Positions 1-64,000 of a stretch of 64,000 nucleotides of DNA are shown here, one piece after another. Location: NCBI GenBank assembly GCA_027485675.1, contig JAIXQP010000050.1, positions 1-64,000 on the forward strand, written 5' to 3'. Within the stretch, counting starts at the first letter, position 1. Every line of letters starts with the position of its first letter. Below the pieces are notes generated by a model that worked only from the letters and a program-made list of their open reading frames with translations, made no database searches and was not told the DNA's origin. Source of the DNA: Terriglobales bacterium (GTDB lineage: Bacteria > Acidobacteriota > Terriglobia > Bryobacterales > Bryobacteraceae). Position numbers and translations under genes: made by a program.

Positions 1-242
1 GCCCGTAGGCGTCTCGCTCCAGGGCTCTACTTCCGCCACGACATCTGCTGCTCCGTCCAGTAGACGGCCGCTGCCCGGACGAAATCCTCGACCAGACGGC
101 CAGCCAGATCCCTCCCTCCTGGCTCCCCGGCGAGGAGCACTACCGCCTGGAAGAGCTGTTGCTCGCCCTGAAGCGCGGCCGCGGCCGCGTTAACCCCTTC
201 CCGAACTGGGAAGAATCTCGTCAGACAGCAGCCGGGCGGTAA
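1..242 (+). other. Possible 3' end of a gene entering from the left edge, perhaps frameshifted
   Basis: One frame is open from base 1 to a TAG at 61-63 and ends in a protein-like tail (LYFRHDICCSVQ). A second frame, open from 9 to a TAA at 240-242, continues with DGRCPDEILDQ and GEEHYRLEELLLALKRG. The two read like one protein split by a frameshift near base 60, but I do not recognise the family. The second frame would overlap the 3' end of the ThiO-like gene by about 50 bases. This could also be non-coding; the real 5' part lies outside the window. Confidence 0.3.
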
Positions 243-1119
243 TCGGGGCCAGCAGAATCCCGTTCCGGAAGTGCCCGTAGGCGTCCCACTCCCGGCTCTC
301 GCCGCGCCGTCCCACCACCGGCTCTCCCGTCGCCGATCCCGGCCGGAAGCCGTTCCAGGCTTCCGCTACGGCCACCCCCCGCAACTCCGGGGTCATCGCC
401 TCCACCGCGGTCCGGATCTCCTCGATGGCCGCTTCCCGCAGCGAACGGTCAAACCCCGCCCGTTCCATGTCCGCCCCGGCGATCGTCTCGCCCGTCGCCC
501 GTTGCAGCACATAGAAGTGCCCCTGCCGGATGATCCGCGGGAGACTCCCCGGCGCCAGATCGTAGCGAATCAAATGGCCTTTCACCGGGAACCCCCCGGG
601 CGCCCAGGCTCCGGTCGCCCACACGGTGGCGTCACCCTCTCCCTGCGTGACGGCCACGCCTTCCCGGTAGGTCACTCCCAGGGCTTCGCCCGCCGCCCGC
701 AACGCCGCCACTACGTCCCGCGGGTTCACGACGGCCTCATCGGGATACCACCACCGCTGGCCCCCCATTGGCTCCACGCGAATTCCCATCCGGCGTTGGG
801 CCGCCACCCGCCGCTCCATCTCGGCGGCGTCTTCGGCAATCTCCTCCGCTCCGCAAATCCGAAAGTCGATTTTCCGCCCGGTGGCTGTTTCCAACTCCGC
901 CACAAACTCGGGGTACAGGCGCAGGCTCGCGACGCCCAGCCGGCCCCACCGCGAGTCCTCGCCGAACTCCCCGCCGGGTGCCAGCATCCCCGCGCCGGCC
1001 CAGCTCGCTTCTCCGCCGATCCGCCCCTGGTCGTACACCGTCACCCGCGCGCCCCGCTGGGCCAGGCGCCACGCTACCGCACACCCAACGATCCCGCCTC
1101 CCACCACCGTAATCTGCAT
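190..1119 (-). CDS. FAD-dependent oxidoreductase, glycine oxidase ThiO-like
   Basis: A 309-residue amine-oxidising flavoprotein of the DAO family. The N-terminus carries the Rossmann dinucleotide motif (VVGGGIVGCAVAWRLAQRG, residues 5-23), followed by the SWAGAGMLAPG segment typical of ThiO. The C-terminus keeps the substrate/FAD region (WNGFRPGSATGEPVVG and a FRNGILLAPITARLL end). ThiO makes iminoglycine for the thiazole of thiamine, but no other thi gene is near, so the substrate (glycine, sarcosine or another D-amino acid) is inferred. It is divergent from the aminotransferase with 33 bases between the two start codons. Slightly shorter than typical ThiO (about 350-370 residues). Confidence 0.85.
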   Translation of the reverse strand: MQITVVGGGIVGCAVAWRLAQRGARVTVYDQGRIGGEASWAGAGMLAPGGEFGEDSRWGRLGVASLRLYPEFVAELETATGRKIDFRICGAEEIAEDAAEMERRVAAQRRMGIRVEPMGGQRWWYPDEAVVNPRDVVAALRAAGEALGVTYREGVAVTQGEGDATVWATGAWAPGGFPVKGHLIRYDLAPGSLPRIIRQGHFYVLQRATGETIAGADMERAGFDRSLREAAIEEIRTAVEAMTPELRGVAVAEAWNGFRPGSATGEPVVGRRGESREWDAYGHFRNGILLAPITARLLSDEILPSSGRG

Positions 1120-1152
1120 CTCCCCCTATCATAAAGCCGCTACAATCAGAGC

Positions 1153-2025
1153 ATGCATCGCTACCTGCTCTACAACGAAGAGGTGCGTGACTCCTCCGAA
1201 CGCTTTCTCTCCCCGGGACAGGTCGGCCTGCTCAACGGTTGGGGGGTCTTTTCCACCCTCCATGTTTCGAACGGCCAACTGTTTGCCTACGAACGCCATT
1301 GGAACCGGATGATGCGCGACGCCCGGCGCATGCACGTCCCCATGCCGCCGTCGGCTGAAGAACTCCGCGCGAGCCTGCTCCGCCTCGTCGCTGCCAATCA
1401 CGCCGAAAACTCGACGCTGCGCGTTGCCATCATCCGTAACACCGGCGGAGCCTTCGACGGACCCGGCATCACCCGCCCCTACGATGTCATCGCCTTTACG
1501 AAAGACCTCGTACAATGGGGCGCCTCCGCCCGCTTGGCGATCAAGCGGGATGCCCGCCACGGCGCCTGCGAGTTCGCCGGGGCGAAAATCACGGCCTGGT
1601 CGCAGAACCTCACCTGGTATGAAGAGTCCCGCCAGCGCGGCTATGACGAAGTGGTCCTGCTTGATGAGCACGGCCGCGTCAGTGAGTGTACCTCCGCGAA
1701 CCTGTTCGCCGTCTTCGGCGAAACCGTCGTCACGCCCCCGCTCGACTCCGGCTGCCTGCCCGGCATCACCCGCGAAATTCTTCTCGAAGCCATTGCGATC
1801 CCCGGCATCCGGATTACCGAGCGCCACCTCTCCCCCGGCGACCTCGAGCAGGCCGATGCCGTCTTTATGACCTCTTCCACGCGGGAACTGCTCCCCGTTG
1901 CCGAAATCGAGTCGCTGCAGCTACGCCTCACCGATGCCACCGTCGTCTCGCAGCTGCTCCATGCGTTTCGTGACTTCCGCGGGGTGTACCTCCAAACGGT
2001 TAGTACGGAAGTTGTCACAATCTGA
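1153..2025 (+). CDS. Class IV PLP-dependent aminotransferase / aminodeoxychorismate lyase-like
   Basis: A 290-residue fold-type IV PLP enzyme, the family of branched-chain aminotransferase IlvE, D-alanine aminotransferase and PabC. Seen directly: an ERHWNRM segment near residue 47, the likely Schiff-base lysine K145 in GAKITAWSQNL, the E-C-T-S-A-N-L-F cofactor segment near 180 and the PLDSGCLPGITRE phosphate-binding region near 197-210. The length fits PabC/DAT better than IlvE (about 300-360). Which amino donor it uses cannot be read from sequence. The start follows a 33-base divergent spacer from the ThiO-like gene, so one regulatory region may serve both. Confidence 0.85.
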   Translation: MHRYLLYNEEVRDSSERFLSPGQVGLLNGWGVFSTLHVSNGQLFAYERHWNRMMRDARRMHVPMPPSAEELRASLLRLVAANHAENSTLRVAIIRNTGGAFDGPGITRPYDVIAFTKDLVQWGASARLAIKRDARHGACEFAGAKITAWSQNLTWYEESRQRGYDEVVLLDEHGRVSECTSANLFAVFGETVVTPPLDSGCLPGITREILLEAIAIPGIRITERHLSPGDLEQADAVFMTSSTRELLPVAEIESLQLRLTDATVVSQLLHAFRDFRGVYLQTVSTEVVTI

Positions 2026-2062
2026 AGAATTTCTGTTAGAACCTTAGCGGGAATCGGGTAGT

Positions 2063-2554
2063 ATGAAGTCTACACCCATGTTGATTACGTGTTCCCGTTG
2101 TGGATCCGAATCAGTACGTACGTCCCGGTCGCGCTCGCTCTCCGGTAAAGTACTGAACGTACTCGGCATTTTTGCGTTCCGCTGTCTCGATTGCGATCAT
2201 CGCTTTCGCGCCAGCATCTGGCGTGCCCGGCAGATGCTATATGCCAAGTGTCCCCGCTGTCACCGGCTGGACCTGTCAAAGTGGAGCGCGGAGCACTATA
2301 ACCCGCCCTTGGGCACACGCATCGCGGTAGCCAGCGGCGCCAAAGCGGTCCGCTGCGAATACTGCCGCCATAACTTCTGGAGTTTCCGCCGCGTCAAGGT
2401 GCAGTTCAGCTTGTCTGCCCGTTCGGAGCGCAGCCCGGTTATCATCCCGGCGAACCCCGATCCGCTATTTGACGGGAACCGGGCTCCGGTCGAGCCGGAG
2501 GATCATGCCCGCGTCCGTAGCAGCCCACAACTGGCCGTCCGGAGCGACAGCTAA
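2063..2554 (+). CDS. Double zinc-ribbon protein of unknown function
   Basis: A 163-residue protein with four CxxC pairs: CSRC (10-13) and CLDC near 41, then CPRC near 63 and CEYC near 98. They would form two zinc ribbons in a basic, soluble N-terminal two-thirds. The last 50 residues are low complexity. No enzymatic motif is visible; nucleic-acid or protein binding is the usual role of such ribbons, but that is inference. Its last 90 bases overlap the 3' end of the opposing propeller gene, so part of the tail may be poorly constrained. Confidence 0.7.
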   Translation: MKSTPMLITCSRCGSESVRTSRSRSLSGKVLNVLGIFAFRCLDCDHRFRASIWRARQMLYAKCPRCHRLDLSKWSAEHYNPPLGTRIAVASGAKAVRCEYCRHNFWSFRRVKVQFSLSARSERSPVIIPANPDPLFDGNRAPVEPEDHARVRSSPQLAVRSDS

Positions 2555-3595
2555 TTTCACCTGCCGGGCCACCGCCCGGTAGTCTACCGCTTGTTCCACG
2601 AAGGCCTCGACGTTTACGGCGTCGCGGAGTTTCGCCTCGCGGATCACCACCTTGCCCGGTAATTGCAGGCTCCGCAGTCCAAAGGGGAGAGTCCCGGCGG
2701 CGACGATTGAGCGGTTCGGCACATACGCCACGTCCGTTACCGCGTGCTCTTTATTCCGGTAGACCGGCGACATCTTCCCGGTCTTGAAATCGATTTGGCT
2801 CACCTCGGCCGGGAACTCGAACGTATCGCCGAACTGGATCAGCACCACGGCAAACCCCGCGGGATCGACGAGAATCCGGCTCACCATGCCGAAAATCGAA
2901 GCCGAAGACACCTTCCAGGTCGCGCCTCCGTCCCGGGTTTCGGCCTGCATCATCAGATTTGGCCACTCCCGTCGCTTCGCTGCCCGCTCCGGCTCCATCC
3001 ACGGCGGAAACAGACTCATGTCCTCCCGGCGCGGCGGACGGCTCGTACCTGATACGATGCCGGTCTTCCCGCCAAAGCCGATCGAATGAAACGCCGCAAA
3101 CTCCGGCTTGGCCGAAATCTCTTTGGTGGCTTCGATCGGCGTCCACGTCTTTCCGGCGTCTTTCGTTTCCCAAATCGACTTTTTCTCGCCGCCGGCGAAT
3201 CCGTGGGTTGGCGAATCGAAATGCATCGTCAGAATTCCCTTCTGCTTCGATACCTTCCGCCAGGTCCGTCCCGCCTCTTCCGTGTACCAGACCCCGCCCT
3301 CGGCGGCGATCCAACAGGCCGCGTCGTTCGCGCAGGCGATCGTCACCGGAATCTCTTTGAGCGGCACCATCTCCCAGCGCTTTCCGCCGTCCCCGGTGAC
3401 CACCGCCACGGGCTTCACCCGGCCTCTGTCGTTGAGCACCCCCAGGGCGATGCCCCGCCGCTCAGACGGAAAGACAATCTCCCCCAGCGTCAGCGTCGAA
3501 TCTTTCTCGTCGTGAAAGAACGCCACGTTCCATTTGTCCGCGGCGCCCGCCGTGGCCACCGCCAGCCATGCTCCCAGTAACCAGCGGCTCCGCAT
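2465..3595 (-). CDS. Exported YCF48/BNR-type beta-propeller protein
   Basis: A 376-residue protein with a signal peptide (MRSRWLLGAWLAVATAGAAD, cleavage near 19) and repeated propeller blades: GDGGKRWEMV, TEEAGRTWRKV, ETKDAGKTWTPI and ETRDGGATWKV are Asp-box/YCF48-like motifs at roughly regular spacing. Family members are periplasmic or surface scaffolds; no catalytic residues for sialidase activity stand out. Its ATG overlaps the stop of the GAF gene (TAATG), so the two genes are translationally coupled. The 3' end overlaps the zinc-ribbon gene on the other strand. Confidence 0.8.
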   Translation of the reverse strand: MRSRWLLGAWLAVATAGAADKWNVAFFHDEKDSTLTLGEIVFPSERRGIALGVLNDRGRVKPVAVVTGDGGKRWEMVPLKEIPVTIACANDAACWIAAEGGVWYTEEAGRTWRKVSKQKGILTMHFDSPTHGFAGGEKKSIWETKDAGKTWTPIEATKEISAKPEFAAFHSIGFGGKTGIVSGTSRPPRREDMSLFPPWMEPERAAKRREWPNLMMQAETRDGGATWKVSSASIFGMVSRILVDPAGFAVVLIQFGDTFEFPAEVSQIDFKTGKMSPVYRNKEHAVTDVAYVPNRSIVAAGTLPFGLRSLQLPGKVVIREAKLRDAVNVEAFVEQAVDYRAVARQVKLAVAPDGQLWAATDAGMILRLDRSPVPVK

Positions 3596-4188
3596 TAACC
3601 CCTCGCCGCCGAGGCGTTCGACAGGACCGCCTCGAGCGGCACTTCCCGTTCGAGGATGGCCCGGTCCAACCGCGCGAGCATCAACAGGCAGCCCACCTGT
3701 TCGCCGACCGTCGTCAGGAGCTCCATCTCATCGCCGGTGTAGGCGTGCGGTTCCCGGTGTTGCACGTTGATCACGCCCACCACTTTGCTGCGCGCCATCA
3801 CCGGGGCCGACAGGAATGCTTCAAACGTGTCCGCCTCCAGTTCCGCAAAGGTCTTGAACCGGGAGTCGTTATAAGCCTCCCGCGAGATCGCGAGCAACCG
3901 CCGCTCCCGCGCCACCCATCCCGTCAGGCCTTCGTTCAGATTCAGCCGCACCTCGCCCAGCGCCCCGTTGGCGGCCGCGTTCGACGCGCACAGCACCAGC
4001 TGCCGGTCCTCAAGCAGGTAGACGAGACACGAATCGCACGCCGTGAACTCCTGCACGAGTTTTACGATCGAGTTCAACACCTGCTGCAGGGAGGACTCGC
4101 TGACCATCAACCGGCTGATTCTTTGAAACAAGCGGAGCTGCTGCTCCGTCCGCGCCAGGCGCTGTTCCAGATCCTTCGACTTAGACAC
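3595..4188 (-). CDS. GAF domain protein
   Basis: A 197-residue cytoplasmic protein: an N-terminal coiled coil (residues 1-35, LEQRLARTEQQLRLFQRI), then a GAF domain (about 30-180) with the typical GLTGWVARERR, SAPVMARSKVVGVINVQHR and DEMELLTTVGEQVG elements. There is no output domain, so it probably works as a small ligand or redox sensor for a partner protein. It is first in a two-gene unit with the propeller gene (1-base stop/start overlap) and is divergent from the methyltransferase. Confidence 0.85.
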   Translation of the reverse strand: MSKSKDLEQRLARTEQQLRLFQRISRLMVSESSLQQVLNSIVKLVQEFTACDSCLVYLLEDRQLVLCASNAAANGALGEVRLNLNEGLTGWVARERRLLAISREAYNDSRFKTFAELEADTFEAFLSAPVMARSKVVGVINVQHREPHAYTGDEMELLTTVGEQVGCLLMLARLDRAILEREVPLEAVLSNASAARG

Positions 4189-4225
4189 TGCTTTGATTAT
4201 CCTCTACAATCGGAAGCTACGGTCG

Positions 4226-4900
4226 ATGGAAGCTACCCCCGCGCATTATTTACAGTTCCATCAGCGCCGCTATCAGTTCCTCCTCGATATACTGCATCGG
4301 GTTGAGAAAAGCCAGCGTCCCTTCGGCCGCCTCCTCGATGTCGGCCTCTCCCATCAAACGCTCCTGTTCCAGGAAGCTTTTCCGCAGGCCACCGTCGATA
4401 CCCTCGGTTACTTCGACCACCGCTTCACCGGCCAGCTCCGCGGCCGGCACATCCACTTCGACCTCAACCACGCCGCCGATTCCGCCTCCTGGCCCCCCAT
4501 CGTCCCCTATGACATCGTCGTCATGGCCGAAGTTCTTGAACATCTCTACACCGCCCCCACGCAGGTCCTCGCCTGCGCCGCCTCGTGGCTGCGTCCCGGC
4601 GGCACTCTGATTGTGCAGACGCCGAATCCCATCAGTCTCGGCAAACGCGTCGGGCTCCTCTTCGGCCACAGCCCCTTTGAGATCATCCGCGAAGATCCCA
4701 CCAACCCCGGCCACTTCTGCGAATACACCGCCACCGATCTTCGGGAGATCGCCCGGCGGGCTCACCTCGAAGTCACCGGCCTCTGGCTGCGCAACTACTT
4801 CGGTCCCCGCGCGCCTCTCTACGATCTCGCCTGCCTGCTCCTACCGGGCCAGCTTCACGACGGCATCACCGTCACGCTGCGCAAGCCGCATCTTACTTAG
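4226..4900 (+). CDS. SAM-dependent class I methyltransferase
   Basis: A 224-residue Rossmann methyltransferase. The SAM-binding motif I is atypical (GRLLDVGLSHQTLLF, lacking the usual second glycines), but motif II-III (YDIVVMAEVLEHLYTAP) and motif IV (LRPGGTLIVQTPNPISLGKRV) are clear. I chose the ATG at 4226 because GGAAG lies upstream at Shine-Dalgarno distance; an in-frame ATG at 4193 would begin 5 bases from the divergent GAF start. The pattern resembles UbiG/Methyltransf_23 enzymes acting on lipids or sugars; the substrate is unknown. The 3' end overlaps the MlrC-like gene end by 8 bases. Confidence 0.8.
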   Translation: MEATPAHYLQFHQRRYQFLLDILHRVEKSQRPFGRLLDVGLSHQTLLFQEAFPQATVDTLGYFDHRFTGQLRGRHIHFDLNHAADSASWPPIVPYDIVVMAEVLEHLYTAPTQVLACAASWLRPGGTLIVQTPNPISLGKRVGLLFGHSPFEIIREDPTNPGHFCEYTATDLREIARRAHLEVTGLWLRNYFGPRAPLYDLACLLLPGQLHDGITVTLRKPHLT

Positions 4901-6455
4901 CGCCGAACAGCCCCGGCCGGATCCGCTCATAGCGAAACCGTCCCGGATTCATCCCCGTCACCCCGCCCGAATCCACCTCAATAATCCGCGCCGAAATCGG
5001 CTCATACGCCGCTCGCGGCGCAATCGTCCCCTTCGCCACCAGAATCTTCATATACTCGGGGAAAATCCCCAAACTCACCAACTGCCCCAGGCTGAACGGG
5101 ATGATCCGCTTCGGCGTCAGCACCAGCAGATTCGGCATATCCGGCGTCGAACCCTCCACTTCAATCACGGCCGTCACGCCCATATCCCAATAGCGCCCGC
5201 CCCCGTGCCGCACCGCCCGCTCTACGAACTTGCCGTCGTAGATCCCCTTCACTTTGCCCTTCACCCGCACCGAATCCCCGTGCAGATTGTCTGTTTTCCC
5301 GCCCACCGCCTGATCAAACGCCCCGGTCACGCCGCTCTTGATCGCCGCCTGCACCGCCGCCGGATCGGAGATCACCACCACCCATCCTTCGGCCTTCTGC
5401 CGCAGCAACTCGCCCAGGATAAACGTGCTGTCTCCCGCCGAACCCCCGCCGATATTGTCGCCGGCGTCCATCAGGGTCACCGGCCAGGATCCATTGTTTA
5501 TCGCCATCTTCACGGCCTCGGCCGGTCCCGGCGCCTTCATCACCAGCTTCTCCCGCAGGTCCCACAGCATGCCGCTCAGCCGGTCCGCCTCCCGGCGGGC
5601 CAGCTCCGGGTCGTTGTCCGTCACCACCACCACGCTCGGCCCCATGGCCGGAATATCGGCGTACTGATATCCCCCGGCCACGCTCGCCGCCAGCACCTTC
5701 GGCATCTTCTCGACGGCCTTGCTCGCGTCCGTGACGGCCTGGAGCGGCGCGGCGTAGGTGTTGTGGAAGAGAATGTTCAGCAGCATCGGGGGCTTGGCCA
5801 GCGCCTGCACCGGCTTCACCTTGCCGCTCAAAATTTCGCCCATAATCCGGGCTGCGTTCACGCCCGCTGCCCGCGCATCGAGATGCGGGCACTCCTTGTA
5901 ACTCAGCAGCACGGTGGACAGCCGCACGATCTCCTCGGAGATGTTGGCGTGAAAATCGTGCACCACCACAATCGGGACCTTGTCCCCGAACGCCGCCCGC
6001 ACCCGGCGCACGACTTCGGCATCGGCGTGCGGATGGCTCTCGGTCACCATCGTCCCGTGCAGAAACAGCAGAATCCCGTCCAGCTTCGGCGCCTGCTTTA
6101 GCCGGCTGATCAACTCCGCCACCAGCGGCTCAAAGGCGCTGTCGAGCACGGTGCCCATCGTCTGCGGACCCGCCACGATCGTTGGAAACAGCGTATATCC
6201 CGCCTGCCCCGCGCCGTGGATAAAGCCCGCCGTCGTGTTGTTCGAATTCTCCGACTTGGTAACTACGTCCTGCCCGCGCAGGATGCCCTCCGCGGCGCCC
6301 AACCCCGTAGCAAAGTCTTCGAGACGCGTCTTCCGCGGGTTGAACGTATTTGTCTCGTGGACAATGCCGCCCACCCCCACCACCGGTTTCGTCTGGGCCG
6401 GAGCCAACCACGCCGACATCAACAACAACAGCAGAGCGATGCGCATGCGCGGCAT
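4893..6455 (-). CDS. M81 family metallopeptidase (MlrC-like), exported
   Basis: About 520 residues. An N-terminal signal peptide (MRIALLLLLMSAWLAPAQT) precedes the M81 domain, which starts with GVGGIVHETNTFNPRKT. The metal site residues are visible in HGTMVTESHPHADAE and VVHDFHANIS, and the C-terminal MlrC domain carries DAGDNIGGGSAGDST. MlrC hydrolyses linear peptides in microcystin breakdown, but most homologues in soil bacteria are of unknown substrate. Start: ATGs at 6458, 6455 and 6446 are possible; all fall at or just after the stop of the upstream CheB/CheR gene (6460-6462), so the two genes are likely co-transcribed. Confidence 0.85.
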   Translation of the reverse strand: MPRMRIALLLLLMSAWLAPAQTKPVVGVGGIVHETNTFNPRKTRLEDFATGLGAAEGILRGQDVVTKSENSNNTTAGFIHGAGQAGYTLFPTIVAGPQTMGTVLDSAFEPLVAELISRLKQAPKLDGILLFLHGTMVTESHPHADAEVVRRVRAAFGDKVPIVVVHDFHANISEEIVRLSTVLLSYKECPHLDARAAGVNAARIMGEILSGKVKPVQALAKPPMLLNILFHNTYAAPLQAVTDASKAVEKMPKVLAASVAGGYQYADIPAMGPSVVVVTDNDPELARREADRLSGMLWDLREKLVMKAPGPAEAVKMAINNGSWPVTLMDAGDNIGGGSAGDSTFILGELLRQKAEGWVVVISDPAAVQAAIKSGVTGAFDQAVGGKTDNLHGDSVRVKGKVKGIYDGKFVERAVRHGGGRYWDMGVTAVIEVEGSTPDMPNLLVLTPKRIIPFSLGQLVSLGIFPEYMKILVAKGTIAPRAAYEPISARIIEVDSGGVTGMNPGRFRYERIRPGLFGAK

Positions 6456-6459
6456 CATA

Positions 6460-9420
6460 TCAACTGATGCGTTCGGTCGTCGCGATGGCGTAAACCTCCC
6501 CAGCATTGTTCAGCAGCACCGACGGAATCAAGGACACCTGCAGGGTCTGTCCGTCCTTGCCGGTACGCGCCTGTTGCAAGGGCTCGAACCTGCCGTCCTT
6601 CGCCCGCAGGCGCAGCTCCGCCATGGCCTGTCCCGCCTCGCTTTCAACCATCAGGCTGCGGTAGCTCCGCTCGAGCGCTTCGGCCTCGCTCCATCCGTAG
6701 AGCCGCTCCGCCCCCGGGTTCCATGCCGTGATGCGTCCCGCCAGATCCTGCACGATGATCGCATCGCGCGAGTCCCGCACCATGACCACCAACCGGCGCA
6801 GCGCCTCCGAATCGCGCACGACGGCTTCCGCCTTCTTCAGCGCTGAGATATCCGTGAAGGTGATCACCGCGCCTTCAATCACCTGCGCGAGTGTTCGGTA
6901 GGGCCGGATTCGCAGCAGGTACCAATCGCCGTTCTTGGCCTGCACCTCGAGCTCCTTGGGCGTCAAGGTCGCCAGGACTTCGCGAATATCCGCCGCCAGG
7001 CCGTCGTAGGTCGCCAGATTTGACCGGATTTGGTCAACTGGCCGCCCGGTGTCCGTCTCAATCAGGTTGATCAGCGGCGAAATGGTCGGCGTGAACCGGA
7101 GAATCCGCAAATCATGGTCGACGAAGATCGTCCCAATGCCCGTTCCGCTCAGCAGGTTGTTCATGTCGTTGTTGATCCGCGACAGGTCCGCTACCTTGGC
7201 CTGCAGCTCGCTATTCACCGTCGACAGCTCCTCGTTCACCGACTGCAACTCCTCCTTCGAGGTTTCGAGCTCCTCATTGGTCGATTGCATCTCTTCGTTG
7301 ACCGATTGCATCTCCTCGTGCGCGCTCCGGAGCTCTTCGTTCGAAGTTTCCAACTCCTCGACCGCCGTCTGCAGGTACTCCTCCTTTGTCCGCAGCTCCT
7401 GCTTCAAGCGGAGAATGTAGTCATTCAGATCGGGCAACGGCTCCGCCGCGGCATCGACGGCATCCACGGCGGCGTCGCCCATAGGATGGTCCACCGCCGT
7501 GGCCTCCTCGAGCAGCACCAGGAACAGTCCTGGCGGCGTGGCGTCTTCGTCGGTCGGCACCGGAACCACGGTCAGGTTCACGGTGGCCGTGCTCCCGTCA
7601 CTGCGCACCTGCAGGCCGGCATTCCGCGTCGTCACGCCCAGCGAAACGGCCCGGTGCAGCGAGATCATCAAGTCCCCCCGCAGTCCCTCCCGCGCCATGC
7701 GGAAGATGTTCATCGCGGCTTCGCCGGGCGCTGGTTCGAGGTAGCGGCCCGTCCGCCCCAGCAAATAGAGAATGTCGCCCCGCTCATTGACCAGCGCACC
7801 CACCGGGGCAAAATGCCGGAGCACCGCCCGCTCGGCTAACTGCAGCAGCGAGAGCTTGGCCGGAGCCACCTCGCCGGGCCAACTGCGCACGATCTCTGAG
7901 CCCGTGAAGGGCCGCGAAATCCGCGTCATATCCACGCGCGAAGGGGCTGCCTTTCCGCCCTTCCGTTGATAGATCTTCGCCGTGCGATCGATCGCGGTAA
8001 ACAGATTGCCGGCGTCTCCCACGCTCTCGGAAGACCCCAGCACCAGAATGCCATCGGGCGCCAAGGCATAGTGAAACAGCGGCATCAACCGCTGCTGGAG
8101 TTCGGCGCTCATGTAGATCAACAGGTTCCGGCAGCTGATCAGATGCAGTCTCGAAAACGGCGGATCCTTGATCAGGTCTTGCTCGGAGAACACCACCATG
8201 TCCCGGACGGCCTTGTTGATCCGGTAGGTGCTGTCGTCCGGATGCCCTTGCACGAAGTACTGCGCCAACCGCTCCGGTGATATATCCGCCACGATCGACG
8301 ACGGATACACCCCCACCCGCGCATGTTCAATCGCTTCCCGGTCAATATCGGTCGCGAACATCTGAACCCGGAAGTTTTGCTGGTGCTCTTCAAGGTACTC
8401 CCGCAGCAGGATGGCCAGCGAGTACGCCTCTTCGCCGGTTGAGCAGCCGGGCACCCACACGCGGATTACGCTGCCGGCGGCCTTGCCCTCGAACAGCTTC
8501 GGGATAACGGATTTCTCGATGGTTTCGAAGATCTCCGGGTCGCGGAAGAAGTTCGTCACCCCGATCAACAGATCGCGAAACAGCGCATCCACCTCTCCCC
8601 GCGTCAGTTGCAGATAGCGGACATAGTCTTCCATCTGGTCGATCTGGTGGACCGCCATGCGCCGTTCCAGCCGGCGCAGAATCGTATTGCGCTTATAGAG
8701 CGAAAAGTCATGGCCCGTCTGCGACTGCAGCATCTGGAAGATCTTGCTCAGGTCCTGGGCTTGCGGCGTGGCGGGCGCCGGCGCGGCCAGGGCGGTCCCG
8801 AACGTCCGGCTCGCATAGGCCAGCAGTTGCGCCGGCATCTCCTCCGGCAGCAGCACGTAGTCCACGGTGCCAATCGCGATGGCGCTCCGCGGCATCCCGT
8901 CGTATTCGGTTGATTCGGGTGTCTGCACCATCACCACGCCGCCCTCGCCCTTCACCGCCCGGGCCCCCAGCGCTCCATCGCTGCCGGTGCCCGAGAGCAC
9001 GATGCAAATCGCGCGCTCGTGTTGGTCCTGCGCCAGCGAGCGGAAAAAGAAATCAATCGGCAGCCGGACCCCGCGCGCGAGCGTGGGCTCCTGCAGGTGC
9101 AGCTTCCCGTTGGCCAGGGACATGTCGCGATTCGGCGGAATGATGTAGGCGCAGTTCGGCCGCACCACCATCCCGTCCTCCACCTCCAACACTTCCATCC
9201 GCGTATAGCGGCTCACTAAGTCCGCCAGGATGCTCTTATGGTCACGCGCCAGGTGCTGCACCAGGACGAAGGCCATCCCGGGGTCGCTGTCGGCCGGCAT
9301 CGTCGAGAAAAACGCTTCGAACGCCGCCAGGCCGCCCGCTGATGCTCCAATGCCGACGATCGGAAACGTCGGTGTTCCTGTTGCGGGCGTCGCCGCTGTC
9401 TCGCTCTTCTCCTCGGACAT
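6460..9420 (-). CDS. CheB-CheR-PAS hybrid signalling protein without a kinase domain
   Basis: A 986-residue fusion. The CheB methylesterase domain (about 18-200) keeps the catalytic triad S27 (GIGASAGG), H56 and D148 (SGTGSDG), with no receiver domain in front. The CheR methyltransferase (about 220-480) has SAM motif WVPGCSTGEEAYSLAIL and TNFFRDPEIFE. A long heptad-rich coiled coil (EELETSNEELRSAHEEMQ and similar repeats) leads into two PAS domains (about 745-860 and 870-986), where the protein stops. Many homologues continue into a histidine kinase; here the stop codon abuts the next gene. The start at 9420 has an AGGAGGG ribosome-binding site; an upstream in-frame ATG at 9699 would run through the divergent gene's start. 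Confidence 0.88.
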   Translation of the reverse strand: MSEEKSETAATPATGTPTFPIVGIGASAGGLAAFEAFFSTMPADSDPGMAFVLVQHLARDHKSILADLVSRYTRMEVLEVEDGMVVRPNCAYIIPPNRDMSLANGKLHLQEPTLARGVRLPIDFFFRSLAQDQHERAICIVLSGTGSDGALGARAVKGEGGVVMVQTPESTEYDGMPRSAIAIGTVDYVLLPEEMPAQLLAYASRTFGTALAAPAPATPQAQDLSKIFQMLQSQTGHDFSLYKRNTILRRLERRMAVHQIDQMEDYVRYLQLTRGEVDALFRDLLIGVTNFFRDPEIFETIEKSVIPKLFEGKAAGSVIRVWVPGCSTGEEAYSLAILLREYLEEHQQNFRVQMFATDIDREAIEHARVGVYPSSIVADISPERLAQYFVQGHPDDSTYRINKAVRDMVVFSEQDLIKDPPFSRLHLISCRNLLIYMSAELQQRLMPLFHYALAPDGILVLGSSESVGDAGNLFTAIDRTAKIYQRKGGKAAPSRVDMTRISRPFTGSEIVRSWPGEVAPAKLSLLQLAERAVLRHFAPVGALVNERGDILYLLGRTGRYLEPAPGEAAMNIFRMAREGLRGDLMISLHRAVSLGVTTRNAGLQVRSDGSTATVNLTVVPVPTDEDATPPGLFLVLLEEATAVDHPMGDAAVDAVDAAAEPLPDLNDYILRLKQELRTKEEYLQTAVEELETSNEELRSAHEEMQSVNEEMQSTNEELETSKEELQSVNEELSTVNSELQAKVADLSRINNDMNNLLSGTGIGTIFVDHDLRILRFTPTISPLINLIETDTGRPVDQIRSNLATYDGLAADIREVLATLTPKELEVQAKNGDWYLLRIRPYRTLAQVIEGAVITFTDISALKKAEAVVRDSEALRRLVVMVRDSRDAIIVQDLAGRITAWNPGAERLYGWSEAEALERSYRSLMVESEAGQAMAELRLRAKDGRFEPLQQARTGKDGQTLQVSLIPSVLLNNAGEVYAIATTERIS

Positions 9421-9531
9421 TCCTCGCCCTCCTGGCTGGCCCCATCGTTCGGGCTGACCCAATGATACGGCATCTGGTTGCCGGGGTGAGCGCAGTATGG
9501 CTAACCAATTGCTCCGGTAACTCGAGAAAGA

Positions 9532-12500
9532 TTGAAAATTCGAAATCCCAGACTCGTGCTCGGCTTTTACCGGAGTGAGGAGCACGCCGAAGAAGCGCTT
9601 CGCCAGGCCCGGAAGAACCGCGTCCAAAGGTCGGCCGCGGTCCACCGCACCGTTGACGGACAGCTCAAATTCGACTACGCCGGGCTCAGCCCCCTCCATC
9701 GGGCGATCTGCTGCGCGCTCATCGCGTTGCTCTGCGCCCTGCTGCTGCAGGCTTTCACGCTGCCCCTGTGGGTCTTGACCCTATCCCTGTTCGCCGGCTT
9801 CGGACTCGCCTGGTTGGGGACGTCCTGGTTCCGGCCCGGTATCCCCCGGCAGATCCTCGTCCGCTACGGCCGCTTTCTGTTTCCGGGCGAAAGCCTCGTG
9901 GCCGCTCAGCAGTCCGAAGAAAGCACCGCGGCTGTCATCGCCCTCTGGCGGCAAACCACCCCGGTGTCGATCTTCACCATCCGCCCTGTCCAACGCTTTG
10001 CCTCCTCACCGCTTCCCGCCCGCCCCCCGCGCGAGCCGGTCACGCTCGCCAATCTCGCGGATCTCGCCGCCGAATTCGCCGCCGCGCACTCGACCGACTC
10101 CTCTCTCCGTGCCGAACCGCTCTTCCCGCTCGTCCGCGCCTGCGAGGTAACCCTCGAAGGCGTCCGTGCCGATCTCGCCGAAGCCGCCCGGCTCGACTAC
10201 GGCATCACCCACGCCGCCGAATGGCTGCTCGATAACGCCTACCTTCTCCGCTCCCACGTCGCCGATATCCGCCACGATCTCCCCGCGAACCATCACCGCA
10301 TCCTCCCGCTGCTCGCGCAGCAAACCGGCCCCTGCCGGTTCCGCGTCTACCATCTCGCCGTCGAACTGATTCAACTCACCGGCCATCGCCCGACCGCGGA
10401 AACCATCCAGCTCTTCCTCGAGGGCTACCAGACCAGAACCCCGCTCCACATCGTCGAGCTCTGGGTCTTCCCGTTGTTCCTGCGCCTCGTGCTCCTCGAA
10501 ACCGTCCGGCGCCTCGCCGTACGCACCAGTCTCCGGCAGCACCAGAAAGAGCTGGCCGACTTCTGGTCCAACCGCCTCCTCAACGCCGCCCAGCGCAGCC
10601 CGGAACAGTTCGACCGCATCGTCGCCGAACTCGACCGCGCCGGCGACGAACTCACCTCCCACTTCCTCGCCCGCTTCAGCGAACAACTCCACAAAGAAGA
10701 GTCCCTGCTGCTCCCCATTCAAAAGTGGATCGAAGCCAAAACCGGCCAGCCCCTCGCCTCCATCGTTCACCGCGAACACGCCGAAGAAGCCAACGACCTC
10801 ATGCTGATCGGCGACGCCATCGGCAGCCTGCGGCAACTCTCCGAACTGCAATATCCCAAGATCGTCGAAGCCGTCAGCCGCATGGAAGCGCTCCTGCGGG
10901 AAGATCCCGCCGGCATCCACTCTCGCAGCGACTTCGCCACCCGGGACCGCTGCCGCCGCACGGTGGAGGCCATCGCTCGCCACTCCGGCAGCACCGAACT
11001 CGAAGTGGCCCGCCAGGTCGTCGAAGTGGCCGGCCACGCCCCCGCCGAGAGCTTGCCCGGTTGCATCGCTTACCACCTGCTCGATGACGGCCTCCCGGCG
11101 CTCGAACGCCGCCTGGGCCGCCGCGTGCCCTGGCGCGAACGCCAGCTCCGCTTCCTCTACCGCCATCCCACGCTGCTCTATCTCGGCGGCCTCGCTCTCC
11201 TCACCGCGGCCACCGGCGGCGGGTTCCTCTTCGCCGCCCACCTCGCCGGGGCCTCTCTGTTCTCCCTCATCCTCCTTGGCCTCCTCGCCCTCATCCCGGC
11301 CAGTGAGCTGGCGACCTTCCTCCTCCACACCGCTCTCACCTGGACCCTGCCGCCGCGCGTCCTGCCGAAAATGTCCTTCAAGGACGGCATCCCGGACGAC
11401 TGCCGCACCCTCGTCGTCATCCCGATGATGCTCCTCACCCCGGACTCCATCCGCAACGAGATCGAAAAGCTCGAAGTCCGCTACCTCGCCAATCCCGGCC
11501 CCAACCTCCTCTTCTCCCTCCTCGCCGATTTCACCGACGCCGAAGACCGCGAAATGCCCGAGGACGACGCCCTCCTCGGGCTCGTCATCAAAGGCATTGA
11601 ACAACTCAACGCCGCCCATCCGGATTCGCCCTTCATCCTCTTCCATCGCCAACGCCTCTGGTGCGAAAGCGAGCGCCGCTGGATCGGCTGGGAGCGCAAG
11701 CGCGGCAAGCTCGAAGAGCTCAACGCCTTCCTCTGCGGCGAGTCCACCGGCATCATCACCAGCGCCGGCCAACCGCCCCCCGCGGTCCGCTACATCATTA
11801 CGCTCGACGCCGATACCCAGCTCCCCCACGGCCGCGCCGCCAAGCTCATCGAAACCATCGCCCACCCGCTCAACCGCATTGAACTCGCGCCCGACCAGCG
11901 CCGCCGCTCCCGCGGCTATTCCATCATCCAGCCCCGCGTCAGCATCACGCTCCCTTCCGCCACCGCCACCCGCTTCTCCCGTCTCTTCAGCGACGCCCGC
12001 GGCAGCGACCCCTACTGCCAGGCCGTCTCCGATGTCTACCAGGACCTCTTCGGCGACGCCATCTACCACGGCAAAGCCATCTACGACGTGCGCGCCTTCC
12101 ATCAGATCCTGAACCGCCGCTTCCCCGAGCAACGCCTGCTCAGCCACGACCTCATCGAAGGCGCCTACGTCGGCATCGCCCTCGCCACCGACATCGAACT
12201 CTTCGAACAGTTCCCCTACGACTACGCCGGCTTCAGCAAGCGCCAGCACCGCTGGATTCGGGGCGATTGGCAGATCGCCTCCTGGATCTTCCCCCGCGTC
12301 CCCACCGTCGATCCCGCCGAACACGAGCCCAACCCCCTCTCCCTCATCAATCGCTGGAAGATCCTCGATAACCTCCGCCGCAGCCTCCTTCCCGTGGCCG
12401 CCCTTCTGCTGCTCGTCCTCAGTTGGAGCCTCGCCGCCGCGCCCCTGGCGGCCTCCGCGCTGGTGGCTCTCGTCCTTCTCGTCCCGCTCTCCTTCCAACT

Positions 12501-15500
12501 GCTCAACCAACTCCTCCAGCGTTTGCGGGGCGACCCCCGCGCCCTGCGCCAGCTCAGCACCGATTCGAATCGCGCCCTCGTCATGGCCGCGTTCCTGCCC
12601 CATCAGGCCTTGCTGTCCGCCGATGCCATCTGCCGCGCCGGCTACCGCCTCCATCTCAGCCGCCGCGAACTCCTCGAATGGCAGACCGCCGAACTCTCCG
12701 GCCTGGCCTCCGCCGCCCATCTCGATCTCTTCCGCGCTCAGTTCCTGGTCATCTCCGCCCTGGCCGCCGCGCTTCTCCTCGCCCTCGGTCTCCGCGCAGG
12801 CTCCGGCGGCTCACCGTGGTGGCCCTTCCTGCTCTTGTGGATCACCGCCCCGGCGGTTCTCCACTGGATCAGCTCCCAGCGCCGCTCCTTAAAGCGGCTC
12901 GATCACATCGCCGCCGCCGACCAGCGCTACCTCCGCCGCGTCGCCCGCGAAACGTGGCGGTTCTTCGACGATCTGGTCGGCCCGGAATCCAACTGGCTCC
13001 CTCCCGACAACGCGCAGCGCGCTCTCCGCATCGAAGTCGCCGAACGCACCTCCCCCACCAACATCGGCATGTGGTTCATGGCCGCCATCTCCGCCCGGGA
13101 CCTCGGCTACCTCACCCCGCCGGACTTCGTCGACCGCTGCACCGCTACCCTCGCCACGCTCGAAAAGCTGGAACAGTGCGAAGGCCACATCCTCAACTGG
13201 TACAACACCAAAACCCTCGAACCCCTCATCCCGCGCTACGTCTCCACCGTCGATAGCGGCAACCTCCTCGCCTGCCTGTGGGTCCTCACGCAAGCCACGC
13301 ACGAACTCGACTCCCAGCCCCAACTCGATGCCTCCGCCCTCCGCGGCCTCGCCGATACCCTCAGCATCATCACCACCCGCTTCCCCGCGGAAACCGATAC
13401 CGGCGTCTTCCGCGACACCCTCCAAGGCCTGTTTCAGGAAACCGCCACGGGCTTTGAAATCAGCGAGCGAATCCAACTCGCCGCCGAACCCGCCCGCAAG
13501 CTCGCCCAATCCCTCCGCTGGAGCGCCTCCGACGCCACCGAACGCGCCTACTGGTTCCGTGGCCTCGAAAATCAGATCCAAACCTGGATCCAATATCTCG
13601 ACCGCTACCTCGGATGGACCGAACTCCTCTTCGCCCCGCCGGACGAGTTCCTGGCCCCGCTCGGCCTCCCGGTCATCCAAGCCCGGCGCCGCCTCCGCCT
13701 CCGCCTGCCTTCGTGGGGCGAAGTCGCCCGCGGCGAAGTCGACGGCCTGCAGGAGATTCTTCGCGACCATCCCGCCGGCTCCACTCTGGCGCCGAAACTC
13801 ACCGCCTGGATTCAGGACCTCCGCGCCCGCTACGCCACCGCGCAGGCCGCCTCGGCCCAATTCCTGGCCACCGCCGGCGGCCTCGCCGTGCGCAGCGAAA
13901 ATCTCGCCGGCGGCATGAACATGCGCTTCCTCTACGACGCCGATCGCAGCCTCTTCTCCATCGGCTACCAGGTCGGCGGACCCGTCACCTTCAACGCCCA
14001 CTATGATCTGCTCGCGAGCGAAGCCCGCCTGTCGAGCTTCGTCTCCATCGCCAAGGGCGACCTGCCCATGCGCCACTGGCTCTCCCTCGGCCGGCCGTAC
14101 ACCAGCTCCACCGGGCAGGTCCTCCTATCCTGGAGCGGCACCATGTTCGAGTACCTCATGCCGATGCTGTTCACCCTCAGCTTCCGCAACTCGCTCCTCG
14201 ATAACGCCTGCGCCGCCGCCGTCGAACGCCAAATCGAATACGCCGCCGAACGCGATGTGCCCTGGGGCATCTCCGAATCCGCCTACAGCGCCATCGATAC
14301 CCACCGGATCTATCAATACCGCGCCTTCGGCGTCCCCTCCCTCGGCCTCAAACGCGGCCTCGAAGAAGATCTCGTCGTCGCCCCCTACGCCACCGCCCTC
14401 GCCCTCCTCGTCGAACCCGCCAAGTCCATCGAAAACCTCCAGCGCCTCGAAAAGCTCGGCATGTATGGCGACATGGGCTTCTATGAAGCCCTCGATTTCA
14501 CCCGCCAGCCGGAACGCGACGGCGAACGCGGCGTCATCGTCTATTGCTACATGGCCCACCACCAGGGCATGAGCCTCATGGCCATCAACAACGTCCTCCA
14601 TCACGGCATCATGCGCCAGCGCTTTCATGCCGACCGCCGCATCAAAGCCGTCGAACCCCTGCTCTTTGAACGCATCCCCTCCCATCCCTCCTTACTCGTC
14701 CACCGCCCCTCGGACCACACCGCCATTCGCCCCGTCTCCGAGCCCGAGCCCCCCGCCTACCAGCTCCTCGACGAAGATACCCCCATCCCGCGCTGCCACC
14801 TCCTCGGCAACTCCCGCTACTCGCTCATCATCACCAACTCCGGCGCCGGCTACAGCCGCTGGGGCAAGTTCGAACTCACCCGCTGGCGCTCCGATTCCAC
14901 CCGCGACAATTGGGGCCAGTTCTTTTACCTCCGCGAAGAAGCCACCGGCCAAACCTGGTCCGCCACCCAGCAACCGCTCAACGTCAAAGACCCCCGCTAC
15001 ACCGCCGTCTTCAACGCCGACCGCGCCGAATTCCGCCGCCGCAATCTCGGCGTCGAATCCCACGTCGAAGTAACCGTCTCCCCCGACGATGACGTCGAAA
15101 TCCGCCGCATCACCCTCGTCAATCACGGCCTGCGCACCCGCAATCTCGAACTCACCTCCGCCGTCGAACTCAGCCTCGCCCCCCACGAAGCCGACCGCGC
15201 CCATCCCGCCTTCAACAAGCTCTTTATCGAAACCCAAGCCCTCCCCGAACTCCAGGCCCTTCTCGCCTGGCGCCGCCTCCGCTCGCTCTCTGAAGAGCCC
15301 GTCTTCGTCGCCCAACTCGTCACCGAAAGCCACCCTTCCGATGGGCCCTTCGAATTCGAAACCAATCGCGCCTACGCCCTCGGCCGCGGCCGCACCTGGC
15401 AGCAGCCGGCCCTCTCGCTCCGCCAAAGCCAAGGCTACGTTCTCGATCCCGTCTTCGTCCTCCGCCGCCGCTTCACCCTCGAACCCCGGCAGCAGCGCCA

Positions 15501-18500
15501 GGTCACCTTCGTCACCCTCGCCGCCTCCTCCCGCGAAGAGCTCCTCCGCCTCATCGTCAAGTATCGCGACCGCGACTTCTGCCATCGCACCTTCGAACTC
15601 GCCTGGTCCCACGCCCAACTCCAATACCGCTACCTCGGCATCCGCAGCGATGAAGCCTTCCGCTACGCCGAACTCGCGAGCCACCTCCTCTACCCCAACC
15701 AATCGCTCCGCGCCCCATCCGAACGCCTCCGCCGCAACACCCTCGGCCAGTCCCGCCTCTGGGCCTATGGCATCTCCGGCGATCTGCCCCTCCTCGTTGT
15801 TCTCGCCGCCGATTCGCAGGGCCTCAGCCTCGTGCGCGAACTCCTCGTCGCCCACACCTACTGGCGCCTCCACGGCTTCAAGGCCGATCTCGTCATCCTC
15901 AACCGCGAACCCGCCAGCTACGATCAACCGCTCCATCAGCAGCTCCTCCGCCTCGCCGAAGCCCACTCGCTCCATACGGGCCTCGACCAGCCCGGCGGCG
16001 TCTTCCTCCGCAAAGCCGATCAAATTCCCGAACCGGACCTGAACCTCATCCTCTGCGTCGCCCAGGCCAGCCTCGGCATCATCCGCGGCCCCCTCTCCCG
16101 CCAACTCGGCGCCCCCGCCGAAGCCAACCTCTATCCCTCTCTGCTGCCCCTCCGCGCCATCGAAGAACAGCCCTCGCCCTCTCTTCCGTTCCTCGAACTG
16201 CCCTATTTCAATGGGCTCGGTGGCTTCACCGCCGGCGGCCGCGAGTACGCCATCTACCTCGGCCCCGGCGTCGTCACCCCGCTCCCCTGGATCAACGTCC
16301 TGGCCAACTCCGTCTTCGGCGCCATGGTCAGCGAATCCGGCGCCGGCTGCTCCTGGTACGCCAACAGCCAGTCCAACCGCCTCACCCCCTGGAACAACGA
16401 CCCCGTCTCCGACCCCTCCTCCGACGTCATCTACATCCGCGATGAAGACAGCGGCGCCTACTGGACCCCCACGCCCTCTCCCGTCCGCGAACTCGATGCC
16501 TATCGCGTCCGCCACGGCCAAGGCTACTCCGAGTTCGAACACAACAGCCACGCCCTCGAACAGACCCTCCTCACCTACGTCCCCGTCCAACCCGGCGCCG
16601 CCGACCCCATCCGCATCCAACGCCTCCGCATCCGCAACCGCTCCCGCGGCCGCCGCCGCCTCTCCGTCACCTCCTACTCCGAACTCGTCCTCGGCACCGA
16701 TCACGAAGTGACGCAAATGCACATCGTCTCCTCCTGGGACGATTCCACCAAAGCCCTCTACGCCCGCAACCCCTACCACCCCAGCTACGGGCCCCGCGTC
16801 ACCTTCGCATCCCTGGAGCCGGCCGCCGTCTCCTACACCGCCGACCGCACCGAATTCCTCGGCCGCAACGGCTCCGTCCGTGCCCCCGCCGCCCTTCGCC
16901 GCGTCGCCCTCTCCCGCCGTACCGGCGCCGGACTCGACCCCTGCGCCGCTCTTCAAACCCGCCTCGATCTCGCCCCTGGCGAAGAGAAAACTGTCCTCTT
17001 CCTCCTCGGCCAGGCCGACGACGAAATCCACGCCCGCCAGCTTCTCCAGCGCTACCGCGCCCCCGCTCAAGTCGACGCCAGCCTCGACCAGACCCGCCAA
17101 TGGTGGGACGGGCTCCTCGGCGCCATCCAAGTCGAAACCCCCATCCTCTCCGTCAACTTCCTCATGAACCGGTGGTTGCTCTACCAGTCGCTCAGTTGCC
17201 GCATCTGGGGCCGCTCCGCCCTCTATCAGTCCAGCGGCGCCTACGGCTTCCGTGACCAGTTGCAGGACTCGCTCGCCATCGTCTACACCGCCCCGGAGAT
17301 CACCCATGAAATGATCCTCCGCGCCGCCTCCCGGCAATTCCTCGAAGGCGACGTCCAGCACTGGTGGCACATGCCCTCCGGCGAAGGCATCCGCAGCCGC
17401 TGCTCGGACGACCTCCTCTGGCTCCCCTACGCCGTCTGCCAGTACGTCCGCGTCACCGGCCATACCGCCATCCTCGATGAGTCCGTCTGCTTCCTCGAAG
17501 CCCCCGTCCTCAAAGACGACGAGCACGAAGTCTACAACCATCCCCAGATCTCCCCCGAAACGGCGTCGATCTTTGAACACTGCCGCCGCGCCATCGAGAA
17601 GGGCTCCACCAGCGGCCCCCACGGCCTGCCCCTCATCGGCACCGGCGATTGGAACGACGGCATGAACACCGTCGGCCCCGAAGGCAAAGGCGAAAGCGTC
17701 TGGCTGGCCTGGTTCCTCATCGACGTGCTCAACAAATTCGCCCCCCTCTGCGACGCCCGCGGCCACAGCCAGCTCGCCTTCGACTACCGCGACCGCGCCC
17801 GCCTCCTCGCCGAAACCGTCGAAGCCACCAGTTGGGACGGCGCATGGTACCGCCGCGGCTACTTCGACGACGGCACCCCCCTCGGGTCCCAGGACCGCAC
17901 CGAAGCCCGTACCGATTCGCTGGCCCAGTCCTGGTCCGTCATCAGCGGTGCCGGTAATCCCGAACGCGCCCGCCAGGGCATGCGCGCTGTTGACCAGTAT
18001 CTCGTCCGCCGCGAAGACAAACTGGTCCTCCTGCTCACCCCGCCCTTCAACGAGTCCCGCCCCCATCCCGGCTATATCATGGGCTATCCGCCCGGCGTCC
18101 GCGAAAACGGCGGCCAGTACACCCACGCCGCCCTGTGGGTCGCCATGGCTTACGCCCGCCTCGGCGATGGCGCCCGCGCTGTCGAAATCCTCGAACTCCT
18201 CAACCCCGTCGAGCACGCCCGCACCCCCCAGGACTGCCAGACCTACCGCACCGAACCCTACGTCGTCGCCGCCGATGTCTATTCGCTCGAAGGCCAAAAG
18301 GGCCGCGGCGGCTGGACCTGGTACACCGGCTCCGCCGGCTGGATGTACCGCATCTGGCTCGAAGAGGTCCTCGGCTTTCAGCTCCAGGGGGACCAGCTCA
18401 CCCTCCGCCCCGCCATCCCCGCCGATTGGCCCGGTTTCGTCCTCACCTTCCGGTACCACTCCACCGTCTACCGCATCGAAGTCACGAACGGCGGCGAACG

Positions 18501-18567
18501 TTCCACGCAACCCGTCCAGCTCCACGACGACGGCGGCCAACACACCCTTCACTTCTACGCCGGCTAA
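9532..18567 (+). CDS. ndvB: Cyclic beta-1,2-glucan synthase (NdvB/ChvB family)
   Basis: A 3,011-codon inner-membrane enzyme that primes, elongates, trims and cyclises beta-1,2-glucan from UDP-glucose. N-terminal TM segments (about 54-95) precede a soluble region; further TMs lie near 546-610, 952-1000 and 1071-1112. The GT84 transferase (about 690-960) shows ITLDADTQLP near 753 and QHRWIRGDWQIASW near 905. A glycoamylase-like domain (about 1300-1560, with YCYMAHHQGMSLM near 1670) follows. The GH94 phosphorylase half has GTGDWNDGMN near 2702 with its catalytic Asp. Start is TTG after GAGAAAG; GTG at 9556 is the alternative. Slightly longer than Agrobacterium ChvB (about 2,830). Codons are strongly C-ending. 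Confidence 0.93.
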   Translation: MKIRNPRLVLGFYRSEEHAEEALRQARKNRVQRSAAVHRTVDGQLKFDYAGLSPLHRAICCALIALLCALLLQAFTLPLWVLTLSLFAGFGLAWLGTSWFRPGIPRQILVRYGRFLFPGESLVAAQQSEESTAAVIALWRQTTPVSIFTIRPVQRFASSPLPARPPREPVTLANLADLAAEFAAAHSTDSSLRAEPLFPLVRACEVTLEGVRADLAEAARLDYGITHAAEWLLDNAYLLRSHVADIRHDLPANHHRILPLLAQQTGPCRFRVYHLAVELIQLTGHRPTAETIQLFLEGYQTRTPLHIVELWVFPLFLRLVLLETVRRLAVRTSLRQHQKELADFWSNRLLNAAQRSPEQFDRIVAELDRAGDELTSHFLARFSEQLHKEESLLLPIQKWIEAKTGQPLASIVHREHAEEANDLMLIGDAIGSLRQLSELQYPKIVEAVSRMEALLREDPAGIHSRSDFATRDRCRRTVEAIARHSGSTELEVARQVVEVAGHAPAESLPGCIAYHLLDDGLPALERRLGRRVPWRERQLRFLYRHPTLLYLGGLALLTAATGGGFLFAAHLAGASLFSLILLGLLALIPASELATFLLHTALTWTLPPRVLPKMSFKDGIPDDCRTLVVIPMMLLTPDSIRNEIEKLEVRYLANPGPNLLFSLLADFTDAEDREMPEDDALLGLVIKGIEQLNAAHPDSPFILFHRQRLWCESERRWIGWERKRGKLEELNAFLCGESTGIITSAGQPPPAVRYIITLDADTQLPHGRAAKLIETIAHPLNRIELAPDQRRRSRGYSIIQPRVSITLPSATATRFSRLFSDARGSDPYCQAVSDVYQDLFGDAIYHGKAIYDVRAFHQILNRRFPEQRLLSHDLIEGAYVGIALATDIELFEQFPYDYAGFSKRQHRWIRGDWQIASWIFPRVPTVDPAEHEPNPLSLINRWKILDNLRRSLLPVAALLLLVLSWSLAAAPLAASALVALVLLVPLSFQLLNQLLQRLRGDPRALRQLSTDSNRALVMAAFLPHQALLSADAICRAGYRLHLSRRELLEWQTAELSGLASAAHLDLFRAQFLVISALAAALLLALGLRAGSGGSPWWPFLLLWITAPAVLHWISSQRRSLKRLDHIAAADQRYLRRVARETWRFFDDLVGPESNWLPPDNAQRALRIEVAERTSPTNIGMWFMAAISARDLGYLTPPDFVDRCTATLATLEKLEQCEGHILNWYNTKTLEPLIPRYVSTVDSGNLLACLWVLTQATHELDSQPQLDASALRGLADTLSIITTRFPAETDTGVFRDTLQGLFQETATGFEISERIQLAAEPARKLAQSLRWSASDATERAYWFRGLENQIQTWIQYLDRYLGWTELLFAPPDEFLAPLGLPVIQARRRLRLRLPSWGEVARGEVDGLQEILRDHPAGSTLAPKLTAWIQDLRARYATAQAASAQFLATAGGLAVRSENLAGGMNMRFLYDADRSLFSIGYQVGGPVTFNAHYDLLASEARLSSFVSIAKGDLPMRHWLSLGRPYTSSTGQVLLSWSGTMFEYLMPMLFTLSFRNSLLDNACAAAVERQIEYAAERDVPWGISESAYSAIDTHRIYQYRAFGVPSLGLKRGLEEDLVVAPYATALALLVEPAKSIENLQRLEKLGMYGDMGFYEALDFTRQPERDGERGVIVYCYMAHHQGMSLMAINNVLHHGIMRQRFHADRRIKAVEPLLFERIPSHPSLLVHRPSDHTAIRPVSEPEPPAYQLLDEDTPIPRCHLLGNSRYSLIITNSGAGYSRWGKFELTRWRSDSTRDNWGQFFYLREEATGQTWSATQQPLNVKDPRYTAVFNADRAEFRRRNLGVESHVEVTVSPDDDVEIRRITLVNHGLRTRNLELTSAVELSLAPHEADRAHPAFNKLFIETQALPELQALLAWRRLRSLSEEPVFVAQLVTESHPSDGPFEFETNRAYALGRGRTWQQPALSLRQSQGYVLDPVFVLRRRFTLEPRQQRQVTFVTLAASSREELLRLIVKYRDRDFCHRTFELAWSHAQLQYRYLGIRSDEAFRYAELASHLLYPNQSLRAPSERLRRNTLGQSRLWAYGISGDLPLLVVLAADSQGLSLVRELLVAHTYWRLHGFKADLVILNREPASYDQPLHQQLLRLAEAHSLHTGLDQPGGVFLRKADQIPEPDLNLILCVAQASLGIIRGPLSRQLGAPAEANLYPSLLPLRAIEEQPSPSLPFLELPYFNGLGGFTAGGREYAIYLGPGVVTPLPWINVLANSVFGAMVSESGAGCSWYANSQSNRLTPWNNDPVSDPSSDVIYIRDEDSGAYWTPTPSPVRELDAYRVRHGQGYSEFEHNSHALEQTLLTYVPVQPGAADPIRIQRLRIRNRSRGRRRLSVTSYSELVLGTDHEVTQMHIVSSWDDSTKALYARNPYHPSYGPRVTFASLEPAAVSYTADRTEFLGRNGSVRAPAALRRVALSRRTGAGLDPCAALQTRLDLAPGEEKTVLFLLGQADDEIHARQLLQRYRAPAQVDASLDQTRQWWDGLLGAIQVETPILSVNFLMNRWLLYQSLSCRIWGRSALYQSSGAYGFRDQLQDSLAIVYTAPEITHEMILRAASRQFLEGDVQHWWHMPSGEGIRSRCSDDLLWLPYAVCQYVRVTGHTAILDESVCFLEAPVLKDDEHEVYNHPQISPETASIFEHCRRAIEKGSTSGPHGLPLIGTGDWNDGMNTVGPEGKGESVWLAWFLIDVLNKFAPLCDARGHSQLAFDYRDRARLLAETVEATSWDGAWYRRGYFDDGTPLGSQDRTEARTDSLAQSWSVISGAGNPERARQGMRAVDQYLVRREDKLVLLLTPPFNESRPHPGYIMGYPPGVRENGGQYTHAALWVAMAYARLGDGARAVEILELLNPVEHARTPQDCQTYRTEPYVVAADVYSLEGQKGRGGWTWYTGSAGWMYRIWLEEVLGFQLQGDQLTLRPAIPADWPGFVLTFRYHSTVYRIEVTNGGERSTQPVQLHDDGGQHTLHFYAG

Positions 18568-18590
18568 CCTCCTCCGGGGCATAATGAGGC

Positions 18591-19160
18591 ATGCCCTACG
18601 TCGCCTTCGCCGGCTCCGAACTCATCGCCTCCGGCGAGTTCGCCGCCGTCACCGACGCCCTCCTCGCCGCTTCCCCCGCCGAACCCCTCCTCGTCTTCGA
18701 CGCCATCACCAGCCACCCCGTCGAAATCGACCTGCGCCCCGCTCCCGCCGCGCCCGCCGCCCGCATCTGCAGCCTCCGCCCCGCTCCCCCGCCGGCCCCG
18801 AACCAGGTCGGCCGCCCCCGGCTCGGCGTCGTCGCCGGCGAAGTCACTCTCCTCCCGCGCCATTGGGAGTGGCTCAACGAACAGCCCGGCGGCGCCTCCG
18901 TCGCCCTGCGCAAGCTCGTCGAAGCCGCTCGCAAGGCCCAGGCGCCGCAGGATCAACTCCGCGCCGCGCAGGAGTCCGCTTACCGCTTCCTCTCCGCCAT
19001 GGCCGGCAACCTCCCGCGCTTTGAAGACGCCACCCGCGCTCTCTTCGCCCACCGCCCGGAAGAGTTCGCCGCCGCCATCGCCGCCTGGCCGCCCGGCATC
19101 CGGACCCACGCGCAAACCCTGGCCAACACCGCTTTCTCTCTCAAGACCGAGGCCGCATGA
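18591..19160 (+). CDS. DUF2239 family protein
   Basis: A 189-residue cytoplasmic protein recognised as DUF2239 by the core GRPRLGVVAGEVTLLPRHWEWL (near 75-96), PGGASVALRKLVEAARK and YRFLSAMAGNLPRFEDATRALFA near 127-150. The function of the family is unknown. A proline/alanine-rich linker (about 48-72) separates a short N-terminal domain. It overlaps the next gene by ATGA and so forms a translationally coupled pair with it. Confidence 0.85.
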   Translation: MPYVAFAGSELIASGEFAAVTDALLAASPAEPLLVFDAITSHPVEIDLRPAPAAPAARICSLRPAPPPAPNQVGRPRLGVVAGEVTLLPRHWEWLNEQPGGASVALRKLVEAARKAQAPQDQLRAAQESAYRFLSAMAGNLPRFEDATRALFAHRPEEFAAAIAAWPPGIRTHAQTLANTAFSLKTEAA

Positions 19161-19543
19161 ACACGACCATCACCCTCCACATCACCCTCCTCGCCCCGCC
19201 CGCCGGCGTGGACTTCGGCCTCCAACAAGGCCGCGGCAACGACTACCAAACCATCGGCATCCAGCGCTCCACCGGTGGCGATCTCACCTTCGTCTGCTCC
19301 CTGCCGTTTCCCCTCCGCGGCCCCTTCGTGCAAGGTCCGCCCACCGGCCGCTTTCTCTACCTCGACATCGGCACACTCGCCGGCCAACTGGAGTCTCCGT
19401 GGACCCGCCGCCTCAAGGTCCCCCTCACCGGCCTCACCGGCGACCACGCCGCCTACCAAACCGCCATCCCCGGCCAGGCCCGCGACGGCGGCCCCACCTG
19501 CGCCACCCCGAAACCCTTCGCCGGTTGGACCCCCCTGCCGTAA
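19157..19543 (+). CDS. DUF5990 family protein
   Basis: A 128-residue protein recognised as DUF5990 from VDFGLQQGRGNDYQTIGIQRS near residue 18 and the GPFVQGPPTGRFLYLDIGTLAGQ stretch. Function unknown; no signal peptide or membrane segment. The start codon overlaps the DUF2239 stop (ATGA), which suggests the two act together or are at least co-translated. Confidence 0.8.
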   Translation: MNTTITLHITLLAPPAGVDFGLQQGRGNDYQTIGIQRSTGGDLTFVCSLPFPLRGPFVQGPPTGRFLYLDIGTLAGQLESPWTRRLKVPLTGLTGDHAAYQTAIPGQARDGGPTCATPKPFAGWTPLP

Positions 19544-19574
19544 CCATTTGCCGGCTCACCCGTAGTAGCCTTCG

Positions 19575-20369
19575 ATGAAACTCGCGCTCCTTCTTACGGT
19601 CACCGCTCTCACGGCCTTCTCCCAGCTCCGCGACAATCGCGACAAACAACTCACCTGCGACGAAAACCGCTCCTCCAGCCGGCCCCGCTTCTGCAAAGTC
19701 TCCGAACAGACGGTGCCCAGCCAGGCCCGCTGGTCCATCGACGCCGGCAACAACGGCGGCGTCACCGTCCGCGGCTGGTCCGGCCGCGAGACCCTCGTCC
19801 GCACCAAGGTCGAAGCCTGGAGCGACTCCGACTCCGCCGCCAGCCTCCTCGCCGGCCAGGTTCACGTCGATGTCACCCCCGGCCAGGTCCGCGCCAGCGG
19901 CCCGCAAACGCAAGGAAAGTCCGGCTGGGGCGTCTCCTTCGAAGTCTTCGTCCCCCACGCGACGGACCTGAACCTGCAGGCCCGCAACGGCGGTATTCAT
20001 CTTTCTGACGTGCGCGGCCGCCTGGAGTTCCGCACCACCAATGGCGGCATCCACGTCGATCGTGTCGCCGGGCAAGTCAACGGTTCCACCACCAACGGCG
20101 GCGTCCACGTCAACCTCTCCGGCGGCCGCTGGGAAGGCGGTCCCGTCCGCCTCTCGACCACCAACGGAGGCGTTCATCTCGCTCTTCCCGCCGATACCAA
20201 CGCCCAGGTTCGCGCCAGCACCACCAACGGCGGCGTCAACTCCGACTTCCCGCTTCCCAACTTCGAACGCAACCATCGCCCGAGCCAGTTCGAGTTCAAC
20301 ATCGGCAACGGCGGCCCGCTCATTGACATTTCCACCACCAACGGCGGCGTTCACATCAAACGCCTCTAA
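19575..20369 (+). CDS. Exported DUF4097-like beta-strand repeat protein
   Basis: A 264-residue protein with a signal peptide (MKLALLLTVTALTAFSQ). The second half carries a repeated TTNGG(I/V)H element (five copies with variants such as RNGGIHLSD and IGNGGPLID) at 15-25 residue spacing, which would build a right-handed beta-solenoid as in DUF4097 'adhesin-like' proteins. Two cysteines (29 and 40) could form a disulfide in the N-terminal part. Likely cell-envelope; the specific role is unknown. Confidence 0.8.
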   Translation: MKLALLLTVTALTAFSQLRDNRDKQLTCDENRSSSRPRFCKVSEQTVPSQARWSIDAGNNGGVTVRGWSGRETLVRTKVEAWSDSDSAASLLAGQVHVDVTPGQVRASGPQTQGKSGWGVSFEVFVPHATDLNLQARNGGIHLSDVRGRLEFRTTNGGIHVDRVAGQVNGSTTNGGVHVNLSGGRWEGGPVRLSTTNGGVHLALPADTNAQVRASTTNGGVNSDFPLPNFERNHRPSQFEFNIGNGGPLIDISTTNGGVHIKRL

Positions 20370-20413
20370 CCCGCTCGCCTGGGGGCATCGTCGCGAGGCA
20401 AAATGGAAGCGAC

Positions 20414-20929
20414 ATGCCCCCTCCTTGCCTCGAACAGATCACCGTTCTCCACGAAGCCTCCCCCTTGGCTGCCATGCGCCGCCATGGCCTCTCCGCCTCC
20501 GACTTCCCCACCGCCTTCCGGGCCGCGTCCATCAATCCCCAAACGGCTCAGCCCTTGGGCCCTTACGGGGGCCTCCTCTGGATCCTCAATGGCGAAGCCG
20601 TCGTCGATCAATCTCTTCTTGGGGACACCCGGGTCATCGACTCGACCCAGCTCGCCCCCGGCGAGTGCCACCTGCTCGCTCAACTGGGCCCCACTGGCTG
20701 CACTCTTCCCCGGCGCAGGGTCGCCCGTCTGCTTTTGGAGGCCTCTCTGATCCGCACCTACGTTCACCTGGAGAGCACGGTCTGCCTCGAACGCGAGATC
20801 ACCGATCAAGATACGTGGGAAGGCCACTACTCCGGTGAGCATATCTACTACACGAACAAACGAAACTCCGCCCGCTTCAGATTCACGCTTCGAATCGACG
20901 GTGCCGGCGCCATCACGGTTGCGGCGTAG
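20414..20929 (+). CDS. Hypothetical protein
   Basis: A 171-residue soluble protein that I do not recognise. The reading frame has the C-ending codon use of its neighbours, and GGAAG lies just upstream of the ATG, so I take it as real over the overlapping minus-strand open frame. No motif, signal or TM segment is seen. It sits between the DUF4097-like and YdcF-like genes on the same strand. Confidence 0.65.
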   Translation: MPPPCLEQITVLHEASPLAAMRRHGLSASDFPTAFRAASINPQTAQPLGPYGGLLWILNGEAVVDQSLLGDTRVIDSTQLAPGECHLLAQLGPTGCTLPRRRVARLLLEASLIRTYVHLESTVCLEREITDQDTWEGHYSGEHIYYTNKRNSARFRFTLRIDGAGAITVAA

Positions 20930-20965
20930 CCGCGGAGCCGGTCCCCCTCGCCCCTTTCGCGCCTT

Positions 20966-21631
20966 ATGACCCCCGAAGCCCTCCACCACGCCGCCACAGT
21001 CTTCGACTTCCACCAGCTTCGCCACCGGCCGGCCCCGGCCGATGCGATGCTCGTCCTCGGCACCAACGACCTCCGCGTCGCCGAGCACGCTGCTGATTTG
21101 TATCACCAGGGCCTCGCCCCGCTGCTGGTCCCCACCGGTGGTATCGCCCATCAATCCGACCTGCTCGCCACCTCCTGGACCCAACCCGAAGCCGACGTCT
21201 TTGCCGAACTGCTGCTTGCCCGCGGCGTCCCGCCAGCCGCCATCCTCCGCGAGCGCGAAGCCACCAACACGGCCGAGAACCTCCGTTTCTCTCGCCGTCT
21301 TCTCGCCGGTCACGATCTCTCCCGCGTACTGATCGTGACGAAGCCGTTCATGCAGCGCCGAGCCTACGCGACCCATGCGGTGGAGTGGCCGGAGATGCCG
21401 GCGACGATGGCCACGTGGCCGGCGACGTTCGAAACCTACTGCACGGTCCCCGGCCTCGAACCCGAGAAGGTAGCGAGCATTATTTTGGGCGACCTCCAGC
21501 GCATCTGGGTCTACGGCCGCCGCGGCTGGGCCGCGCCCCAGCGCATCCCGGAGCAGGTTCTGGCGTCCTTCACCCGCTTGGTGGAACTCGGCTACGACCG
21601 CCACCTCCTCCCCGGCGACCGGAATCCGTGA
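20966..21631 (+). CDS. YdcF/DUF218 family protein
   Basis: A 221-residue protein with the DUF218 core: DAMLVLGTNDLRVAEHAADLY near 27, PLLVPTGGIA, LLARGVPPAAILRER, the ATNTAENLRFSRRLL element near 100, then VLIVTKPFMQRRAYATH. Family members (YdcF, SanA) bind nucleotides or act in envelope maintenance. Unlike SanA there is no N-terminal membrane anchor, so this is a cytosolic YdcF-type protein. Confidence 0.85.
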   Translation: MTPEALHHAATVFDFHQLRHRPAPADAMLVLGTNDLRVAEHAADLYHQGLAPLLVPTGGIAHQSDLLATSWTQPEADVFAELLLARGVPPAAILREREATNTAENLRFSRRLLAGHDLSRVLIVTKPFMQRRAYATHAVEWPEMPATMATWPATFETYCTVPGLEPEKVASIILGDLQRIWVYGRRGWAAPQRIPEQVLASFTRLVELGYDRHLLPGDRNP

Positions 21632-21669
21632 GTGCGCAAGCGGTAAACTGAGGCCAAGGAGGCGCTGTG

Positions 21670-21936
21670 ATGCAGATCGCCATCGACATTCCGGATGAAA
21701 TTGGAAACACTCTCGCCGCTGAGGCTGGCGGGGCGTCCCGGGCGGTCTTGGAAGCGGTAGCCACCGCAGCGTACCGCTCTGGGAAGATCAGCCCGCTGCA
21801 GGTGCAGCAGATGCTCGGGCTGGGTTCCCGTTGGGAGACCGAAGCGTTTCTGAGCCGAGTGGAAGCGTTTCCCGACTACACGATGGACGATCTCGAAAGG
21901 GACATCGCCGCCATCCGCGCTGCAGCCCGCAAGTGA
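21670..21936 (+). CDS. UPF0175-like antitoxin
   Basis: An 88-residue small protein whose C-terminal half (YRSGKISPLQVQQMLGLGSRWETEAFL) matches the helix-turn-helix-like signature of UPF0175, the usual antitoxin partner of DUF3368 toxins. The ATG at 21670 has AAGGAGG seven bases upstream; a GTG at 21667 is in frame but too close. The stop overlaps the GTG of the PIN-domain gene (GTGA). Likely autoregulates the pair. Confidence 0.8.
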   Translation: MQIAIDIPDEIGNTLAAEAGGASRAVLEAVATAAYRSGKISPLQVQQMLGLGSRWETEAFLSRVEAFPDYTMDDLERDIAAIRAAARK

Positions 21937-22418
21937 AGGTGGTTGTTGACGCCTCCCCGCTTTGTTACTTGATTCTCATTGGTGAGATCGATCTCCTTCC
22001 GAGCCTCTTCTCCCGGATCGTTGTGCCGCAGGCTGTCCTGATGGAACTGCTGCACGAGGACGCCCCTGAGGGAGTTCGGCAATGGGCCGAGTCGCCCCCG
22101 GACTGGATCGTGGTCAGCGCGACTCCGGTGGGTCAGCTTCTAGGAATGGAAAAGCTACAGGCCGGCGAGCGCGCTGCGATACTGCTGGCGGAGTACTTGC
22201 TGGCCGATCTCGTCATCATCGACGAAAGGGCCGCCCGCCAGGTTGCCGGGGGACGTGGCCTCCGAGTAACGGGCGTTTTGGGCGTGATCGGGGAGGCCGC
22301 GACCAAAGGGCTGGTGGACATAACGCAAGCGATCGATCGGCTCCGACTAACCAACTTTCGTTGTTCTCCCGCGCTGTTCAGAGCCGTGTTGGAGCGATAC
22401 GGTCCACGGGCATCGTAA
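21933..22418 (+). CDS. DUF3368 PIN-domain toxin
   Basis: A 161-residue PIN-fold ribonuclease candidate starting at a GTG that overlaps the antitoxin stop. Visible acidic residues of the PIN site are D6 (VVVDASPL), E39 in VLMELL, E72 in GERAAILLA and D90/E92 in LVIIDERAAR. DUF3368 proteins are metal-dependent RNases in type II toxin-antitoxin pairs. The active-site set looks complete, so the module is probably functional. Confidence 0.85.
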   Translation: MKVVVDASPLCYLILIGEIDLLPSLFSRIVVPQAVLMELLHEDAPEGVRQWAESPPDWIVVSATPVGQLLGMEKLQAGERAAILLAEYLLADLVIIDERAARQVAGGRGLRVTGVLGVIGEAATKGLVDITQAIDRLRLTNFRCSPALFRAVLERYGPRAS

Positions 22419-22460
22419 ATCGGGCGAGGCTAAACCTGCGGAGTTCCATCGGCGCTACCC

Positions 22461-23360
22461 TCATCCCCCATCCCGCGGCGGCGGCCGGAACACCTCCCGC
22501 CGATGCCATTCGAGGTACTCCGCTTTCGGCAGGCTGGCTGCCAGACTCGGCCGCCGCAGAGGCCTTCCCATCAGCGACACGAAGTGCTCGTCAAACTTGG
22601 CGCCGCCATACACGTGCGCCGAAACTAAAATCGTCAACTCATCGCTCAGGCTAATCGCGCCTCGGTCCAGCGCCCGATGGTGCAAGCTACAGCAGGCCAG
22701 CCCGTTCGCCGCCAAATCCGGACCTTTCGCCTGATGCCACATGATATGGGCTGCGTCCAACCCCAGGTCGGCACTACCGATTCTTACGTCATAACCGCAA
22801 AACGCACACGCATGGCCGTACGCAGTGAGCACCTCTCCCCGAAAACTCCCCAACCGGCTCCGCCGAATCGTCGATTCGAAATCCAGCCCGACGGAAGTCA
22901 AAATCTCCTCGTGTAAAGAAGCAGGAAAATGCGCCAGCAGCAGCGCTTGGGCTACCTGCTTCACCAGCAAAGGATCCCGGCGCAACGCTTCATAGACACG
23001 CCCAGTAAATCCACCCCGGATTCGGAATTTGATCAGCTCGCTCTTCGACGGATACGCCTTCGGACTCCTCCGCGTTAACCGCGCGCTCTCTTCGACCTCC
23101 CAGAGTTGATCAGTCTGTAAATACCAAAAGGGGTACTCCGGATGAACCGACTGCCGCGGTGGGCCAAACTCTTCGAGCAGTTGCCGCAGGCTCGGCTCCC
23201 AGTCTTCATAGGGGCACAGCCGCTTGCCCCCCTGACTCAATCGCCCCAGCGCCAGCAGGATCAAGAGCGGCTTATTCGGCGCGCGCTCTTGACCACGGCT
23301 CCAGACGTTCAGACCGGCCACCCGTTGCAAGATCTCCCCCGCCTCGGCAACCTCTATCAC
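22461..23360 (-). CDS. Phosphorothioate-type sulfur-binding-domain HNH endonuclease (ScoMcrA/SprMcrA-like)
   Basis: A 299-residue Type IV-like restriction enzyme. The N-terminal half resembles the sulfur-binding domain (SBD): RAPNKPLLILLALGRL near 26, then EFGPPRQSVHPEYPFWYLQ near 64-82, the hydrophobic pocket region that reads DNA phosphorothioates in known members. The C-terminal HNH domain has CAFCG near 185, AAHIMWH near 204 and NGLACCSLHHRALDRG near 220-235. It starts with GTG overlapping the stop of the DUF3883 gene (GTGA), so the two are coupled. No dnd or ssp modification genes occur in the window. Confidence 0.82.
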   Translation of the reverse strand: MIEVAEAGEILQRVAGLNVWSRGQERAPNKPLLILLALGRLSQGGKRLCPYEDWEPSLRQLLEEFGPPRQSVHPEYPFWYLQTDQLWEVEESARLTRRSPKAYPSKSELIKFRIRGGFTGRVYEALRRDPLLVKQVAQALLLAHFPASLHEEILTSVGLDFESTIRRSRLGSFRGEVLTAYGHACAFCGYDVRIGSADLGLDAAHIMWHQAKGPDLAANGLACCSLHHRALDRGAISLSDELTILVSAHVYGGAKFDEHFVSLMGRPLRRPSLAASLPKAEYLEWHRREVFRPPPRDGG

Positions 23361-24178
23361 GAGAACGACACCTTCCAGGTCTCTGCCCGCAACGTGCTGC
23401 TCAACTCCAGCGGCGGTGTCAGTTCGAAAATGCGTGGATGCCGGGAAAACTCATGGACTCGGTACAACCGCCAATCCGAAGGCCGTTCTTTCGCGAGTTC
23501 CCGTTCGTTCCGCGAGAGAAAGAACGGAGTCCGTGCCGAACCATTGGTCGTCTTTACCTCGATCAAGCGCTCCCTCCCCACGGCGTCAAAAGAGCGAACG
23601 TCATAGCCCGCTCCGTCCCCCTCCTCCGCTGCCACCCAACGAACTTCCCGGGCTAGATCGCTCCGGTCCAGCGCCAGCAGTCGCTCGCGCTCGAACTCAA
23701 CCACCAACTCCTCCCCAGCCCTCCCCAGCGCTCGGTTCCGAAAGTCCCGTTGCACCGGATCGAACTTCTGAACCAACCGGCGGAGTCCCTCCGGCGTCTT
23801 GTCTTCGCCCGTCCGTAGCTCGGGCGGACTAACCCAGCTTGCTGTCCCCAGGCTAGCCGGTACGAACTCCATCAATGCGGCAGACCGCGACAAATACCGG
23901 TCGATCGCTCCGAAGATGGCGTTCTGGTAATTCCGCTTCGGAATGTAGCCGGGGATCCAGGGCATACCCAACTCATCGAGCACGGCCGAAATATTCTGAT
24001 GTTTGAACTCGACGGATCGATGGGTGCGCCCAATCTTCTCCATGAGGGCCTTGCTATGCGCCACCTTTCGGTACGTTTGTCCGCGTAACTCCGCCTGCAA
24101 CATCGCGAAGTAATCGGCCACGATTGCATCCAACTCATCGTCTTGCCAAATCTTCTCGATTTTGGATTCGTCAGCCAA
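23357..24178 (-). CDS. DUF3883 domain protein, predicted PD-(D/E)xK nuclease-like
   Basis: A 273-residue protein. The N-terminal half (YRKVAHSKALMEKIGRTHRSVEFKHQNISAVLDELG) is a helical DNA-binding-like module common before restriction domains. The C-terminal DUF3883 part has GRAGEELVVEFERERL near 150, GYDVRSFDAVGRERLIEVKTT near 193-213, giving the D...E-x-K pattern of PD-(D/E)xK folds. It starts at TTG. The coupling to the HNH gene suggests a joint restriction function; DUF3883 is frequent in phage-defence loci. Whether the nuclease centre is active is not known. Confidence 0.75.
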   Translation of the reverse strand: MADESKIEKIWQDDELDAIVADYFAMLQAELRGQTYRKVAHSKALMEKIGRTHRSVEFKHQNISAVLDELGMPWIPGYIPKRNYQNAIFGAIDRYLSRSAALMEFVPASLGTASWVSPPELRTGEDKTPEGLRRLVQKFDPVQRDFRNRALGRAGEELVVEFERERLLALDRSDLAREVRWVAAEEGDGAGYDVRSFDAVGRERLIEVKTTNGSARTPFFLSRNERELAKERPSDWRLYRVHEFSRHPRIFELTPPLELSSTLRAETWKVSFS

Positions 24179-24502
24179 GCCCCAACTAACTCCGAATACA
24201 GAAGGGTAGCAGAGTTGACTCGCTGGTCTCTCGTTCCTTCGCTAACGCCCCAAACTCTCCCGCACCAGCCGCGCGTACCGCAAGATCGCCAACCAATGGC
24301 ACGGCGCCGCCGCCCGCCTCCACAACCTCGTAGTCAAATTGGGTCAGTTCGCGCCACCGGAAAGGCAGCGGCCAGCCCGACTTCCCTCGCCGCAATCCCC
24401 AGGTTGGTAATCAACAGAGCCACCCGCTTCGTCGCGAGCATCCTTCCTGGGCTCTAGTCATTTGACGCGCCGTACCAAAAAAGATACAGTGCCCTCTAGC
24501 CC
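24179..24502. other. 324-bp spacer with no convincing gene
   Basis: Between the divergent DUF3883 and HigBA loci. Short open frames on both strands have no family resemblance; a minus-strand frame reading ALLITNLGIAA could be a relic. The only supported signal is the HigBA promoter at its right end. Confidence 0.5.
24462..24490 (+). promoter_or_regulatory. Sigma-70-type promoter of the HigBA locus
   Basis: TTGACG, a 17-base spacer and TACAGT, 12 bases before the toxin ATG at 24503. The predicted transcript would start only about 6 bases before that ATG, so the toxin would be nearly leaderless. No other promoter of similar quality is near. Confidence 0.6.
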
Positions 24503-24796
24503 ATGAACTCAAACGGCTGCCTGCACGGTTCTATCGCTCCTACAGCGGGAGAGAGCCTGTGCGGGAGTGGCTCAAGAGCCTGGACTTGGCCGATCGGAAT
24601 GCCGCTAGTCCGCTCGCTCGGCAGCGGCCTCTGGGAAGTCAGGAGCAGCTTGCCGCGTGGCCGGATCGCTCGAGTTTTATTCTGTGTTCACGACGAGCAG
24701 ATGGTGCTCCTGCACGCCTTTATCAAAAAGACGCAGAAAACACCGAAGCAGGATTTGGACTTGGCACTGGGACGAATGAACGGAGACCCACGATGA
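24503..24796 (+). pseudogene. Scrambled HigB/RelE-type (phage-derived Gp49) toxin
   Basis: The frame is open for 97 codons, but only the second half (WPIGMPLVRSLGSGLWEVRS, then FCVHDEQMVLLHAFIKKTQKTP) is the HigB/Gp49 sequence. The family's N-terminal half is present in another frame over the same DNA (ELKRLPARFYRS, GREPVREWLKSLDLADR, bases about 24506-24598). The family join expected between LDLADR and WPIGMP is missing, and both sides share TGGCCGATCGG, so an internal deletion by microhomology is likely, along with a one-base loss after the ATG. The product would have residues 2 to about 29 wrong and should be inactive. Confidence 0.75.
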
Positions 24797-25074
24797 AAAA
24801 GGAAAATATTGGCTCGTCCTTCGATAGCTGGCTTCGCGAAGAGGGCATCTATGAGGAAACGACTTCCACCGCAATCAAACGGGTTCTAGCGCGTCAGGTA
24901 GAAGCCGCCATGAAGGAACAGAACCTGTCCAAGGCCGACATGGCGAAGCGGATGCACACCAGTCGCGCGTCGCTGGATCGGCTGCTCGACCCGGATAATG
25001 ACGCCGTGACCCTCAGCACCTTGCAAAAGGCTGCTACCGCCGTGGGGCGCCAAATCCGCTTGGAGTTGGTGTAG
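24793..25074 (+). CDS. HigA-type XRE antitoxin
   Basis: A 93-residue protein with a C-terminal helix-turn-helix: LARQVEAAMKEQNLSKADMAKRM, then TSRASLDRLLDPDN and LSTLQKAATAVGRQI. It overlaps the toxin frame by ATGA. The N-terminus (MKKENIGSSFDSWLREEGI) matches the antitoxin partners of Gp49-type toxins. It is intact while its toxin is scrambled, so it may survive as a repressor or as an antidote to a related toxin elsewhere. Confidence 0.85.
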   Translation: MKKENIGSSFDSWLREEGIYEETTSTAIKRVLARQVEAAMKEQNLSKADMAKRMHTSRASLDRLLDPDNDAVTLSTLQKAATAVGRQIRLELV

Positions 25075-25223
25075 GCCCGGCCAACAACCCGTCGAGTGCT
25101 CCAAAGATTCCGCCATCCCTGCTCCCCGGCGATCGCTGAAGGACACCCATGGTCCTCAAAGCATCCTCGGCTTACCGAAAAGTTGGGCCAGCCTCGCGGA
25201 CGAGTCCAACCGATACCCCGCAG

Positions 25224-25463
25224 TCAGCGTCGGTCCCGCTCCCTGAGCAGATCGGCCACGGGGTCAGTACCCGGCGGGAGCCAGGCGCGACCCATTCCGG
25301 CCAGCTGGCGAGCTAGCGCAGCCCGTGGTGGAATCACCCGAGCCAGCAGTTCTCCTTCTGGACTAATCGACCAATCGACGCTGGTCCCGGGCTCGATCTG
25401 GAGCTGCCGCGCCAACTCGGCCGGGATCTTGATCTGGTTCTTGCCCGTGACGGTCGTAATCAT
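25224..25463 (-). CDS. AbrB/MazE-type looped-hinge DNA-binding protein (orphan antitoxin-like)
   Basis: A 79-residue protein. The first 45 residues (ITTVTGKNQIKIPAELARQLQIEPGTSVDW) are a SpoVT-AbrB swapped-hairpin domain; the tail is a typical toxin-binding extension. The ATG at 25463 has AGGG just upstream; the longer open frame to 25571 is not needed. No PIN or MazF partner follows in the 149 bases downstream, so it stands alone. Confidence 0.75.
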   Translation of the reverse strand: MITTVTGKNQIKIPAELARQLQIEPGTSVDWSISPEGELLARVIPPRAALARQLAGMGRAWLPPGTDPVADLLRERDRR

Positions 25464-25604
25464 TGCGACCCTAGCGTAATCAAGGAATCGGTTTACCGTC
25501 AAGGGCCGAAATCCCCAACCCAACCGGCGAGTCGTCAACCCGCCGCCGGTAGGCAGAGCCAACAGGGCCATGCACTCAACTCGTCCAACGATGCGTTGTA
25601 GAGC

Positions 25605-25904
25605 CTACCGGCCGAATGGCCCTAAACCCCGTCGGCTGTATCCAGTTCGCGCGCCCCAAGTGTTGTCTTTCGGCCCTTTCACCTTCGACGGAACCCGGAT
25701 TGGGGTAATGGATCGGTGGTGGCGATACACACGCTCTAATAGCCACTCCACAGCCCGAGGCATCTCATCGGACGGACAATACAAGGTCTGTTGCCTCGAT
25801 GCGACATCGTTCCACACCGCCGTAGGCCGGCCTGATATCCACTGGATGTCAATATGGCCCACTCCTGGGACGGCGTAGGTCTCGCGGATCTTGGTGAAGT
25901 TCAT
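25605..25904 (-). CDS. Hypothetical protein, 99 residues
   Basis: Chosen start at 25904 because AGGAG stands four bases before the ATG. The protein (MNFTKIRETYAVPGVGHIDIQWISG..., basic C-terminus) has no domain I recognise. A strong hairpin followed by a T-run lies between any upstream promoter and the ribosome-binding site, so expression may depend on read-through. The longer open frame to 25991 would run through that hairpin. Confidence 0.55.
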   Translation of the reverse strand: MNFTKIRETYAVPGVGHIDIQWISGRPTAVWNDVASRQQTLYCPSDEMPRAVEWLLERVYRHHRSITPIRVPSKVKGPKDNTWGARTGYSRRGLGPFGR

Positions 25905-25923
25905 AAGTCTCCTAAAAACAGAG

Positions 25924-25956
25924 AGGCCGCCCAAAGGACGAATCCCTGGGCGGCCT
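25924..25956 (-). terminator. Terminator-like hairpin in the leader of the 99-residue gene
   Basis: A 10-bp perfect stem (AGGCCGCCCA / TGGGCGGCCT) with a 13-base loop. Read on the minus strand it is followed by CTCTGTTTTT and then the AGGAG ribosome-binding site of the downstream gene. It can end an upstream transcript or act as an attenuator. Confidence 0.6.
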
Positions 25957-26178
25957 TTGCCTGCGAACGCTTTGATAACACCCCGTGCCAAATATTGTGA
26001 CTTTGTTGGACACCGCGCCCGTTCGATGCCGTTTAACTCTCAACGCGGACAAGCGTAGAAGCGGTCTAGGCCGAACTTGCGGTGGTAACAGGCCTAATCC
26101 CCACCGCAGGCCGGGCCATCGAGGCCCGCCCCACCGCCCGGCCCATTTTCGCCCCCCGCGAAATCCTGGTGACAGGCC

Positions 26179-26241
26179 ATGCGAAAAAACATCTCCTTTG
26201 TTTGCAACACCGCCATCCGCCAAATGACCCAAAACGCTTGA
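26179..26241 (+). CDS. Possible 20-residue leader peptide
   Basis: An ATG-initiated frame (MRKNISFVCNTAIRQMTQNA) ending in a TGA 25 bases before the hairpin that precedes the next gene. The layout short peptide, hairpin, gene resembles attenuation, but the ribosome-binding site is weak and no regulatory codon run is visible. It could equally be a decayed remnant. Confidence 0.25.
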   Translation: MRKNISFVCNTAIRQMTQNA

Positions 26242-26265
26242 CACCACCCGTACAGTGGAATCAGG

Positions 26266-26300
26266 AAAGCCCACTGCGCCCCAAACGGCCAGTGGGCTTT
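26266..26300 (+). terminator. Terminator-like hairpin upstream of the STGPRT-family gene
   Basis: An 11-bp perfect stem (AAAGCCCACTG / CAGTGGGCTTT) with a 13-base loop, followed by TTCCATTTCT on the plus strand. It lies 26 bases before the ATG of the downstream gene, so it may work as an attenuator. Confidence 0.6.
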
Positions 26301-26326
26301 TCCATTTCTACCCAAGGATCACCGCC

Positions 26327-27073
26327 ATGAACACCACGTCCTATGAAACCGACGCCCTTACCCCCGATGAGGCCCTCAGCATGATGATGGCCCACGCCGA
26401 CAAACGCATCGCCGAAATGCGGGCCCGCGAAGAAGCCGCCCGCCAACGCCTCATCAATCGCGAAAACGCCCGCAAATCCACCGGCCCCCGCACCGAAGCC
26501 GGCAAAGCCGCCTCCAGCCAGAACCGCCTCTCCCATGGCCTTTGCTCCAGCCGCCTCCTCGTCTTCGGCGAAACCCAGGCCGAATTCGACGCCCTCGAAG
26601 CCGAAGTGCTCGCCACCTTCGCTCCCGTTACCCCCGAAGAAACCTTCCTCGTCCAGCAACTCACCGTCGCCCTCTGGCGCTTCAATCGCGCCCGTCGCGT
26701 CGAGGCCAAAACCTTCGACTACATGATGGAACTCACCGACCAGACCCTCAGCGAAAACGGCGCCTTCGAAACCGACCAGGAGACCGAAGCCCAACTCGGC
26801 GCCTCCGTCATCGACGCCGTCAATCAAAAGTCGTTCGCTACCCTCCAGCGCTACGTTACCGCCGCCGAACGCTCCTACCGCCAGGCGCTCAAAGACGTCC
26901 AGGCTGCCATTAAGCGCCGGAAGCCCGAACCCCAGGCCATTGCCGTCCCCGTCGTCGTCCCGGCCGAAAAGCCGAAGGCTGCCGCCGCCGGCCAGATCCT
27001 CTATCCCGAGGTCGCCCCGCCGGTCCTTCCTTCCGCCCCGGTCACCGCCCCTGCCTACGTCGACCGTTGCTGA
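26327..27073 (+). CDS. STGPRT-motif protein of unknown function
   Basis: A 248-residue charged protein. The N-terminal third holds NRENARKSTGPRTEAGKAASS and SQNRLSHGLCSS, a signature found in a lineage-expanded family of acidobacterial and planctomycete proteins of unknown function. The middle is alpha-helical (TPEETFLVQQLTVALWRFNRARRVE). The start at 26327 follows AAGGA; an upstream in-frame ATG at 26255 would include the hairpin. The C-terminus is Ala/Pro-rich. The recurrent, scattered occurrence of the family hints at mobility, but no transposase-type motif is present. Confidence 0.65.
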   Translation: MNTTSYETDALTPDEALSMMMAHADKRIAEMRAREEAARQRLINRENARKSTGPRTEAGKAASSQNRLSHGLCSSRLLVFGETQAEFDALEAEVLATFAPVTPEETFLVQQLTVALWRFNRARRVEAKTFDYMMELTDQTLSENGAFETDQETEAQLGASVIDAVNQKSFATLQRYVTAAERSYRQALKDVQAAIKRRKPEPQAIAVPVVVPAEKPKAAAAGQILYPEVAPPVLPSAPVTAPAYVDRC

Positions 27074-27149
27074 CCGCGCCTCCCTCGGATCGCCCCGCCG
27101 CCTACGAACTCCCATCGGATCTTTGAAAAATCAGCCCGCTCAACCGGAT

Positions 27150-27205
27150 CACCCGAAGTGTGTCTCCGCGAACCGCTTGCCTCGATGGCACACCCGAAGT
27201 GTGTC
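27150..27205 (+). repeat. 15-bp direct repeat pair
   Basis: CACCCGAAGTGTGTC occurs at 27150-27164 and again at 27191-27205, 41 bases apart, in the non-coding stretch between the STGPRT-family and HEPN genes. It could be an operator or relic of a mobile element end. Confidence 0.7.
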
Positions 27206-27223
27206 GACTCGCACGGCAAAGGT

Positions 27224-27240
27224 TGGCTTCGAATCGCAAA
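27224..27240 (+). repeat. 17-bp direct repeat, left copy
   Basis: TGGCTTCGAATCGCAAA, identical to 28153-28169. The pair brackets the HEPN two-gene module. A degenerate third copy (GGCTTCGAACCGCA) follows near 27266. Confidence 0.8.
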
Positions 27241-27339
27241 ATCGCCGCTCACCGCCCCGCCAGCCGGCTTCGAACCGCAGTTTGCTCTTTGTCAACTCAC
27301 CCAAATGACCCGGTTCACCCGCTCAGTCCCGCGGTTTGA

Positions 27340-27804
27340 TCAACAACGACACAAGGTACTCCCGGGCGACATCTTCATCCCGGATTGAAGCCCAGATTTA
27401 AATGCCTGCCGGGCAGTAGATACCTCTCGAAGCGCCTCGACGTAGGTCCAACGAATTCCGTTGTGATAGTCCGCGAGGTGACGCCTATCCTGCAGTTGCA
27501 CGAATGCCTGAGCCACCAACCTCAGATTCTGAACCAGTGTAGGATCCACCCCGATAAATGGGAACAGTCGTGAGTCGAGGAGGCGCTGCGATGCTCTCCG
27601 CATCACTGCATGCTCAAACATGCGTCCAAAGGCATCCCTCGAGCTGTCGCGCTTCCAGTTTAGGGCCGTTTCGCTAATTAGCAGATGAAACAGGGCGTAG
27701 TAGGCCGTCGAGACGGCCCGCCGAAGGTCGGCCTGGGTCACGTTCGGTTGGTTCTTGTGAATCAGTTCCCCGGCCTGAGCCAAAAGATCATCGTGGAAGG
27801 CCAT
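27340..27804 (-). CDS. HEPN-domain protein
   Basis: A 154-residue helical protein with the HEPN/UPF0332 signature DLRRAVSTAYYALFHLLI near 26-43, and R108-x5-H114 (RHLADYH), which fits the R-x4-6-H ribonuclease motif. HEPN proteins of this size are usually toxins of two-gene systems. It lies 6 bases after the stop of a 105-residue gene on the same strand, so the two form an operon. The last 15 residues are Ser/Gly/Cys-rich and may not be conserved. Confidence 0.7.
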   Translation of the reverse strand: MAFHDDLLAQAGELIHKNQPNVTQADLRRAVSTAYYALFHLLISETALNWKRDSSRDAFGRMFEHAVMRRASQRLLDSRLFPFIGVDPTLVQNLRLVAQAFVQLQDRRHLADYHNGIRWTYVEALREVSTARQAFKSGLQSGMKMSPGSTLCRC

Positions 27805-27810
27805 TCGCAG

Positions 27811-28128
27811 TTAGGCCCATCCTCGGTCTGGGCCCACCTCGGAATCGCTGCGGAATGTGAAATAGGGCACTAACCCCCAGTTCTCATAGGGTCGAATCTG
27901 GTCGAACAGCGTCGACGAGATCTTGCCCGTTACCTCTGCCAGAGTGTCCTCATGTACCGCCCAATCCGCCAGGACGATCCGAAAATAGATCGCCGGATCA
28001 CCGCTCGTGTCGGCTCCGACCGAGTGTCGCAAGCGAACCACCTCCGGGCCAAGCAGGTTCGCCGCCTTTTCGACGGCGTCCGCAAGCCGTGCCTGATCAA
28101 CGTATCCAGTCGCGACAACCATACTCAT
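27811..28128 (-). CDS. Small protein, likely partner of the HEPN protein
   Basis: A 105-residue protein I cannot place in a named family. It reads as an alpha/beta domain with YFRIVLADWAVHEDTLAEVTGKI and a C-terminal NWGLVPYFTFRSDSE segment. It lacks the GSx10DxD nucleotidyltransferase motif of MNT antitoxins, so the pair is not the classic HEPN-MNT type. A second ATG is at 28122. Confidence 0.55.
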   Translation of the reverse strand: MSMVVATGYVDQARLADAVEKAANLLGPEVVRLRHSVGADTSGDPAIYFRIVLADWAVHEDTLAEVTGKISSTLFDQIRPYENWGLVPYFTFRSDSEVGPDRGWA

Positions 28129-28152
28129 AGTCTATAGCGCCGGCCAAGAAAC

Positions 28153-28169
28153 TGGCTTCGAATCGCAAA
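28153..28169 (+). repeat. 17-bp direct repeat, right copy
   Basis: TGGCTTCGAATCGCAAA, identical to 27224-27240, placed 7 bases beyond the stop codon of the SMP-30 gene. Confidence 0.8.
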
Positions 28170-28176
28170 CAACCGC

Positions 28177-29190
28177 CTAGCAGATATGCGCCCCCGCCGT
28201 ATTCACATACACCGCATACAACGACTGGCTCGCCGTCATAAACAACCGGTTCCGCCGCGTCCCGCCAAAACACACATTCGCACAGCTCTCCGGCAGCTTA
28301 ATCAACCCAATCCGCTCCCCCTCCGGCGTCACCACCTGCACCCCGGGCCGCGCCCCGCCCCAAATGTTCCCATCCACATCACACCGGATCCCGTCCGCCG
28401 CCGAAGGCCCCTTCGTCACCGGGTTATCCAACACCACCAGCCGCTTCCCACCCGTCAACCCCGCCCCGTTCACCCCCCACACCTTAATGTCGCGCCCGCC
28501 CGCCCCCGTATCCGCCACGTACAGCCTCTTATAATCCGGCGAAAAGCAGATCCCGTTCGGCCCGCTCACCTCGTCCGTCACCTTGCTGATCTGGCCCGTC
28601 TTCCCGTCCACCCGGTACACCGCCTCCTTCAGCTCCTTCGCCGCCTTGAACCCCTCATAGTCCCCGTTGATCCCGTACGGCGGATCCGTAAACCAAATGC
28701 TCCCGTCCGGATGCACCACCAGGTCATTCGGCGAGTTCAGCCGCTTGCCCTCAAACCGCTCCGCAATCACCGTCACCGACCCGTTGTACTCATACCGCAC
28801 CACCCGTCGCCCCTCGTGCTCGGCCGATAGCTGCCGCCCCTCATAGTCAAACGTGTTCCCGTTGCTGAACCCCGCCGGATTCCGGAACACCGTCACCCGC
28901 CGGTCGTCCTCAATCCATCGCAGCTGCACATTCGCCGGAATGTCGCTCCACACCAGATACTTGCCCACCCCGTTCCACGCCGGCCCCTCGGCCCACGACG
29001 TCCCAATGTGCAGCCGCCGGATGCTCGTGTTCCCAATCATGTACTTCCGAAAGCGCGGGTCCAGCGCTTCGATGTCCGGGTCCGGATACTGGATCGGCTG
29101 CTGCCCCGTCCAGTCCCGCGGCGTCTGCGCCGCCAGCGCCCCCGCTCCCAACATCCCCAGCACCCCTCTTCGCGTATACTCTCGGTTCAT
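28177..29190 (-). CDS. SMP-30/gluconolactonase family protein
   Basis: A 337-residue six-bladed propeller lactonase-like enzyme with a twin-arginine-like leader (RRGVLGMLGAGALAAQT). Metal-site residues expected of the family are present: E in WAEGPAW near 68, N in LNSPNDLVV near 152, N in SGPNGICF near 210 and D in SAADGIRCD near 266. It probably hydrolyses a sugar lactone in the periplasm. The start is 21 bases from the divergent DUF6351 start. Confidence 0.85.
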   Translation of the reverse strand: MNREYTRRGVLGMLGAGALAAQTPRDWTGQQPIQYPDPDIEALDPRFRKYMIGNTSIRRLHIGTSWAEGPAWNGVGKYLVWSDIPANVQLRWIEDDRRVTVFRNPAGFSNGNTFDYEGRQLSAEHEGRRVVRYEYNGSVTVIAERFEGKRLNSPNDLVVHPDGSIWFTDPPYGINGDYEGFKAAKELKEAVYRVDGKTGQISKVTDEVSGPNGICFSPDYKRLYVADTGAGGRDIKVWGVNGAGLTGGKRLVVLDNPVTKGPSAADGIRCDVDGNIWGGARPGVQVVTPEGERIGLIKLPESCANVCFGGTRRNRLFMTASQSLYAVYVNTAGAHIC

Positions 29191-29211
29191 AAGACCCTAT
29201 CTATATCGCAT

Positions 29212-31167
29212 ATGCCCCTCCTCGCTCTAGCCCTCCAAATCCTCACCCTCTCCGCCGCGCCCGATCGCGTCACCGGCGGCGACGTCCTCGTCCGCATCGA
29301 ACTCGCCGACTCCCAGCCCCTCACCGTCCAGCTCAACGGCCGCGACATCACCGGCTCCTTCCGCCCCGTCGGCCGCGCTCTCCTCGGCCTCGTCACCGGG
29401 CTCCGCCTCGGCGCCAATACGCTCACGGCCGGCCGCCAGCAACTCGCCCTCACCAACTTCCCCGCCGCCGGCCCCGTCTTCTCCGGCCCCCACCAGCAGC
29501 CCTTCATCTGCGAGTCCGCCAGCTTCGCCCTTCCCGACGGCGGCCTCCTCGGCCCCCCGCTCGATGCCGACTGCACCGCCCGCACCGAAGTCACCTATAT
29601 GTACCGGCCCACCCCCTACGGCCCCCTCAAGCCCCTTCCGTCGCTCACCGCGCTGCCCGCCGACGTCGCCCGCACCACCACCACCCTCGGCCGCACCGTC
29701 CCCTACATCGTCCGCATCGAAACCGGCACCCGCAACCGCGCCATCTACCAAACCGCCATCCTCCACGACCCCACCGCCGAACCCGCCCCCTCGCCCTTCG
29801 CCCCGCCCGCCGCCTGGAATCAGCGCCTGCTCTACACCTTCGGCGGCGGCTGCACCGGCGGCTGGTATCGCCAGGGCGGCTCGCTCAACCTCCCCGTCAG
29901 CGACGACATCGTCGGCCGCGGCTACGCCGAAGCCGCCGCCACCCTTAACGTCTTCGGCACCAACTGCCAGGACGTGACCGCCGCCGAAACTATGATGATG
30001 GTCAAGGAGCGCTTCATCGAAACCTACGGCCCGCCCCGCTTCACCTTCGGCCGCGGCGGCTCCGGCGGCGCCTATCAGCAGATCCAGATCGCCGACAACT
30101 ACCCTGGCCTCCTCGACGGCATCATCCCCAGCGCCACCTTCCCCGAAGTCCTCGAAACCACCCAGTTCCTCACCGACGCCCAGCTCCTCGACGCCTACTT
30201 CTCCCGCTCCTCCCTCACCGACGCCCAGAAGCGCTCGATCAACGGCCACGCCAACCTCGCTAACATCGCTGGCCCCGCCGGTGGCGCCGGCCGCATCAAC
30301 CCCGAAAAGTTCTGCCCGCCTCAGCTTCCCGCCGAACTCCGCTACCACCCCGTCTTCCACCGCGCCGGCGCCCGCTGCGACATCTTCGATCACAACGTCA
30401 ACGTCTACGGCCGCGACCCCCTCACCGGCTTCGCCCGCCGCGCCATCGACAATACCGGTGTCCAGTACGGCCTCGCTGCTCTGAACGCGGGCGCCATCAC
30501 CCCGGCCCAGTTCCTCGATCTCAACGAGCGCATCGGCGGCTATGACAACGATGGCAACCTCGTCCCCACCCGCGCCGTCGCCGACCCCGCCGCGGTCCGC
30601 GCCGCCTACCAGACCGGCCGCATCACCCACGGTGGCCTCGGCCTCGCCAAGGTCCCCATCATCGACGTCCGCGTCTATCAGGACGCAAGCGACAAAGGCG
30701 ACGTCCATCTCAAGTACCATTCCTACGCCCTCCGCGAGCGCCTCCGCCGCGCCAATGGCACCCTCGCCAACTACGTCATGCTCCTCAGCGACAACGCCTA
30801 TAACCAGGTTGGCTTTGCCATCACCAAGATGGACGAGTGGCTCACCTCCGGCGTCCGCCCCGCCGACCTCGTCGACAGTTGCCACTCCCCCGCCGGAGAA
30901 CGCATCGTCGAAACCCAGACCTTCACCGGGGGCCGCTGCAACAGCTTCTATCCCACCTACCCCTCGCCCCGCATGGTCGCCGGCGGACCCGTCACCAACG
31001 ACGTCCTCAAGTGCCAGCTCAAACCGGTCGACCCCGCCGACTACAAGGTCCCCTTCGCCCCCGCCGAGCTCGACCGCCTCGCTCGCGCCTTTCCCACCGG
31101 CGTCTGCGACTGGTCCAAGCCCGGCGTCGAGCAGCAGAAGCCGCTCGGCACGTGGCTCCGTTACTAG
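29212..31167 (+). CDS. DUF6351 family protein, tannase/alpha-beta-hydrolase-like
   Basis: A 651-residue exported protein: a short signal peptide (MPLLALALQILTLSAAP), an Ig-like N-terminal part (about 20-95), then a hydrolase-like domain with LLYTFGGGCTGGWYRQGG near 204 and the nucleophile-elbow-like FGRGGSGGAYQQIQIADNYPG near 280. Paired cysteines are common, as in secreted esterases. The ATG at 29212 is chosen because upstream in-frame codons lack signal-peptide character. The gene is strikingly C-rich. It shares its stop bases (CTAG) with the opposing S4 gene. Confidence 0.8.
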   Translation: MPLLALALQILTLSAAPDRVTGGDVLVRIELADSQPLTVQLNGRDITGSFRPVGRALLGLVTGLRLGANTLTAGRQQLALTNFPAAGPVFSGPHQQPFICESASFALPDGGLLGPPLDADCTARTEVTYMYRPTPYGPLKPLPSLTALPADVARTTTTLGRTVPYIVRIETGTRNRAIYQTAILHDPTAEPAPSPFAPPAAWNQRLLYTFGGGCTGGWYRQGGSLNLPVSDDIVGRGYAEAAATLNVFGTNCQDVTAAETMMMVKERFIETYGPPRFTFGRGGSGGAYQQIQIADNYPGLLDGIIPSATFPEVLETTQFLTDAQLLDAYFSRSSLTDAQKRSINGHANLANIAGPAGGAGRINPEKFCPPQLPAELRYHPVFHRAGARCDIFDHNVNVYGRDPLTGFARRAIDNTGVQYGLAALNAGAITPAQFLDLNERIGGYDNDGNLVPTRAVADPAAVRAAYQTGRITHGGLGLAKVPIIDVRVYQDASDKGDVHLKYHSYALRERLRRANGTLANYVMLLSDNAYNQVGFAITKMDEWLTSGVRPADLVDSCHSPAGERIVETQTFTGGRCNSFYPTYPSPRMVAGGPVTNDVLKCQLKPVDPADYKVPFAPAELDRLARAFPTGVCDWSKPGVEQQKPLGTWLRY

Positions 31168-31526
31168 TCGCGGCCCTGGAAACGGATAATCTTCCGCCGG
31201 TCTTTCTTCGAGGGCTTGCCCTCGGGGTAAAAGGGCATCGCCTTCTTTACCTCGATCGCCAACTTCCGCCGCTCCTTGCTCTCCGGAGTCTCAAAATACA
31301 GGGTCTGCGCCACCGCGGCCGGACCCCGCATTTCGCTCAGCCCAAGCACCTCGACGTCATATTCGCCGGCCTCGCTCTTGATGTGCAGCTTGTCGCCCAC
31401 GCGCACCTCCCGCGCGGGTTTCGCCGTCTGCCCGTTCCACTGGATCCGGCCCAGATCACACGCCTTAATGGCAAGGGCCCGGGTCTTGAAGAACCGGGCC
31501 GCCCACAACCACTTATCGATCCGCAT
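31164..31526 (-). CDS. S4-domain RNA-binding protein, Hsp15-like
   Basis: A 120-residue protein. The S4 domain (MRIDKWLWAARFFKTRALAIKAC, NGQTAKPAREVRVGD) and a basic C-terminus (KPSKKDRRKIIRFQGRD) match HslR/Hsp15, which rescues stalled 50S subunits with nascent chains. It overlaps the amidohydrolase stop by TAATG and is therefore coupled to it. Confidence 0.85.
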   Translation of the reverse strand: MRIDKWLWAARFFKTRALAIKACDLGRIQWNGQTAKPAREVRVGDKLHIKSEAGEYDVEVLGLSEMRGPAAVAQTLYFETPESKERRKLAIEVKKAMPFYPEGKPSKKDRRKIIRFQGRD

Positions 31527-32629
31527 TACCGGGGGAACTGCGAAGCGTCAATCCCCGGGATGATCCGGAGCGCGTTCTTGTAGTAGAGCTTCTTCAGTAC
31601 ATCGTCCGGCAGGTCCATCCCGTACATCTTCCAGAACGCATGGCGCTTCCGGTAGTAGTCGAAGTACTCGTCGGCCGTCTCAAACACCCGGAAATAGGTG
31701 AAGTATTCGCTCGTCTCCCAGATGTCCTTGCCGAACAGCACCCGGTCCTGATACTTGACGAACCACGCCCGCGCCGTCCGCGGCTGCCGGCCGAGTTCCG
31801 CCAGCACCGCGCCCACTTCCGTGAGCATGTTCGGATACTTGTCCATCAACTTGCCGAGCTCACCCAAGTCGCCGCCCAGCCAGCCCAGATGGGCGTTGAT
31901 GAACGTCGTCTTCGGATGGCGCCCAATCCGCGTATACAACTCGCCCATCAGCGTCTCCCAGGTCGGGTACTTGTCTGGTGGACGGTAGCGGCTCGGAAAC
32001 TGCTTCAGCTCGAGCCACCGCTCGTTGTCCTTGTCCCAGGGTTGGAAAAACTGCCGCGGCTCGGCCGTGTGGATCAGCACCGGAATCTTGTACTTCGCGC
32101 AAACCTCAAAGGCCTTATCAAAGCGCGGATCGTCGATCTTGATCCGTTCGCCGCTCTTGATCCGCAGGTCCATGCCGAAGTTCTTGAAGAACTTCAGGCC
32201 TTGGGCGCCGTTCTTGATGTCCTGCTCCAACTGTTTGGCGACCAGGTCCGGATAGTCCGGCGCCTCCATGTCTTCAAAGTTCAGATTGGCGAAGATCACG
32301 AAGCGCTTCGGATAGTTGCCCTTCATGTTGTCGACCGTCTTCTTCAGCCGGTCGCCATAGCTGCCCGACAGGTTCACCATCACCTGCAGGTTCAGCCCGT
32401 CCATGTCCTTGACGAGCTTATCGAGCGCAGCCTTGTTCATCTCCCCACGCTGATGGTTGTGGACGTCAATGAAGGGGTACTTCGCCCGCTTCACGATATG
32501 TTCATCGACCTTCAACCCCGACTTCGGGTTGTAGTCTTCAAACGGAATCACCGCATTCTTGTCCGGGCGCGGAAACTCCGGCTGCGCCAGCAGCGCGACC
32601 GGCATGACCAGCAGCAGAGCCTTTTTCAT
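31526..32629 (-). CDS. Exported amidohydrolase-2 family protein
   Basis: A 367-residue TIM-barrel metal hydrolase with a signal peptide (MKKALLLVMPVALLAQP). The metal-binding HNH in FIDVHNHQRGE near 55, GLKFFKNFG near 149, LIHTAEPRQF near 190 and NAHLGWLGGD near 243 fit the amidohydrolase_2 fold. The usual catalytic Asp near the C-terminus is likely in VLFGKDIWE. The substrate is unknown. Confidence 0.8.
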   Translation of the reverse strand: MKKALLLVMPVALLAQPEFPRPDKNAVIPFEDYNPKSGLKVDEHIVKRAKYPFIDVHNHQRGEMNKAALDKLVKDMDGLNLQVMVNLSGSYGDRLKKTVDNMKGNYPKRFVIFANLNFEDMEAPDYPDLVAKQLEQDIKNGAQGLKFFKNFGMDLRIKSGERIKIDDPRFDKAFEVCAKYKIPVLIHTAEPRQFFQPWDKDNERWLELKQFPSRYRPPDKYPTWETLMGELYTRIGRHPKTTFINAHLGWLGGDLGELGKLMDKYPNMLTEVGAVLAELGRQPRTARAWFVKYQDRVLFGKDIWETSEYFTYFRVFETADEYFDYYRKRHAFWKMYGMDLPDDVLKKLYYKNALRIIPGIDASQFPR

Positions 32630-32645
32630 TCCTTGCAGTATAGGC

Positions 32646-33368
32646 CTAGGGCGCGACGCCGAGCAATGCCGCCACTTCGTTCCGCAACTGTTCGGTCAGC
32701 GGTCCCTTGTCGCGATTACTCAATCCTTCGGTCGGAATCGGCTTACCGATGCGGACCACCACCGTACCGCCGCGGACCGCCACGCCGTGCATCGGCAGAA
32801 TGTCGCGGGTCCCGATCAGGCCGAACGGCACAATCGGCGCTCCGCTCTTGATGCCGAGAATCGCCGCACCTTCCTTGAACGGTTCGAGTTCGCCTTCCGT
32901 CCGTCCGCCCTCCGGGAAGATCAGAATCGAGAGGCGCTTCTCCCGGATCGTGGTTCCCGCCAGCGTCAGACTCCTCACCGCCTCGCGCGGGTTATCGAGC
33001 GAAACCGAAATGTGCCCCGCCGTCCGCAGATGCGTCCCCATGAAGGGAATGGAGAACAGCTCGCTCTTAGCCATGAACCGGAAGTTGTAAGGCAGCGCCC
33101 AGAGCAGCGCCGGGGTGTCCGAGTAGCTGCGGTGGTTCCCGGCGAAGATGTAGTGCGCCTTCGGGTCCAGGTTCTCCAGGCCCTCGACGACCATGTGCAT
33201 CCCCATGATCTTCGTCAGCATCCGGCCCCAGATCTTGGCGCAGGCGATCTGCTTGGTGCCGTCCTTATCGAATGGAATCAGGCAGTAACTGATGATGCCC
33301 ATCACCACCGTCGCCAGGACGATGAGAGGGTCGGTAAACAGAAGCGTTCGGATGAGGGCGAAGGACAT
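32646..33368 (-). CDS. plsC: 1-acylglycerol-3-phosphate acyltransferase
   Basis: A 240-residue membrane acyltransferase that adds the second acyl chain to lysophosphatidate. An N-terminal TM segment (FTDPLIVLATVVMGIISYCLIPF) precedes motif I HRSYSD near 79 (NHx4D), motif II around FMGTHLRTAGHISV, motif III FPEGGRTEGELEPFKEG and motif IV VPFGLIG. The start at 33368 is taken because the FolC stop ends one base upstream; the longer open frame overlaps folC. Confidence 0.88.
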   Translation of the reverse strand: MSFALIRTLLFTDPLIVLATVVMGIISYCLIPFDKDGTKQIACAKIWGRMLTKIMGMHMVVEGLENLDPKAHYIFAGNHRSYSDTPALLWALPYNFRFMAKSELFSIPFMGTHLRTAGHISVSLDNPREAVRSLTLAGTTIREKRLSILIFPEGGRTEGELEPFKEGAAILGIKSGAPIVPFGLIGTRDILPMHGVAVRGGTVVVRIGKPIPTEGLSNRDKGPLTEQLRNEVAALLGVAP

Positions 33369-33369
33369 G

Positions 33370-34560
33370 TTATTGGACGAGAAGAGCGCGGGCCTCTCCC
33401 ACGAGATAGAGCGAGCCGGTGATAAAGAGCACGTCGCACTGGCGGGGCATCGCCAGCGCCTCTTGGATATTGGGCGCGGCGCGGGCGTTGGGATGCGGTG
33501 CGAGTTCGAGCATCGCCTCCGGGCGCAGCGCGCGAGCTTGCGCCGGAGCGGTGCAGATGAGTTCATCCGCCAGCGGAAACAGAATCGAAGACACCTCGTC
33601 GAACGCCTTATCGCGCATGGCCCCGAAGATCATACCCACGCGTTTCCCCGCAAACTTCTGCTCGATATACCGCGCCAGAGCCTTCGCGCCCGCCGGGTTG
33701 TGCGCGCCGTCGAGAATGATGAGCGGGTCTTGGCTGACGGTTTCAAGCCGCCCTGGCCACACCGCTTTCGCCATGCCGTCGAGCGGTATGCCGAGTAGTT
33801 GCAGAGCCCGCGCGGCGGTCTTCGCGTTCTCGGCCTGGTGCTCTCCGGCGAGCGGGCACGGCACCGGCCCGGTGATTTCGCTCGAATGATAGAGCGGGGC
33901 GCCCACTTCGCGCGCCCGTGCTTCAATCACGGCCAATGCGGCTGGCCGCTGCGCGGAAATCACGGCCGGAACACCCGGTTTCAAAATCCCGGCCTTCTCA
34001 AAGGCGATCGACTCGATGCTCTTGCCGAGCCACTCCTCATGGTCGAAATCAATCGGGGTGATCACGCAAAGCTCGGGTTTCACGAGATTGGTCGCGTCCA
34101 GGCGGCCGCCGAGTCCAACTTCCACCACGGCGCGGTCCACGTTCTGGTCGACGAAGATCTCGAAGGCCATCAGCGTCACCGTCTCAAAGTAGGAGGGGTG
34201 ATGGGCGATCCGCCCGTCGGCAACCATCCGCAGGGCCGTCTGATGGACGATGTCGAAGGCGTGGGCGAACTGTTCCGGCGTCACCGGGCGCCCGTTGATC
34301 TGGATGCGTTCGGTCGGGTGGATCAGATGCGGCGAGGTGTAGAGACCGGTGCGCACCCCCGCCGCGCGCAGCCCGGCATCGATCATCGCGCAGGTCGACC
34401 CTTTTCCGTTCGTGCCGGCGACGTGCACGACCGGCGGCTGGGTGCCGTGAAAGCCCATGGCCTGCCAGATCAGGCCAGCGAGTTCCAGGCCCAGCTTGGC
34501 GGACTTCAGTTCATTGCCGAGTGTATACAGATACTCGACGCTCTCCGGGTAGTTCCGCAC
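33370..34560 (-). CDS. folC: Bifunctional folylpolyglutamate/dihydrofolate synthase
   Basis: A 396-residue Mur-ligase-type enzyme that adds glutamate to dihydropteroate and folates. Motifs: P-loop HVAGTNGKGSTCAMI near 46-60, the YTSPHLIHPTERIQING substrate segment, DFDHEEWLG near 172, and the C-terminal LDGAHNPAGAKAL near 278. It is just upstream of plsC and just downstream of the gluconate-dehydrogenase-like subunit gene, all on the minus strand. Confidence 0.92.
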   Translation of the reverse strand: MRNYPESVEYLYTLGNELKSAKLGLELAGLIWQAMGFHGTQPPVVHVAGTNGKGSTCAMIDAGLRAAGVRTGLYTSPHLIHPTERIQINGRPVTPEQFAHAFDIVHQTALRMVADGRIAHHPSYFETVTLMAFEIFVDQNVDRAVVEVGLGGRLDATNLVKPELCVITPIDFDHEEWLGKSIESIAFEKAGILKPGVPAVISAQRPAALAVIEARAREVGAPLYHSSEITGPVPCPLAGEHQAENAKTAARALQLLGIPLDGMAKAVWPGRLETVSQDPLIILDGAHNPAGAKALARYIEQKFAGKRVGMIFGAMRDKAFDEVSSILFPLADELICTAPAQARALRPEAMLELAPHPNARAAPNIQEALAMPRQCDVLFITGSLYLVGEARALLVQ

Positions 34561-34566
34561 GAGGAG

Positions 34567-35079
34567 TTAAGCGTGGGTGGTGTGCTTGCAGCCCATATTC
34601 TGCGGAGAGGGGACACGGCCGCCCTTGTTCAGTTCACGCATGCCGATACTGGTCTGGTAGTAGATGCGCGAGGTCCAGCCTTTAGCCAGCCGGAAGAACC
34701 GTTGGCCGGGACCGTCGCCGGCGGTGTCCAGGGATTTGAGAATGGCCACCTGCTGCGGTTCGGTGAGTTTCACAAACGGAGCGGCGTGGAGCTTGATCGA
34801 GTGGCCGTCCAGCCAGTGGATGCCACTGAGGAAGGCGTCGCGTTGGGGGGCGGGTCCTGCGGCGAGCAGGCGGTCGAGCCAGCGGTTGACGAAGGCGGCT
34901 TTCGCGCCCGGAGTATCGGTCGCGGGAATAATGAGCTCGGTGAGAGTCACCACGGTATCGTTCGTGTGAGCGTCGAAGAGCTCCGGCTTCCATTCCGGCG
35001 TGGTGGAGATCTGCGCCAAAGCTCCGGTGCCCGCCAAGGGCAACACGCTGCCAACCTGCATCAACTCGCGGCGATTCAT
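34567..35079 (-). CDS. Gluconate 2-dehydrogenase subunit 3-like protein
   Basis: A 170-residue exported protein (MNRRELMQVGSVLPLAGTGALAQ, Tat-like) with the subunit-3 pattern LTELIIPATDTPGAKAAFVNRWLDRLL and SIGMRELNKGG. Subunit 3 normally chaperones a GMC oxidoreductase encoded next to it; none is present here, so the partner must be elsewhere or the gene is a relic. The start at 35079 excludes a longer frame overlapping the next gene. Confidence 0.8.
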   Translation of the reverse strand: MNRRELMQVGSVLPLAGTGALAQISTTPEWKPELFDAHTNDTVVTLTELIIPATDTPGAKAAFVNRWLDRLLAAGPAPQRDAFLSGIHWLDGHSIKLHAAPFVKLTEPQQVAILKSLDTAGDGPGQRFFRLAKGWTSRIYYQTSIGMRELNKGGRVPSPQNMGCKHTTHA

Positions 35080-35107
35080 GAACTCAGTATATATGCTGTA
35101 ACGCCCG

Positions 35108-35728
35108 TTATTGAACCAGGGCCGGGGTGTACGTCCACGACCAGCCATCGCTGCCCACCAGGGTGAAGGACGCGCGGTCCGGCGCGATGATGATGCTCTT
35201 GTTGGCGGATTGCATGGGCATGCCGAGCAGGCGGGCGTCTGACACGGTGACCATCACATTACTCTGGACGGTTGCGCCGGCGATGGACTTCATCGAACAA
35301 CTGGCGGGGTACTGCGAAACCGAGGCGGCGGGAAAGGTCCGTTTTCCGGTGACCATGAGAGTGGTCCCGGAGACCATGTGACTGACGGCTTGGAAGTGCT
35401 CATAGGGGCCTTTGAGCTGGGGCGGCGGGCAGTTGGTGCCGTCCGACTTGAGGTTCGCGACCGTCGAGGGGAAGTCCGTGATCTTGGGCTCGCCAATCAT
35501 CTTGGAGGTCTTGTTGTCGAAGGTGTACTCGATGGTGATCTTGTCGGAAACGTCCCCTTTGCCTTCGTGGTCGCCGGAGACGACGAGGGTACGGGCTTGG
35601 TGGGAGCCCACCACGGAGAAGCGGATGACCTTGGCCCTGCTCCACTTCTGCATGACGGCCATGTCCATGCCGGGGATCTGAGCGGAGAGGCTAAGAGGAA
35701 TCAGAAGAAGCAGCGGGCACAGTCTCAT
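35108..35728 (-). CDS. Exported hypothetical protein
   Basis: A 206-residue protein with a signal peptide (MRLCPLLLLIPLSLSAQ). No family is recognised. Two cysteines (near 100 and 142) could form a disulfide; the body is predicted mostly beta (KVIRFSVVGSHQARTLVVSG). It lies upstream of the gluconate-dehydrogenase-like gene in the same orientation with 28 bases between. Confidence 0.65.
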   Translation of the reverse strand: MRLCPLLLLIPLSLSAQIPGMDMAVMQKWSRAKVIRFSVVGSHQARTLVVSGDHEGKGDVSDKITIEYTFDNKTSKMIGEPKITDFPSTVANLKSDGTNCPPPQLKGPYEHFQAVSHMVSGTTLMVTGKRTFPAASVSQYPASCSMKSIAGATVQSNVMVTVSDARLLGMPMQSANKSIIIAPDRASFTLVGSDGWSWTYTPALVQ

Positions 35729-35791
35729 GTTGGATAGTGTAAAAGATCTCCTGACAGGATGGTGTCAGCAGGGGGCGGACATACTAAGCGC

Positions 35792-36187
35792 ATGAAACTC
35801 AAACACCGCGACTTCGGCATCATCACCCCTAACATCGCCGCCACCCAGGCCTTCTATGTGAACCACCTTGGCTTTCAAGCTGTCTATGAGGCCGACTGGT
35901 ACGTCCATCTGAAGAATGGCGAAATTGAACTCGGCCTGATGGCCCCCGGTCTTCCGACGCAGCCGGCCGCTTTCCAGCAGTCCTACGGCGGAGCCGGCGT
36001 CTGGATAAGTTTCGAGGTCGAAGACGTCGACGCCGAATACGAACGCCTCCAGGCAGCGGGAGTCTCCTGCGACGCCCCTCCCCAGGATCGCCCGTGGGGC
36101 GAACGGCAGTTTGTTGTCCGGGATCCGAACGGCTTCGCCTTGAATATCGCCAAGTCGATTCCGGCCGATCCCGCGTTTTACGCTTGA
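35792..36187 (+). CDS. VOC (glyoxalase/bleomycin-resistance) family protein
   Basis: A 131-residue protein with paired beta-alpha-beta-beta-beta units: FGIITPNIAATQAFYVNHLGF, then GVWISFEVEDVDAEYERLQAAG and RQFVVRDPNGFALNIAKS. Likely dimeric, metal-dependent. It is followed after 3 bases by a YafY-type regulator, a common pairing that suggests the regulator controls it. Confidence 0.85.
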   Translation: MKLKHRDFGIITPNIAATQAFYVNHLGFQAVYEADWYVHLKNGEIELGLMAPGLPTQPAAFQQSYGGAGVWISFEVEDVDAEYERLQAAGVSCDAPPQDRPWGERQFVVRDPNGFALNIAKSIPADPAFYA

Positions 36188-36190
36188 TCC

Positions 36191-36862
36191 ATGCGCCGCG
36201 CCGATCGCCTGTTTCAAATCGTCCTCTGCCTCCGCCGCCGCCGGGCCGTCACGGCGGAGCAGATGGCCGAAGAGCTGGAGGTCTCGGTGCGGACCATCTA
36301 TCGCGACATCCGCGACCTGATGGCCTCCGGCGTCCCCATCGATGGCGAGGCCGGCGTCGGCTACCGCTTGCGGCCTGGGTTTGACCTGCCGCCGCTGATG
36401 TTCAGCGCCGAGGAGCTGCAGGCCCTGCGGCTCGGCGCCGAGATTGTCCAGGGCTGGGCCGACCGGGACCTGGCGCGCGCCGCGCGGACGGCCCTCGAAC
36501 GCATCGAGGCCGTCCTGCCGGAAAAGCTCCACCGCACGGGGCCGCAACCCTTCTTCGTGCCGGACTTCTTCATTCCCGCCGCAACGAAGAACTACCTGAC
36601 GGAGTTGCGCCGCGCCATCCAGGCCCGGCACCAGATCCGCATCGGATATGTGCGGGCGGACGGCGAGGCATCGACGCGCCAGGTGGAACCTGTCGGCCTC
36701 TTCTTCTGGGGGAACCGGTGGACGCTCGGCGCCTGGTGCGGGCTGCGCCAGGCGTTCCGGACCTTTCGGCTCGACCGCATCGCCAGCGTCGAACTGCTCC
36801 CCGGCCTCGGCGTTACCCACGATGCCGACCAATACATTGAGGCGATGGATCAGGAAGAATAG
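36191..36862 (+). CDS. YafY-type HTH-WYL transcriptional regulator
   Basis: A 223-residue regulator: a DeoR/HTH_11 domain (RRAVTAEQMAEELEVSVRTIYRDIRDL, residues 18-45), a linker (PPLMFSAEELQALRLGAEI), then a WYL ligand-sensing domain with RIGYVRADGEASTRQVEPVGLFFWGNRWTLGAWC near 154-187. It likely represses or activates its own operon with the VOC gene. Confidence 0.88.
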   Translation: MRRADRLFQIVLCLRRRRAVTAEQMAEELEVSVRTIYRDIRDLMASGVPIDGEAGVGYRLRPGFDLPPLMFSAEELQALRLGAEIVQGWADRDLARAARTALERIEAVLPEKLHRTGPQPFFVPDFFIPAATKNYLTELRRAIQARHQIRIGYVRADGEASTRQVEPVGLFFWGNRWTLGAWCGLRQAFRTFRLDRIASVELLPGLGVTHDADQYIEAMDQEE

Positions 36863-36867
36863 TCGGA

Positions 36868-38052
36868 ATGGACCGTCGACTGTTTCTCGCTCTGCCGGGC
36901 GCCGCCTTCGCGCAACGCCGCACCGTCTTCCTGCCCAGCCCGGGAAAGGGAACCGCCGTGATGGCGTTCGCCTTCTACACGGAGCGAACCGGCGGCCGCA
37001 TGGACTCGATCGAGCAGCGGTGGAGCCGGTCGGACACCATCGACATTGCCTACCGGCGCCACTCGACCGACTACGGGGTGACGTGGTCGCAGCCGGAACC
37101 GATCGTCACCGGGGAGAAGCGGCCGGAGGGGATGTACCGGAAGCATCTGCGCTGCGGCTACGTCGATCCGGTGTCGGGGCGATACCTCGAGTTCTTCCTC
37201 GAAGGGGTATTGCCGACGGACGACCCGCTCGAAGGAATGCGCCGGTGGGAGCTCAAATACACCTACGCCGGCAAGTCGCACCGGATTGATCTGCCGGGCC
37301 TCGTGAAGCCCGGGAAGAACTCCGTGATGCTGGGCGACAACGCCTGCACCCCGCTCACCCTGCCGGACGGGACGATCTGCCTGGCGGTGCAGGTGGCGCC
37401 GCTGGGGCCAAACGGCGAGTATCATAACCCCGGCAAAGGCTACACCTGGCATGAGACCGTGGTGCTGCGCGGACGGTGGGAAGGCGACCGGCTGCATTGG
37501 GAAACCTCCAACATTCTGCGGCTCAAGCCGGAGCAGTCCACGCGAGGGGCGCTCGAAGCGACGATCGCGCGGCTCGCCGAGGGGCGGCTGATGCTGGTGT
37601 GCCGGGCGTCGAACGACCGGACGCCGGAGATCCCGAGTTATCGCTGGGTGAGCTACTCCCGCGACGACGGCCGCACCTGGTCAGAGCTGCAGCCCTGGAC
37701 GTATGAGGGGGGTAAACCCTTCTTCTCGCCGAGCTCCTGCTCCCAGCTCCTGACGCACTCCAACGGGAAGATCTATTGGCTGGGGAACATCACCCCGGAG
37801 AATCCGAAGGGCAACCGGCCGCGCTACCCATTCGTGATCGGCGAGGTGGACCGCCACAGCGGCCTGCTGCGGGAGTCGACGGTGCGGGTGGTGGACACGC
37901 GGCAGCCGGGCGAGAATGAGATCTTGACGCTGTCGAATTTCTACGCCTACGAACACCGCCGCACCCACGAGATCATCGTCCACATGACGCGGCTATTCGC
38001 CCTGCCGGACGGCTGGGAAGGCGATGCGATGCGGTACGCCATCCCGGCATGA
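36868..38052 (+). CDS. Exported exo-alpha-sialidase/BNR-repeat protein
   Basis: A 394-residue propeller with a short N-terminal leader (MDRRLFLALPGAAFAQ). Asp-box motifs (STDYGVTWSQP, SRDDGRTWSELQP) and the IARLAEGRLMLVCRASNDR segment place it in the sialidase superfamily. True sialidases need three arginines, a Tyr and a Glu; candidates exist but cannot be assigned from sequence alone. It starts 5 bases after the WYL gene stop, and its stop overlaps the flippase start (ATGA). Confidence 0.8.
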   Translation: MDRRLFLALPGAAFAQRRTVFLPSPGKGTAVMAFAFYTERTGGRMDSIEQRWSRSDTIDIAYRRHSTDYGVTWSQPEPIVTGEKRPEGMYRKHLRCGYVDPVSGRYLEFFLEGVLPTDDPLEGMRRWELKYTYAGKSHRIDLPGLVKPGKNSVMLGDNACTPLTLPDGTICLAVQVAPLGPNGEYHNPGKGYTWHETVVLRGRWEGDRLHWETSNILRLKPEQSTRGALEATIARLAEGRLMLVCRASNDRTPEIPSYRWVSYSRDDGRTWSELQPWTYEGGKPFFSPSSCSQLLTHSNGKIYWLGNITPENPKGNRPRYPFVIGEVDRHSGLLRESTVRVVDTRQPGENEILTLSNFYAYEHRRTHEIIVHMTRLFALPDGWEGDAMRYAIPA

Positions 38053-39248
38053 GGTTACGGGGGCCGGTTCTTGTCTTTCTGGCGGATGCCTTAGTTCTGC
38101 CCGTTGGCTTGATGACCGTTGTGCTGCTCAGCCGCTTGTGGGGCCCGGCGGATTATGGGCTTTACGGGCTCGTTGTGTCCATCACCTTATGGCTGGAGTG
38201 GCTGGTGGTGGCTCTGTTCGGCGGGGTGGGCCTGCAGATGATGGCCCGGGACCCCGAGGCGGAGGACGTAGCGAATTTTCTGCTGCAGTCGAATCTGGCG
38301 GTGGGGATTGGGGCCGGGGTGTTGCTGGCGGTGGCCGCGCCGCTGCTGGCGGCGGAACCGTTGCGTTCCCTGCTGTGGCTGGCGGCGCCGATGCTGCCGC
38401 TGGCCGGCGCCGGTCAAGCGCTCCGGTCGCGGCTGATTGTGCTTGAAAAATTCGCGGTGCGGGCGGGCGGCGTCGCCTTGAAGATGTTGCTTCGGGCGCT
38501 GGGCACCCTGGGCGTCGTGTATTGGGACGGCGGGGTGTTTGCCGCGGTCGCGATGTTTCCTATTGCGGGACTTCTCGAAGTGGTCTTTTACCGGTTCTGG
38601 GTGCATACGCGCTGGTGGGGCGGGCGGGGCGACGTGCGCCTGCCGCGCGGGCCGGCGGCCGCGTACCTGGTCTATCTGGGAGCGCAGCGGTTGGCGGAAC
38701 GATTAGACCTGCTGCTGCTGCGGGCGTTCGGATTCCCGATGGCCGAGGTGGGGATGTATGCGGCCGCGCAGAACGTGGCGCTCCCGTCGTCCCTGGTGGG
38801 CAACTCCTTCGCCTCGACGGTGCAGGCGCGGGTGCACAAGGCGGCGAACCGGGAAGCGGCGCTCCGGGCTGCATGGCGCGCGCTGGCGGTGGGGATGAGC
38901 ACTTTGCCCGGTCCGCTGGTGGCCTTCTTTCTCGCGGATCCTCTGGTGGCGTTGGCGTACGGCCCCCGCTTCAGCGGCACCGCGGTGCTGGTGGCTCCGT
39001 TGCTGTTAGCGGGCACGTTGCAGGCAACCAGCACGCTGGCCAATGCCTCCCTGCAGGGGATGGGCTATGTGCGCTGGACGAGCGCGCTGGGCGTGGCCCA
39101 GGTAATCGTAACGGCGGTGGCGATGCTGGTGGTCATACCCCGGGCTGGCGCGGTGGGGGCCGCTTGGACCTGGTGCGCCTCGACGGGTCTGGCGGCCGCA
39201 GCCGGGGCGTGGCTCCTGTGGCGGGCCAAGTACACTGAGGGGGTATGA
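38049..39248 (+). CDS. Oligosaccharide flippase/polysaccharide biosynthesis membrane protein
   Basis: A 399-residue integral membrane protein with about 12 hydrophobic segments of the MOP (Wzx/MurJ/MATE) superfamily, beginning at VLVFLADALVLPVGLMTVVLLSRLWGPADYGLYGLVV, a typical first helix pair with the Wzx GxxxYG turn. It would move a lipid-linked glycan across the inner membrane; no glycosyltransferase genes are nearby. It is coupled by ATGA to both neighbours. Confidence 0.82.
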   Translation: MRLRGPVLVFLADALVLPVGLMTVVLLSRLWGPADYGLYGLVVSITLWLEWLVVALFGGVGLQMMARDPEAEDVANFLLQSNLAVGIGAGVLLAVAAPLLAAEPLRSLLWLAAPMLPLAGAGQALRSRLIVLEKFAVRAGGVALKMLLRALGTLGVVYWDGGVFAAVAMFPIAGLLEVVFYRFWVHTRWWGGRGDVRLPRGPAAAYLVYLGAQRLAERLDLLLLRAFGFPMAEVGMYAAAQNVALPSSLVGNSFASTVQARVHKAANREAALRAAWRALAVGMSTLPGPLVAFFLADPLVALAYGPRFSGTAVLVAPLLLAGTLQATSTLANASLQGMGYVRWTSALGVAQVIVTAVAMLVVIPRAGAVGAAWTWCASTGLAAAAGAWLLWRAKYTEGV

Positions 39249-40093
39249 CCCGTCGAGAACTTGTCGCTGCCAGTTTGCAGGCGCCGCTGGTGGCGCCGCC
39301 GAAGAAGGCAAAGATTACCAGCTCCGTGATGCTGTGGTGCTTGAAGGGAACCCCGGACGAGCGCCTGGAGCTCGCCGCGCGGGCCGGGCTGCAGAGCGTC
39401 GAACTGGTGGGTGAGCATTTGACCATGGATGTCGACGCCTTCCTGAAGCGGGCCCGGAGCCTGCGGCTGGGGGTCGATACGATCTCCGCCACGCCCAACT
39501 GGGGACGGCAGAAGTTGAACATGGTGGACCCCGCGCTACGGCCGGCTTTGCTGGCGGAAGTGGAGTCCAACCTGAAGTTCGCCCAGAGGATGGAGGTGCC
39601 GATGGCGCTGCTGATGTCCGGCAACGCGATCGCCGGCAAGAGCTTCGAAGAGCAGTTCGCCTCCATGGTGGAGGGCGCCAAACGGTGCGGCGATCTGGCG
39701 GCGAAGTATCGGGTCACGCTCATCGTGGAGCCGCTGAATACCAAGGTGAACCACGCGGGCTACTTTCTTTCAAACTGCGTGGACGGCCTGCGGCTCATGA
39801 AGGAGGTGGACCACGACCATGTGCGGCTGCTGTTCGACCTCTACCACGAGCAGGTGGAGCGGGGGAACGTCATCCGGACGGCCCTGGCGGCGATGCCGTA
39901 CGTGAAGGTCTTCCATGTGGCGGACAACCCGGGGCGGAATGAGCCGGGCACCGGCGAGATGGCCTACGCGAACATCTACAAGGCGATCAGCAAGGCCGGA
40001 TACGAGGGCTACATGACGATGGAGTACCTGCCGACGAAAGAGCCGGTGGCGAGTTTGCAGCAGGCGGTGACGGAGATGCGGGCGGCGCTGTAG
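39245..40093 (+). CDS. Hydroxypyruvate isomerase-like TIM-barrel protein
   Basis: A 282-residue AP-endonuclease-2/xylose-isomerase-like barrel. Visible metal-binding residues: E in LIVEPLNTKVNHAGYF near 163, D/H in VRLLFDLYHEQVERG near 198, H in VKVFHVADNPGRNEPGTGEM near 224 and the C-terminal E in GYMTMEYLPTKEP near 261. The N-terminus is a short leader (MTRRELVAASLQAP), so it may be exported. The fit to hydroxypyruvate isomerase is good, but sugar epimerases look alike. Confidence 0.85.
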   Translation: MTRRELVAASLQAPLVAPPKKAKITSSVMLWCLKGTPDERLELAARAGLQSVELVGEHLTMDVDAFLKRARSLRLGVDTISATPNWGRQKLNMVDPALRPALLAEVESNLKFAQRMEVPMALLMSGNAIAGKSFEEQFASMVEGAKRCGDLAAKYRVTLIVEPLNTKVNHAGYFLSNCVDGLRLMKEVDHDHVRLLFDLYHEQVERGNVIRTALAAMPYVKVFHVADNPGRNEPGTGEMAYANIYKAISKAGYEGYMTMEYLPTKEPVASLQQAVTEMRAAL

Positions 40094-40147
40094 GAGGACG
40101 TGTCCCTCTTGGCGGGTTCACCTCGCTATAGCAGCTGAGGTGACCCT

Positions 40148-41002
40148 ATGCGATTTATTGTGACGGCGCTGACCGCCGATCTCTGTGACGCCGTGCAGAT
40201 TCGGCCGGAGACTAGCTTCTATCCGGCGATTTATTCGAGAATCTTTGGCCCGGCCAGTCATGCGGACTGCGTAACGTTCGTCGAAGAACACACCGCGCTT
40301 TGCCTGAAGGGCGAGAACGCGGTGGCGTCGCTGAGCGTCGAAGACGCCGGGCGGCCGTTCCCCTGGTCCGCGCCGTGGGACAGTGAGGCCGTGACGGCGA
40401 TCACGACCGAGATGGCGGCCAGCGTGCTGCCAGGGGGCGAGTCGGTGGCGGGCAAGGTGCTCGTTTCCCGCGTCGAGGGCGCGACGTTCGCGATGCAGTT
40501 GAGCTTTCCGCCCACGGTGGTGGTCCAGGCGTGGGGCCAGGTGCCGACGTTGGGGTACTCCGATGGCGAGGTGAAGGTCTTTGACGCGGCTCTGCCGCCG
40601 GACGGTGTCGTCACCGCCGGGGTGTTTGCTAAACCGCCCGCCGGCTTGGCGGCGCAGATGCTCAGCTCCTTGCCCGCGGATGGCAATATCCCGTTTAACG
40701 GCGATGCGATCCAGGCGATCCACCTCGTCGGCAGCCAGGGAAGCTTGCTCTGCCTGCCCGGGCCCAACGGACCCTTCTCGCGTCAGGTGGATGGCTCGCG
40801 GCTGGTCCGGGGGACGGGTGAACTCCTGCGCGGCGTGACGTGCTACGTCATCGTCGCAAACCGCGACACGTACTCGATTGGCACCAGCCTGCCGGCCGGA
40901 TGCGCTGAGGGCGACCGGGTCCACTTTACCGGCGTCCGGATGGACGTCAGCTTCTGCATGCAGGGAATCCCCCTGAGTCTGCTGTGGGCGGCGAAGGTCT
41001 AG
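40148..41002 (+). CDS. Hypothetical protein
   Basis: A 284-residue protein with no recognised domain, no signal peptide and no TM segment. Codon use fits its G-rich neighbours. It lies 54 bases after the TIM-barrel gene and faces a convergent exported hypothetical gene with no gap. An AGGTGACC segment lies before the ATG at ribosome-binding distance. Confidence 0.6.
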   Translation: MRFIVTALTADLCDAVQIRPETSFYPAIYSRIFGPASHADCVTFVEEHTALCLKGENAVASLSVEDAGRPFPWSAPWDSEAVTAITTEMAASVLPGGESVAGKVLVSRVEGATFAMQLSFPPTVVVQAWGQVPTLGYSDGEVKVFDAALPPDGVVTAGVFAKPPAGLAAQMLSSLPADGNIPFNGDAIQAIHLVGSQGSLLCLPGPNGPFSRQVDGSRLVRGTGELLRGVTCYVIVANRDTYSIGTSLPAGCAEGDRVHFTGVRMDVSFCMQGIPLSLLWAAKV

Positions 41003-41629
41003 CTATTCGCCGCGGCCAACCAGGATCATCGAGACCGGGACGACGCCCATCTTCCGCATCAGCACCCAATCGTGCTCGCCCTGCTTTTCGATCTGGCCTT
41101 CTTTGAAGTATTTGGGATCTTCCTTCCAGATGCTGAAGACGGCCGGATGGGGCGTCCCGGAGGCCTTGCGGCTCAGGTTGAGCAGCGCGTCGAAGTTCGG
41201 GGTGGAGCCGCCTTCGGTGTCTCCACCGGACTGCACCAGCAGCAGGAAGTCCCGCTGCGGCGCCGCGCCCTGGTGGGTTCCATTTTCGGGGAAGTAGCTG
41301 TACCGCATGGTGTACGTGCCGGGCTGCACGGTCTGGCCGCGGCGGTCCTCATGCTTCTGGGCAAACTGAATCACCGCCAGCAGCGAGCCGTGCGGAACGT
41401 TCGGCATGGTGAGATTCGCTTCGGCGGTGGGCGGGCCGGAGGGCACTTCGGCGCGATACCAGACCTCGGCCAGCAGGGCCCCGTCTTTCATCACCTTCGT
41501 CCCTTCCTTGTTCAGCAGAGCGCTGACGCTGGGAGCGAGGTCGGCGGGCGGTGCTCCGCCGGGGGCGACCTTATAATCGTCGGCGAGGAGGGCGGCGGCG
41601 GTGAGGAATAGGGTCAGGATGGGGCGCAT
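41003..41629 (-). CDS. Exported hypothetical protein
   Basis: A 208-residue protein with a signal peptide (MRPILTLFLTAAALLADD). A GTYTMRYSYFPENGTHQG segment and a C-terminal WVLMRKMGVVPVSMILVGRGE end are seen. No family is assigned with confidence. The start at 41629 excludes a longer frame running into the divergent response-regulator gene. Confidence 0.6.
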   Translation of the reverse strand: MRPILTLFLTAAALLADDYKVAPGGAPPADLAPSVSALLNKEGTKVMKDGALLAEVWYRAEVPSGPPTAEANLTMPNVPHGSLLAVIQFAQKHEDRRGQTVQPGTYTMRYSYFPENGTHQGAAPQRDFLLLVQSGGDTEGGSTPNFDALLNLSRKASGTPHPAVFSIWKEDPKYFKEGQIEKQGEHDWVLMRKMGVVPVSMILVGRGE

Positions 41630-41700
41630 GGGTCTCTTCTTTACGATGATCGCAGCGGGGTGTTCGTTGCGGGTTTCGGTACAATTTCGTAGCGGCACCC

Positions 41701-42375
41701 ATGCAAACCATTCTCGTAATCGACGACGACGACAGCTTGCGAGACACCATCGGCCTCATGCTCGAGCAGGAATCGTTCCGGGTCCATCTGAGCGGCAATG
41801 GGCGGGATGGCTATGAAAAGGCGCTGAGCTTGCAGCCGGACCTGATTCTGGTGGATCTGCGGCTGCCGGGAATGAGCGGCGTCGAGATCTGCCGCCAACT
41901 GCGTTCGGATAAGGTGCAAACTCCCATTATTGTACTGAGCGCGCTCGGCGATGAAATTGACAAGGTGCTGCTGCTCGAAATCGGGGCCGACGACTACGTG
42001 GTGAAGCCGTTCGGCCGCCGCGAACTGATCGCCCGGATTCGGGCCCTGCTGCGGCGCAGCGGCGGCGAGGCGCACCATGTGCTGAAGTTCTCCGATACGG
42101 AAGTGAACATTGAACGCCGGATCGTCGAGCGCGGCGGGCAGGAGGTGAAGCTCACCCCGGCCGAGTACAGTCTGCTGGTCTTCTTCCTACAGAATCCGGA
42201 CCGGCCCCTGACCCGGGACGTCATCCTGAACTCGGTGTGGGGATACAACTCGTTTCCGCACACGCGGACGGTGGACGCCCACATCGTGAAGCTGCGGCAA
42301 AAGTTCGAAGCCGACCCCGCCGTGCCGCGCCACTTTCTGACCGTGCACGGGGTCGGCTACCGGTTTCTGCCATGA
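41701..42375 (+). CDS. OmpR/PhoB-family response regulator
   Basis: A 224-residue regulator. The receiver has the acidic pair D8-D9 (VIDDDD), phosphoacceptor D52 (LVDLRLP), S80 and K102 (VVKPF). The C-terminal winged helix (about 128-224) ends in RTVDAHIVKLRQKFE and FLTVHGVGYRFLP, a PhoB-type effector. It opens the eleven-gene run and probably activates it; its kinase is encoded four genes downstream. Confidence 0.9.
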   Translation: MQTILVIDDDDSLRDTIGLMLEQESFRVHLSGNGRDGYEKALSLQPDLILVDLRLPGMSGVEICRQLRSDKVQTPIIVLSALGDEIDKVLLLEIGADDYVVKPFGRRELIARIRALLRRSGGEAHHVLKFSDTEVNIERRIVERGGQEVKLTPAEYSLLVFFLQNPDRPLTRDVILNSVWGYNSFPHTRTVDAHIVKLRQKFEADPAVPRHFLTVHGVGYRFLP

Positions 42376-42710
42376 GGTGGACCGTGCTGGTAGTGGAAGA
42401 CAACCGGGCGCTGGCGGATACGCTGGCCGTCGCGCTGGGCCTGTTGCCGGACACCGAGATCCTGGTGGCTTACGACGGGGCCGAGGGGCGGCGGCTGCTG
42501 CCGCGGGCGGACGCGCTGTGTACGGACCTCGATCTGCCCTACGTCCACGGCGAGACGCTGATCCGGGAGTTTCGGGCACTGAAGCCGGGGGCGCCGGTGA
42601 TTGCGATGTCGGCGGGGCCGGGGGCGCGGGCGGGGGCGGATCACTTCTTCCCGAAGCCGTATTCGACGCTGGTGGTGCGGGAAACCTTGAAGGGGATGCT
42701 TTATGGGTAA
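42372..42710 (+). CDS. Single-domain response regulator receiver
   Basis: A 112-residue stand-alone receiver. The acidic pair E9-D10, phosphoacceptor D52 (CTDLDLP) and K95 (FPKPY) are kept, but the alpha4 region is short and Gly/Ala-rich (AGPGARAGAD), so signalling surfaces differ from CheY. It overlaps the OmpR-type gene by ATGA. It may compete for phosphate with the first regulator. Confidence 0.8.
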   Translation: MRWTVLVVEDNRALADTLAVALGLLPDTEILVAYDGAEGRRLLPRADALCTDLDLPYVHGETLIREFRALKPGAPVIAMSAGPGARAGADHFFPKPYSTLVVRETLKGMLYG

Positions 42711-43950
42711 GTGGTTGTTCGTGCTTTGGCTGCCGGCGATGGGCTGGGCGCAGGCGGATATTCTGGCGCGCCTCGAAAAGCTGGAGGCCGAAAACGCCAA
42801 GCTGCGCGGCGAGGTGGCCGAACTGCGCGCCAAGGTGGACCAACTGGTGCCGGAGCGACTGGAGATCGCCGAACGGCGCATCGAAGAGCAGGCGCAGACG
42901 AAGGTGGAGGCGGCGAGCAAGTATCCCGTGGAACTCGCCGGCATGGCGCTCTTCAACATCTTTGCGAACTCGAAGGGCGCCGGAGGCGTGGATACGCCCA
43001 ATACGGCGAGCCCGGGGGTGAACCGGGGGGCGGGGGGATTGAGCTTCCGCCAGTCGATGGTGGGCCTGCGGTTTCACGGCCCGGTGACCTTCTTCGGCGC
43101 CAAGGTTTCGGGCGAGGCCTTTGGGGACTTCTGGGACGGGACGACCGAGGGAACGGGGAACCTAGCTTTCCGGCTTCGGACGGCCGAGGCGCGTCTTGAT
43201 TGGGAGCGGCGGAGCGTTTCGATTGGCTTGATGAAGCCGCTGATCTCTCCGCGCAACCCGACATCGTTCGCCACGATGGGCGTTACGCCGCTGACGAGTT
43301 CCGGGAACCTGTGGCGCTGGCAGCCGCAGGTCCGCTATGAGGAGCGGGTGGGAGAGTTCAAGCTGCAAGGCGCCGTGATGCAAACCTCCGAACAGTCGGG
43401 CCTGGCGAATCCGGCGCTTGTCGCCCTGCGGCGGCCATCGCTTGAACTGCGCGGAGCGTGGGGCCGGGGCGAACGGTGGGAGTTCGGCCTGGGCGGCCAT
43501 GTTTCGACCTCGCACGTCTCCGGGCAGAGCGTGCCTTCGCGCATTCTGAGCGTGGACTGGCTGGCGAAGCCGTGGGAGAAGCTGGAGCTCTCCGGGTTCC
43601 TTTTTGACGGCGAGAACGTGCACCACCTGGGAGCGCTGCGCCAAAGCTTCCGGTTTCTGGCCGATGGGCGCGTGCTGGCGGTGCGGAGTAAGGGCGGATG
43701 GGGGCAAGCGTCCGTTCCGCTTACCGGGCGCGTGACGGTGAACCTGTTTGGCGGCATCCACGATGACCGGGACTCCGACCTGGTCCGCGGCCAAAACGGA
43801 CGGAACCGGGCGGGCGGCGCGAATGTGATGGTGCAGGTGGCGCCGAACGTGGTGCTGGGGTTCGAGGGGCTGCAGATTCGCTCCGATTTCCTGGGGACAG
43901 GAGAGAGGAGGGTGAACCGGTATGATCTTTCGCTGGCTTATATTTTTTAG
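42703..43950 (+). CDS. Outer-membrane porin-like beta-barrel with N-terminal coiled coil
   Basis: A 415-residue exported protein. After a signal peptide (MGKWLFVLWLPAMGWAQ) comes a coiled coil (ADILARLEKLEAENAKLRGEV..., about 18-70), then a region rich in alternating beta strands (MVGLRFHGPVTFFGAKVSGEAFGDFWD, RLDWERRSVSIGLMKPLISPR) ending in an aromatic residue (YDLSLAYIF), as expected of a barrel. The coiled coil resembles trimeric porins such as DcaP. It likely brings the substrate of the downstream ABC importer across the outer membrane; this is inference from position. Confidence 0.72.
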   Translation: MGKWLFVLWLPAMGWAQADILARLEKLEAENAKLRGEVAELRAKVDQLVPERLEIAERRIEEQAQTKVEAASKYPVELAGMALFNIFANSKGAGGVDTPNTASPGVNRGAGGLSFRQSMVGLRFHGPVTFFGAKVSGEAFGDFWDGTTEGTGNLAFRLRTAEARLDWERRSVSIGLMKPLISPRNPTSFATMGVTPLTSSGNLWRWQPQVRYEERVGEFKLQGAVMQTSEQSGLANPALVALRRPSLELRGAWGRGERWEFGLGGHVSTSHVSGQSVPSRILSVDWLAKPWEKLELSGFLFDGENVHHLGALRQSFRFLADGRVLAVRSKGGWGQASVPLTGRVTVNLFGGIHDDRDSDLVRGQNGRNRAGGANVMVQVAPNVVLGFEGLQIRSDFLGTGERRVNRYDLSLAYIF

Positions 43951-44602
43951 CTGCTGGCCGGCGCTGGCGGCCACGGTCAGCGGCTCCGTGGAGCTGACGC
44001 AGGCCAAGAGCCGGAGCTGGGACGGGGTGGTGGTGTGGCTCGAACCGCTTGAAGGGAAGCCGCCGTTGACGCCCGGCCGCTTCACGCTCGACCAGAAGAA
44101 TAAGAAGTTCTCGCCGCATGTGCTGGCCGTGCCCGTGGGCGCCACCGTGGACTTTCCGAACCACGACCCGATCTTCCACAACGCGTTTTCGAACTTCGCG
44201 GGGCAGCCTTTCGATACCGGCTTGTACGCTCCGGGGACGTCGCAGAAGATCACGTTCCGGCGCGAGGGGTTCGTCCGCGTCTTCTGCAATATCCACGCGA
44301 ATATGAGCGCGGTGATCGTGGTGGTGCCGACGCCGTACTACGCCGTCTCGCTGGCCAACGGCAGTTGGCAGATCCCGAACGTGCCGCCGGGCGAGTATCA
44401 GTTGCGACTGTTTCACGAACGGGCGACCGAGGAGACGCTGCGGAAGCTCGAGATGCGGGTGAAGGTCGGGGACGGCACCCTGACGCTGCCGCGGATGGCG
44501 GTGTCCGAATCCGGCTATCTGCAGGTGCCGCACCAGAATAAGCATGGCCGGCCGTACCCGGCTAAACCGCAGGAGAGTGGACTGTATATAGGAGGCAAGT
44601 GA
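43922..44602 (+). CDS. Exported cupredoxin-like (plastocyanin-type) protein
   Basis: A 226-residue periplasmic protein with a signal peptide (MIFRWLIFFSCWPALAATV). Likely copper ligands: H81 or H86 (NHDPIFHNAF) and C122-x2-H125-x2-M128 (FCNIHANM), the type 1 copper pattern. The C-terminal part (WQIPNVPPGEYQLRLFHERA) resembles a carboxypeptidase-regulatory-like domain. It overlaps the porin-like gene by 29 bases, so the two are coupled. It could shuttle electrons or bind the transported metal. Confidence 0.78.
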   Translation: MIFRWLIFFSCWPALAATVSGSVELTQAKSRSWDGVVVWLEPLEGKPPLTPGRFTLDQKNKKFSPHVLAVPVGATVDFPNHDPIFHNAFSNFAGQPFDTGLYAPGTSQKITFRREGFVRVFCNIHANMSAVIVVVPTPYYAVSLANGSWQIPNVPPGEYQLRLFHERATEETLRKLEMRVKVGDGTLTLPRMAVSESGYLQVPHQNKHGRPYPAKPQESGLYIGGK

Positions 44603-44603
44603 G

Positions 44604-46199
44604 ATGTCCCTCCGTTGGAAGATCTGGCTGGCGGTGTTTGGCAGCGTGACGCTGCTGTTTGGGGTGACCGGGTGGATCCTGCAGCGGCATGCCATCGACA
44701 GCGCGACCCGCTCGCTCGAAGAAGAGATGCGGGGCCGTGTGCGGGCGTACGAGGCGGTGTGGCAGGCGCGGCAGGAGATGCTGGGGACCGCGGCGCTGCT
44801 GATGAGCAGCTTGCCGAACGTGCGGGCGGCGTTTGGAACGCAGGACGCGGCGACCATTCGCGACTCGGCGGCGGAGCTGCAAGGGATGCTGGCGGAGGGT
44901 CTGCGGGAGAAATCCTTCTTCGTGGTTTGCGATCCGCGGGGCGTGCCGATTGCGACGATCGCGGGCAAGGCGCCGGCGATGGCTACCTGGCCGACGGTGG
45001 AGGCCGCCGTACGGCAGAAATCGGGTTTCTTTGTGCAAGGGCGGGCGATCTACCAACTGGTGCTGACGCCGGTGATGGTGGATTCGGCCCGGGGGCCGGC
45101 GATGATCAGCCTGCTGGTGGCGGGCTATCCCGAGAGCGAGCGGCCGGAGCAGTTGACGGGCAGCGAGTTCGTCTTCTCGGTGGCGGGGGAGACGGTGGAG
45201 CGGCCGGGGGTTCGGCTGGACCGCCCGTTGCCGGGGCTGGACGGCAAGCCGGTGGGGACGCTGAGCATCTTCCGGACGCCGGGTCCGGCGGAGCGGGAGA
45301 TCGCCAATCTGCAGCGGGAGCTGATCTGGATGTGGGCCGCGGCGATGGGACTCAGCGTGGTGCTGAGCTTTTTTCTGGCGCGGCGGATCGTCGAGCCCAT
45401 TGGAGCGCTGGACCGGGCGGCGACGGCGATCGGCGAGCAGCGGTACGCCGAGCGGCTGCCGGTGACGAGTAACGACGAACTGGGGCGGTTGGCGGCAACG
45501 TTCAATTCGATGAGCGAAAGCCTGGAGGCGGCGCGGGGCGAGCTGATCCGGCAGGAGCGGATCTCGACCGTGGGGCGGATGGCTTCCGGGATCGTGCACG
45601 ATTTGCGGAATCCGCTGGCGGCGATTTATGGCGGCGCGGAGATGCTGATCGACTCGGATAATCTGGCTCCGGCGCAGACGAAGCGGTTGGCGGGGAATAT
45701 CTATGCGGCCAGCCGCCGCGTGCTCGAAATGCTGCAGGAGCTGCTGGACGCGGCGAAGGGGAAGACCGGCGAGTTCGAGGTTTGCCGGCTGCGGGAGGTG
45801 GTGGAGGCGGCGGTTGAGAGCCAGCAGGTGGGAGAGCAGATTCGGTTTCGCGTGGAGATTCCGGAGGAGTGGGAGCTGCCGATGGACCGGGCGCGGATGG
45901 AGCGCGTGTTCGTGAATCTGGTGGCGAACGCGATTGAAGTGATGCCGGAGGGCGGCGAAGTGGCCGTGGTGGCGCGGACGGAGGGGAAGGATGTGGTGGT
46001 GGAGGTGCGGGACCAGGGGCCGGGGATCGCCGAGGAGGTGCGCGGCCGGCTGTTCCAACCGTTCACGAGCTTCGGCAAGCGGAACGGGTTGGGCCTGGGG
46101 TTGGCGTTGAGCCGGCAGACGGTGCTGGAGCATGGCGGGGACCTGACGGCGGCTAATGGTCCGGCGGGAGCTGTGTTCTCGGTCAGGCTGCATGGGTGA
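44604..46199 (+). CDS. Membrane sensor histidine kinase
   Basis: A 531-residue kinase. Two TM segments (about 7-27 and 238-258) flank a periplasmic sensor (about 30-235). HAMP (about 255-310) leads to HisKA with H near 332 (MASGIVHDLRNPLA) and an HATPase domain with N-box NLVANAIEVMPEGG, G1 VRDQGPGIAEEV, F FQPFTSFGKRNG and G2 GLGLGLALSRQTVLEHGG. It is the probable partner of the two upstream response regulators and starts one base after the cupredoxin stop. Confidence 0.9.
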   Translation: MSLRWKIWLAVFGSVTLLFGVTGWILQRHAIDSATRSLEEEMRGRVRAYEAVWQARQEMLGTAALLMSSLPNVRAAFGTQDAATIRDSAAELQGMLAEGLREKSFFVVCDPRGVPIATIAGKAPAMATWPTVEAAVRQKSGFFVQGRAIYQLVLTPVMVDSARGPAMISLLVAGYPESERPEQLTGSEFVFSVAGETVERPGVRLDRPLPGLDGKPVGTLSIFRTPGPAEREIANLQRELIWMWAAAMGLSVVLSFFLARRIVEPIGALDRAATAIGEQRYAERLPVTSNDELGRLAATFNSMSESLEAARGELIRQERISTVGRMASGIVHDLRNPLAAIYGGAEMLIDSDNLAPAQTKRLAGNIYAASRRVLEMLQELLDAAKGKTGEFEVCRLREVVEAAVESQQVGEQIRFRVEIPEEWELPMDRARMERVFVNLVANAIEVMPEGGEVAVVARTEGKDVVVEVRDQGPGIAEEVRGRLFQPFTSFGKRNGLGLGLALSRQTVLEHGGDLTAANGPAGAVFSVRLHG

Positions 46200-46836
46200 G
46201 CTCTGGGGGGCGGTGGGATTCTCGCTGTGGGTGGCCGGGGCCTCGACGGCGCTGGCGCTGGCGACCGGGGTGTTCTTCGCGGTGCGTGGGACGCGGGTGC
46301 TGTGGCAGGTGCCGCTGGCGATGCCGCACTTGACGATGGCCGTCGTGGTGCTGCATCTGCTGGCGCCGAGCGGGCTGGTGGCGCGGGTGGTGTACGCGCT
46401 GGGCGGGATTGGGGCGCCGGGGGAGTTCCCGGATGTGGTGCAGGACCGGTGGGGCGCGGGGATCATCCTCGTCTACTGGATCAAGGAGACGCCGTTCTTC
46501 GCCCTGTTGGCGCGGACCGTGCTGGAGCGGCTGAGCGGGGAGTATGACGCGGTGGCGTCCACGCTGGGGGCGGACCGCTGGCAGCGGTTCCGGTACGTCA
46601 CGGGCCCGTTGCTGCTGCCGGCGCTGGGGCCCGCGGTGGTGCTGGTGTTTGGGTTCGTTTTCGCGAGTTATGACGTGGCGTTCCTGCTAGGGCGGACCTA
46701 CCCGGCGATGGTGAGCGTGGTGGCGCAGCGGCTGTTCGTGAGTGACCGGGAGACGGCGTTGGCCATTTCGGCGGGAATGGGGCTATTCAGCGCGGCGCTG
46801 GCGTGGGGCTATGTGAGGCTGCGGAGGCAATGGTGA
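46192..46836 (+). CDS. ABC importer permease 1, YnjC-like
   Basis: A 214-residue inner-membrane permease with about 6 hydrophobic segments and the EAA-type loop EYDAVASTLGADRWQRFRYVTGP near 124-146. Type I importer family, as in spermidine/iron/thiamine transporters and the YnjBCD system. It overlaps the kinase by 8 bases. Its tail (SVVAQRLFVSD, LAWGYVRLRRQW) is repeated in the downstream spacer. Confidence 0.82.
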   Translation: MGELWGAVGFSLWVAGASTALALATGVFFAVRGTRVLWQVPLAMPHLTMAVVVLHLLAPSGLVARVVYALGGIGAPGEFPDVVQDRWGAGIILVYWIKETPFFALLARTVLERLSGEYDAVASTLGADRWQRFRYVTGPLLLPALGPAVVLVFGFVFASYDVAFLLGRTYPAMVSVVAQRLFVSDRETALAISAGMGLFSAALAWGYVRLRRQW

Positions 46837-47085
46837 AAGGGCTGATCTGGCAGCCGGTCGATGGGGAGCGTGGTGGCGCAGCGGCAGTTTGTGAGCGAGA
46901 GGGAGATGCTGCTGGCTTGGGGCTATGTGAGGCTGCGGAGGCAATTGTGAAAGGGCTGAGTTGGATGCCGGTCGATGGGGAGCGTGGTGGTGCAGCGGCT
47001 GTTCGTGAGTGACGGGGAGATGCTGATGGCTTGGGGCTATGGGAGGCTGCGGACGCCATGGTGAAGTGGGTGGTCTGGCTGCCGG
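46804..47085 (+). repeat. 114-bp in-frame tandem duplication of the permease 1/permease 2 junction
   Basis: TGGGGCTATG starts at 46804, 46918 and 47032, so the period is exactly 114 bases (38 codons). Each unit joins the permease 1 tail to the head of permease 2: the ATGGTGA that ends permease 1 (46831-46837) is also the ancestral permease 2 start, and recurs as ATTGTGA and as the real ATGGTGA at 47058. The unit lacks 39 bases present in the permease 1 original. The result is a frame at 46831 encoding two degenerate 38-residue units before a TGA. Confidence 0.85.
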
Positions 47086-47762
47086 TGGTGTTTCTGCTGG
47101 TGCGGAGCCTGGCGACGCGCTGGTTCTGGCCGGCGGTTTGGCCGGGCGAATGGAGCGGGCGGGCGTGGGGCGCCGTGCGGGGGGAGCCGGTGTGGAACTC
47201 GCTGACACTGGCTTTGGCCGTGATGGTGGGCGCGGTGCTGATCGCTCTGCTGCTGGTGGCTTCGTTTCGTAAAAACGCGTGGGTGCGATGGGCCGTCATG
47301 ACGATGGCGCTGCTGCCGCCGCTGGCGGCGAGCGTGGGGCTGCACGGGGCGTTTCTGCAATTGGGTTTGACCGATTCTTGGTGGGGGGTCGCGCTGGTGC
47401 ATCTGATTCCGGCGACACCCTACGCGGTGATGGCCGTGGCCGGGAGCCTGTCGCGGTTCGATGAAGACCTGGTGGCGCAGGCGCGCACATTGGGCGCCGG
47501 GCGCTGGGCGATCTGGCGCTATGTGAAGGGCCCGGCCCTGGCGCCGGGGTTGGCGACGGGAGCCGTGTTCGCGTTCGTGGTCTCGTGGAGCCAGTATGTT
47601 TCGACGGCGCTGATCGGCGGCGGCCGCGTGGTGACACTGCCGATGGCGCTGGTGGGCTATCAGCAGAGCGGGGACGAGGCGGTGGCGGCGGCGCTGAGTC
47701 TGGTGTTCCTGGGGGCTCCGGTTATGCTTTCTGTATGGGTCGAGCGTGGCTGGGAATCTTAA
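47058..47762 (+). CDS. ABC importer permease 2
   Basis: A 234-residue inner-membrane permease: six hydrophobic stretches (for example VVWLPVVFLLVRSLAT and LTLALAVMVGAVLIALLLVA) and the EAA loop RFDEDLVAQARTLGAGRWAIWRYVKGP near 136-160. It pairs with permease 1. The ATG at 47058 matches the repeat-unit start; a longer frame from 47031 would include repeat sequence. The 3' end overlaps the substrate-binding protein by 28 bases. Confidence 0.82.
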   Translation: MVKWVVWLPVVFLLVRSLATRWFWPAVWPGEWSGRAWGAVRGEPVWNSLTLALAVMVGAVLIALLLVASFRKNAWVRWAVMTMALLPPLAASVGLHGAFLQLGLTDSWWGVALVHLIPATPYAVMAVAGSLSRFDEDLVAQARTLGAGRWAIWRYVKGPALAPGLATGAVFAFVVSWSQYVSTALIGGGRVVTLPMALVGYQQSGDEAVAAALSLVFLGAPVMLSVWVERGWES

Positions 47763-48787
47763 TCCTGTTGGCGGGATGCGCGAAGCCGCGCGAGGTGAGC
47801 TTTGCCATGTGGACCGGGGATGAGGCCCGGAACCGCTACTTCGAAGAAGTCGTGACGCCGGAGGTGCGGGCGAAGTACGGGTTGACGCTGCGGATTGTGC
47901 CCTACGGCCATACGGGCGAGGTGGTGAGCAAGCTGATCACGGAGAAGGCGGCGGGGAAGACGAGCGGCAGCAGCGTGGACGTGGTGTGGATCAACGGCGA
48001 GAACTTTCGGGCGGCGAAGCGGGCCGGGGTGCTTTGGGGGCCTATCGAGATGCCGCGGCTGTATCCGGACGAGGCGTACGGCAAGGACTTCGGCACGCCG
48101 ATTGAGGGCATGGAAACCCCGTGGCAGAGCGCGCAGTTCGTGATGGCGTGGGACACGGCGCGGTTCGCGGAGCCGCCGCGAACGGTGGACGGGCTGGTGG
48201 CCTGGGTGAAGGCGCATCCCGGCCGGTTCACCTACCCGGCGCCGCCCGAGTTTTCGGGCAGCGTGTTCACGCGGCATTTCCTGCTCGCCAAGGGGTTCGA
48301 CGGCGGCCTGGCGGCGCTGCGTGAGATGAAGCCGTACCTGTGGAAGCAGGGCGAAACGTACCCGGCGACGATCGCGGAACTCGACCGGCTTTTTGCGAAC
48401 AACGAGATCGACTTCGCGATGAGCTACGGGCCGAGCTTTGCGAGTGAACGGATTGAGCGCGGCACGTTTCCGCCGACGGTGCGGACGTTCGTTTTTGACA
48501 GCGGGACGATTGGGAACTATAACTATCTCGCCGTGCCCTTCAATGCGAGCGACCGGGAGGCGGCGCTGACGCTGATCCGCGATTTGACGTCGCGGGAGCG
48601 GCTGCTGGATATGGCGCAGAAACTCGGCCATACGTTTCCGCAGAAGGGGCCGGACCCGGGCCTGAAGCGGGGCGTTGCGACGCTGCCGATGGAGCTGCTG
48701 CGCGAGAGGTTCCTGCCGGAGCCCGACGCCGATGAACTCGTCCGCTTTGAGAAGGCGTGGCGGGAGCGGGTGCTGTTGGCGCGATGA
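47735..48787 (+). CDS. YnjB-like ABC substrate-binding lipoprotein
   Basis: A 350-residue periplasmic binding protein anchored by a lipobox (ILLAGC, Cys near 15). DVVWINGENFRAAKRAGVLWGPI near 77-99 is the hallmark of YnjB proteins, and EIDFAMSYGPSFAS near 224 forms the binding cleft. The substrate of YnjBCD systems is not established. The start at 47735 lies within the permease 2 gene, giving coupling; an upstream in-frame start would lack a signal peptide. Confidence 0.82.
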   Translation: MGRAWLGILILLAGCAKPREVSFAMWTGDEARNRYFEEVVTPEVRAKYGLTLRIVPYGHTGEVVSKLITEKAAGKTSGSSVDVVWINGENFRAAKRAGVLWGPIEMPRLYPDEAYGKDFGTPIEGMETPWQSAQFVMAWDTARFAEPPRTVDGLVAWVKAHPGRFTYPAPPEFSGSVFTRHFLLAKGFDGGLAALREMKPYLWKQGETYPATIAELDRLFANNEIDFAMSYGPSFASERIERGTFPPTVRTFVFDSGTIGNYNYLAVPFNASDREAALTLIRDLTSRERLLDMAQKLGHTFPQKGPDPGLKRGVATLPMELLRERFLPEPDADELVRFEKAWRERVLLAR

Positions 48788-49692
48788 CACGGGTGGAGCT
48801 TGAAGACATCCGGGTGGGCTACGCGGCGGAGGTGCTGCGGGGCGTCTCCGCGGAGTTTCGCGCGGGCGAGTTGACGGCGGTGCTGGGGCCATCGGGATGC
48901 GGCAAGACGACGCTGCTGAAGGTGGTGGCGGGGCTGCTGGCGGGCGAAGGCCGGGTGCGGTTCGACGGAGAAGAGATGAGCGGCGTGCCAGCGGAGCGGC
49001 GGGAGGTGGCGATGGTGTTTCAGAAGCCGCTGCTGTTTCCGCACCTGGACGTCCGGGGCAACGTGGAGTTCGGGCTGCGGATGCGCGGGCGGACGGAGGA
49101 CGTTGCCGCGATGATGGCCATGGCGGGGGTCGCCGACCTGGCCGGGCGACGAGTGGGGACGCTTTCGGGCGGGCAGGAGCAGCGGGTGGCGCTGGCGCGG
49201 GCGCTGGTGACGCGGCCGCGGGTGTTGCTGCTGGATGAGCCGTTTTCGGCGCTCGACGAAACGTTGCGCGCCGAGATGCGGAGCCTCGTGCGGCGCCTGC
49301 AGCGGGAGTTGCGGACGACCACCGTCTTCGTGACGCACGACCAGGAGGAGGCCTCGCTGGTGGCGGACCGGATCGTGCTGTTGCTGAATGGGCGCGTGGA
49401 GCAGGCGGGGACGGCCGCGGAGCTGTACGGGCGGCCGGCGACGGCCGAGGCGGCGCGCTTCTTCGGCTGGCAGGTGCTGCGGAGCGGGCAGGCGTTCCGG
49501 CCGGAAGAGGCGAGGCTGGGTGAGGCGGGATTGGCCGGGGAGGTGCGCGAGGTGGTGCGCTGGGCGCGGGGGACGCGGTATACGGTGGCGCTCGCAACGG
49601 GGGAGACGGTGACGGTGGACGAGGCCGGCTACGGGGCCGAGCGCCGGGGCGCCGTGAGAGTGGAGCTTTTGCGATATCTTGAATTCTCATGA
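48784..49692 (+). CDS. ABC importer ATP-binding protein
   Basis: A 302-residue ATPase with Walker A GPSGCGKTT near 38, Q-loop MVFQKPLLF, signature LSGGQEQR near 130, Walker B VLLLDEPFSALDE near 153 and the H-loop THDQEE. The C-terminal part (about 230-302) is a short TOBE-like regulatory region. It overlaps the binding-protein gene and the sulfatase gene by ATGA, so all are in one transcript. Confidence 0.92.
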   Translation: MTRVELEDIRVGYAAEVLRGVSAEFRAGELTAVLGPSGCGKTTLLKVVAGLLAGEGRVRFDGEEMSGVPAERREVAMVFQKPLLFPHLDVRGNVEFGLRMRGRTEDVAAMMAMAGVADLAGRRVGTLSGGQEQRVALARALVTRPRVLLLDEPFSALDETLRAEMRSLVRRLQRELRTTTVFVTHDQEEASLVADRIVLLLNGRVEQAGTAAELYGRPATAEAARFFGWQVLRSGQAFRPEEARLGEAGLAGEVREVVRWARGTRYTVALATGETVTVDEAGYGAERRGAVRVELLRYLEFS

Positions 49693-51161
49693 TGACGCGA
49701 CGGGGATTTTTGAGCGCGGCGGCCGCCGCCATGACCGCGGGGGCGCAGACGCCGAAACGGCCGAATGTGCTCTTCATCATCTTTGACGACTGGGGCTACG
49801 GACACGCGAGCGCCTACGGCGCCAAATGGGTGAAGACGCCCGGCTTCGACCGCGTCGCCAAAGAGGGCGCGCTGTTCACGCACGCCTTCACGTCGAACCC
49901 CAAGTGCAGCCCGTGCCGCGCGACGATTCTGACGGGGCGGAACTCCTGGCAGACCAAGGAGGCCGTGAGCCACTACAGCCTGTTTCCGAACGAGTTCGCC
50001 GTGTATCCGGCGGAGCTTGAAAAGGCCGGCTACTTCGTGGGCTTGACGGGGAAGGGCTGGGGGCCGGGAGACTTCGTTTCCACCGGCTGGAAACAGAATC
50101 CGGCGGGCAAGAGCTACGACACGAAGAAGACGAAGCCGCCCTTTTCGGGCATGGGTCTGAACGACTACGCGTCAAATTTCGAGGACTTTCTGAGCCAGCG
50201 GCCGAAGGATACGCCCTTCTGCTTCTGGATGGGCTTCCAGGAGCCGCACCGGGTCTACGAGGACGGCTCCGGACTGCGCAGCGGCAAGAAGCTCGAGGAC
50301 GTGACCGTGCCACCGTACTACCCGGATATAAAGACCGTGCGCAGCGACATGCTCGACTACGCCGTGGAGGTGGAGTACGCCGATGCGCATATCGGGCGGG
50401 TGCTCGATAAACTGGCCGCGCTGGGGGAGCTCGAGAACACGCTGGTGATTGTCACCTCCGACCACGGCATGCCGTTTCCGCGCGTGAAGGGCCAGATCTA
50501 TGAAGACGGTTTTCACATTCCGCTGGCCGTGCGGTGGGGCAGCGCGATGAAGGGCGGGCGGACGATCAACGACTTCATTACGACGCGCGATTTTGCGCCG
50601 ACGATTCTCGAAGCCGCGGGCGTGAAGGCCGGACCGACGTTTACGGGCAAGAGCTTCGTGGACGTGTTGAAGAGCGGGAAGGAGGGCGTCGTGGACCCCT
50701 CGCGCGAGTTCGTGATGGTGGCCAAGGAGCGGCACGACATCGGGCGGCCGAACGACGCGGGCTATCCGGTGCGGGCGATCCGGACGCGGCAGTATCTCTA
50801 CATCCGCAACTACACGCCGGACGTATGGCCGGCCGGGATGCCGGAGACGGGGTACCGCGATGTGGATGACAGCCCGACGAAGACGCTGCTGATCTCGAAC
50901 TTTGACCAGTACTACCGGCTTTCGTTCGGCAAGCGCGCGGCGGAGGAGCTCTACGACATTGAGGCCGACCCGGGTTGTATGAAGAATCTGTATGCCGAAG
51001 CGTCGATGACGATGGTGAAGCGGACGCTGCGGGACAAGATGGAAAAGGTGCTGAAGGACGAAGGGGATCCGCGGATGAACGGGAACGCCGCGTTTTTCGA
51101 TACCATCCAGTACACAGGTCCAAAGAAGCACTCGTACGAGACTTGGCTGAAGAATCAGTAG
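49689..51161 (+). CDS. Exported sulfatase 1 (N-sulfoglucosamine sulfohydrolase-like)
   Basis: A 490-residue sulfatase with a twin-arginine-like leader (MMTRRGFLSAAAAAMTAGAQ). The formylglycine motif C73-S-P75-C-R77 (PKCSPCRATILTGR) is complete, with metal ligands D33 and D34 (FDDWGYG) and VIVTSDHGMPF near 260. It needs an FGE-type or anaerobic maturase, not seen in the window. It is coupled to the ABC ATPase gene by ATGA and leads into the sulfite dehydrogenase genes. Confidence 0.9.
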   Translation: MMTRRGFLSAAAAAMTAGAQTPKRPNVLFIIFDDWGYGHASAYGAKWVKTPGFDRVAKEGALFTHAFTSNPKCSPCRATILTGRNSWQTKEAVSHYSLFPNEFAVYPAELEKAGYFVGLTGKGWGPGDFVSTGWKQNPAGKSYDTKKTKPPFSGMGLNDYASNFEDFLSQRPKDTPFCFWMGFQEPHRVYEDGSGLRSGKKLEDVTVPPYYPDIKTVRSDMLDYAVEVEYADAHIGRVLDKLAALGELENTLVIVTSDHGMPFPRVKGQIYEDGFHIPLAVRWGSAMKGGRTINDFITTRDFAPTILEAAGVKAGPTFTGKSFVDVLKSGKEGVVDPSREFVMVAKERHDIGRPNDAGYPVRAIRTRQYLYIRNYTPDVWPAGMPETGYRDVDDSPTKTLLISNFDQYYRLSFGKRAAEELYDIEADPGCMKNLYAEASMTMVKRTLRDKMEKVLKDEGDPRMNGNAAFFDTIQYTGPKKHSYETWLKNQ

Positions 51162-51170
51162 GAGAAGGAT

Positions 51171-52352
51171 ATGGCAGACCGGCGATCATTTTTGGGGCTA
51201 GCGGCAGTGTTGACGGCTTGTACGAAGTCGTCCAAGGAACCGAGCGTCGTGGAGCAGACGATGGCTCCTTACGGGGAGCGCGCGGGGGCGGAGGCCAAGA
51301 TCTTGCGGACCGCGACGGAGCGGACGGCGAGCGTTGGCGTGGGATCGAGCACGACGCCGTTGCAGGAGTTGCACGGGGTGATCACCCCGTCGGCGCTGCA
51401 CTTTGAACGGCACCACGCGGGAATTCCCAAGATCGATCCGGCGAAGCATACGCTGCTGGTGCACGGTCTGGTGGCGCAGCCGATGGAGTTTTCGCTCGAT
51501 GATCTGAAGCGGCTGCCGGCGGTGACGCGGACGCACTTCATTGAGTGCTCCGGCAATGGCGGCGGCGAGTTGCGCGGGGTCGCGGGCGCGACGGTCGAGA
51601 AGAGCCACGGGCTGCTGAGCTGTTCGGAGTGGACCGGGGTGCCGCTGAAGGTGCTGCTCGAACAGGCGGGCGTGAAGCCGGAGGCCAAGTGGGTGATTGC
51701 CGAGGGCGCCGACGCGTGCCGGATGGCGCGGAGCATTCCGATGGCCAAGTGTATGGAAGACGCGCTGGTGGTGTACGGGCAGAACGGCGAGGCGCTGCGG
51801 CCGGGCCAAGGCTATCCGCTGCGGCTGCTGTTGCCGGGGTTTGAAGGGAACTCGAGTGTGAAGTGGCTGGACCGGTTGCATGTCACCGAAGAGCCGGCGC
51901 AATCGAACCAGGAGACGGCGCACTATACGGACCTGCTGCCGGACGGCAAGGCGCGGCAGTTCTCGTTCGTCATGGATACGAACTCGGTAATCACGCGGCC
52001 GTCGGGCGGACAGAAGATCGCGGGCGGAGCGGGATTTGTCGAAATCAGCGGGATCGCCTGGACGGGGAACGGGAAGATCAAGCGGGTGGAGGTTTCGATG
52101 GACGGCGGCAAGACCTGGGTGGACGCCGCGCTCGAAGAGCCGGTGCTGTCGCGGAGCCTGACGCGCTTCCGGGCGCCGTGGGTTTGGGACGGCAAGGACG
52201 CCGTGATTCAGTCCCGGGCGACGGACGAAACAGGCTACATGCAGCCGACGCGCGACGAGATCGTAGAGGCGCGCGGGGTGAACAGCCAGTACCACTACCA
52301 TGGCGTGAAGCAGTGGGCGGTGAAGGCCGACGGGAGTGTGACGAATGTTTAG
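51171..52352 (+). CDS. soxC: Molybdopterin sulfite dehydrogenase, SoxC-like
   Basis: A 393-residue sulfite-oxidase-family protein. The N-terminus is a leader with a cysteine (MADRRSFLGLAAVLTACTK) compatible with export. The molybdenum ligand is likely C126 in THFIECSGNGGG, followed by WTGVPLKVLLEQAGV and the C-terminal dimerisation domain (GIAWTGNGKIKRVEVSMDGGKTWVDA). It oxidises sulfite or sulfane sulfur with its cytochrome partner, which starts 8 bases before its stop. It begins 9 bases after the sulfatase. Confidence 0.9.
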   Translation: MADRRSFLGLAAVLTACTKSSKEPSVVEQTMAPYGERAGAEAKILRTATERTASVGVGSSTTPLQELHGVITPSALHFERHHAGIPKIDPAKHTLLVHGLVAQPMEFSLDDLKRLPAVTRTHFIECSGNGGGELRGVAGATVEKSHGLLSCSEWTGVPLKVLLEQAGVKPEAKWVIAEGADACRMARSIPMAKCMEDALVVYGQNGEALRPGQGYPLRLLLPGFEGNSSVKWLDRLHVTEEPAQSNQETAHYTDLLPDGKARQFSFVMDTNSVITRPSGGQKIAGGAGFVEISGIAWTGNGKIKRVEVSMDGGKTWVDAALEEPVLSRSLTRFRAPWVWDGKDAVIQSRATDETGYMQPTRDEIVEARGVNSQYHYHGVKQWAVKADGSVTNV

Positions 52353-52875
52353 GATCGTATTCCTGCTGTGCGCGGTGAGCGCGTTCGCCCAGACCAAGTA
52401 TCCGGGCGTGGGGAAGGCCGCGGCGCCGGAGCGCGTGAAGGCGGCTGACAAGACGGTGATGGCCGATGGCCGCGGGTTGCCCGCAGGCAAGGGCAACGTG
52501 GAGACGGGGCGCGGGTTATACAAGACGCACTGCGCCGAATGCCACAACGAGGCCGGCGAAGGGCGCGATAAGCAGTGGCCGGCGCTGGTGGGCGGGACCG
52601 GGACCTTGGCGACGAAGGCGGCCAAGAAGACGGTGGGAAGCTACTGGCCGTATGCGACGACGGTGTGGGACACCATCGCGCGTTCGATGCCGTACAACAA
52701 CCCCGGGACCTTGAAGCCGGACGAGGTGTACGCGATTACGGCGTTCGTCCTGCACTTGAACGGGATTGTGCCGGCGGGGCAGGAGCTGGATGAGAAGTCG
52801 CTGCCGCAGGTGAAGATGCCCAACCGGGACGGTTTTATTCCGACGGCGCATCCGGATGTGAAGGCGAAACGGTAG
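52345..52875 (+). CDS. soxD: SoxD-like c-type cytochrome
   Basis: A 176-residue periplasmic monoheme cytochrome with a signal peptide (MFRIVFLLCAVSAFAQT). Heme motif C63-A-E-C66-H67; the axial Met is probably in IARSMPYNNPGTL near 114. YAITAFVLHLNGIVPAGQELDEKSLPQVKMPNRDGF is typical of SoxD C-termini. It accepts electrons from the SoxC-like subunit. Sox A, B, X, Y and Z are absent, so this is a SorAB/SoxCD-type sulfite system only. Confidence 0.88.
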   Translation: MFRIVFLLCAVSAFAQTKYPGVGKAAAPERVKAADKTVMADGRGLPAGKGNVETGRGLYKTHCAECHNEAGEGRDKQWPALVGGTGTLATKAAKKTVGSYWPYATTVWDTIARSMPYNNPGTLKPDEVYAITAFVLHLNGIVPAGQELDEKSLPQVKMPNRDGFIPTAHPDVKAKR

Positions 52876-52997
52876 GCGCGCTGGCAGTAACAGACGATCC
52901 GGATTTTTAACTGCCCACTTTGCCGCAGTTTGCACGGACCTCTCCACCGGCTTCGCTCCAACCGGAGCGTACTCTGGCGGCAGGAGGACATACATTG

Positions 52998-53501
52998 ATG
53001 TCACTACTGCAACCGACTCGATGGGGAATCTCGAAGCTATACCAGTTTCCCTACTTTCAAACTCGCGAAGACTTCTTCGAAGCCAACGGCTATGAGCCGC
53101 CGCCGTTCACGACGGCGCGTCCGCCAAAGTATTGGATCGACGAAGAGGCCAGAAACGCCGTTCGCCGGATCGTGGTCTACGATCAGGTGATCGCCTACGC
53201 CGCCAACGGTTCGCCGCTGGTCGGGCCGGATGGGCAGCCCGTCGTAGAGTCGCTCTCTCTGTTTCGGGAAGACGCGTTTAGTGTGAATATTCCTCCCACG
53301 GGAGTGAATATCGAAGGAGCCAGTCTGCCTCCCGTCCCGGTGCCGCTGCGCGCGCTGACCGAGGATGAGGAGTTGTTCTTCGCTATGCCAGGGGTCGTCG
53401 CCGTACGGCTCAAGTCGCATCAGGAGCCGGACCGTGGCTTCACGGAGGCAGACCGATCCCTACTTGTAGCGATTGCCAGGAAGCTGGGGCTGGCGGCCTA
53501 G
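52998..53501 (+). CDS. Hypothetical protein
   Basis: A 167-residue soluble protein without a recognised domain. A strong AGGAGG lies ten bases before the ATG at 52998, which decides the start over longer frames. It sits 122 bases after the cytochrome gene and converges with the proline-rich gene, overlapping it by 4 bases. Confidence 0.65.
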   Translation: MSLLQPTRWGISKLYQFPYFQTREDFFEANGYEPPPFTTARPPKYWIDEEARNAVRRIVVYDQVIAYAANGSPLVGPDGQPVVESLSLFREDAFSVNIPPTGVNIEGASLPPVPVPLRALTEDEELFFAMPGVVAVRLKSHQEPDRGFTEADRSLLVAIARKLGLAA

Positions 53502-54151
53502 CCGTTCACCCGCATAAAGTTGGCCATGTCGACGGCCGCAATCCGTGGATTCTTCAGCGTCAAGTCCGCATCGAAGCTTTCCGTGCGGCCGTCGGCGCCA
53601 CGCACAGTAATCAACCGGTTGACGTAGCTGCCGCCGGGGTAGCCGACGACCTGCTCACTGTATTCCATATCGATTCCGGCGAAGGGCATGCCCATCGCCG
53701 TCAGCGCGTTCCGCAGGGCGGCCATGGCGGGATGGCGATCGGTCGTCGTCTGGGGGGCCGGAGCGGGCGGTGTGGTTGTGGCGGGCGGTGTGGTTGGGGT
53801 TGGGGTTGGAGGCGTGGTACTGGCCGGAGGTGGGGCGCTGGACGCGGCCGGCGGAGGGGTGCTCGCCGGGGGCGCGGTCGGGGGAGTGGACGGTACCGGA
53901 AACGGGCTCAGCAAGGCCGGATTCAAATTGGTCCGCCGGACCACTCCCGCGCCGTCATCGCCCCGCCCCGCCGCCGCCGGCGCGCCAAAAGATTGGCGTT
54001 CGCTGCCCATGGCGCCAAGATCTTGCCGCGTAATGGAGCTCTCTCGCGCCAAAATCGCGTCGAATCCATTGCTCCGGGTGCTGGTCGTCCGGTCCAGTTG
54101 CCGTGAAAGCGGCCCAAAATCACTAGTTTGCCTGTGGATCTGCATGATCAC
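53498..54151 (-). CDS. Proline/threonine-rich linker protein
   Basis: A 217-residue protein: a charged N-terminal segment (about 1-80), a low-complexity Pro/Thr/Ala/Ser linker of about 50 residues (85-137, PPTPTPTTPP type), then a compact C-terminal domain (ALRNALTAMGMPFAGIDMEYSEQVVGYPGGSYVNRLITVRG). No signal peptide, so secretion by a non-Sec route or a cytosolic role is possible. Start ATG at 54151 or 54145. Confidence 0.6.
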   Translation of the reverse strand: MIMQIHRQTSDFGPLSRQLDRTTSTRSNGFDAILARESSITRQDLGAMGSERQSFGAPAAAGRGDDGAGVVRRTNLNPALLSPFPVPSTPPTAPPASTPPPAASSAPPPASTTPPTPTPTTPPATTTPPAPAPQTTTDRHPAMAALRNALTAMGMPFAGIDMEYSEQVVGYPGGSYVNRLITVRGADGRTESFDADLTLKNPRIAAVDMANFMRVNG

Positions 54152-54193
54152 CTCGGCAAGCTAGAAGCAAACGGAGTGCCAAACCCGTCGTCG

Positions 54194-55030
54194 CTAGGGC
54201 TTCTGCGGCAACTGCTTCTTGATCTCCTCCGGCACGTCAAACCGGACTACCACGCTGTAGGATTTGTTGAAGGGCTCAATCCGGATCCGTCCGGTGAGGG
54301 TGGGCTTGGCCGAAAGATCCTTACCGGGATCGTATTGGAACAGGATCTTCGCCTCCTGGCCCGATCCGATGTCCTGCGGCTCCACTTTATAGGTAAAGCC
54401 CTTGATGACCTGATCCGGCACAAACAGCACCCGGACGCCCCCCGGCATGCCGTTCACGACACGGATGGAATCCTCGGACTGCGCGTAGGACTTGAGCAGA
54501 ACCAGGTCCTTCTCCACCTTGATCTGATTGAAGATCACCTCGGGATTCTTGAGCATCTCCTCAGGACTCAGGCCTTTCGTCTGGTTGGGGCCGGCCTTCA
54601 TCGGCCCGAAGGGCGTCGGCTTGCCGGCGACCGTGTCAAAGTACAGCACCCACTTGCCGTTTTCGAGCTTCCAGCGCGAGGCGAGGGGCGCGCCCATCGG
54701 CGTCACGACTCCGCGCATGACGACCTCGGTCTGAATCACGGTGACGACGACGGCTTTCTGAAAGTTGTCCGACCAGTTCACCCGGATGATCTCGTGGCCG
54801 CGAATCCGCTTCTTTTCCTGCTCGTAGTAGACATCCTTGGCGTCTTCGGCGAGGTAGGCATCCGTCTGCCGGAACCGGCCCTCTTCGAGCAGCTTGTAGA
54901 ACTCACCCACCCGCTGGCGCAACGCTTGCTCCACTTCCGGCGGCGCCGATTGAAACAGATTCGGCTGCTCCTGCGCCCACAGACCCGAACTCAACATCGC
55001 CATCAAACTCAGCGTTACAAATCGGTGCAT
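54194..55030 (-). CDS. Exported hypothetical protein
   Basis: A 278-residue protein with a signal peptide (MHRFVTLSLMAMLSSGLWAQ). The N-terminal half (VEQALRQRVGEFYKLLEEGRFRQTDAYLAEDAKDVYYEQEKKRIRG) resembles a SnoaL/NTF2-like fold; the C-terminal half is beta-rich. Function unknown. Confidence 0.7.
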   Translation of the reverse strand: MHRFVTLSLMAMLSSGLWAQEQPNLFQSAPPEVEQALRQRVGEFYKLLEEGRFRQTDAYLAEDAKDVYYEQEKKRIRGHEIIRVNWSDNFQKAVVVTVIQTEVVMRGVVTPMGAPLASRWKLENGKWVLYFDTVAGKPTPFGPMKAGPNQTKGLSPEEMLKNPEVIFNQIKVEKDLVLLKSYAQSEDSIRVVNGMPGGVRVLFVPDQVIKGFTYKVEPQDIGSGQEAKILFQYDPGKDLSAKPTLTGRIRIEPFNKSYSVVVRFDVPEEIKKQLPQKP

Positions 55031-55089
55031 CTCTTCTCCAGTCTACCTATCTAGACGCCGCCATCGCCCGAAACGTTTATGCGCCGGCG

Positions 55090-56487
55090 CTATTGTTTCA
55101 CCGGACCGGTCGCACTGTATTTGGTTAGATTCTGTTTCGTCGTCGTCTCCCACTGCTCAATCGGAGGGGCCCCCTGGGCCGCGAAGAAGCCGTCCAACTC
55201 CCGGCGCAGCGTCCGCTGCACGGAGGCCAGCGCCGGGTCGCCGAAGCGGTTCAGCTTTTCGCCCGGGTCGCTTTCGAGGTCGTACAACTCGCTGGGCCAC
55301 TCTTTCGTCCGGACGATGAGTTTGTAGCGCTCCGTGCGGATGCCGCGAACGTAGCTGTATTCGAAAAACAGCCGGTCCCGCCAGGCGACCCGTTTGCCTT
55401 CGAGCAGCGGCAGGTAGCTCCGGCCGGGCCGCTTCCGGTCGGCCGGGGCCTTGACGCCGAGGTAGTCGAGGACGGTGGGGAAGAAGTCGTAGCTTGAAAC
55501 CATTTCGGTGTTCACCTGGCCGGCCCGCAGCCGGGCGGGATGCGACCAGAGGAGCGGCACCCGGATGGACTCCTCATACATATTGAAGGGCCAAGTGCCG
55601 TTGCCTTTGCCCCAAACGCCGTGGTGGCCGGCGTTCCAGCCCTGGTCGGAGGTGAAGACGATGACGGTGTTCTCGCGCCAGCCCTTTTGGTCGAGCCTGG
55701 TGACCACCCGGCCGATGTTGCGGTCGAGGGCCGTGATGAGGGCGGAGAAGCCACGCTTGGCGGCCTCGTTCCGGTGAAGATTGCGGGTGCCGAAGTTCCG
55801 GGCCGGGTGCGGGGGTTCGTCGGGGAAGCAGGAGAAGCTCGCGTTCTGATAGGGGGCCCGGTCCCGCTCGGGCTGGTAGTCGTAGGGCGTATGGGGCGCG
55901 TAGAAGGGCATGTGCAGGTAGAAGGGGGTGTCCTCCCGCTGCTGATTGAGGAAGTCGAGGGCGAAGTCGCCGATGGCGTCTTCCTTGAATCCGGACACCT
56001 TCTTCGTCTGCCCGTTGTGGACGAATTCGACATCCTTGTAGGGGCCGCCGCCGCCGGGCACGGTGGCCCAATAGGTGAAGCCGCGCTGCGCCTTTTCGTC
56101 CTCGCCCATGTGCCACTTGCCGGTCATCCCGCAGCGGTATCCGGCCTGGGCGAGCAGTTCGGGGAACGTCAGATGGCCATCCAGCCAGCGCTTGGCGGTG
56201 GGGCCGGCAGCGTCTTCCGGCCGGAGCCAATCCTGGACGCCGTGCGTCGAGGGGATGCGGCCGGTCATGTAAGTCAGGCGGCTGGGGGAGCAGACCGGGG
56301 TGCAGGCGAAGGCGCGGGTGAACTTCACGCCGGCCTTAGCGAGGGCGTCGATGTGGGGGGTCTTGATTTCGTCGCAGCCGTAGGTGCCGGTGGCCCACGG
56401 TGCGTGGTCGTCGGTCATGAAGACGATCAGATTGGGCCGGCGGCGGGGCGCCGGGGCCAGGCTGGCGAGAAACAGGCGGCGTGTCAT
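55090..56487 (-). CDS. Exported sulfatase 2
   Basis: A 465-residue sulfatase with a short leader (MTRRLFLASLAPAP). The formylglycine motif C66-S-P68-S-R70 (VCSPSRLTYMTGR) is complete, with metal ligands D26 and D27 (MTDDHAPW), GMTGKWHMGED and VFTSDQGWNAGHHGVWGKG near 270. It is a separate sulfatase lineage from the one at 49.7 kb and is not in the Sox cluster. Confidence 0.9.
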   Translation of the reverse strand: MTRRLFLASLAPAPRRRPNLIVFMTDDHAPWATGTYGCDEIKTPHIDALAKAGVKFTRAFACTPVCSPSRLTYMTGRIPSTHGVQDWLRPEDAAGPTAKRWLDGHLTFPELLAQAGYRCGMTGKWHMGEDEKAQRGFTYWATVPGGGGPYKDVEFVHNGQTKKVSGFKEDAIGDFALDFLNQQREDTPFYLHMPFYAPHTPYDYQPERDRAPYQNASFSCFPDEPPHPARNFGTRNLHRNEAAKRGFSALITALDRNIGRVVTRLDQKGWRENTVIVFTSDQGWNAGHHGVWGKGNGTWPFNMYEESIRVPLLWSHPARLRAGQVNTEMVSSYDFFPTVLDYLGVKAPADRKRPGRSYLPLLEGKRVAWRDRLFFEYSYVRGIRTERYKLIVRTKEWPSELYDLESDPGEKLNRFGDPALASVQRTLRRELDGFFAAQGAPPIEQWETTTKQNLTKYSATGPVKQ

Positions 56488-56497
56488 AAAAAGCGAG

Positions 56498-56527
56498 AGG
56501 GGGAGACTGTGGAACAGTCTACCCCCT
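56498..56527. terminator. Hairpin between sulfatase 2 and purH
   Basis: A stem pairing GGGGGAGACTG with CAGTCTACCCCC (one bulged A) and a 5-base loop, in the 146-bp spacer upstream of both genes' starts. No clear T-run follows on the plus strand, so it may be a regulatory leader of the divergent region rather than a terminator. Confidence 0.4.
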
Positions 56528-56633
56528 CGGCGCGTCGGTCAGAATCGACCTTGAGTTCAGGATCGATAAGTCCCCTTCTCAACGGGGTCCGTTTTGAGTT
56601 TACCGTAACGGCCCTATGGGACAATAGGGGCTC

Positions 56634-58166
56634 ATGGCAAAGATTGAACGGGCCTTGTTGAGCCTGACCGACAAAACCGGCGCCGTCGAGTTCGCCCGCG
56701 GACTCCGCGCCCTCGACATCGACCTGATCTCCACCGGCGGAACCGCCAAGCTGCTGCAGGATGCGGGCATTCCCGTCTTCGATGTTTCCGCGGTGACCCA
56801 CTTCCCGGAGATGCTCGATGGCCGCGTCAAGACGCTCCACCCCGCCATTCACGGCGGCATTCTGGCCATGCGCTCGAAGCCCGAACACATGGAGGCGATT
56901 GAGCAGCACGCGATTCCGACCATTGACCTGGTTTGCGTGAACCTCTATGCCTTCGAAAAGATTGCGGCCAAGGCGGACGCGACGACCGAGGAGTTGATCG
57001 AGAACATCGACATCGGCGGCCCGACGATGATCCGCGCCGCGGCGAAGAACTATCAGGACGTGGCCGTGGTCGTCGAACCCGCCGACTATTCGGCGATTCT
57101 CGCCGAACTGCAGGCGAACGAGGGGCAGATTCTGCCTGAAACGCACTGGCGGCTGGCCGTGAAGGCGTTCCACCACACGGCCGCGTATGATCGCGCGGTT
57201 TCGAACCGTCTGGCGCTGGTGGGCATGCCGCCCGCTCCGCTGCCGGCGACGCTGGATCTGCGGGTGCCGAAGGTGCTCGATATGCGCTACGGCGAGAACC
57301 CGCATCAGGCAGCGGCGCTCTATGCCACCGGGAAGTCGGGGGTGGCCGGCGGCGAGCAGCTGCACGGCAAGGAGCTCAGCTACAACAATCTGGTCGATTT
57401 GGATGCGGCCTGGCAGTTGGTTTGCGAGTTTGATCGTCCGGCGTCGGTGATTGTGAAGCACACCAATCCGTGCGGCTGCGCTGAGCAGGAGACGCTGGCG
57501 GAGAGCTACCGGCGGGCGTTCGAGGCGGATCCGGTGAGCGCCTTCGGCGGCGTACTGGCGTTTAACCGGCCAGTGGACGCGGAGACGGCGGCCGAGATCG
57601 GCAAGACCTTTATTGAGGCGATTGCGGCGCCGGACTTTACTCCGGAGGCGCTGGCGATCCTGACGGCGAAGAAGAACCTGCGGCTGGTGAAGGTGCAGGC
57701 GGTGACGGATCAGTACGTCGTGAAATCCATCAGCGGCGGGTATCTGGTCCAGACGCCGGATTTAGCGAATCTTGATCGGGCGACGGCGCGGGTGGTGACG
57801 GACCGGCAGCCGACGGAAGCGGAGTGGGCGGCGCTGGCTTTCGGTTGGAAGGTCGTTAAGCATGTAAAATCGAACGCCATTGTGTACGCCAACGACGGGC
57901 AACTGTTGAGCGCGGGCGCCGGGCAGATGAGCCGGGTGTTCTCGGTGGAGATCGGGGCAAAGAAATCGGTGCTGCCGCTGGCGGGGGCGATTGTGGCGTC
58001 GGATGCCTTCTTCCCGTTCCCGGATGGGCTCGAAGCGGCGGCGCAGCACGGGATCACGGCGGCGATTCAGCCGGGCGGATCGGTAAAGGATGCGGAAGTG
58101 ATCGCGGCTGCTAACCGGTTAGGAATTGCAATGGTGTTGACAGGATTTCGCCACTTCCGTCACTAG
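56634..58166 (+). CDS. purH: Bifunctional AICAR transformylase/IMP cyclohydrolase
   Basis: A 510-residue enzyme of the last two purine steps. The N-terminal IMP cyclohydrolase (1-190) has ALLSLTDKTGAVEFARGL, STGGTAKLL and the signature HFPEMLDGRVKTLHPAIHGG; the AICAR transformylase half shows RYGENPHQAAALY, ELSYNNLVDLDAAW, VKHTNPCGCA near 271 and the conserved end AEVIAAANRLGIAMVLTG-like region. Length is normal. It stands alone, not in a pur operon. Confidence 0.95.
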   Translation: MAKIERALLSLTDKTGAVEFARGLRALDIDLISTGGTAKLLQDAGIPVFDVSAVTHFPEMLDGRVKTLHPAIHGGILAMRSKPEHMEAIEQHAIPTIDLVCVNLYAFEKIAAKADATTEELIENIDIGGPTMIRAAAKNYQDVAVVVEPADYSAILAELQANEGQILPETHWRLAVKAFHHTAAYDRAVSNRLALVGMPPAPLPATLDLRVPKVLDMRYGENPHQAAALYATGKSGVAGGEQLHGKELSYNNLVDLDAAWQLVCEFDRPASVIVKHTNPCGCAEQETLAESYRRAFEADPVSAFGGVLAFNRPVDAETAAEIGKTFIEAIAAPDFTPEALAILTAKKNLRLVKVQAVTDQYVVKSISGGYLVQTPDLANLDRATARVVTDRQPTEAEWAALAFGWKVVKHVKSNAIVYANDGQLLSAGAGQMSRVFSVEIGAKKSVLPLAGAIVASDAFFPFPDGLEAAAQHGITAAIQPGGSVKDAEVIAAANRLGIAMVLTGFRHFRH

Positions 58167-58184
58167 TAAGGAGTCTATAGCTGT

Positions 58185-58355
58185 ATGGCCGAAACATTCC
58201 CCGCCGAAGAGCCGAAGCGCGTACCCGGCCGCTACGTTGTCTACTTTGTCGTTTTCTTTGCCTTTTTGGTGGCGATGTTTGCATCGTGGGGCATTAAGGT
58301 GATGCGAAAACTGCCTCCGGAGGCGTACCGGAACGCGCAACCCGTAAAGAAGTGA
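58185..58355 (+). CDS. Small single-pass membrane protein, 56 residues
   Basis: MAETFPAEEPKRVPGRYVV begins the protein; a single TM helix (YVVYFVVFFAFLVAMFASW, residues 18-36) is followed by a basic tail ending in KK. AAGGAG precedes the ATG. Its stop lies just before the TonB-receptor promoter. No family is recognised. Confidence 0.7.
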   Translation: MAETFPAEEPKRVPGRYVVYFVVFFAFLVAMFASWGIKVMRKLPPEAYRNAQPVKK

Positions 58356-58370
58356 AACCCTGTTAGCGCA

Positions 58371-58399
58371 TTGACATTGATCCCCCTTAGATGCAATAA
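58371..58399 (+). promoter_or_regulatory. Sigma-70-type promoter of the TonB-dependent receptor gene
   Basis: TTGACA, a 17-base spacer and CAATAA, 44 bases before the TTG start. AGGGAGG at 58431-58437 is the ribosome-binding site. Clean match to a housekeeping promoter. Confidence 0.7.
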
Positions 58400-58443
58400 G
58401 GGAGTATGGGGTTTCATCCCCTCTACCTTCAGGGAGGTAAACT

Positions 58444-61400
58444 TTGATACGCTTTAGGCTTTTTGTTCAGCGGCTTAGCCTGCTGACCTTGCTTTGCCTG
58501 TTTGCGATTTCGGCGATTCCCGCCGCCGCACAGGTACTTTATGGGACGTTGACCGGCACCGTGGAAGATCAATCGGGCGCCACCGTTCCCAACGCGAAAA
58601 TTACGCTAACCAACACGCAGACTGGCCTGATCCGCGAGATTGCCGCGGACAGCACGGGCCGCTACTCCGCCGCTAGCATCCCCGGTGGCACGTACACGGT
58701 GAAAGTGACGGCGACCGGTTTTAAGGTCGTCACGATCCAGAACGTCCAGGTTCGTGTCAACGAAGTCGTGCGGGCCGACGCCAAGCTCGACGTGGGCGCC
58801 GTTTCGGACGCGATCACGGTTGAGGCGAGCGCCGCAACCCTGCAGACCGAAAAGGCCGACACCAGCTCGGTGATCTCGCAGAAGGCGGTGCAGAATCTGG
58901 CGTTGAACCAGTATCGGAACTATCAGGCTCTGCTGAACCTGGTTCCGGGCACCACCCCGGCCGGATTCCAGAACTCGTCGACCGACACCCCGGGCCGCGC
59001 GCTCACGACGAACGTGAACGGCACCAACCGGAACAGCAACGGCACCCGTCTTGACGGCGCGGTGAACGTGAACATCTGGTTGCCCCACCACGTGGCCTAC
59101 GTGGCGCCCAGCGAAACCGTGGAAGAAGTGAACATCTCCACCAGCTCGTTCGACGCCGAACAGGGTATGGCCGGCGGCGCGGCGATCACGGTGATCTCCT
59201 CGAGCGGCACCAACCAGCTGCGCGGCGCTCTGTGGGAATACCACGAGAACCAGAAGCTCCGCAGCCAGCCGTACTTCCGTCCTTCGACGTTTGTGAAGCC
59301 GCGCTACACGCTGAACATCTTCGGCGCGAAGGCCGGCGGCGCGATCATCAAGAACAAGTTGTTCTGGTTCGGCCACTACGAAGGCACCCGTCAGGGGAAC
59401 GGCGCGACCAGCCAGTTCTCGCTGCCGAACGCCGCCATCAAGGCGGGCGACTTCAGCGCCTTCCCCGGCACGCAGATCTTCGACCCGGCCACCGGCGGGA
59501 CCGACGGTTTCGGCCGTACCCCGTTCCCCGGCAACCGCGTTCCCGCCAACCGCATCAGCGCGCAGACTTCTCGCATTCTGCCCTTGATTCCCAACCCGAA
59601 TGCGCCGACCGCGAACGTGACCAACAACCACTTCGTCAACGCGACCGGGAAGTTCGACCGCGGCAACTATGACGCCAAGATGAACTGGAACCGCAACGAG
59701 AAGCACAGCATGTTTGCCAAGTTCTCGCTCCTCCGCGCGAACGTCGGCGGCGTGTTCGCTTTCGGTCCGGAACTCGGTGGTCTCGGCGTGGGCGGCGACC
59801 CGGGCTTGGGTGACACCAAGCAGTATCTGGGTACCGTTGGCACCAACTACACCTTGTCGCCGACCATCCTGATGGACGCGACGTTTGGCATCACCGAGCA
59901 GGATCAGTCGGTGATCGGCTTCGACTACGGCAAGAACACCGGTAGCGAAGTGTTCGGTATCCCCGGCACGAACGGCACCGACATCCGCTACAGCGGCCTG
60001 CCGGCGTTTTCGTTCAACACGTTCAGCCCCTACGGCATGGGTTCCACCTGGATGCCGATGTGGCGGAACGACCGCAGCTACACGTGGACGAACAACATGA
60101 CCTGGATGAAGGGCAAGCACGAAGTGCGGTTCGGCTTCGACATGGTTCGTCACCAGTTGAACCACTGGCAGCCGGAAGACGCCAATCCGCGTGGCGGGTT
60201 TGCGTTCAGCGGCAGCTTGACGGCTCTCCGGGGTGGCGCGGCGGCCAACAACCTGAACTCCTTCGCGGACTTCCTGTTGGGCCTGCCGACCTCCATGAAC
60301 AAGAGCGTCCAGGCGGAACTGATGACGGCTCGCGAATGGCAGTTCGGCTGGTACGTCCGTGACCGTTGGCAGGTGACCCGCAATCTGACGCTGAACCTGG
60401 GCGTCCGCATTGAGCGCTACCCGCTGATGTCGCGCGCGGAGACCGGCCTTGAGAAGCTCGATCCCTCGACGATGCTGATCCGCCTCGGCGGCCGTGGCAA
60501 CGTTCCGACCAACCCCGGCATCGACGTGAAGCCGATGTTTGCCGCTCCCCGCCTTGGCCTTGCCTACCGGATCAACGATTCGACCGTGTTCCGCGTCGGC
60601 TATGGCATGACGATCAACCCGCTGCCGTTCTCGCGTCCGCTCCGCGGCTTCTATCCGCTGACGGTGGCCGGCAACTTCGTCGGGGCGACGGCCTTCGATC
60701 CGTTCCGGACCCTCTCGCAGGGCATTCCGCCCGTGCCGGTGCCGGACACCAGCAGCGGTGTGATCACCCTGCCCCCCACCGTGGCGATGCGTACCCCGGG
60801 TAACAGCATCGACCGCGGCTACATCCAGAGCTGGAACGCCACTCTGCAGCGTAAGCTGTGGGGCAACATCATCCTGGACGTGGGCTACGTTGGCACCCAG
60901 ACCACCCGTCAGCTGGCGGACCTGGACATCAACGCCGCCGCTCCGGGCGCTGGCGCCGCTGGCCGGCCGTACGCCGCTCAGTTCAACCGCCGGATCGACA
61001 TCCGTTACTGGAATGGCTATCTGAGCTCGAACTACCACTCGCTGCAGACTGCGGTGAACCGCAGCTTCTCGAAGGGTCTCCTGCTCAAGGGCGCCTACAC
61101 CTACTCGAAGGCCATCAACATGACCGACGACGACGGCTGGGCCGGTGTGAGCTGGAACTGGTCGGGTGCATTCGACCGGAACCGCGCTCCGGCCGGTTAT
61201 GACCGTACGCACGTCTTCCAGATGGGCTGGGTGTACGACCTGCCGTTCGGCAAGGGTCGCCAGTTCGTGCAGGAAGGTGTGGGCGCCGCGATCCTCGGCG
61301 GCTGGAGCATCAACGGAGTTTACTCCGCCTACTCCGGTACCCCGTTTACGATCAGCGCCGACGGTGGCACGTTGAACGCGCCGGGTAACATTCAGACGGC

Positions 61401-61737
61401 CGACCAGGTTGGCCCGATGAACTACATCGGCTTGAAGGGCCCGGGCCAGCAGTACTTTGACCCGGCCGCCTTTGCTGCCCCGGTGGGCGTCCGCTTCGGC
61501 ACCACGGGCCGCAACCGCTTCCGGAACCCCGGAGTCGCGGGCGCGGACCTGACGCTGATGCGTACCTTTAAGTTCACCGAGCGGATGGATTTGGCCTTCC
61601 GCGCGGAAGCTTACAACTTCACGAACACCCCCCGCTTCGGCGGTCCGGGCGCGAACGTGAACGGCGGTAACTTCGGTGTGATCACGACGGCGGGTGGCGA
61701 ACGGCAGGTCCGCTTCGGCCTCCGCTTCGGCTTCTAA
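58444..61737 (+). CDS. TonB-dependent Oar-like receptor with CarboxypepD_reg domain
   Basis: A 1,097-residue outer-membrane protein starting at TTG (AGGGAGG seven bases upstream). A signal peptide (about 1-31) precedes a carboxypeptidase-regulatory-like domain (GTVEDQSGATVPNAKITLTNTQTG, VKVTATGFKVVTIQNVQV, 35-120), a plug region (about 120-260) and a large beta barrel ending in F (RFGLRFGF). Such proteins dominate acidobacterial outer membranes and take up glycans or peptides. A terminator follows. The coding composition is less G-skewed than its neighbours. Confidence 0.9.
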   Translation: MIRFRLFVQRLSLLTLLCLFAISAIPAAAQVLYGTLTGTVEDQSGATVPNAKITLTNTQTGLIREIAADSTGRYSAASIPGGTYTVKVTATGFKVVTIQNVQVRVNEVVRADAKLDVGAVSDAITVEASAATLQTEKADTSSVISQKAVQNLALNQYRNYQALLNLVPGTTPAGFQNSSTDTPGRALTTNVNGTNRNSNGTRLDGAVNVNIWLPHHVAYVAPSETVEEVNISTSSFDAEQGMAGGAAITVISSSGTNQLRGALWEYHENQKLRSQPYFRPSTFVKPRYTLNIFGAKAGGAIIKNKLFWFGHYEGTRQGNGATSQFSLPNAAIKAGDFSAFPGTQIFDPATGGTDGFGRTPFPGNRVPANRISAQTSRILPLIPNPNAPTANVTNNHFVNATGKFDRGNYDAKMNWNRNEKHSMFAKFSLLRANVGGVFAFGPELGGLGVGGDPGLGDTKQYLGTVGTNYTLSPTILMDATFGITEQDQSVIGFDYGKNTGSEVFGIPGTNGTDIRYSGLPAFSFNTFSPYGMGSTWMPMWRNDRSYTWTNNMTWMKGKHEVRFGFDMVRHQLNHWQPEDANPRGGFAFSGSLTALRGGAAANNLNSFADFLLGLPTSMNKSVQAELMTAREWQFGWYVRDRWQVTRNLTLNLGVRIERYPLMSRAETGLEKLDPSTMLIRLGGRGNVPTNPGIDVKPMFAAPRLGLAYRINDSTVFRVGYGMTINPLPFSRPLRGFYPLTVAGNFVGATAFDPFRTLSQGIPPVPVPDTSSGVITLPPTVAMRTPGNSIDRGYIQSWNATLQRKLWGNIILDVGYVGTQTTRQLADLDINAAAPGAGAAGRPYAAQFNRRIDIRYWNGYLSSNYHSLQTAVNRSFSKGLLLKGAYTYSKAINMTDDDGWAGVSWNWSGAFDRNRAPAGYDRTHVFQMGWVYDLPFGKGRQFVQEGVGAAILGGWSINGVYSAYSGTPFTISADGGTLNAPGNIQTADQVGPMNYIGLKGPGQQYFDPAAFAAPVGVRFGTTGRNRFRNPGVAGADLTLMRTFKFTERMDLAFRAEAYNFTNTPRFGGPGANVNGGNFGVITTAGGERQVRFGLRFGF

Positions 61738-61760
61738 CCGAACCACGAACCAACCAACAG

Positions 61761-61798
61761 CGGGCGCTGATCTTCGGGTCAGCGCCCGTTTTCTTTTT
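61761..61798 (+). terminator. Intrinsic terminator of the TonB-dependent receptor gene
   Basis: A perfect 10-bp stem (CGGGCGCTGA / TCAGCGCCCG) with an 8-base loop, followed by TTTTCTTTTT. It lies 23 bases past the stop codon. Confidence 0.9.
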
Positions 61799-61816
61799 GG
61801 GAGAATGGAAAGAGAG

Positions 61817-63061
61817 ATGCGAATTGCTTTGGTGCTTCTGACGGTTACCCTGTGGGCGCAGACGCCGGAACAGGTGCGCCTGAGCCAGCAGGGAAAGCAA
61901 CTGATGGGGGCGGGACGGTTTGCCGAGGCGGTGCCGGTGTACCAGGCGCTGACCAGGCAGGTGCCGGGAAACCCGGGGCTACAGTTGAACCTGGGGATCG
62001 CGCTGCATATGGCGGGGCGGGATGTGGAGGCGGTGGCGGTGCTTGAGCCGGTGACGAAGCAGTTGCCGCAGGCGTTTCCGGCGTTCATTCTGCTGGGTAC
62101 TTCGTACATGCGGCTGGGCGAGCCGGCGAAGGCGGCGGCGCCGCTCGAACGGGCGGTGCAGATGGCGCCGCAGGACGTGGAGGCGCGGCGGATTCTGGCC
62201 GATGCGCTGTTGGCTTTGAATCGTAATTCCGCGGCGCGGCCTCATTTGGAAGCACTCGCGGCACAGATGCCCAAAGACCCGGCGGTGTGGTTCGGGCTGG
62301 GCCGGATTTACGAGGGAATGGCCGGGGACGCCTTCGAGCAGTTGCGGCGGACGGCGCCGGAATCGGCCGGGATGGTGTATTTGCTGGCCCAGACCAGAGA
62401 GAAGCAGGGCCGCAAAGCCGCGGCGGAAGCGCTGTATGCCAAGGCGCGCGCGTTGTCGCCCAAGCCGCCGGGATGCCCGTCGGCGTATTGCACGATCCAG
62501 GATTACGACGCTAAAGCGCGGGGCGCGTTCGCCAAGCTGGCCGAACTGGGCGATACCGTGGAGTGGCGGCAGACGCGGGCGTCCATTCTGACGAATCAGA
62601 ACAAGCATCAGGAAGCGGCGGCGGAGTGGCGAGCGGCGCTGAAGATGGCCAAGGGGCGGCCGGATCTCGAACAGGGGCTGGCGGCCTCGCTCTACGCGGC
62701 GCAACAGTTTGACGAAGCGGAAGCGTTGCTGCGGAAGCTGGTGAAGGGGGAGCCGGGGAACGCGGAGCTCCATTTCCTGCTGGGGGATTGTCTGCTGGCA
62801 AAGGGCGATGCCGAAGCGGCGGTCCCTTCGCTGCGGCGGGCGTTCACGTTGAACCCGAAGTTTCCTCCGATGCGCGCATCGTTTGGGCGGGCCTTGGCGG
62901 CGAGCGGGAAGATGGCGGAGTCGATTCCGCATCTCGAGGCGGCCCTGCCCTATGACGAAGATGGTGCGACGCATTTTCAGTTGAGCCGGGCCTATGCGGC
63001 GACCGGCCAGAAGGCCAAGGCGGAGGCCGCGGCGAAACGATCTCAGGAGTTACGGCAATGA
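61817..63061 (+). CDS. Exported tetratricopeptide-repeat protein
   Basis: A 414-residue protein with a short signal (MRIALVLLTVTLWAQT). TPR units repeat along most of its length (GKQLMGAGRFAEAVPVYQAL, LGTSYMRLGEPAKAAAPLERAV, AYAATGQKAKAEAAAKRS). The start at 61817 follows GGAAAGAGAG; one at 61805 is possible. It is coupled to the M2 peptidase by ATGA and likely scaffolds periplasmic partners. Confidence 0.82.
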   Translation: MRIALVLLTVTLWAQTPEQVRLSQQGKQLMGAGRFAEAVPVYQALTRQVPGNPGLQLNLGIALHMAGRDVEAVAVLEPVTKQLPQAFPAFILLGTSYMRLGEPAKAAAPLERAVQMAPQDVEARRILADALLALNRNSAARPHLEALAAQMPKDPAVWFGLGRIYEGMAGDAFEQLRRTAPESAGMVYLLAQTREKQGRKAAAEALYAKARALSPKPPGCPSAYCTIQDYDAKARGAFAKLAELGDTVEWRQTRASILTNQNKHQEAAAEWRAALKMAKGRPDLEQGLAASLYAAQQFDEAEALLRKLVKGEPGNAELHFLLGDCLLAKGDAEAAVPSLRRAFTLNPKFPPMRASFGRALAASGKMAESIPHLEAALPYDEDGATHFQLSRAYAATGQKAKAEAAAKRSQELRQ

Positions 63062-64000
63062 AGTCCTTCCTTTTTCTCTTGGCGCTGCCCCTGGCGGCGC
63101 AGACGGTTCCCGAGGCGCTCTCCTTTCTCGAACGCGCCGAGAAGGAGCTGCTGGCGGCATCGAACTACGCCAACCGGGCGGGATGGCTCCAGTCCACCTA
63201 CATCAACGAAGACTCGGAGACGCAGGCGGCGCTGGCCAATGAGCAGTACATCAAGAAAGTGATCGCCCTGTCGCGGGAGGCGAACCGTTTCGACAAAGTG
63301 ACGCTGCCGGCAGAGGCGGCGCGGAAGATGCGGCTGCTGAAGTTGAATCTGACGATGGTGACGCCGTCGAATGACGCCGAGAGCTCGGAGCTGACGAAGC
63401 TGGTGGCGCGGATGGAGTCGACGTACGGTTCGGGCAAGTACTGCCGGGACGCCGCCGCGGACAAGGGCAAGTGCCTGGATCTCGTGCAGATCTCAAACAT
63501 CATGGCGACGAGCCGGGACCCGAAGGAGTTGGCCGATGTGTGGCAGGGCTGGCACCGGGTGGGGCAGCCGATGCGGAAGGACTATACGCGGTTTGTGCAA
63601 CTGGCGAACAAGGGCGCACGGGAGCTGGGCTTCCCGGATTCGGGTGCTATGTGGCGGTCCAAGTACGATATGCCGCCGGACGAGTTCGCCAAGGAAGTGG
63701 ACCGGCTGTGGGAGCAGGTGAAGCCGCTCTATGTTTCGCTGCATGCCTATGTCCGGAACAAGTTGCGGGAGAAGTACGGGGCGGACGTGGTGCCGGCGCG
63801 GGGGCCGATTCCGGCGCATCTGCTGGGTAACATGTGGGGCCAGAGCTGGGAGAACATCTACGACATTTTGGCGCCGGCGAACGCGGCGAAGGCCTACGAT
63901 CTGACGAAGATTCTGAAAGAGCGGAAGATTGATGAATTGGAGATGGTGCGGTACGGGGAGCGGTTCTTCAGCTCACTCGGCTTTGCGCCGCTGCCGAAGT
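63058..64000 (+). CDS. M2 family (ACE-like) peptidyl-dipeptidase, 5' part
   Basis: The first 314 codons of an exported peptidase (MKSFLFLLALPLAAQT signal). Family features seen: EDSETQAALANEQYIKKV, CRDAAADKGKCLDL with a likely disulfide pair, SRDPKELADVWQGWH, GAMWRSKYDM near 200 and HLLGNMWGQSWENIYD near 258, all characteristic of M2 enzymes. The HExxH zinc site lies beyond the window. It overlaps the TPR stop by ATGA. Confidence 0.92.
   Translation, partial: MKSFLFLLALPLAAQTVPEALSFLERAEKELLAASNYANRAGWLQSTYINEDSETQAALANEQYIKKVIALSREANRFDKVTLPAEAARKMRLLKLNLTMVTPSNDAESSELTKLVARMESTYGSGKYCRDAAADKGKCLDLVQISNIMATSRDPKELADVWQGWHRVGQPMRKDYTRFVQLANKGARELGFPDSGAMWRSKYDMPPDEFAKEVDRLWEQVKPLYVSLHAYVRNKLREKYGADVVPARGPIPAHLLGNMWGQSWENIYDILAPANAAKAYDLTKILKERKIDELEMVRYGERFFSSLGFAPLPK

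Follow-up and report, generated by a model that had tools for sequence, protein, structure and literature searches.

What joins a two-component system, an outer-membrane barrel, a cupredoxin, an importer of the YnjBCD type, a sulfatase and a SoxC-like dehydrogenase in one run of genes, and what might they do together? The window analysed here is a stretch of 64,000 nucleotides of contig JAIXQP010000050.1 from a Terriglobales bacterium, and from 41701 to 52875 it carries 12 co-directional genes on the plus strand (Table 1). The original prediction, made from the letters alone, placed both ends exactly; its title counted eleven genes, although its own list already named twelve. Its gene names are kept, with the barrel refined to DcaP-like and the cytochrome to one haem motif instead of two. 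Most junctions had been described as overlapping, and 8 of the 11 do overlap; the other three have gaps of 1, 9 and 221 bases, the last lying between permease 1 and permease 2 and occupied by a 114-bp tandem repeat on which the prediction was silent.

Table 1. Features of the gene run and its 5' region, with the basis of each assignment.
Feature	Coordinates	Strand	Gene	Basis
Probable promoter region	41629..41700	+		Between likely start of divergent gene 41003-41698 and regulator
OmpR-type response regulator	41701..42375	+	1	Pfam Response_reg 6.9e-29, Trans_reg_C 6.4e-26
Stand-alone receiver domain, 112 aa	42372..42710	+	2	Pfam Response_reg 5.9e-10
DcaP-like outer-membrane porin, N-terminal coiled coil	42703..43950	+	3	Profile and model
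Periplasmic cupredoxin, carboxypeptidase-regulatory-like tail	43922..44602	+	4	Pfam Copper-bind, CarboxypepD_reg, both under curated cut-off
Sensor histidine kinase, HAMP domain	44604..46199	+	5	Pfam HATPase_c, HAMP, HisKA
ABC permease 1, 214 aa	46192..46836	+	6	Pfam BPD_transp_1 3.1e-9
Tandem repeat, 114-bp unit, 2.5 copies	46799..47086	+		TRF score 434
ABC permease 2, 234 aa	47058..47762	+	7	Pfam BPD_transp_1 1.1e-12
YnjB-type substrate-binding lipoprotein	47735..48787	+	8	NF008633 312.9 bits, cut-off 203
ABC ATPase	48784..49692	+	9	Pfam ABC_tran 5.1e-36
Exported type I sulfatase	49689..51161	+	10	Pfam Sulfatase 2.7e-39
SoxC-like molybdenum sulfite dehydrogenase	51171..52352	+	11	TIGR04555 552.2 bits, cut-off 420
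Monohaem cytochrome c, partner of SoxC-like gene	52345..52875	+	12	Pfam Cytochrom_C 2.3e-12

The pattern of divergence supports all 12 predicted genes as coding. When each was compared with four related loci, the third codon position was the commonest place of difference in 48 of 48 gene-by-locus comparisons; for permeases 1 and 2 at the two most distant loci it accounted for 45-53% of differences, the largest class and no strong majority. YnjB is present in 8 of 19 genomes of the same genus (four loci complete, one truncated within its first gene where the contig stops, and three split between contigs), and gene order agrees in all eight. Five junctions are identical in 5/5 loci, with gene starts in the relatives extrapolated from the window proteins, which bears out the proposal of one conserved overlapping unit. 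A scan of 40900-54300 on both strands gave 13 terminator-like sites, not clearly above the 9.1 (sd 3.0) of shuffled sequence.

Comparison of gene content shows that genes 1-5 (module A) are the older module, and that genes 6-12 (the cassette) follow the kinase in one clade only. Eleven of the 19 genus genomes, some of them quite incomplete, lack the cassette, and among 17 cassette-free loci examined across genus and family, 16 have a complete module A; module A is therefore independent of the cassette. It is not universal, since a search of 18 sister-family genomes gave the barrel in none. Among 20 more distant loci, chosen from the best cupredoxin matches, 13 have regulator, kinase, barrel and cupredoxin grouped on one strand, and a second genus has two genomes (G115 and G273) where a sulfatase independently follows these four. 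Scattering of the blocks in homologues, which the original prediction named as a refutation, gives a mixed outcome: adjacency is kept in one clade (the 8 of 19), and outside it the blocks are scattered.

This scattering bears on the possibility that the neighbourhood has no common function, the cassette being a hitch-hiker that uses a ready promoter and each block serving its own end. The blocks do occur apart (in genome G030 the barrel, YnjB and SoxC lie on three contigs), soxC-cytochrome pairs stand alone at all 12 of the further soxC loci examined, each with a cytochrome c gene after soxC, and the cassette SoxC clusters with the remaining SoxC copies of its genus with support of 100/99. Against this, the genes keep their exact order and overlaps where protein identity falls as low as 76%, despite a 3' flank that changes between sub-clades, and we regard independent function as improbable.

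The divergent gene probably starts near 41629, which would leave a short region for a promoter in front of the regulator. When 12 genus loci (seven with and five without the cassette) were aligned, 11 had the hexamer TACAAT shortly 5' of the regulator ATG, and the remaining locus (L199) has TAGAAT. A consensus promoter scan reported no plus-strand site in 41629-41700, and counts from the promoter and terminator consensus scans were near those of shuffles.

Among the module A products, the lone receiver recurs in those further genera of the family that were examined, and a domain search recognised no domain in the sensor region of the kinase. The barrel protein has no Pfam porin match and only a weak profile match to the DcaP-like protein 6eus (E 2.6e-6, 17% identity). 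Its predicted structure (pLDDT 83.3) has 6eus as best Foldseek match (TM 0.67/0.79) and contains helices at 5-48 and 51-73 followed by a run of long strands. DcaP porins are defined by a 16-strand-type barrel with an N-terminal coiled coil, and the model is consistent with that fold. In the cupredoxin, residues H86, C122, H125 and M128, which we take from the motif to be the copper ligands, are kept in 42, 42, 41 and 42 of 42 aligned relatives, and would constitute the His, Cys, His, Met set of a type 1 copper site.

The near-invariant candidate ligands are what one would expect if the locus handled copper or another metal, the kinase sensing the metal, the porin and cupredoxin handling copper, YnjBCD importing a metal complex and the redox enzymes acting as downstream users. 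Structural neighbours of YnjB include proteins that bind iron and metal-citrate, but they share 11-18% identity with it and span many ligand classes, with binders of phosphonates, thiamine, polyamines and sugar-phosphate among them. Moreover, the scanned window genes adjoining the operon include no copper ATPase, CopA/CusA-like or metallochaperone gene, and a role in metal handling seems to us rather doubtful. We dropped any assignment of a ligand from these neighbours, given such different ligands and so little identity. By profile, YnjB gave weak matches to solved polyamine, maltose and thiamine binders; by sequence alone it matched no solved structure.

The importer is otherwise of the expected composition, with permease and ATPase genes beside ynjB, here with two separate permease genes, and a lipobox (LAGC) in YnjB of the window and of 4/4 orthologs. 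The original prediction had looked to the neighbourhood for the cargo of YnjBCD, a use that the wider distribution of YnjB does not support: at 79 YnjB loci outside the genus, the flanks examined hold no relatives of the sulfatase, SoxC or the cytochrome (0/79), and the recurrent neighbours are VTT-domain proteins (22), FAD oxidoreductases (15) and APH-type kinases (8). A relation of YnjBCD to sulfur might run through the neighbouring ynjE in E. coli; a literature search gave no such connection.

The repeat between the permease genes is built from the end of permease 1 and the start of permease 2. It is absent from G017, G006 and G011, where the permease junctions overlap by 7 bases, and the 221-base repeat at the window junction may weaken coupling. 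Two unrelated tandem repeats occupy this gap in different lineages. A short inter-permease frame in G015 and G016 was considered as a coding microprotein and dropped, because the two other frames across the repeat in L045 are open too, such that an open frame tells little.

The sulfatase has the C-x-P-x-R formylglycine motif as CSPCR in the window and in 4/4 orthologs and carries a twin-arginine RRGFL; the SoxC-like protein has the molybdenum-ligand cysteine motif ECSGNG, and its nearest solved chain is 2xts_A (362 bits, versus 115 for SorA). The formylglycine motif, the SoxC score above the TIGR04555 cut-off, the adjacency of sulfatase and soxC in the 8 cassette genomes and the 10 FGE family matches in the genome favour utilisation of a sulfur compound, in which an organic sulfate or sulfonate enters through the porin, the sulfatase frees sulfate, YnjBCD imports the desulfated rest, and sulfite from other sources is removed by SoxC and its cytochrome. 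The original prediction likewise spoke of enzymes that release and oxidise sulfur. However, sulfatases release sulfate, which is already fully oxidised and offers no substrate to a sulfite dehydrogenase, so that the two enzymes share no sulfur intermediate. A PF13501 search for SoxY, which normally serves SoxCD as carrier, gave no match in seven of the eight draft cassette genomes, with none in G000; G006 does match PF13501, so the search is able to detect it. In the SoxCD of a Sox pathway the SoxD partner is dihaem, whereas the cytochrome here has one CxxCH in the window and in 4/4 orthologs. Having a sulfatase next door says little when the genome contains 49 sulfatase matches and a chance neighbour comes easily, though the adjacency is conserved. 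Together with the missing association at outside YnjB loci, these points leave the sulfur pathway a weak reading; release and oxidation of sulfur do not, as they stand, amount to a pathway, and sulfur-compound utilisation is in our judgement unlikely, if the best placed of the alternatives.

We consider there to be about an even chance that the locus is an operon that regulates itself and serves uptake of an anionic nutrient, resembling TctDE-OpdH-TctCBA, to which the cassette was added behind the older module. The genes would be read as one transcript from a promoter just 5' of the regulator, with stop/start overlaps keeping them together. The OmpR-type regulator and its kinase would respond to a solute in the periplasm and regulate the operon that encodes them, small and probably anionic molecules would enter by the DcaP-like porin, and the cupredoxin would carry electrons in the periplasm or act there as a copper protein. 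The seven-gene cassette would have been inserted right behind the kinase in a single clade, and because it follows module A directly, the same regulator would then also drive the YnjB importer, the sulfatase and the SoxC-like dehydrogenase with its cytochrome c; electrons from SoxC would pass by way of this cytochrome to the cupredoxin or an oxidase. The most likely use would be to detect a single class of anionic nutrient as common substrate, let it in, trim it and import it, as the citrate system does. This uptake reading gains support from order and junctions conserved while the 3' flank varies, from module A standing complete by itself, from TACAAT with and without the cassette, from the DcaP-like fold and from the independent sulfatase in G115 and G273, all drawn from comparison of sequences and models. 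Counting against it are the genus genomes that lack the cassette, the varied ligands of YnjB's structural neighbours, the sister family without the barrel and the repeat at one junction; moreover, sulfatase and SoxC do not act sequentially on one sulfur atom. A more specific version, to which we assign little likelihood, less than to any alternative above, has a lineage of Acidobacteria turn the old module into a full route from outer membrane to cytoplasm, in which the kinase senses organosulfur or another oxidised anion, with periplasmic oxidation by the SoxC-like enzyme, electrons passed via cytochrome to cupredoxin, import of the product by YnjBCD and permease-gap repeats that tune importer stoichiometry. 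If true, YnjBCD would for the first time be placed in a physiological context.

Importers of the YnjBCD type occur widely under the annotation 'uncharacterised'. In this locus, conserved overlaps tie such an importer to a sensor, a porin and enzymes of the periplasm, and inducers of the operon are therefore candidate substrates. The locus also illustrates how a cassette may come under a pre-existing regulator. As the original prediction supposed, we came across no account of this combination in the open-licence papers searched, which include none on an acidobacterial set of sulfatase, sulfite dehydrogenase and ABC transporter, or of cupredoxin, porin and histidine kinase. The regulator-kinase-porin-cupredoxin set of Acidobacteriota, likewise without a description in those papers, seems a conserved sensing unit that deserves its own name.

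Several known systems resemble parts of this locus. Like SoxCD and SorAB, gene 11 passes the SoxC model, has 2xts as nearest solved chain, carries ECSGNG and adjoins a cytochrome c gene; unlike them, there is a single haem motif in the cytochrome and SoxY is mostly not found. The plasmid cupredoxins annotated 'methylamine utilization protein' are ~30% identical over the cupredoxin, and some are annotated beside EAL signalling proteins, whereas ours lies beside a porin and an OmpR/kinase pair. The barrel shares with Acinetobacter DcaP (6eus) its modelled fold, N-terminal coiled coil, C-terminal Phe and weak profile match, but is 17% identical and belongs to a 36-row family from Acidobacteriota; DcaP3 is required for growth on di- and tricarboxylates (PMC12338516). 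YnjBCD is described as an uncharacterised ABC importer, COG4134-4136 (PMC9207381), and the binding protein here exceeds the NF008633 cut-off with two permeases and an ATPase alongside, although its permeases are short (214 and 234 aa) and its neighbours differ from those at the 79 other loci. TctDE is an OmpR-type regulator and kinase, and TctCBA belongs to an importer class different from ABC. As in TctDE/opdH-tctCBA, such a pair is tied here to a channel in the outer membrane and an importer in the inner one; the importer is instead an ABC one of the YnjBCD type and not TctCBA-like, the porin is DcaP-like, and receiver, cupredoxin, sulfatase, SoxC and cytochrome are additional. In Pseudomonas aeruginosa tricarboxylate uptake, TctD controls both the gene that encodes it and opdHtctCBA, the operon for porin and importer (PMC4513871).

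Twelve co-directional genes make up an operon that is real and is conserved within one clade; its parts are all of known kinds, and their arrangement is, as far as our literature searches go, undescribed. We refer to genes 1–5, through the histidine kinase, as module A and to genes 6–12 as the cassette. The original prediction read the run as one overlapping unit, and this holds: 8 of the 11 junctions in the window overlap, the cupredoxin and kinase genes lie 1 base apart and the sulfatase and soxC genes 9 bases apart, and of the junction lengths measured in five loci, five are constant throughout (regulator to receiver −4, cupredoxin to kinase +1, kinase to permease 1 −8, YnjB to ATPase −4, ATPase to sulfatase −4). 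The others differ by a few bases, except permease 1 to permease 2 (221 in the window, then −7, 64, −7 and −7) and barrel to cupredoxin, which in genome G011 spans 803 bases containing copies of the barrel sequence; the extra fragments there match the barrel's C-terminal part. The third codon position is the most frequent site of change in all 48 comparisons (12 genes in 4 loci).

Coordinates of the operon and associated features
Feature	Location	Coordinates	Strand
Operon: OmpR-type regulator, lone receiver, barrel, cupredoxin, histidine kinase, permease 1, permease 2, YnjB, ATPase, sulfatase, SoxC-like enzyme, cytochrome c	Window	41701-52875	+
SoxC-like gene	Window	51171-52352	+
114-bp repeat, between permease 1 and permease 2	Window	46799-47086	
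123-bp repeat	L211	1-397	
123-bp repeat	L045	12432-12653	
Barrel fragments, between barrel and cupredoxin	L048 (G011)	about 15822-16629	
Divergent gene of unknown family, adjoining regulator	Window	41003-41698	-
Second sulfatase, 2.2 kb downstream of operon	Window	55090-56487	-

A YnjB search of 81 genomes gave nine matches, in 8 of 19 same-genus genomes (window included) and in one genome of another genus, G030; all eight carry SoxC-like genes (81–97% identity) a few kilobases downstream. The operon is complete in the window, G017, G009 and G011. In G006 a contig end truncates the regulator and everything else is present, and the loci of G001, G015 and G016 are each broken over two contigs, the break falling in or close to the permease junction; permease 1 was not seen in the split G001 locus. 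Genes 3' of the cytochrome differ, being partly common to the window and G001, partly common to G009 and G015, and shared by G006 and G011, while those of G017 and G016 match none. The second sulfatase is partly present 3' of the cassette in G001; none of the other cassette flanks examined showed it. The upstream flank (the divergent gene and a TIM-barrel gene) is better conserved across the genus and is therefore no independent test; the divergent gene also adjoins module A elsewhere in the genus.

The permease junction of the window holds 2.5 copies of a 114-bp unit derived from the junction itself. The same position in other lineages of the genus (G015 and G016) carries an unrelated 123-bp unit, visible in 1.8 and 3.2 copies with 97–98% matches, both contigs ending inside the repeat; in eight genomes (40 candidates scored per genome) this unit was found only at the junction in these two, plus a 26-base piece in that of G009. 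The junction is a plain, repeat-free 7-base overlap in G017, G006 and G011. Repeats growing independently at this junction might adjust how permease 2 is translated, or chance might explain them; each unit length is divisible by three, which by itself would happen for the pair with a chance of 1 in 9.

Module A also occurs without the cassette. Searching the same 81 genomes with the barrel gave 42 matches, in 19/19 genomes of the genus, 18/30 others of the family, 2/20 of the order outside the family and 3/12 of the class. Twenty loci were examined, of which three are halves of cassette loci; 16 of the remaining 17 have regulator, receiver, barrel, cupredoxin and kinase in this order, the exception (L213) being cut by its contig. 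In these 17 the stretches examined contain no permease, YnjB, SoxC or cytochrome matches; weak sulfatase matches (26–27%) lie elsewhere in three and a generic ATPase match in one. Two cassette-free genus genomes, G008 (62% complete) and G012 (58% complete), were left out, and the latter may belong to the cassette clade, given a barrel fragment 80% identical. G030 carries its barrel, YnjB and SoxC genes on three separate contigs. Across the phylum, cupredoxin matches occur in 138 of 247 genomes, with a barrel relative within 2–4 kb in 21 of 29 best-hit loci. Among 20 larger loci picked from such best cupredoxin hits, 13 have regulator, kinase, barrel and cupredoxin on one strand, one (G041) has the window's five-gene order, in two the regulator-kinase pair is divergent, and in the last four the set is incomplete. 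In two loci of one other genus (L106 and L110, from G115 and G273) a sulfatase is directly 3' of such a set, a hint that the two can go together, from genomes that are close relatives.

In a tree of 38 SoxC proteins (four duplicate loci omitted, midpoint root only), the eight cassette copies form one branch (support 100/100) with a long stem, beside seven stand-alone copies from this genus (the two groups joining at 100/99); cassette SoxC therefore likely arose by within-genus duplication. A cytochrome gene is 3' of soxC in all 12 stand-alone loci examined, and searches of the window genome and G001 for further SoxC found none above 32% identity. The window SoxC pairs with G016 (99/84), yet the nearest relatives of the window's YnjB and barrel are those of G017 and G001, possibly reflecting recombination within the genus.

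YnjB is 56–58% identical in G030 and 34–47% outside the family. The original prediction placed the importer beside enzymes that release and oxidise sulfur, and suggested a sulfated or metal-linked substrate. Such a substrate is possible, but the evidence does not favour it: none of 79 outside YnjB loci (L115–L193, from the best 80 of 581 matches, flanks up to 10 kb) has sulfatase, SoxC, cytochrome, barrel or cupredoxin matches. Their frequent neighbours are VTT-domain proteins (22), FAD oxidoreductases (15) and APH-type kinases (8); the FAD oxidoreductase comes with DUF1499, and a nucleoside-hydrolase-like protein occurs in five. The sulfur coupling itself is weak: a sulfatase yields sulfate, no substrate for a sulfite dehydrogenase, and SoxY was found in only one of the eight cassette genomes (G006; 1 of 22 genomes searched). 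The SoxC-like enzyme exceeds its model's cut-off (552 bits versus 420), and its nearest solved relative is 2xts, a SoxCD structure. Because SoxY is so rare and the operon's cytochrome c has one haem motif, the enzyme may work as a free sulfite dehydrogenase, or its substrate may be a different oxyanion. The window genome (6.59 Mb, 54 contigs) has 49 sulfatase matches, 48 over cut-off, among which some genes are counted as two fragments, and 10 FGE-family matches.

A promoter-like TACAAT lies 5' of the regulator in 11 of 12 genus loci (7 with the cassette, 5 without), although a pattern scan for promoters did not report it; because the motif occurs with and without the cassette, it fits capture of an old promoter. 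Cupredoxin residues H86, C122, H125 and M128 are retained in 42, 42, 41 and 42 of 42 aligned rows, the sole exception being L210 (G001 bin), where Arg stands for H125, the second copper-ligand His, either as a sequence error or as a real change. By analogy, module A would be a sensor with its own outer-membrane channel, to which the cassette would contribute an importer and periplasmic enzymes under module A's control. The predicted barrel structure (pLDDT 83.3), which includes a coiled coil at its N terminus, is most like Acinetobacter DcaP (6eus, TM 0.67/0.79), at 17% identity; growth on di- and tricarboxylates needs DcaP3 (PMC12338516). Module A and the cassette may be likened to the TctD system, in which the regulator governs both its own expression and that of opdHtctCBA, a porin-importer operon induced by citrate (PMC4513871).
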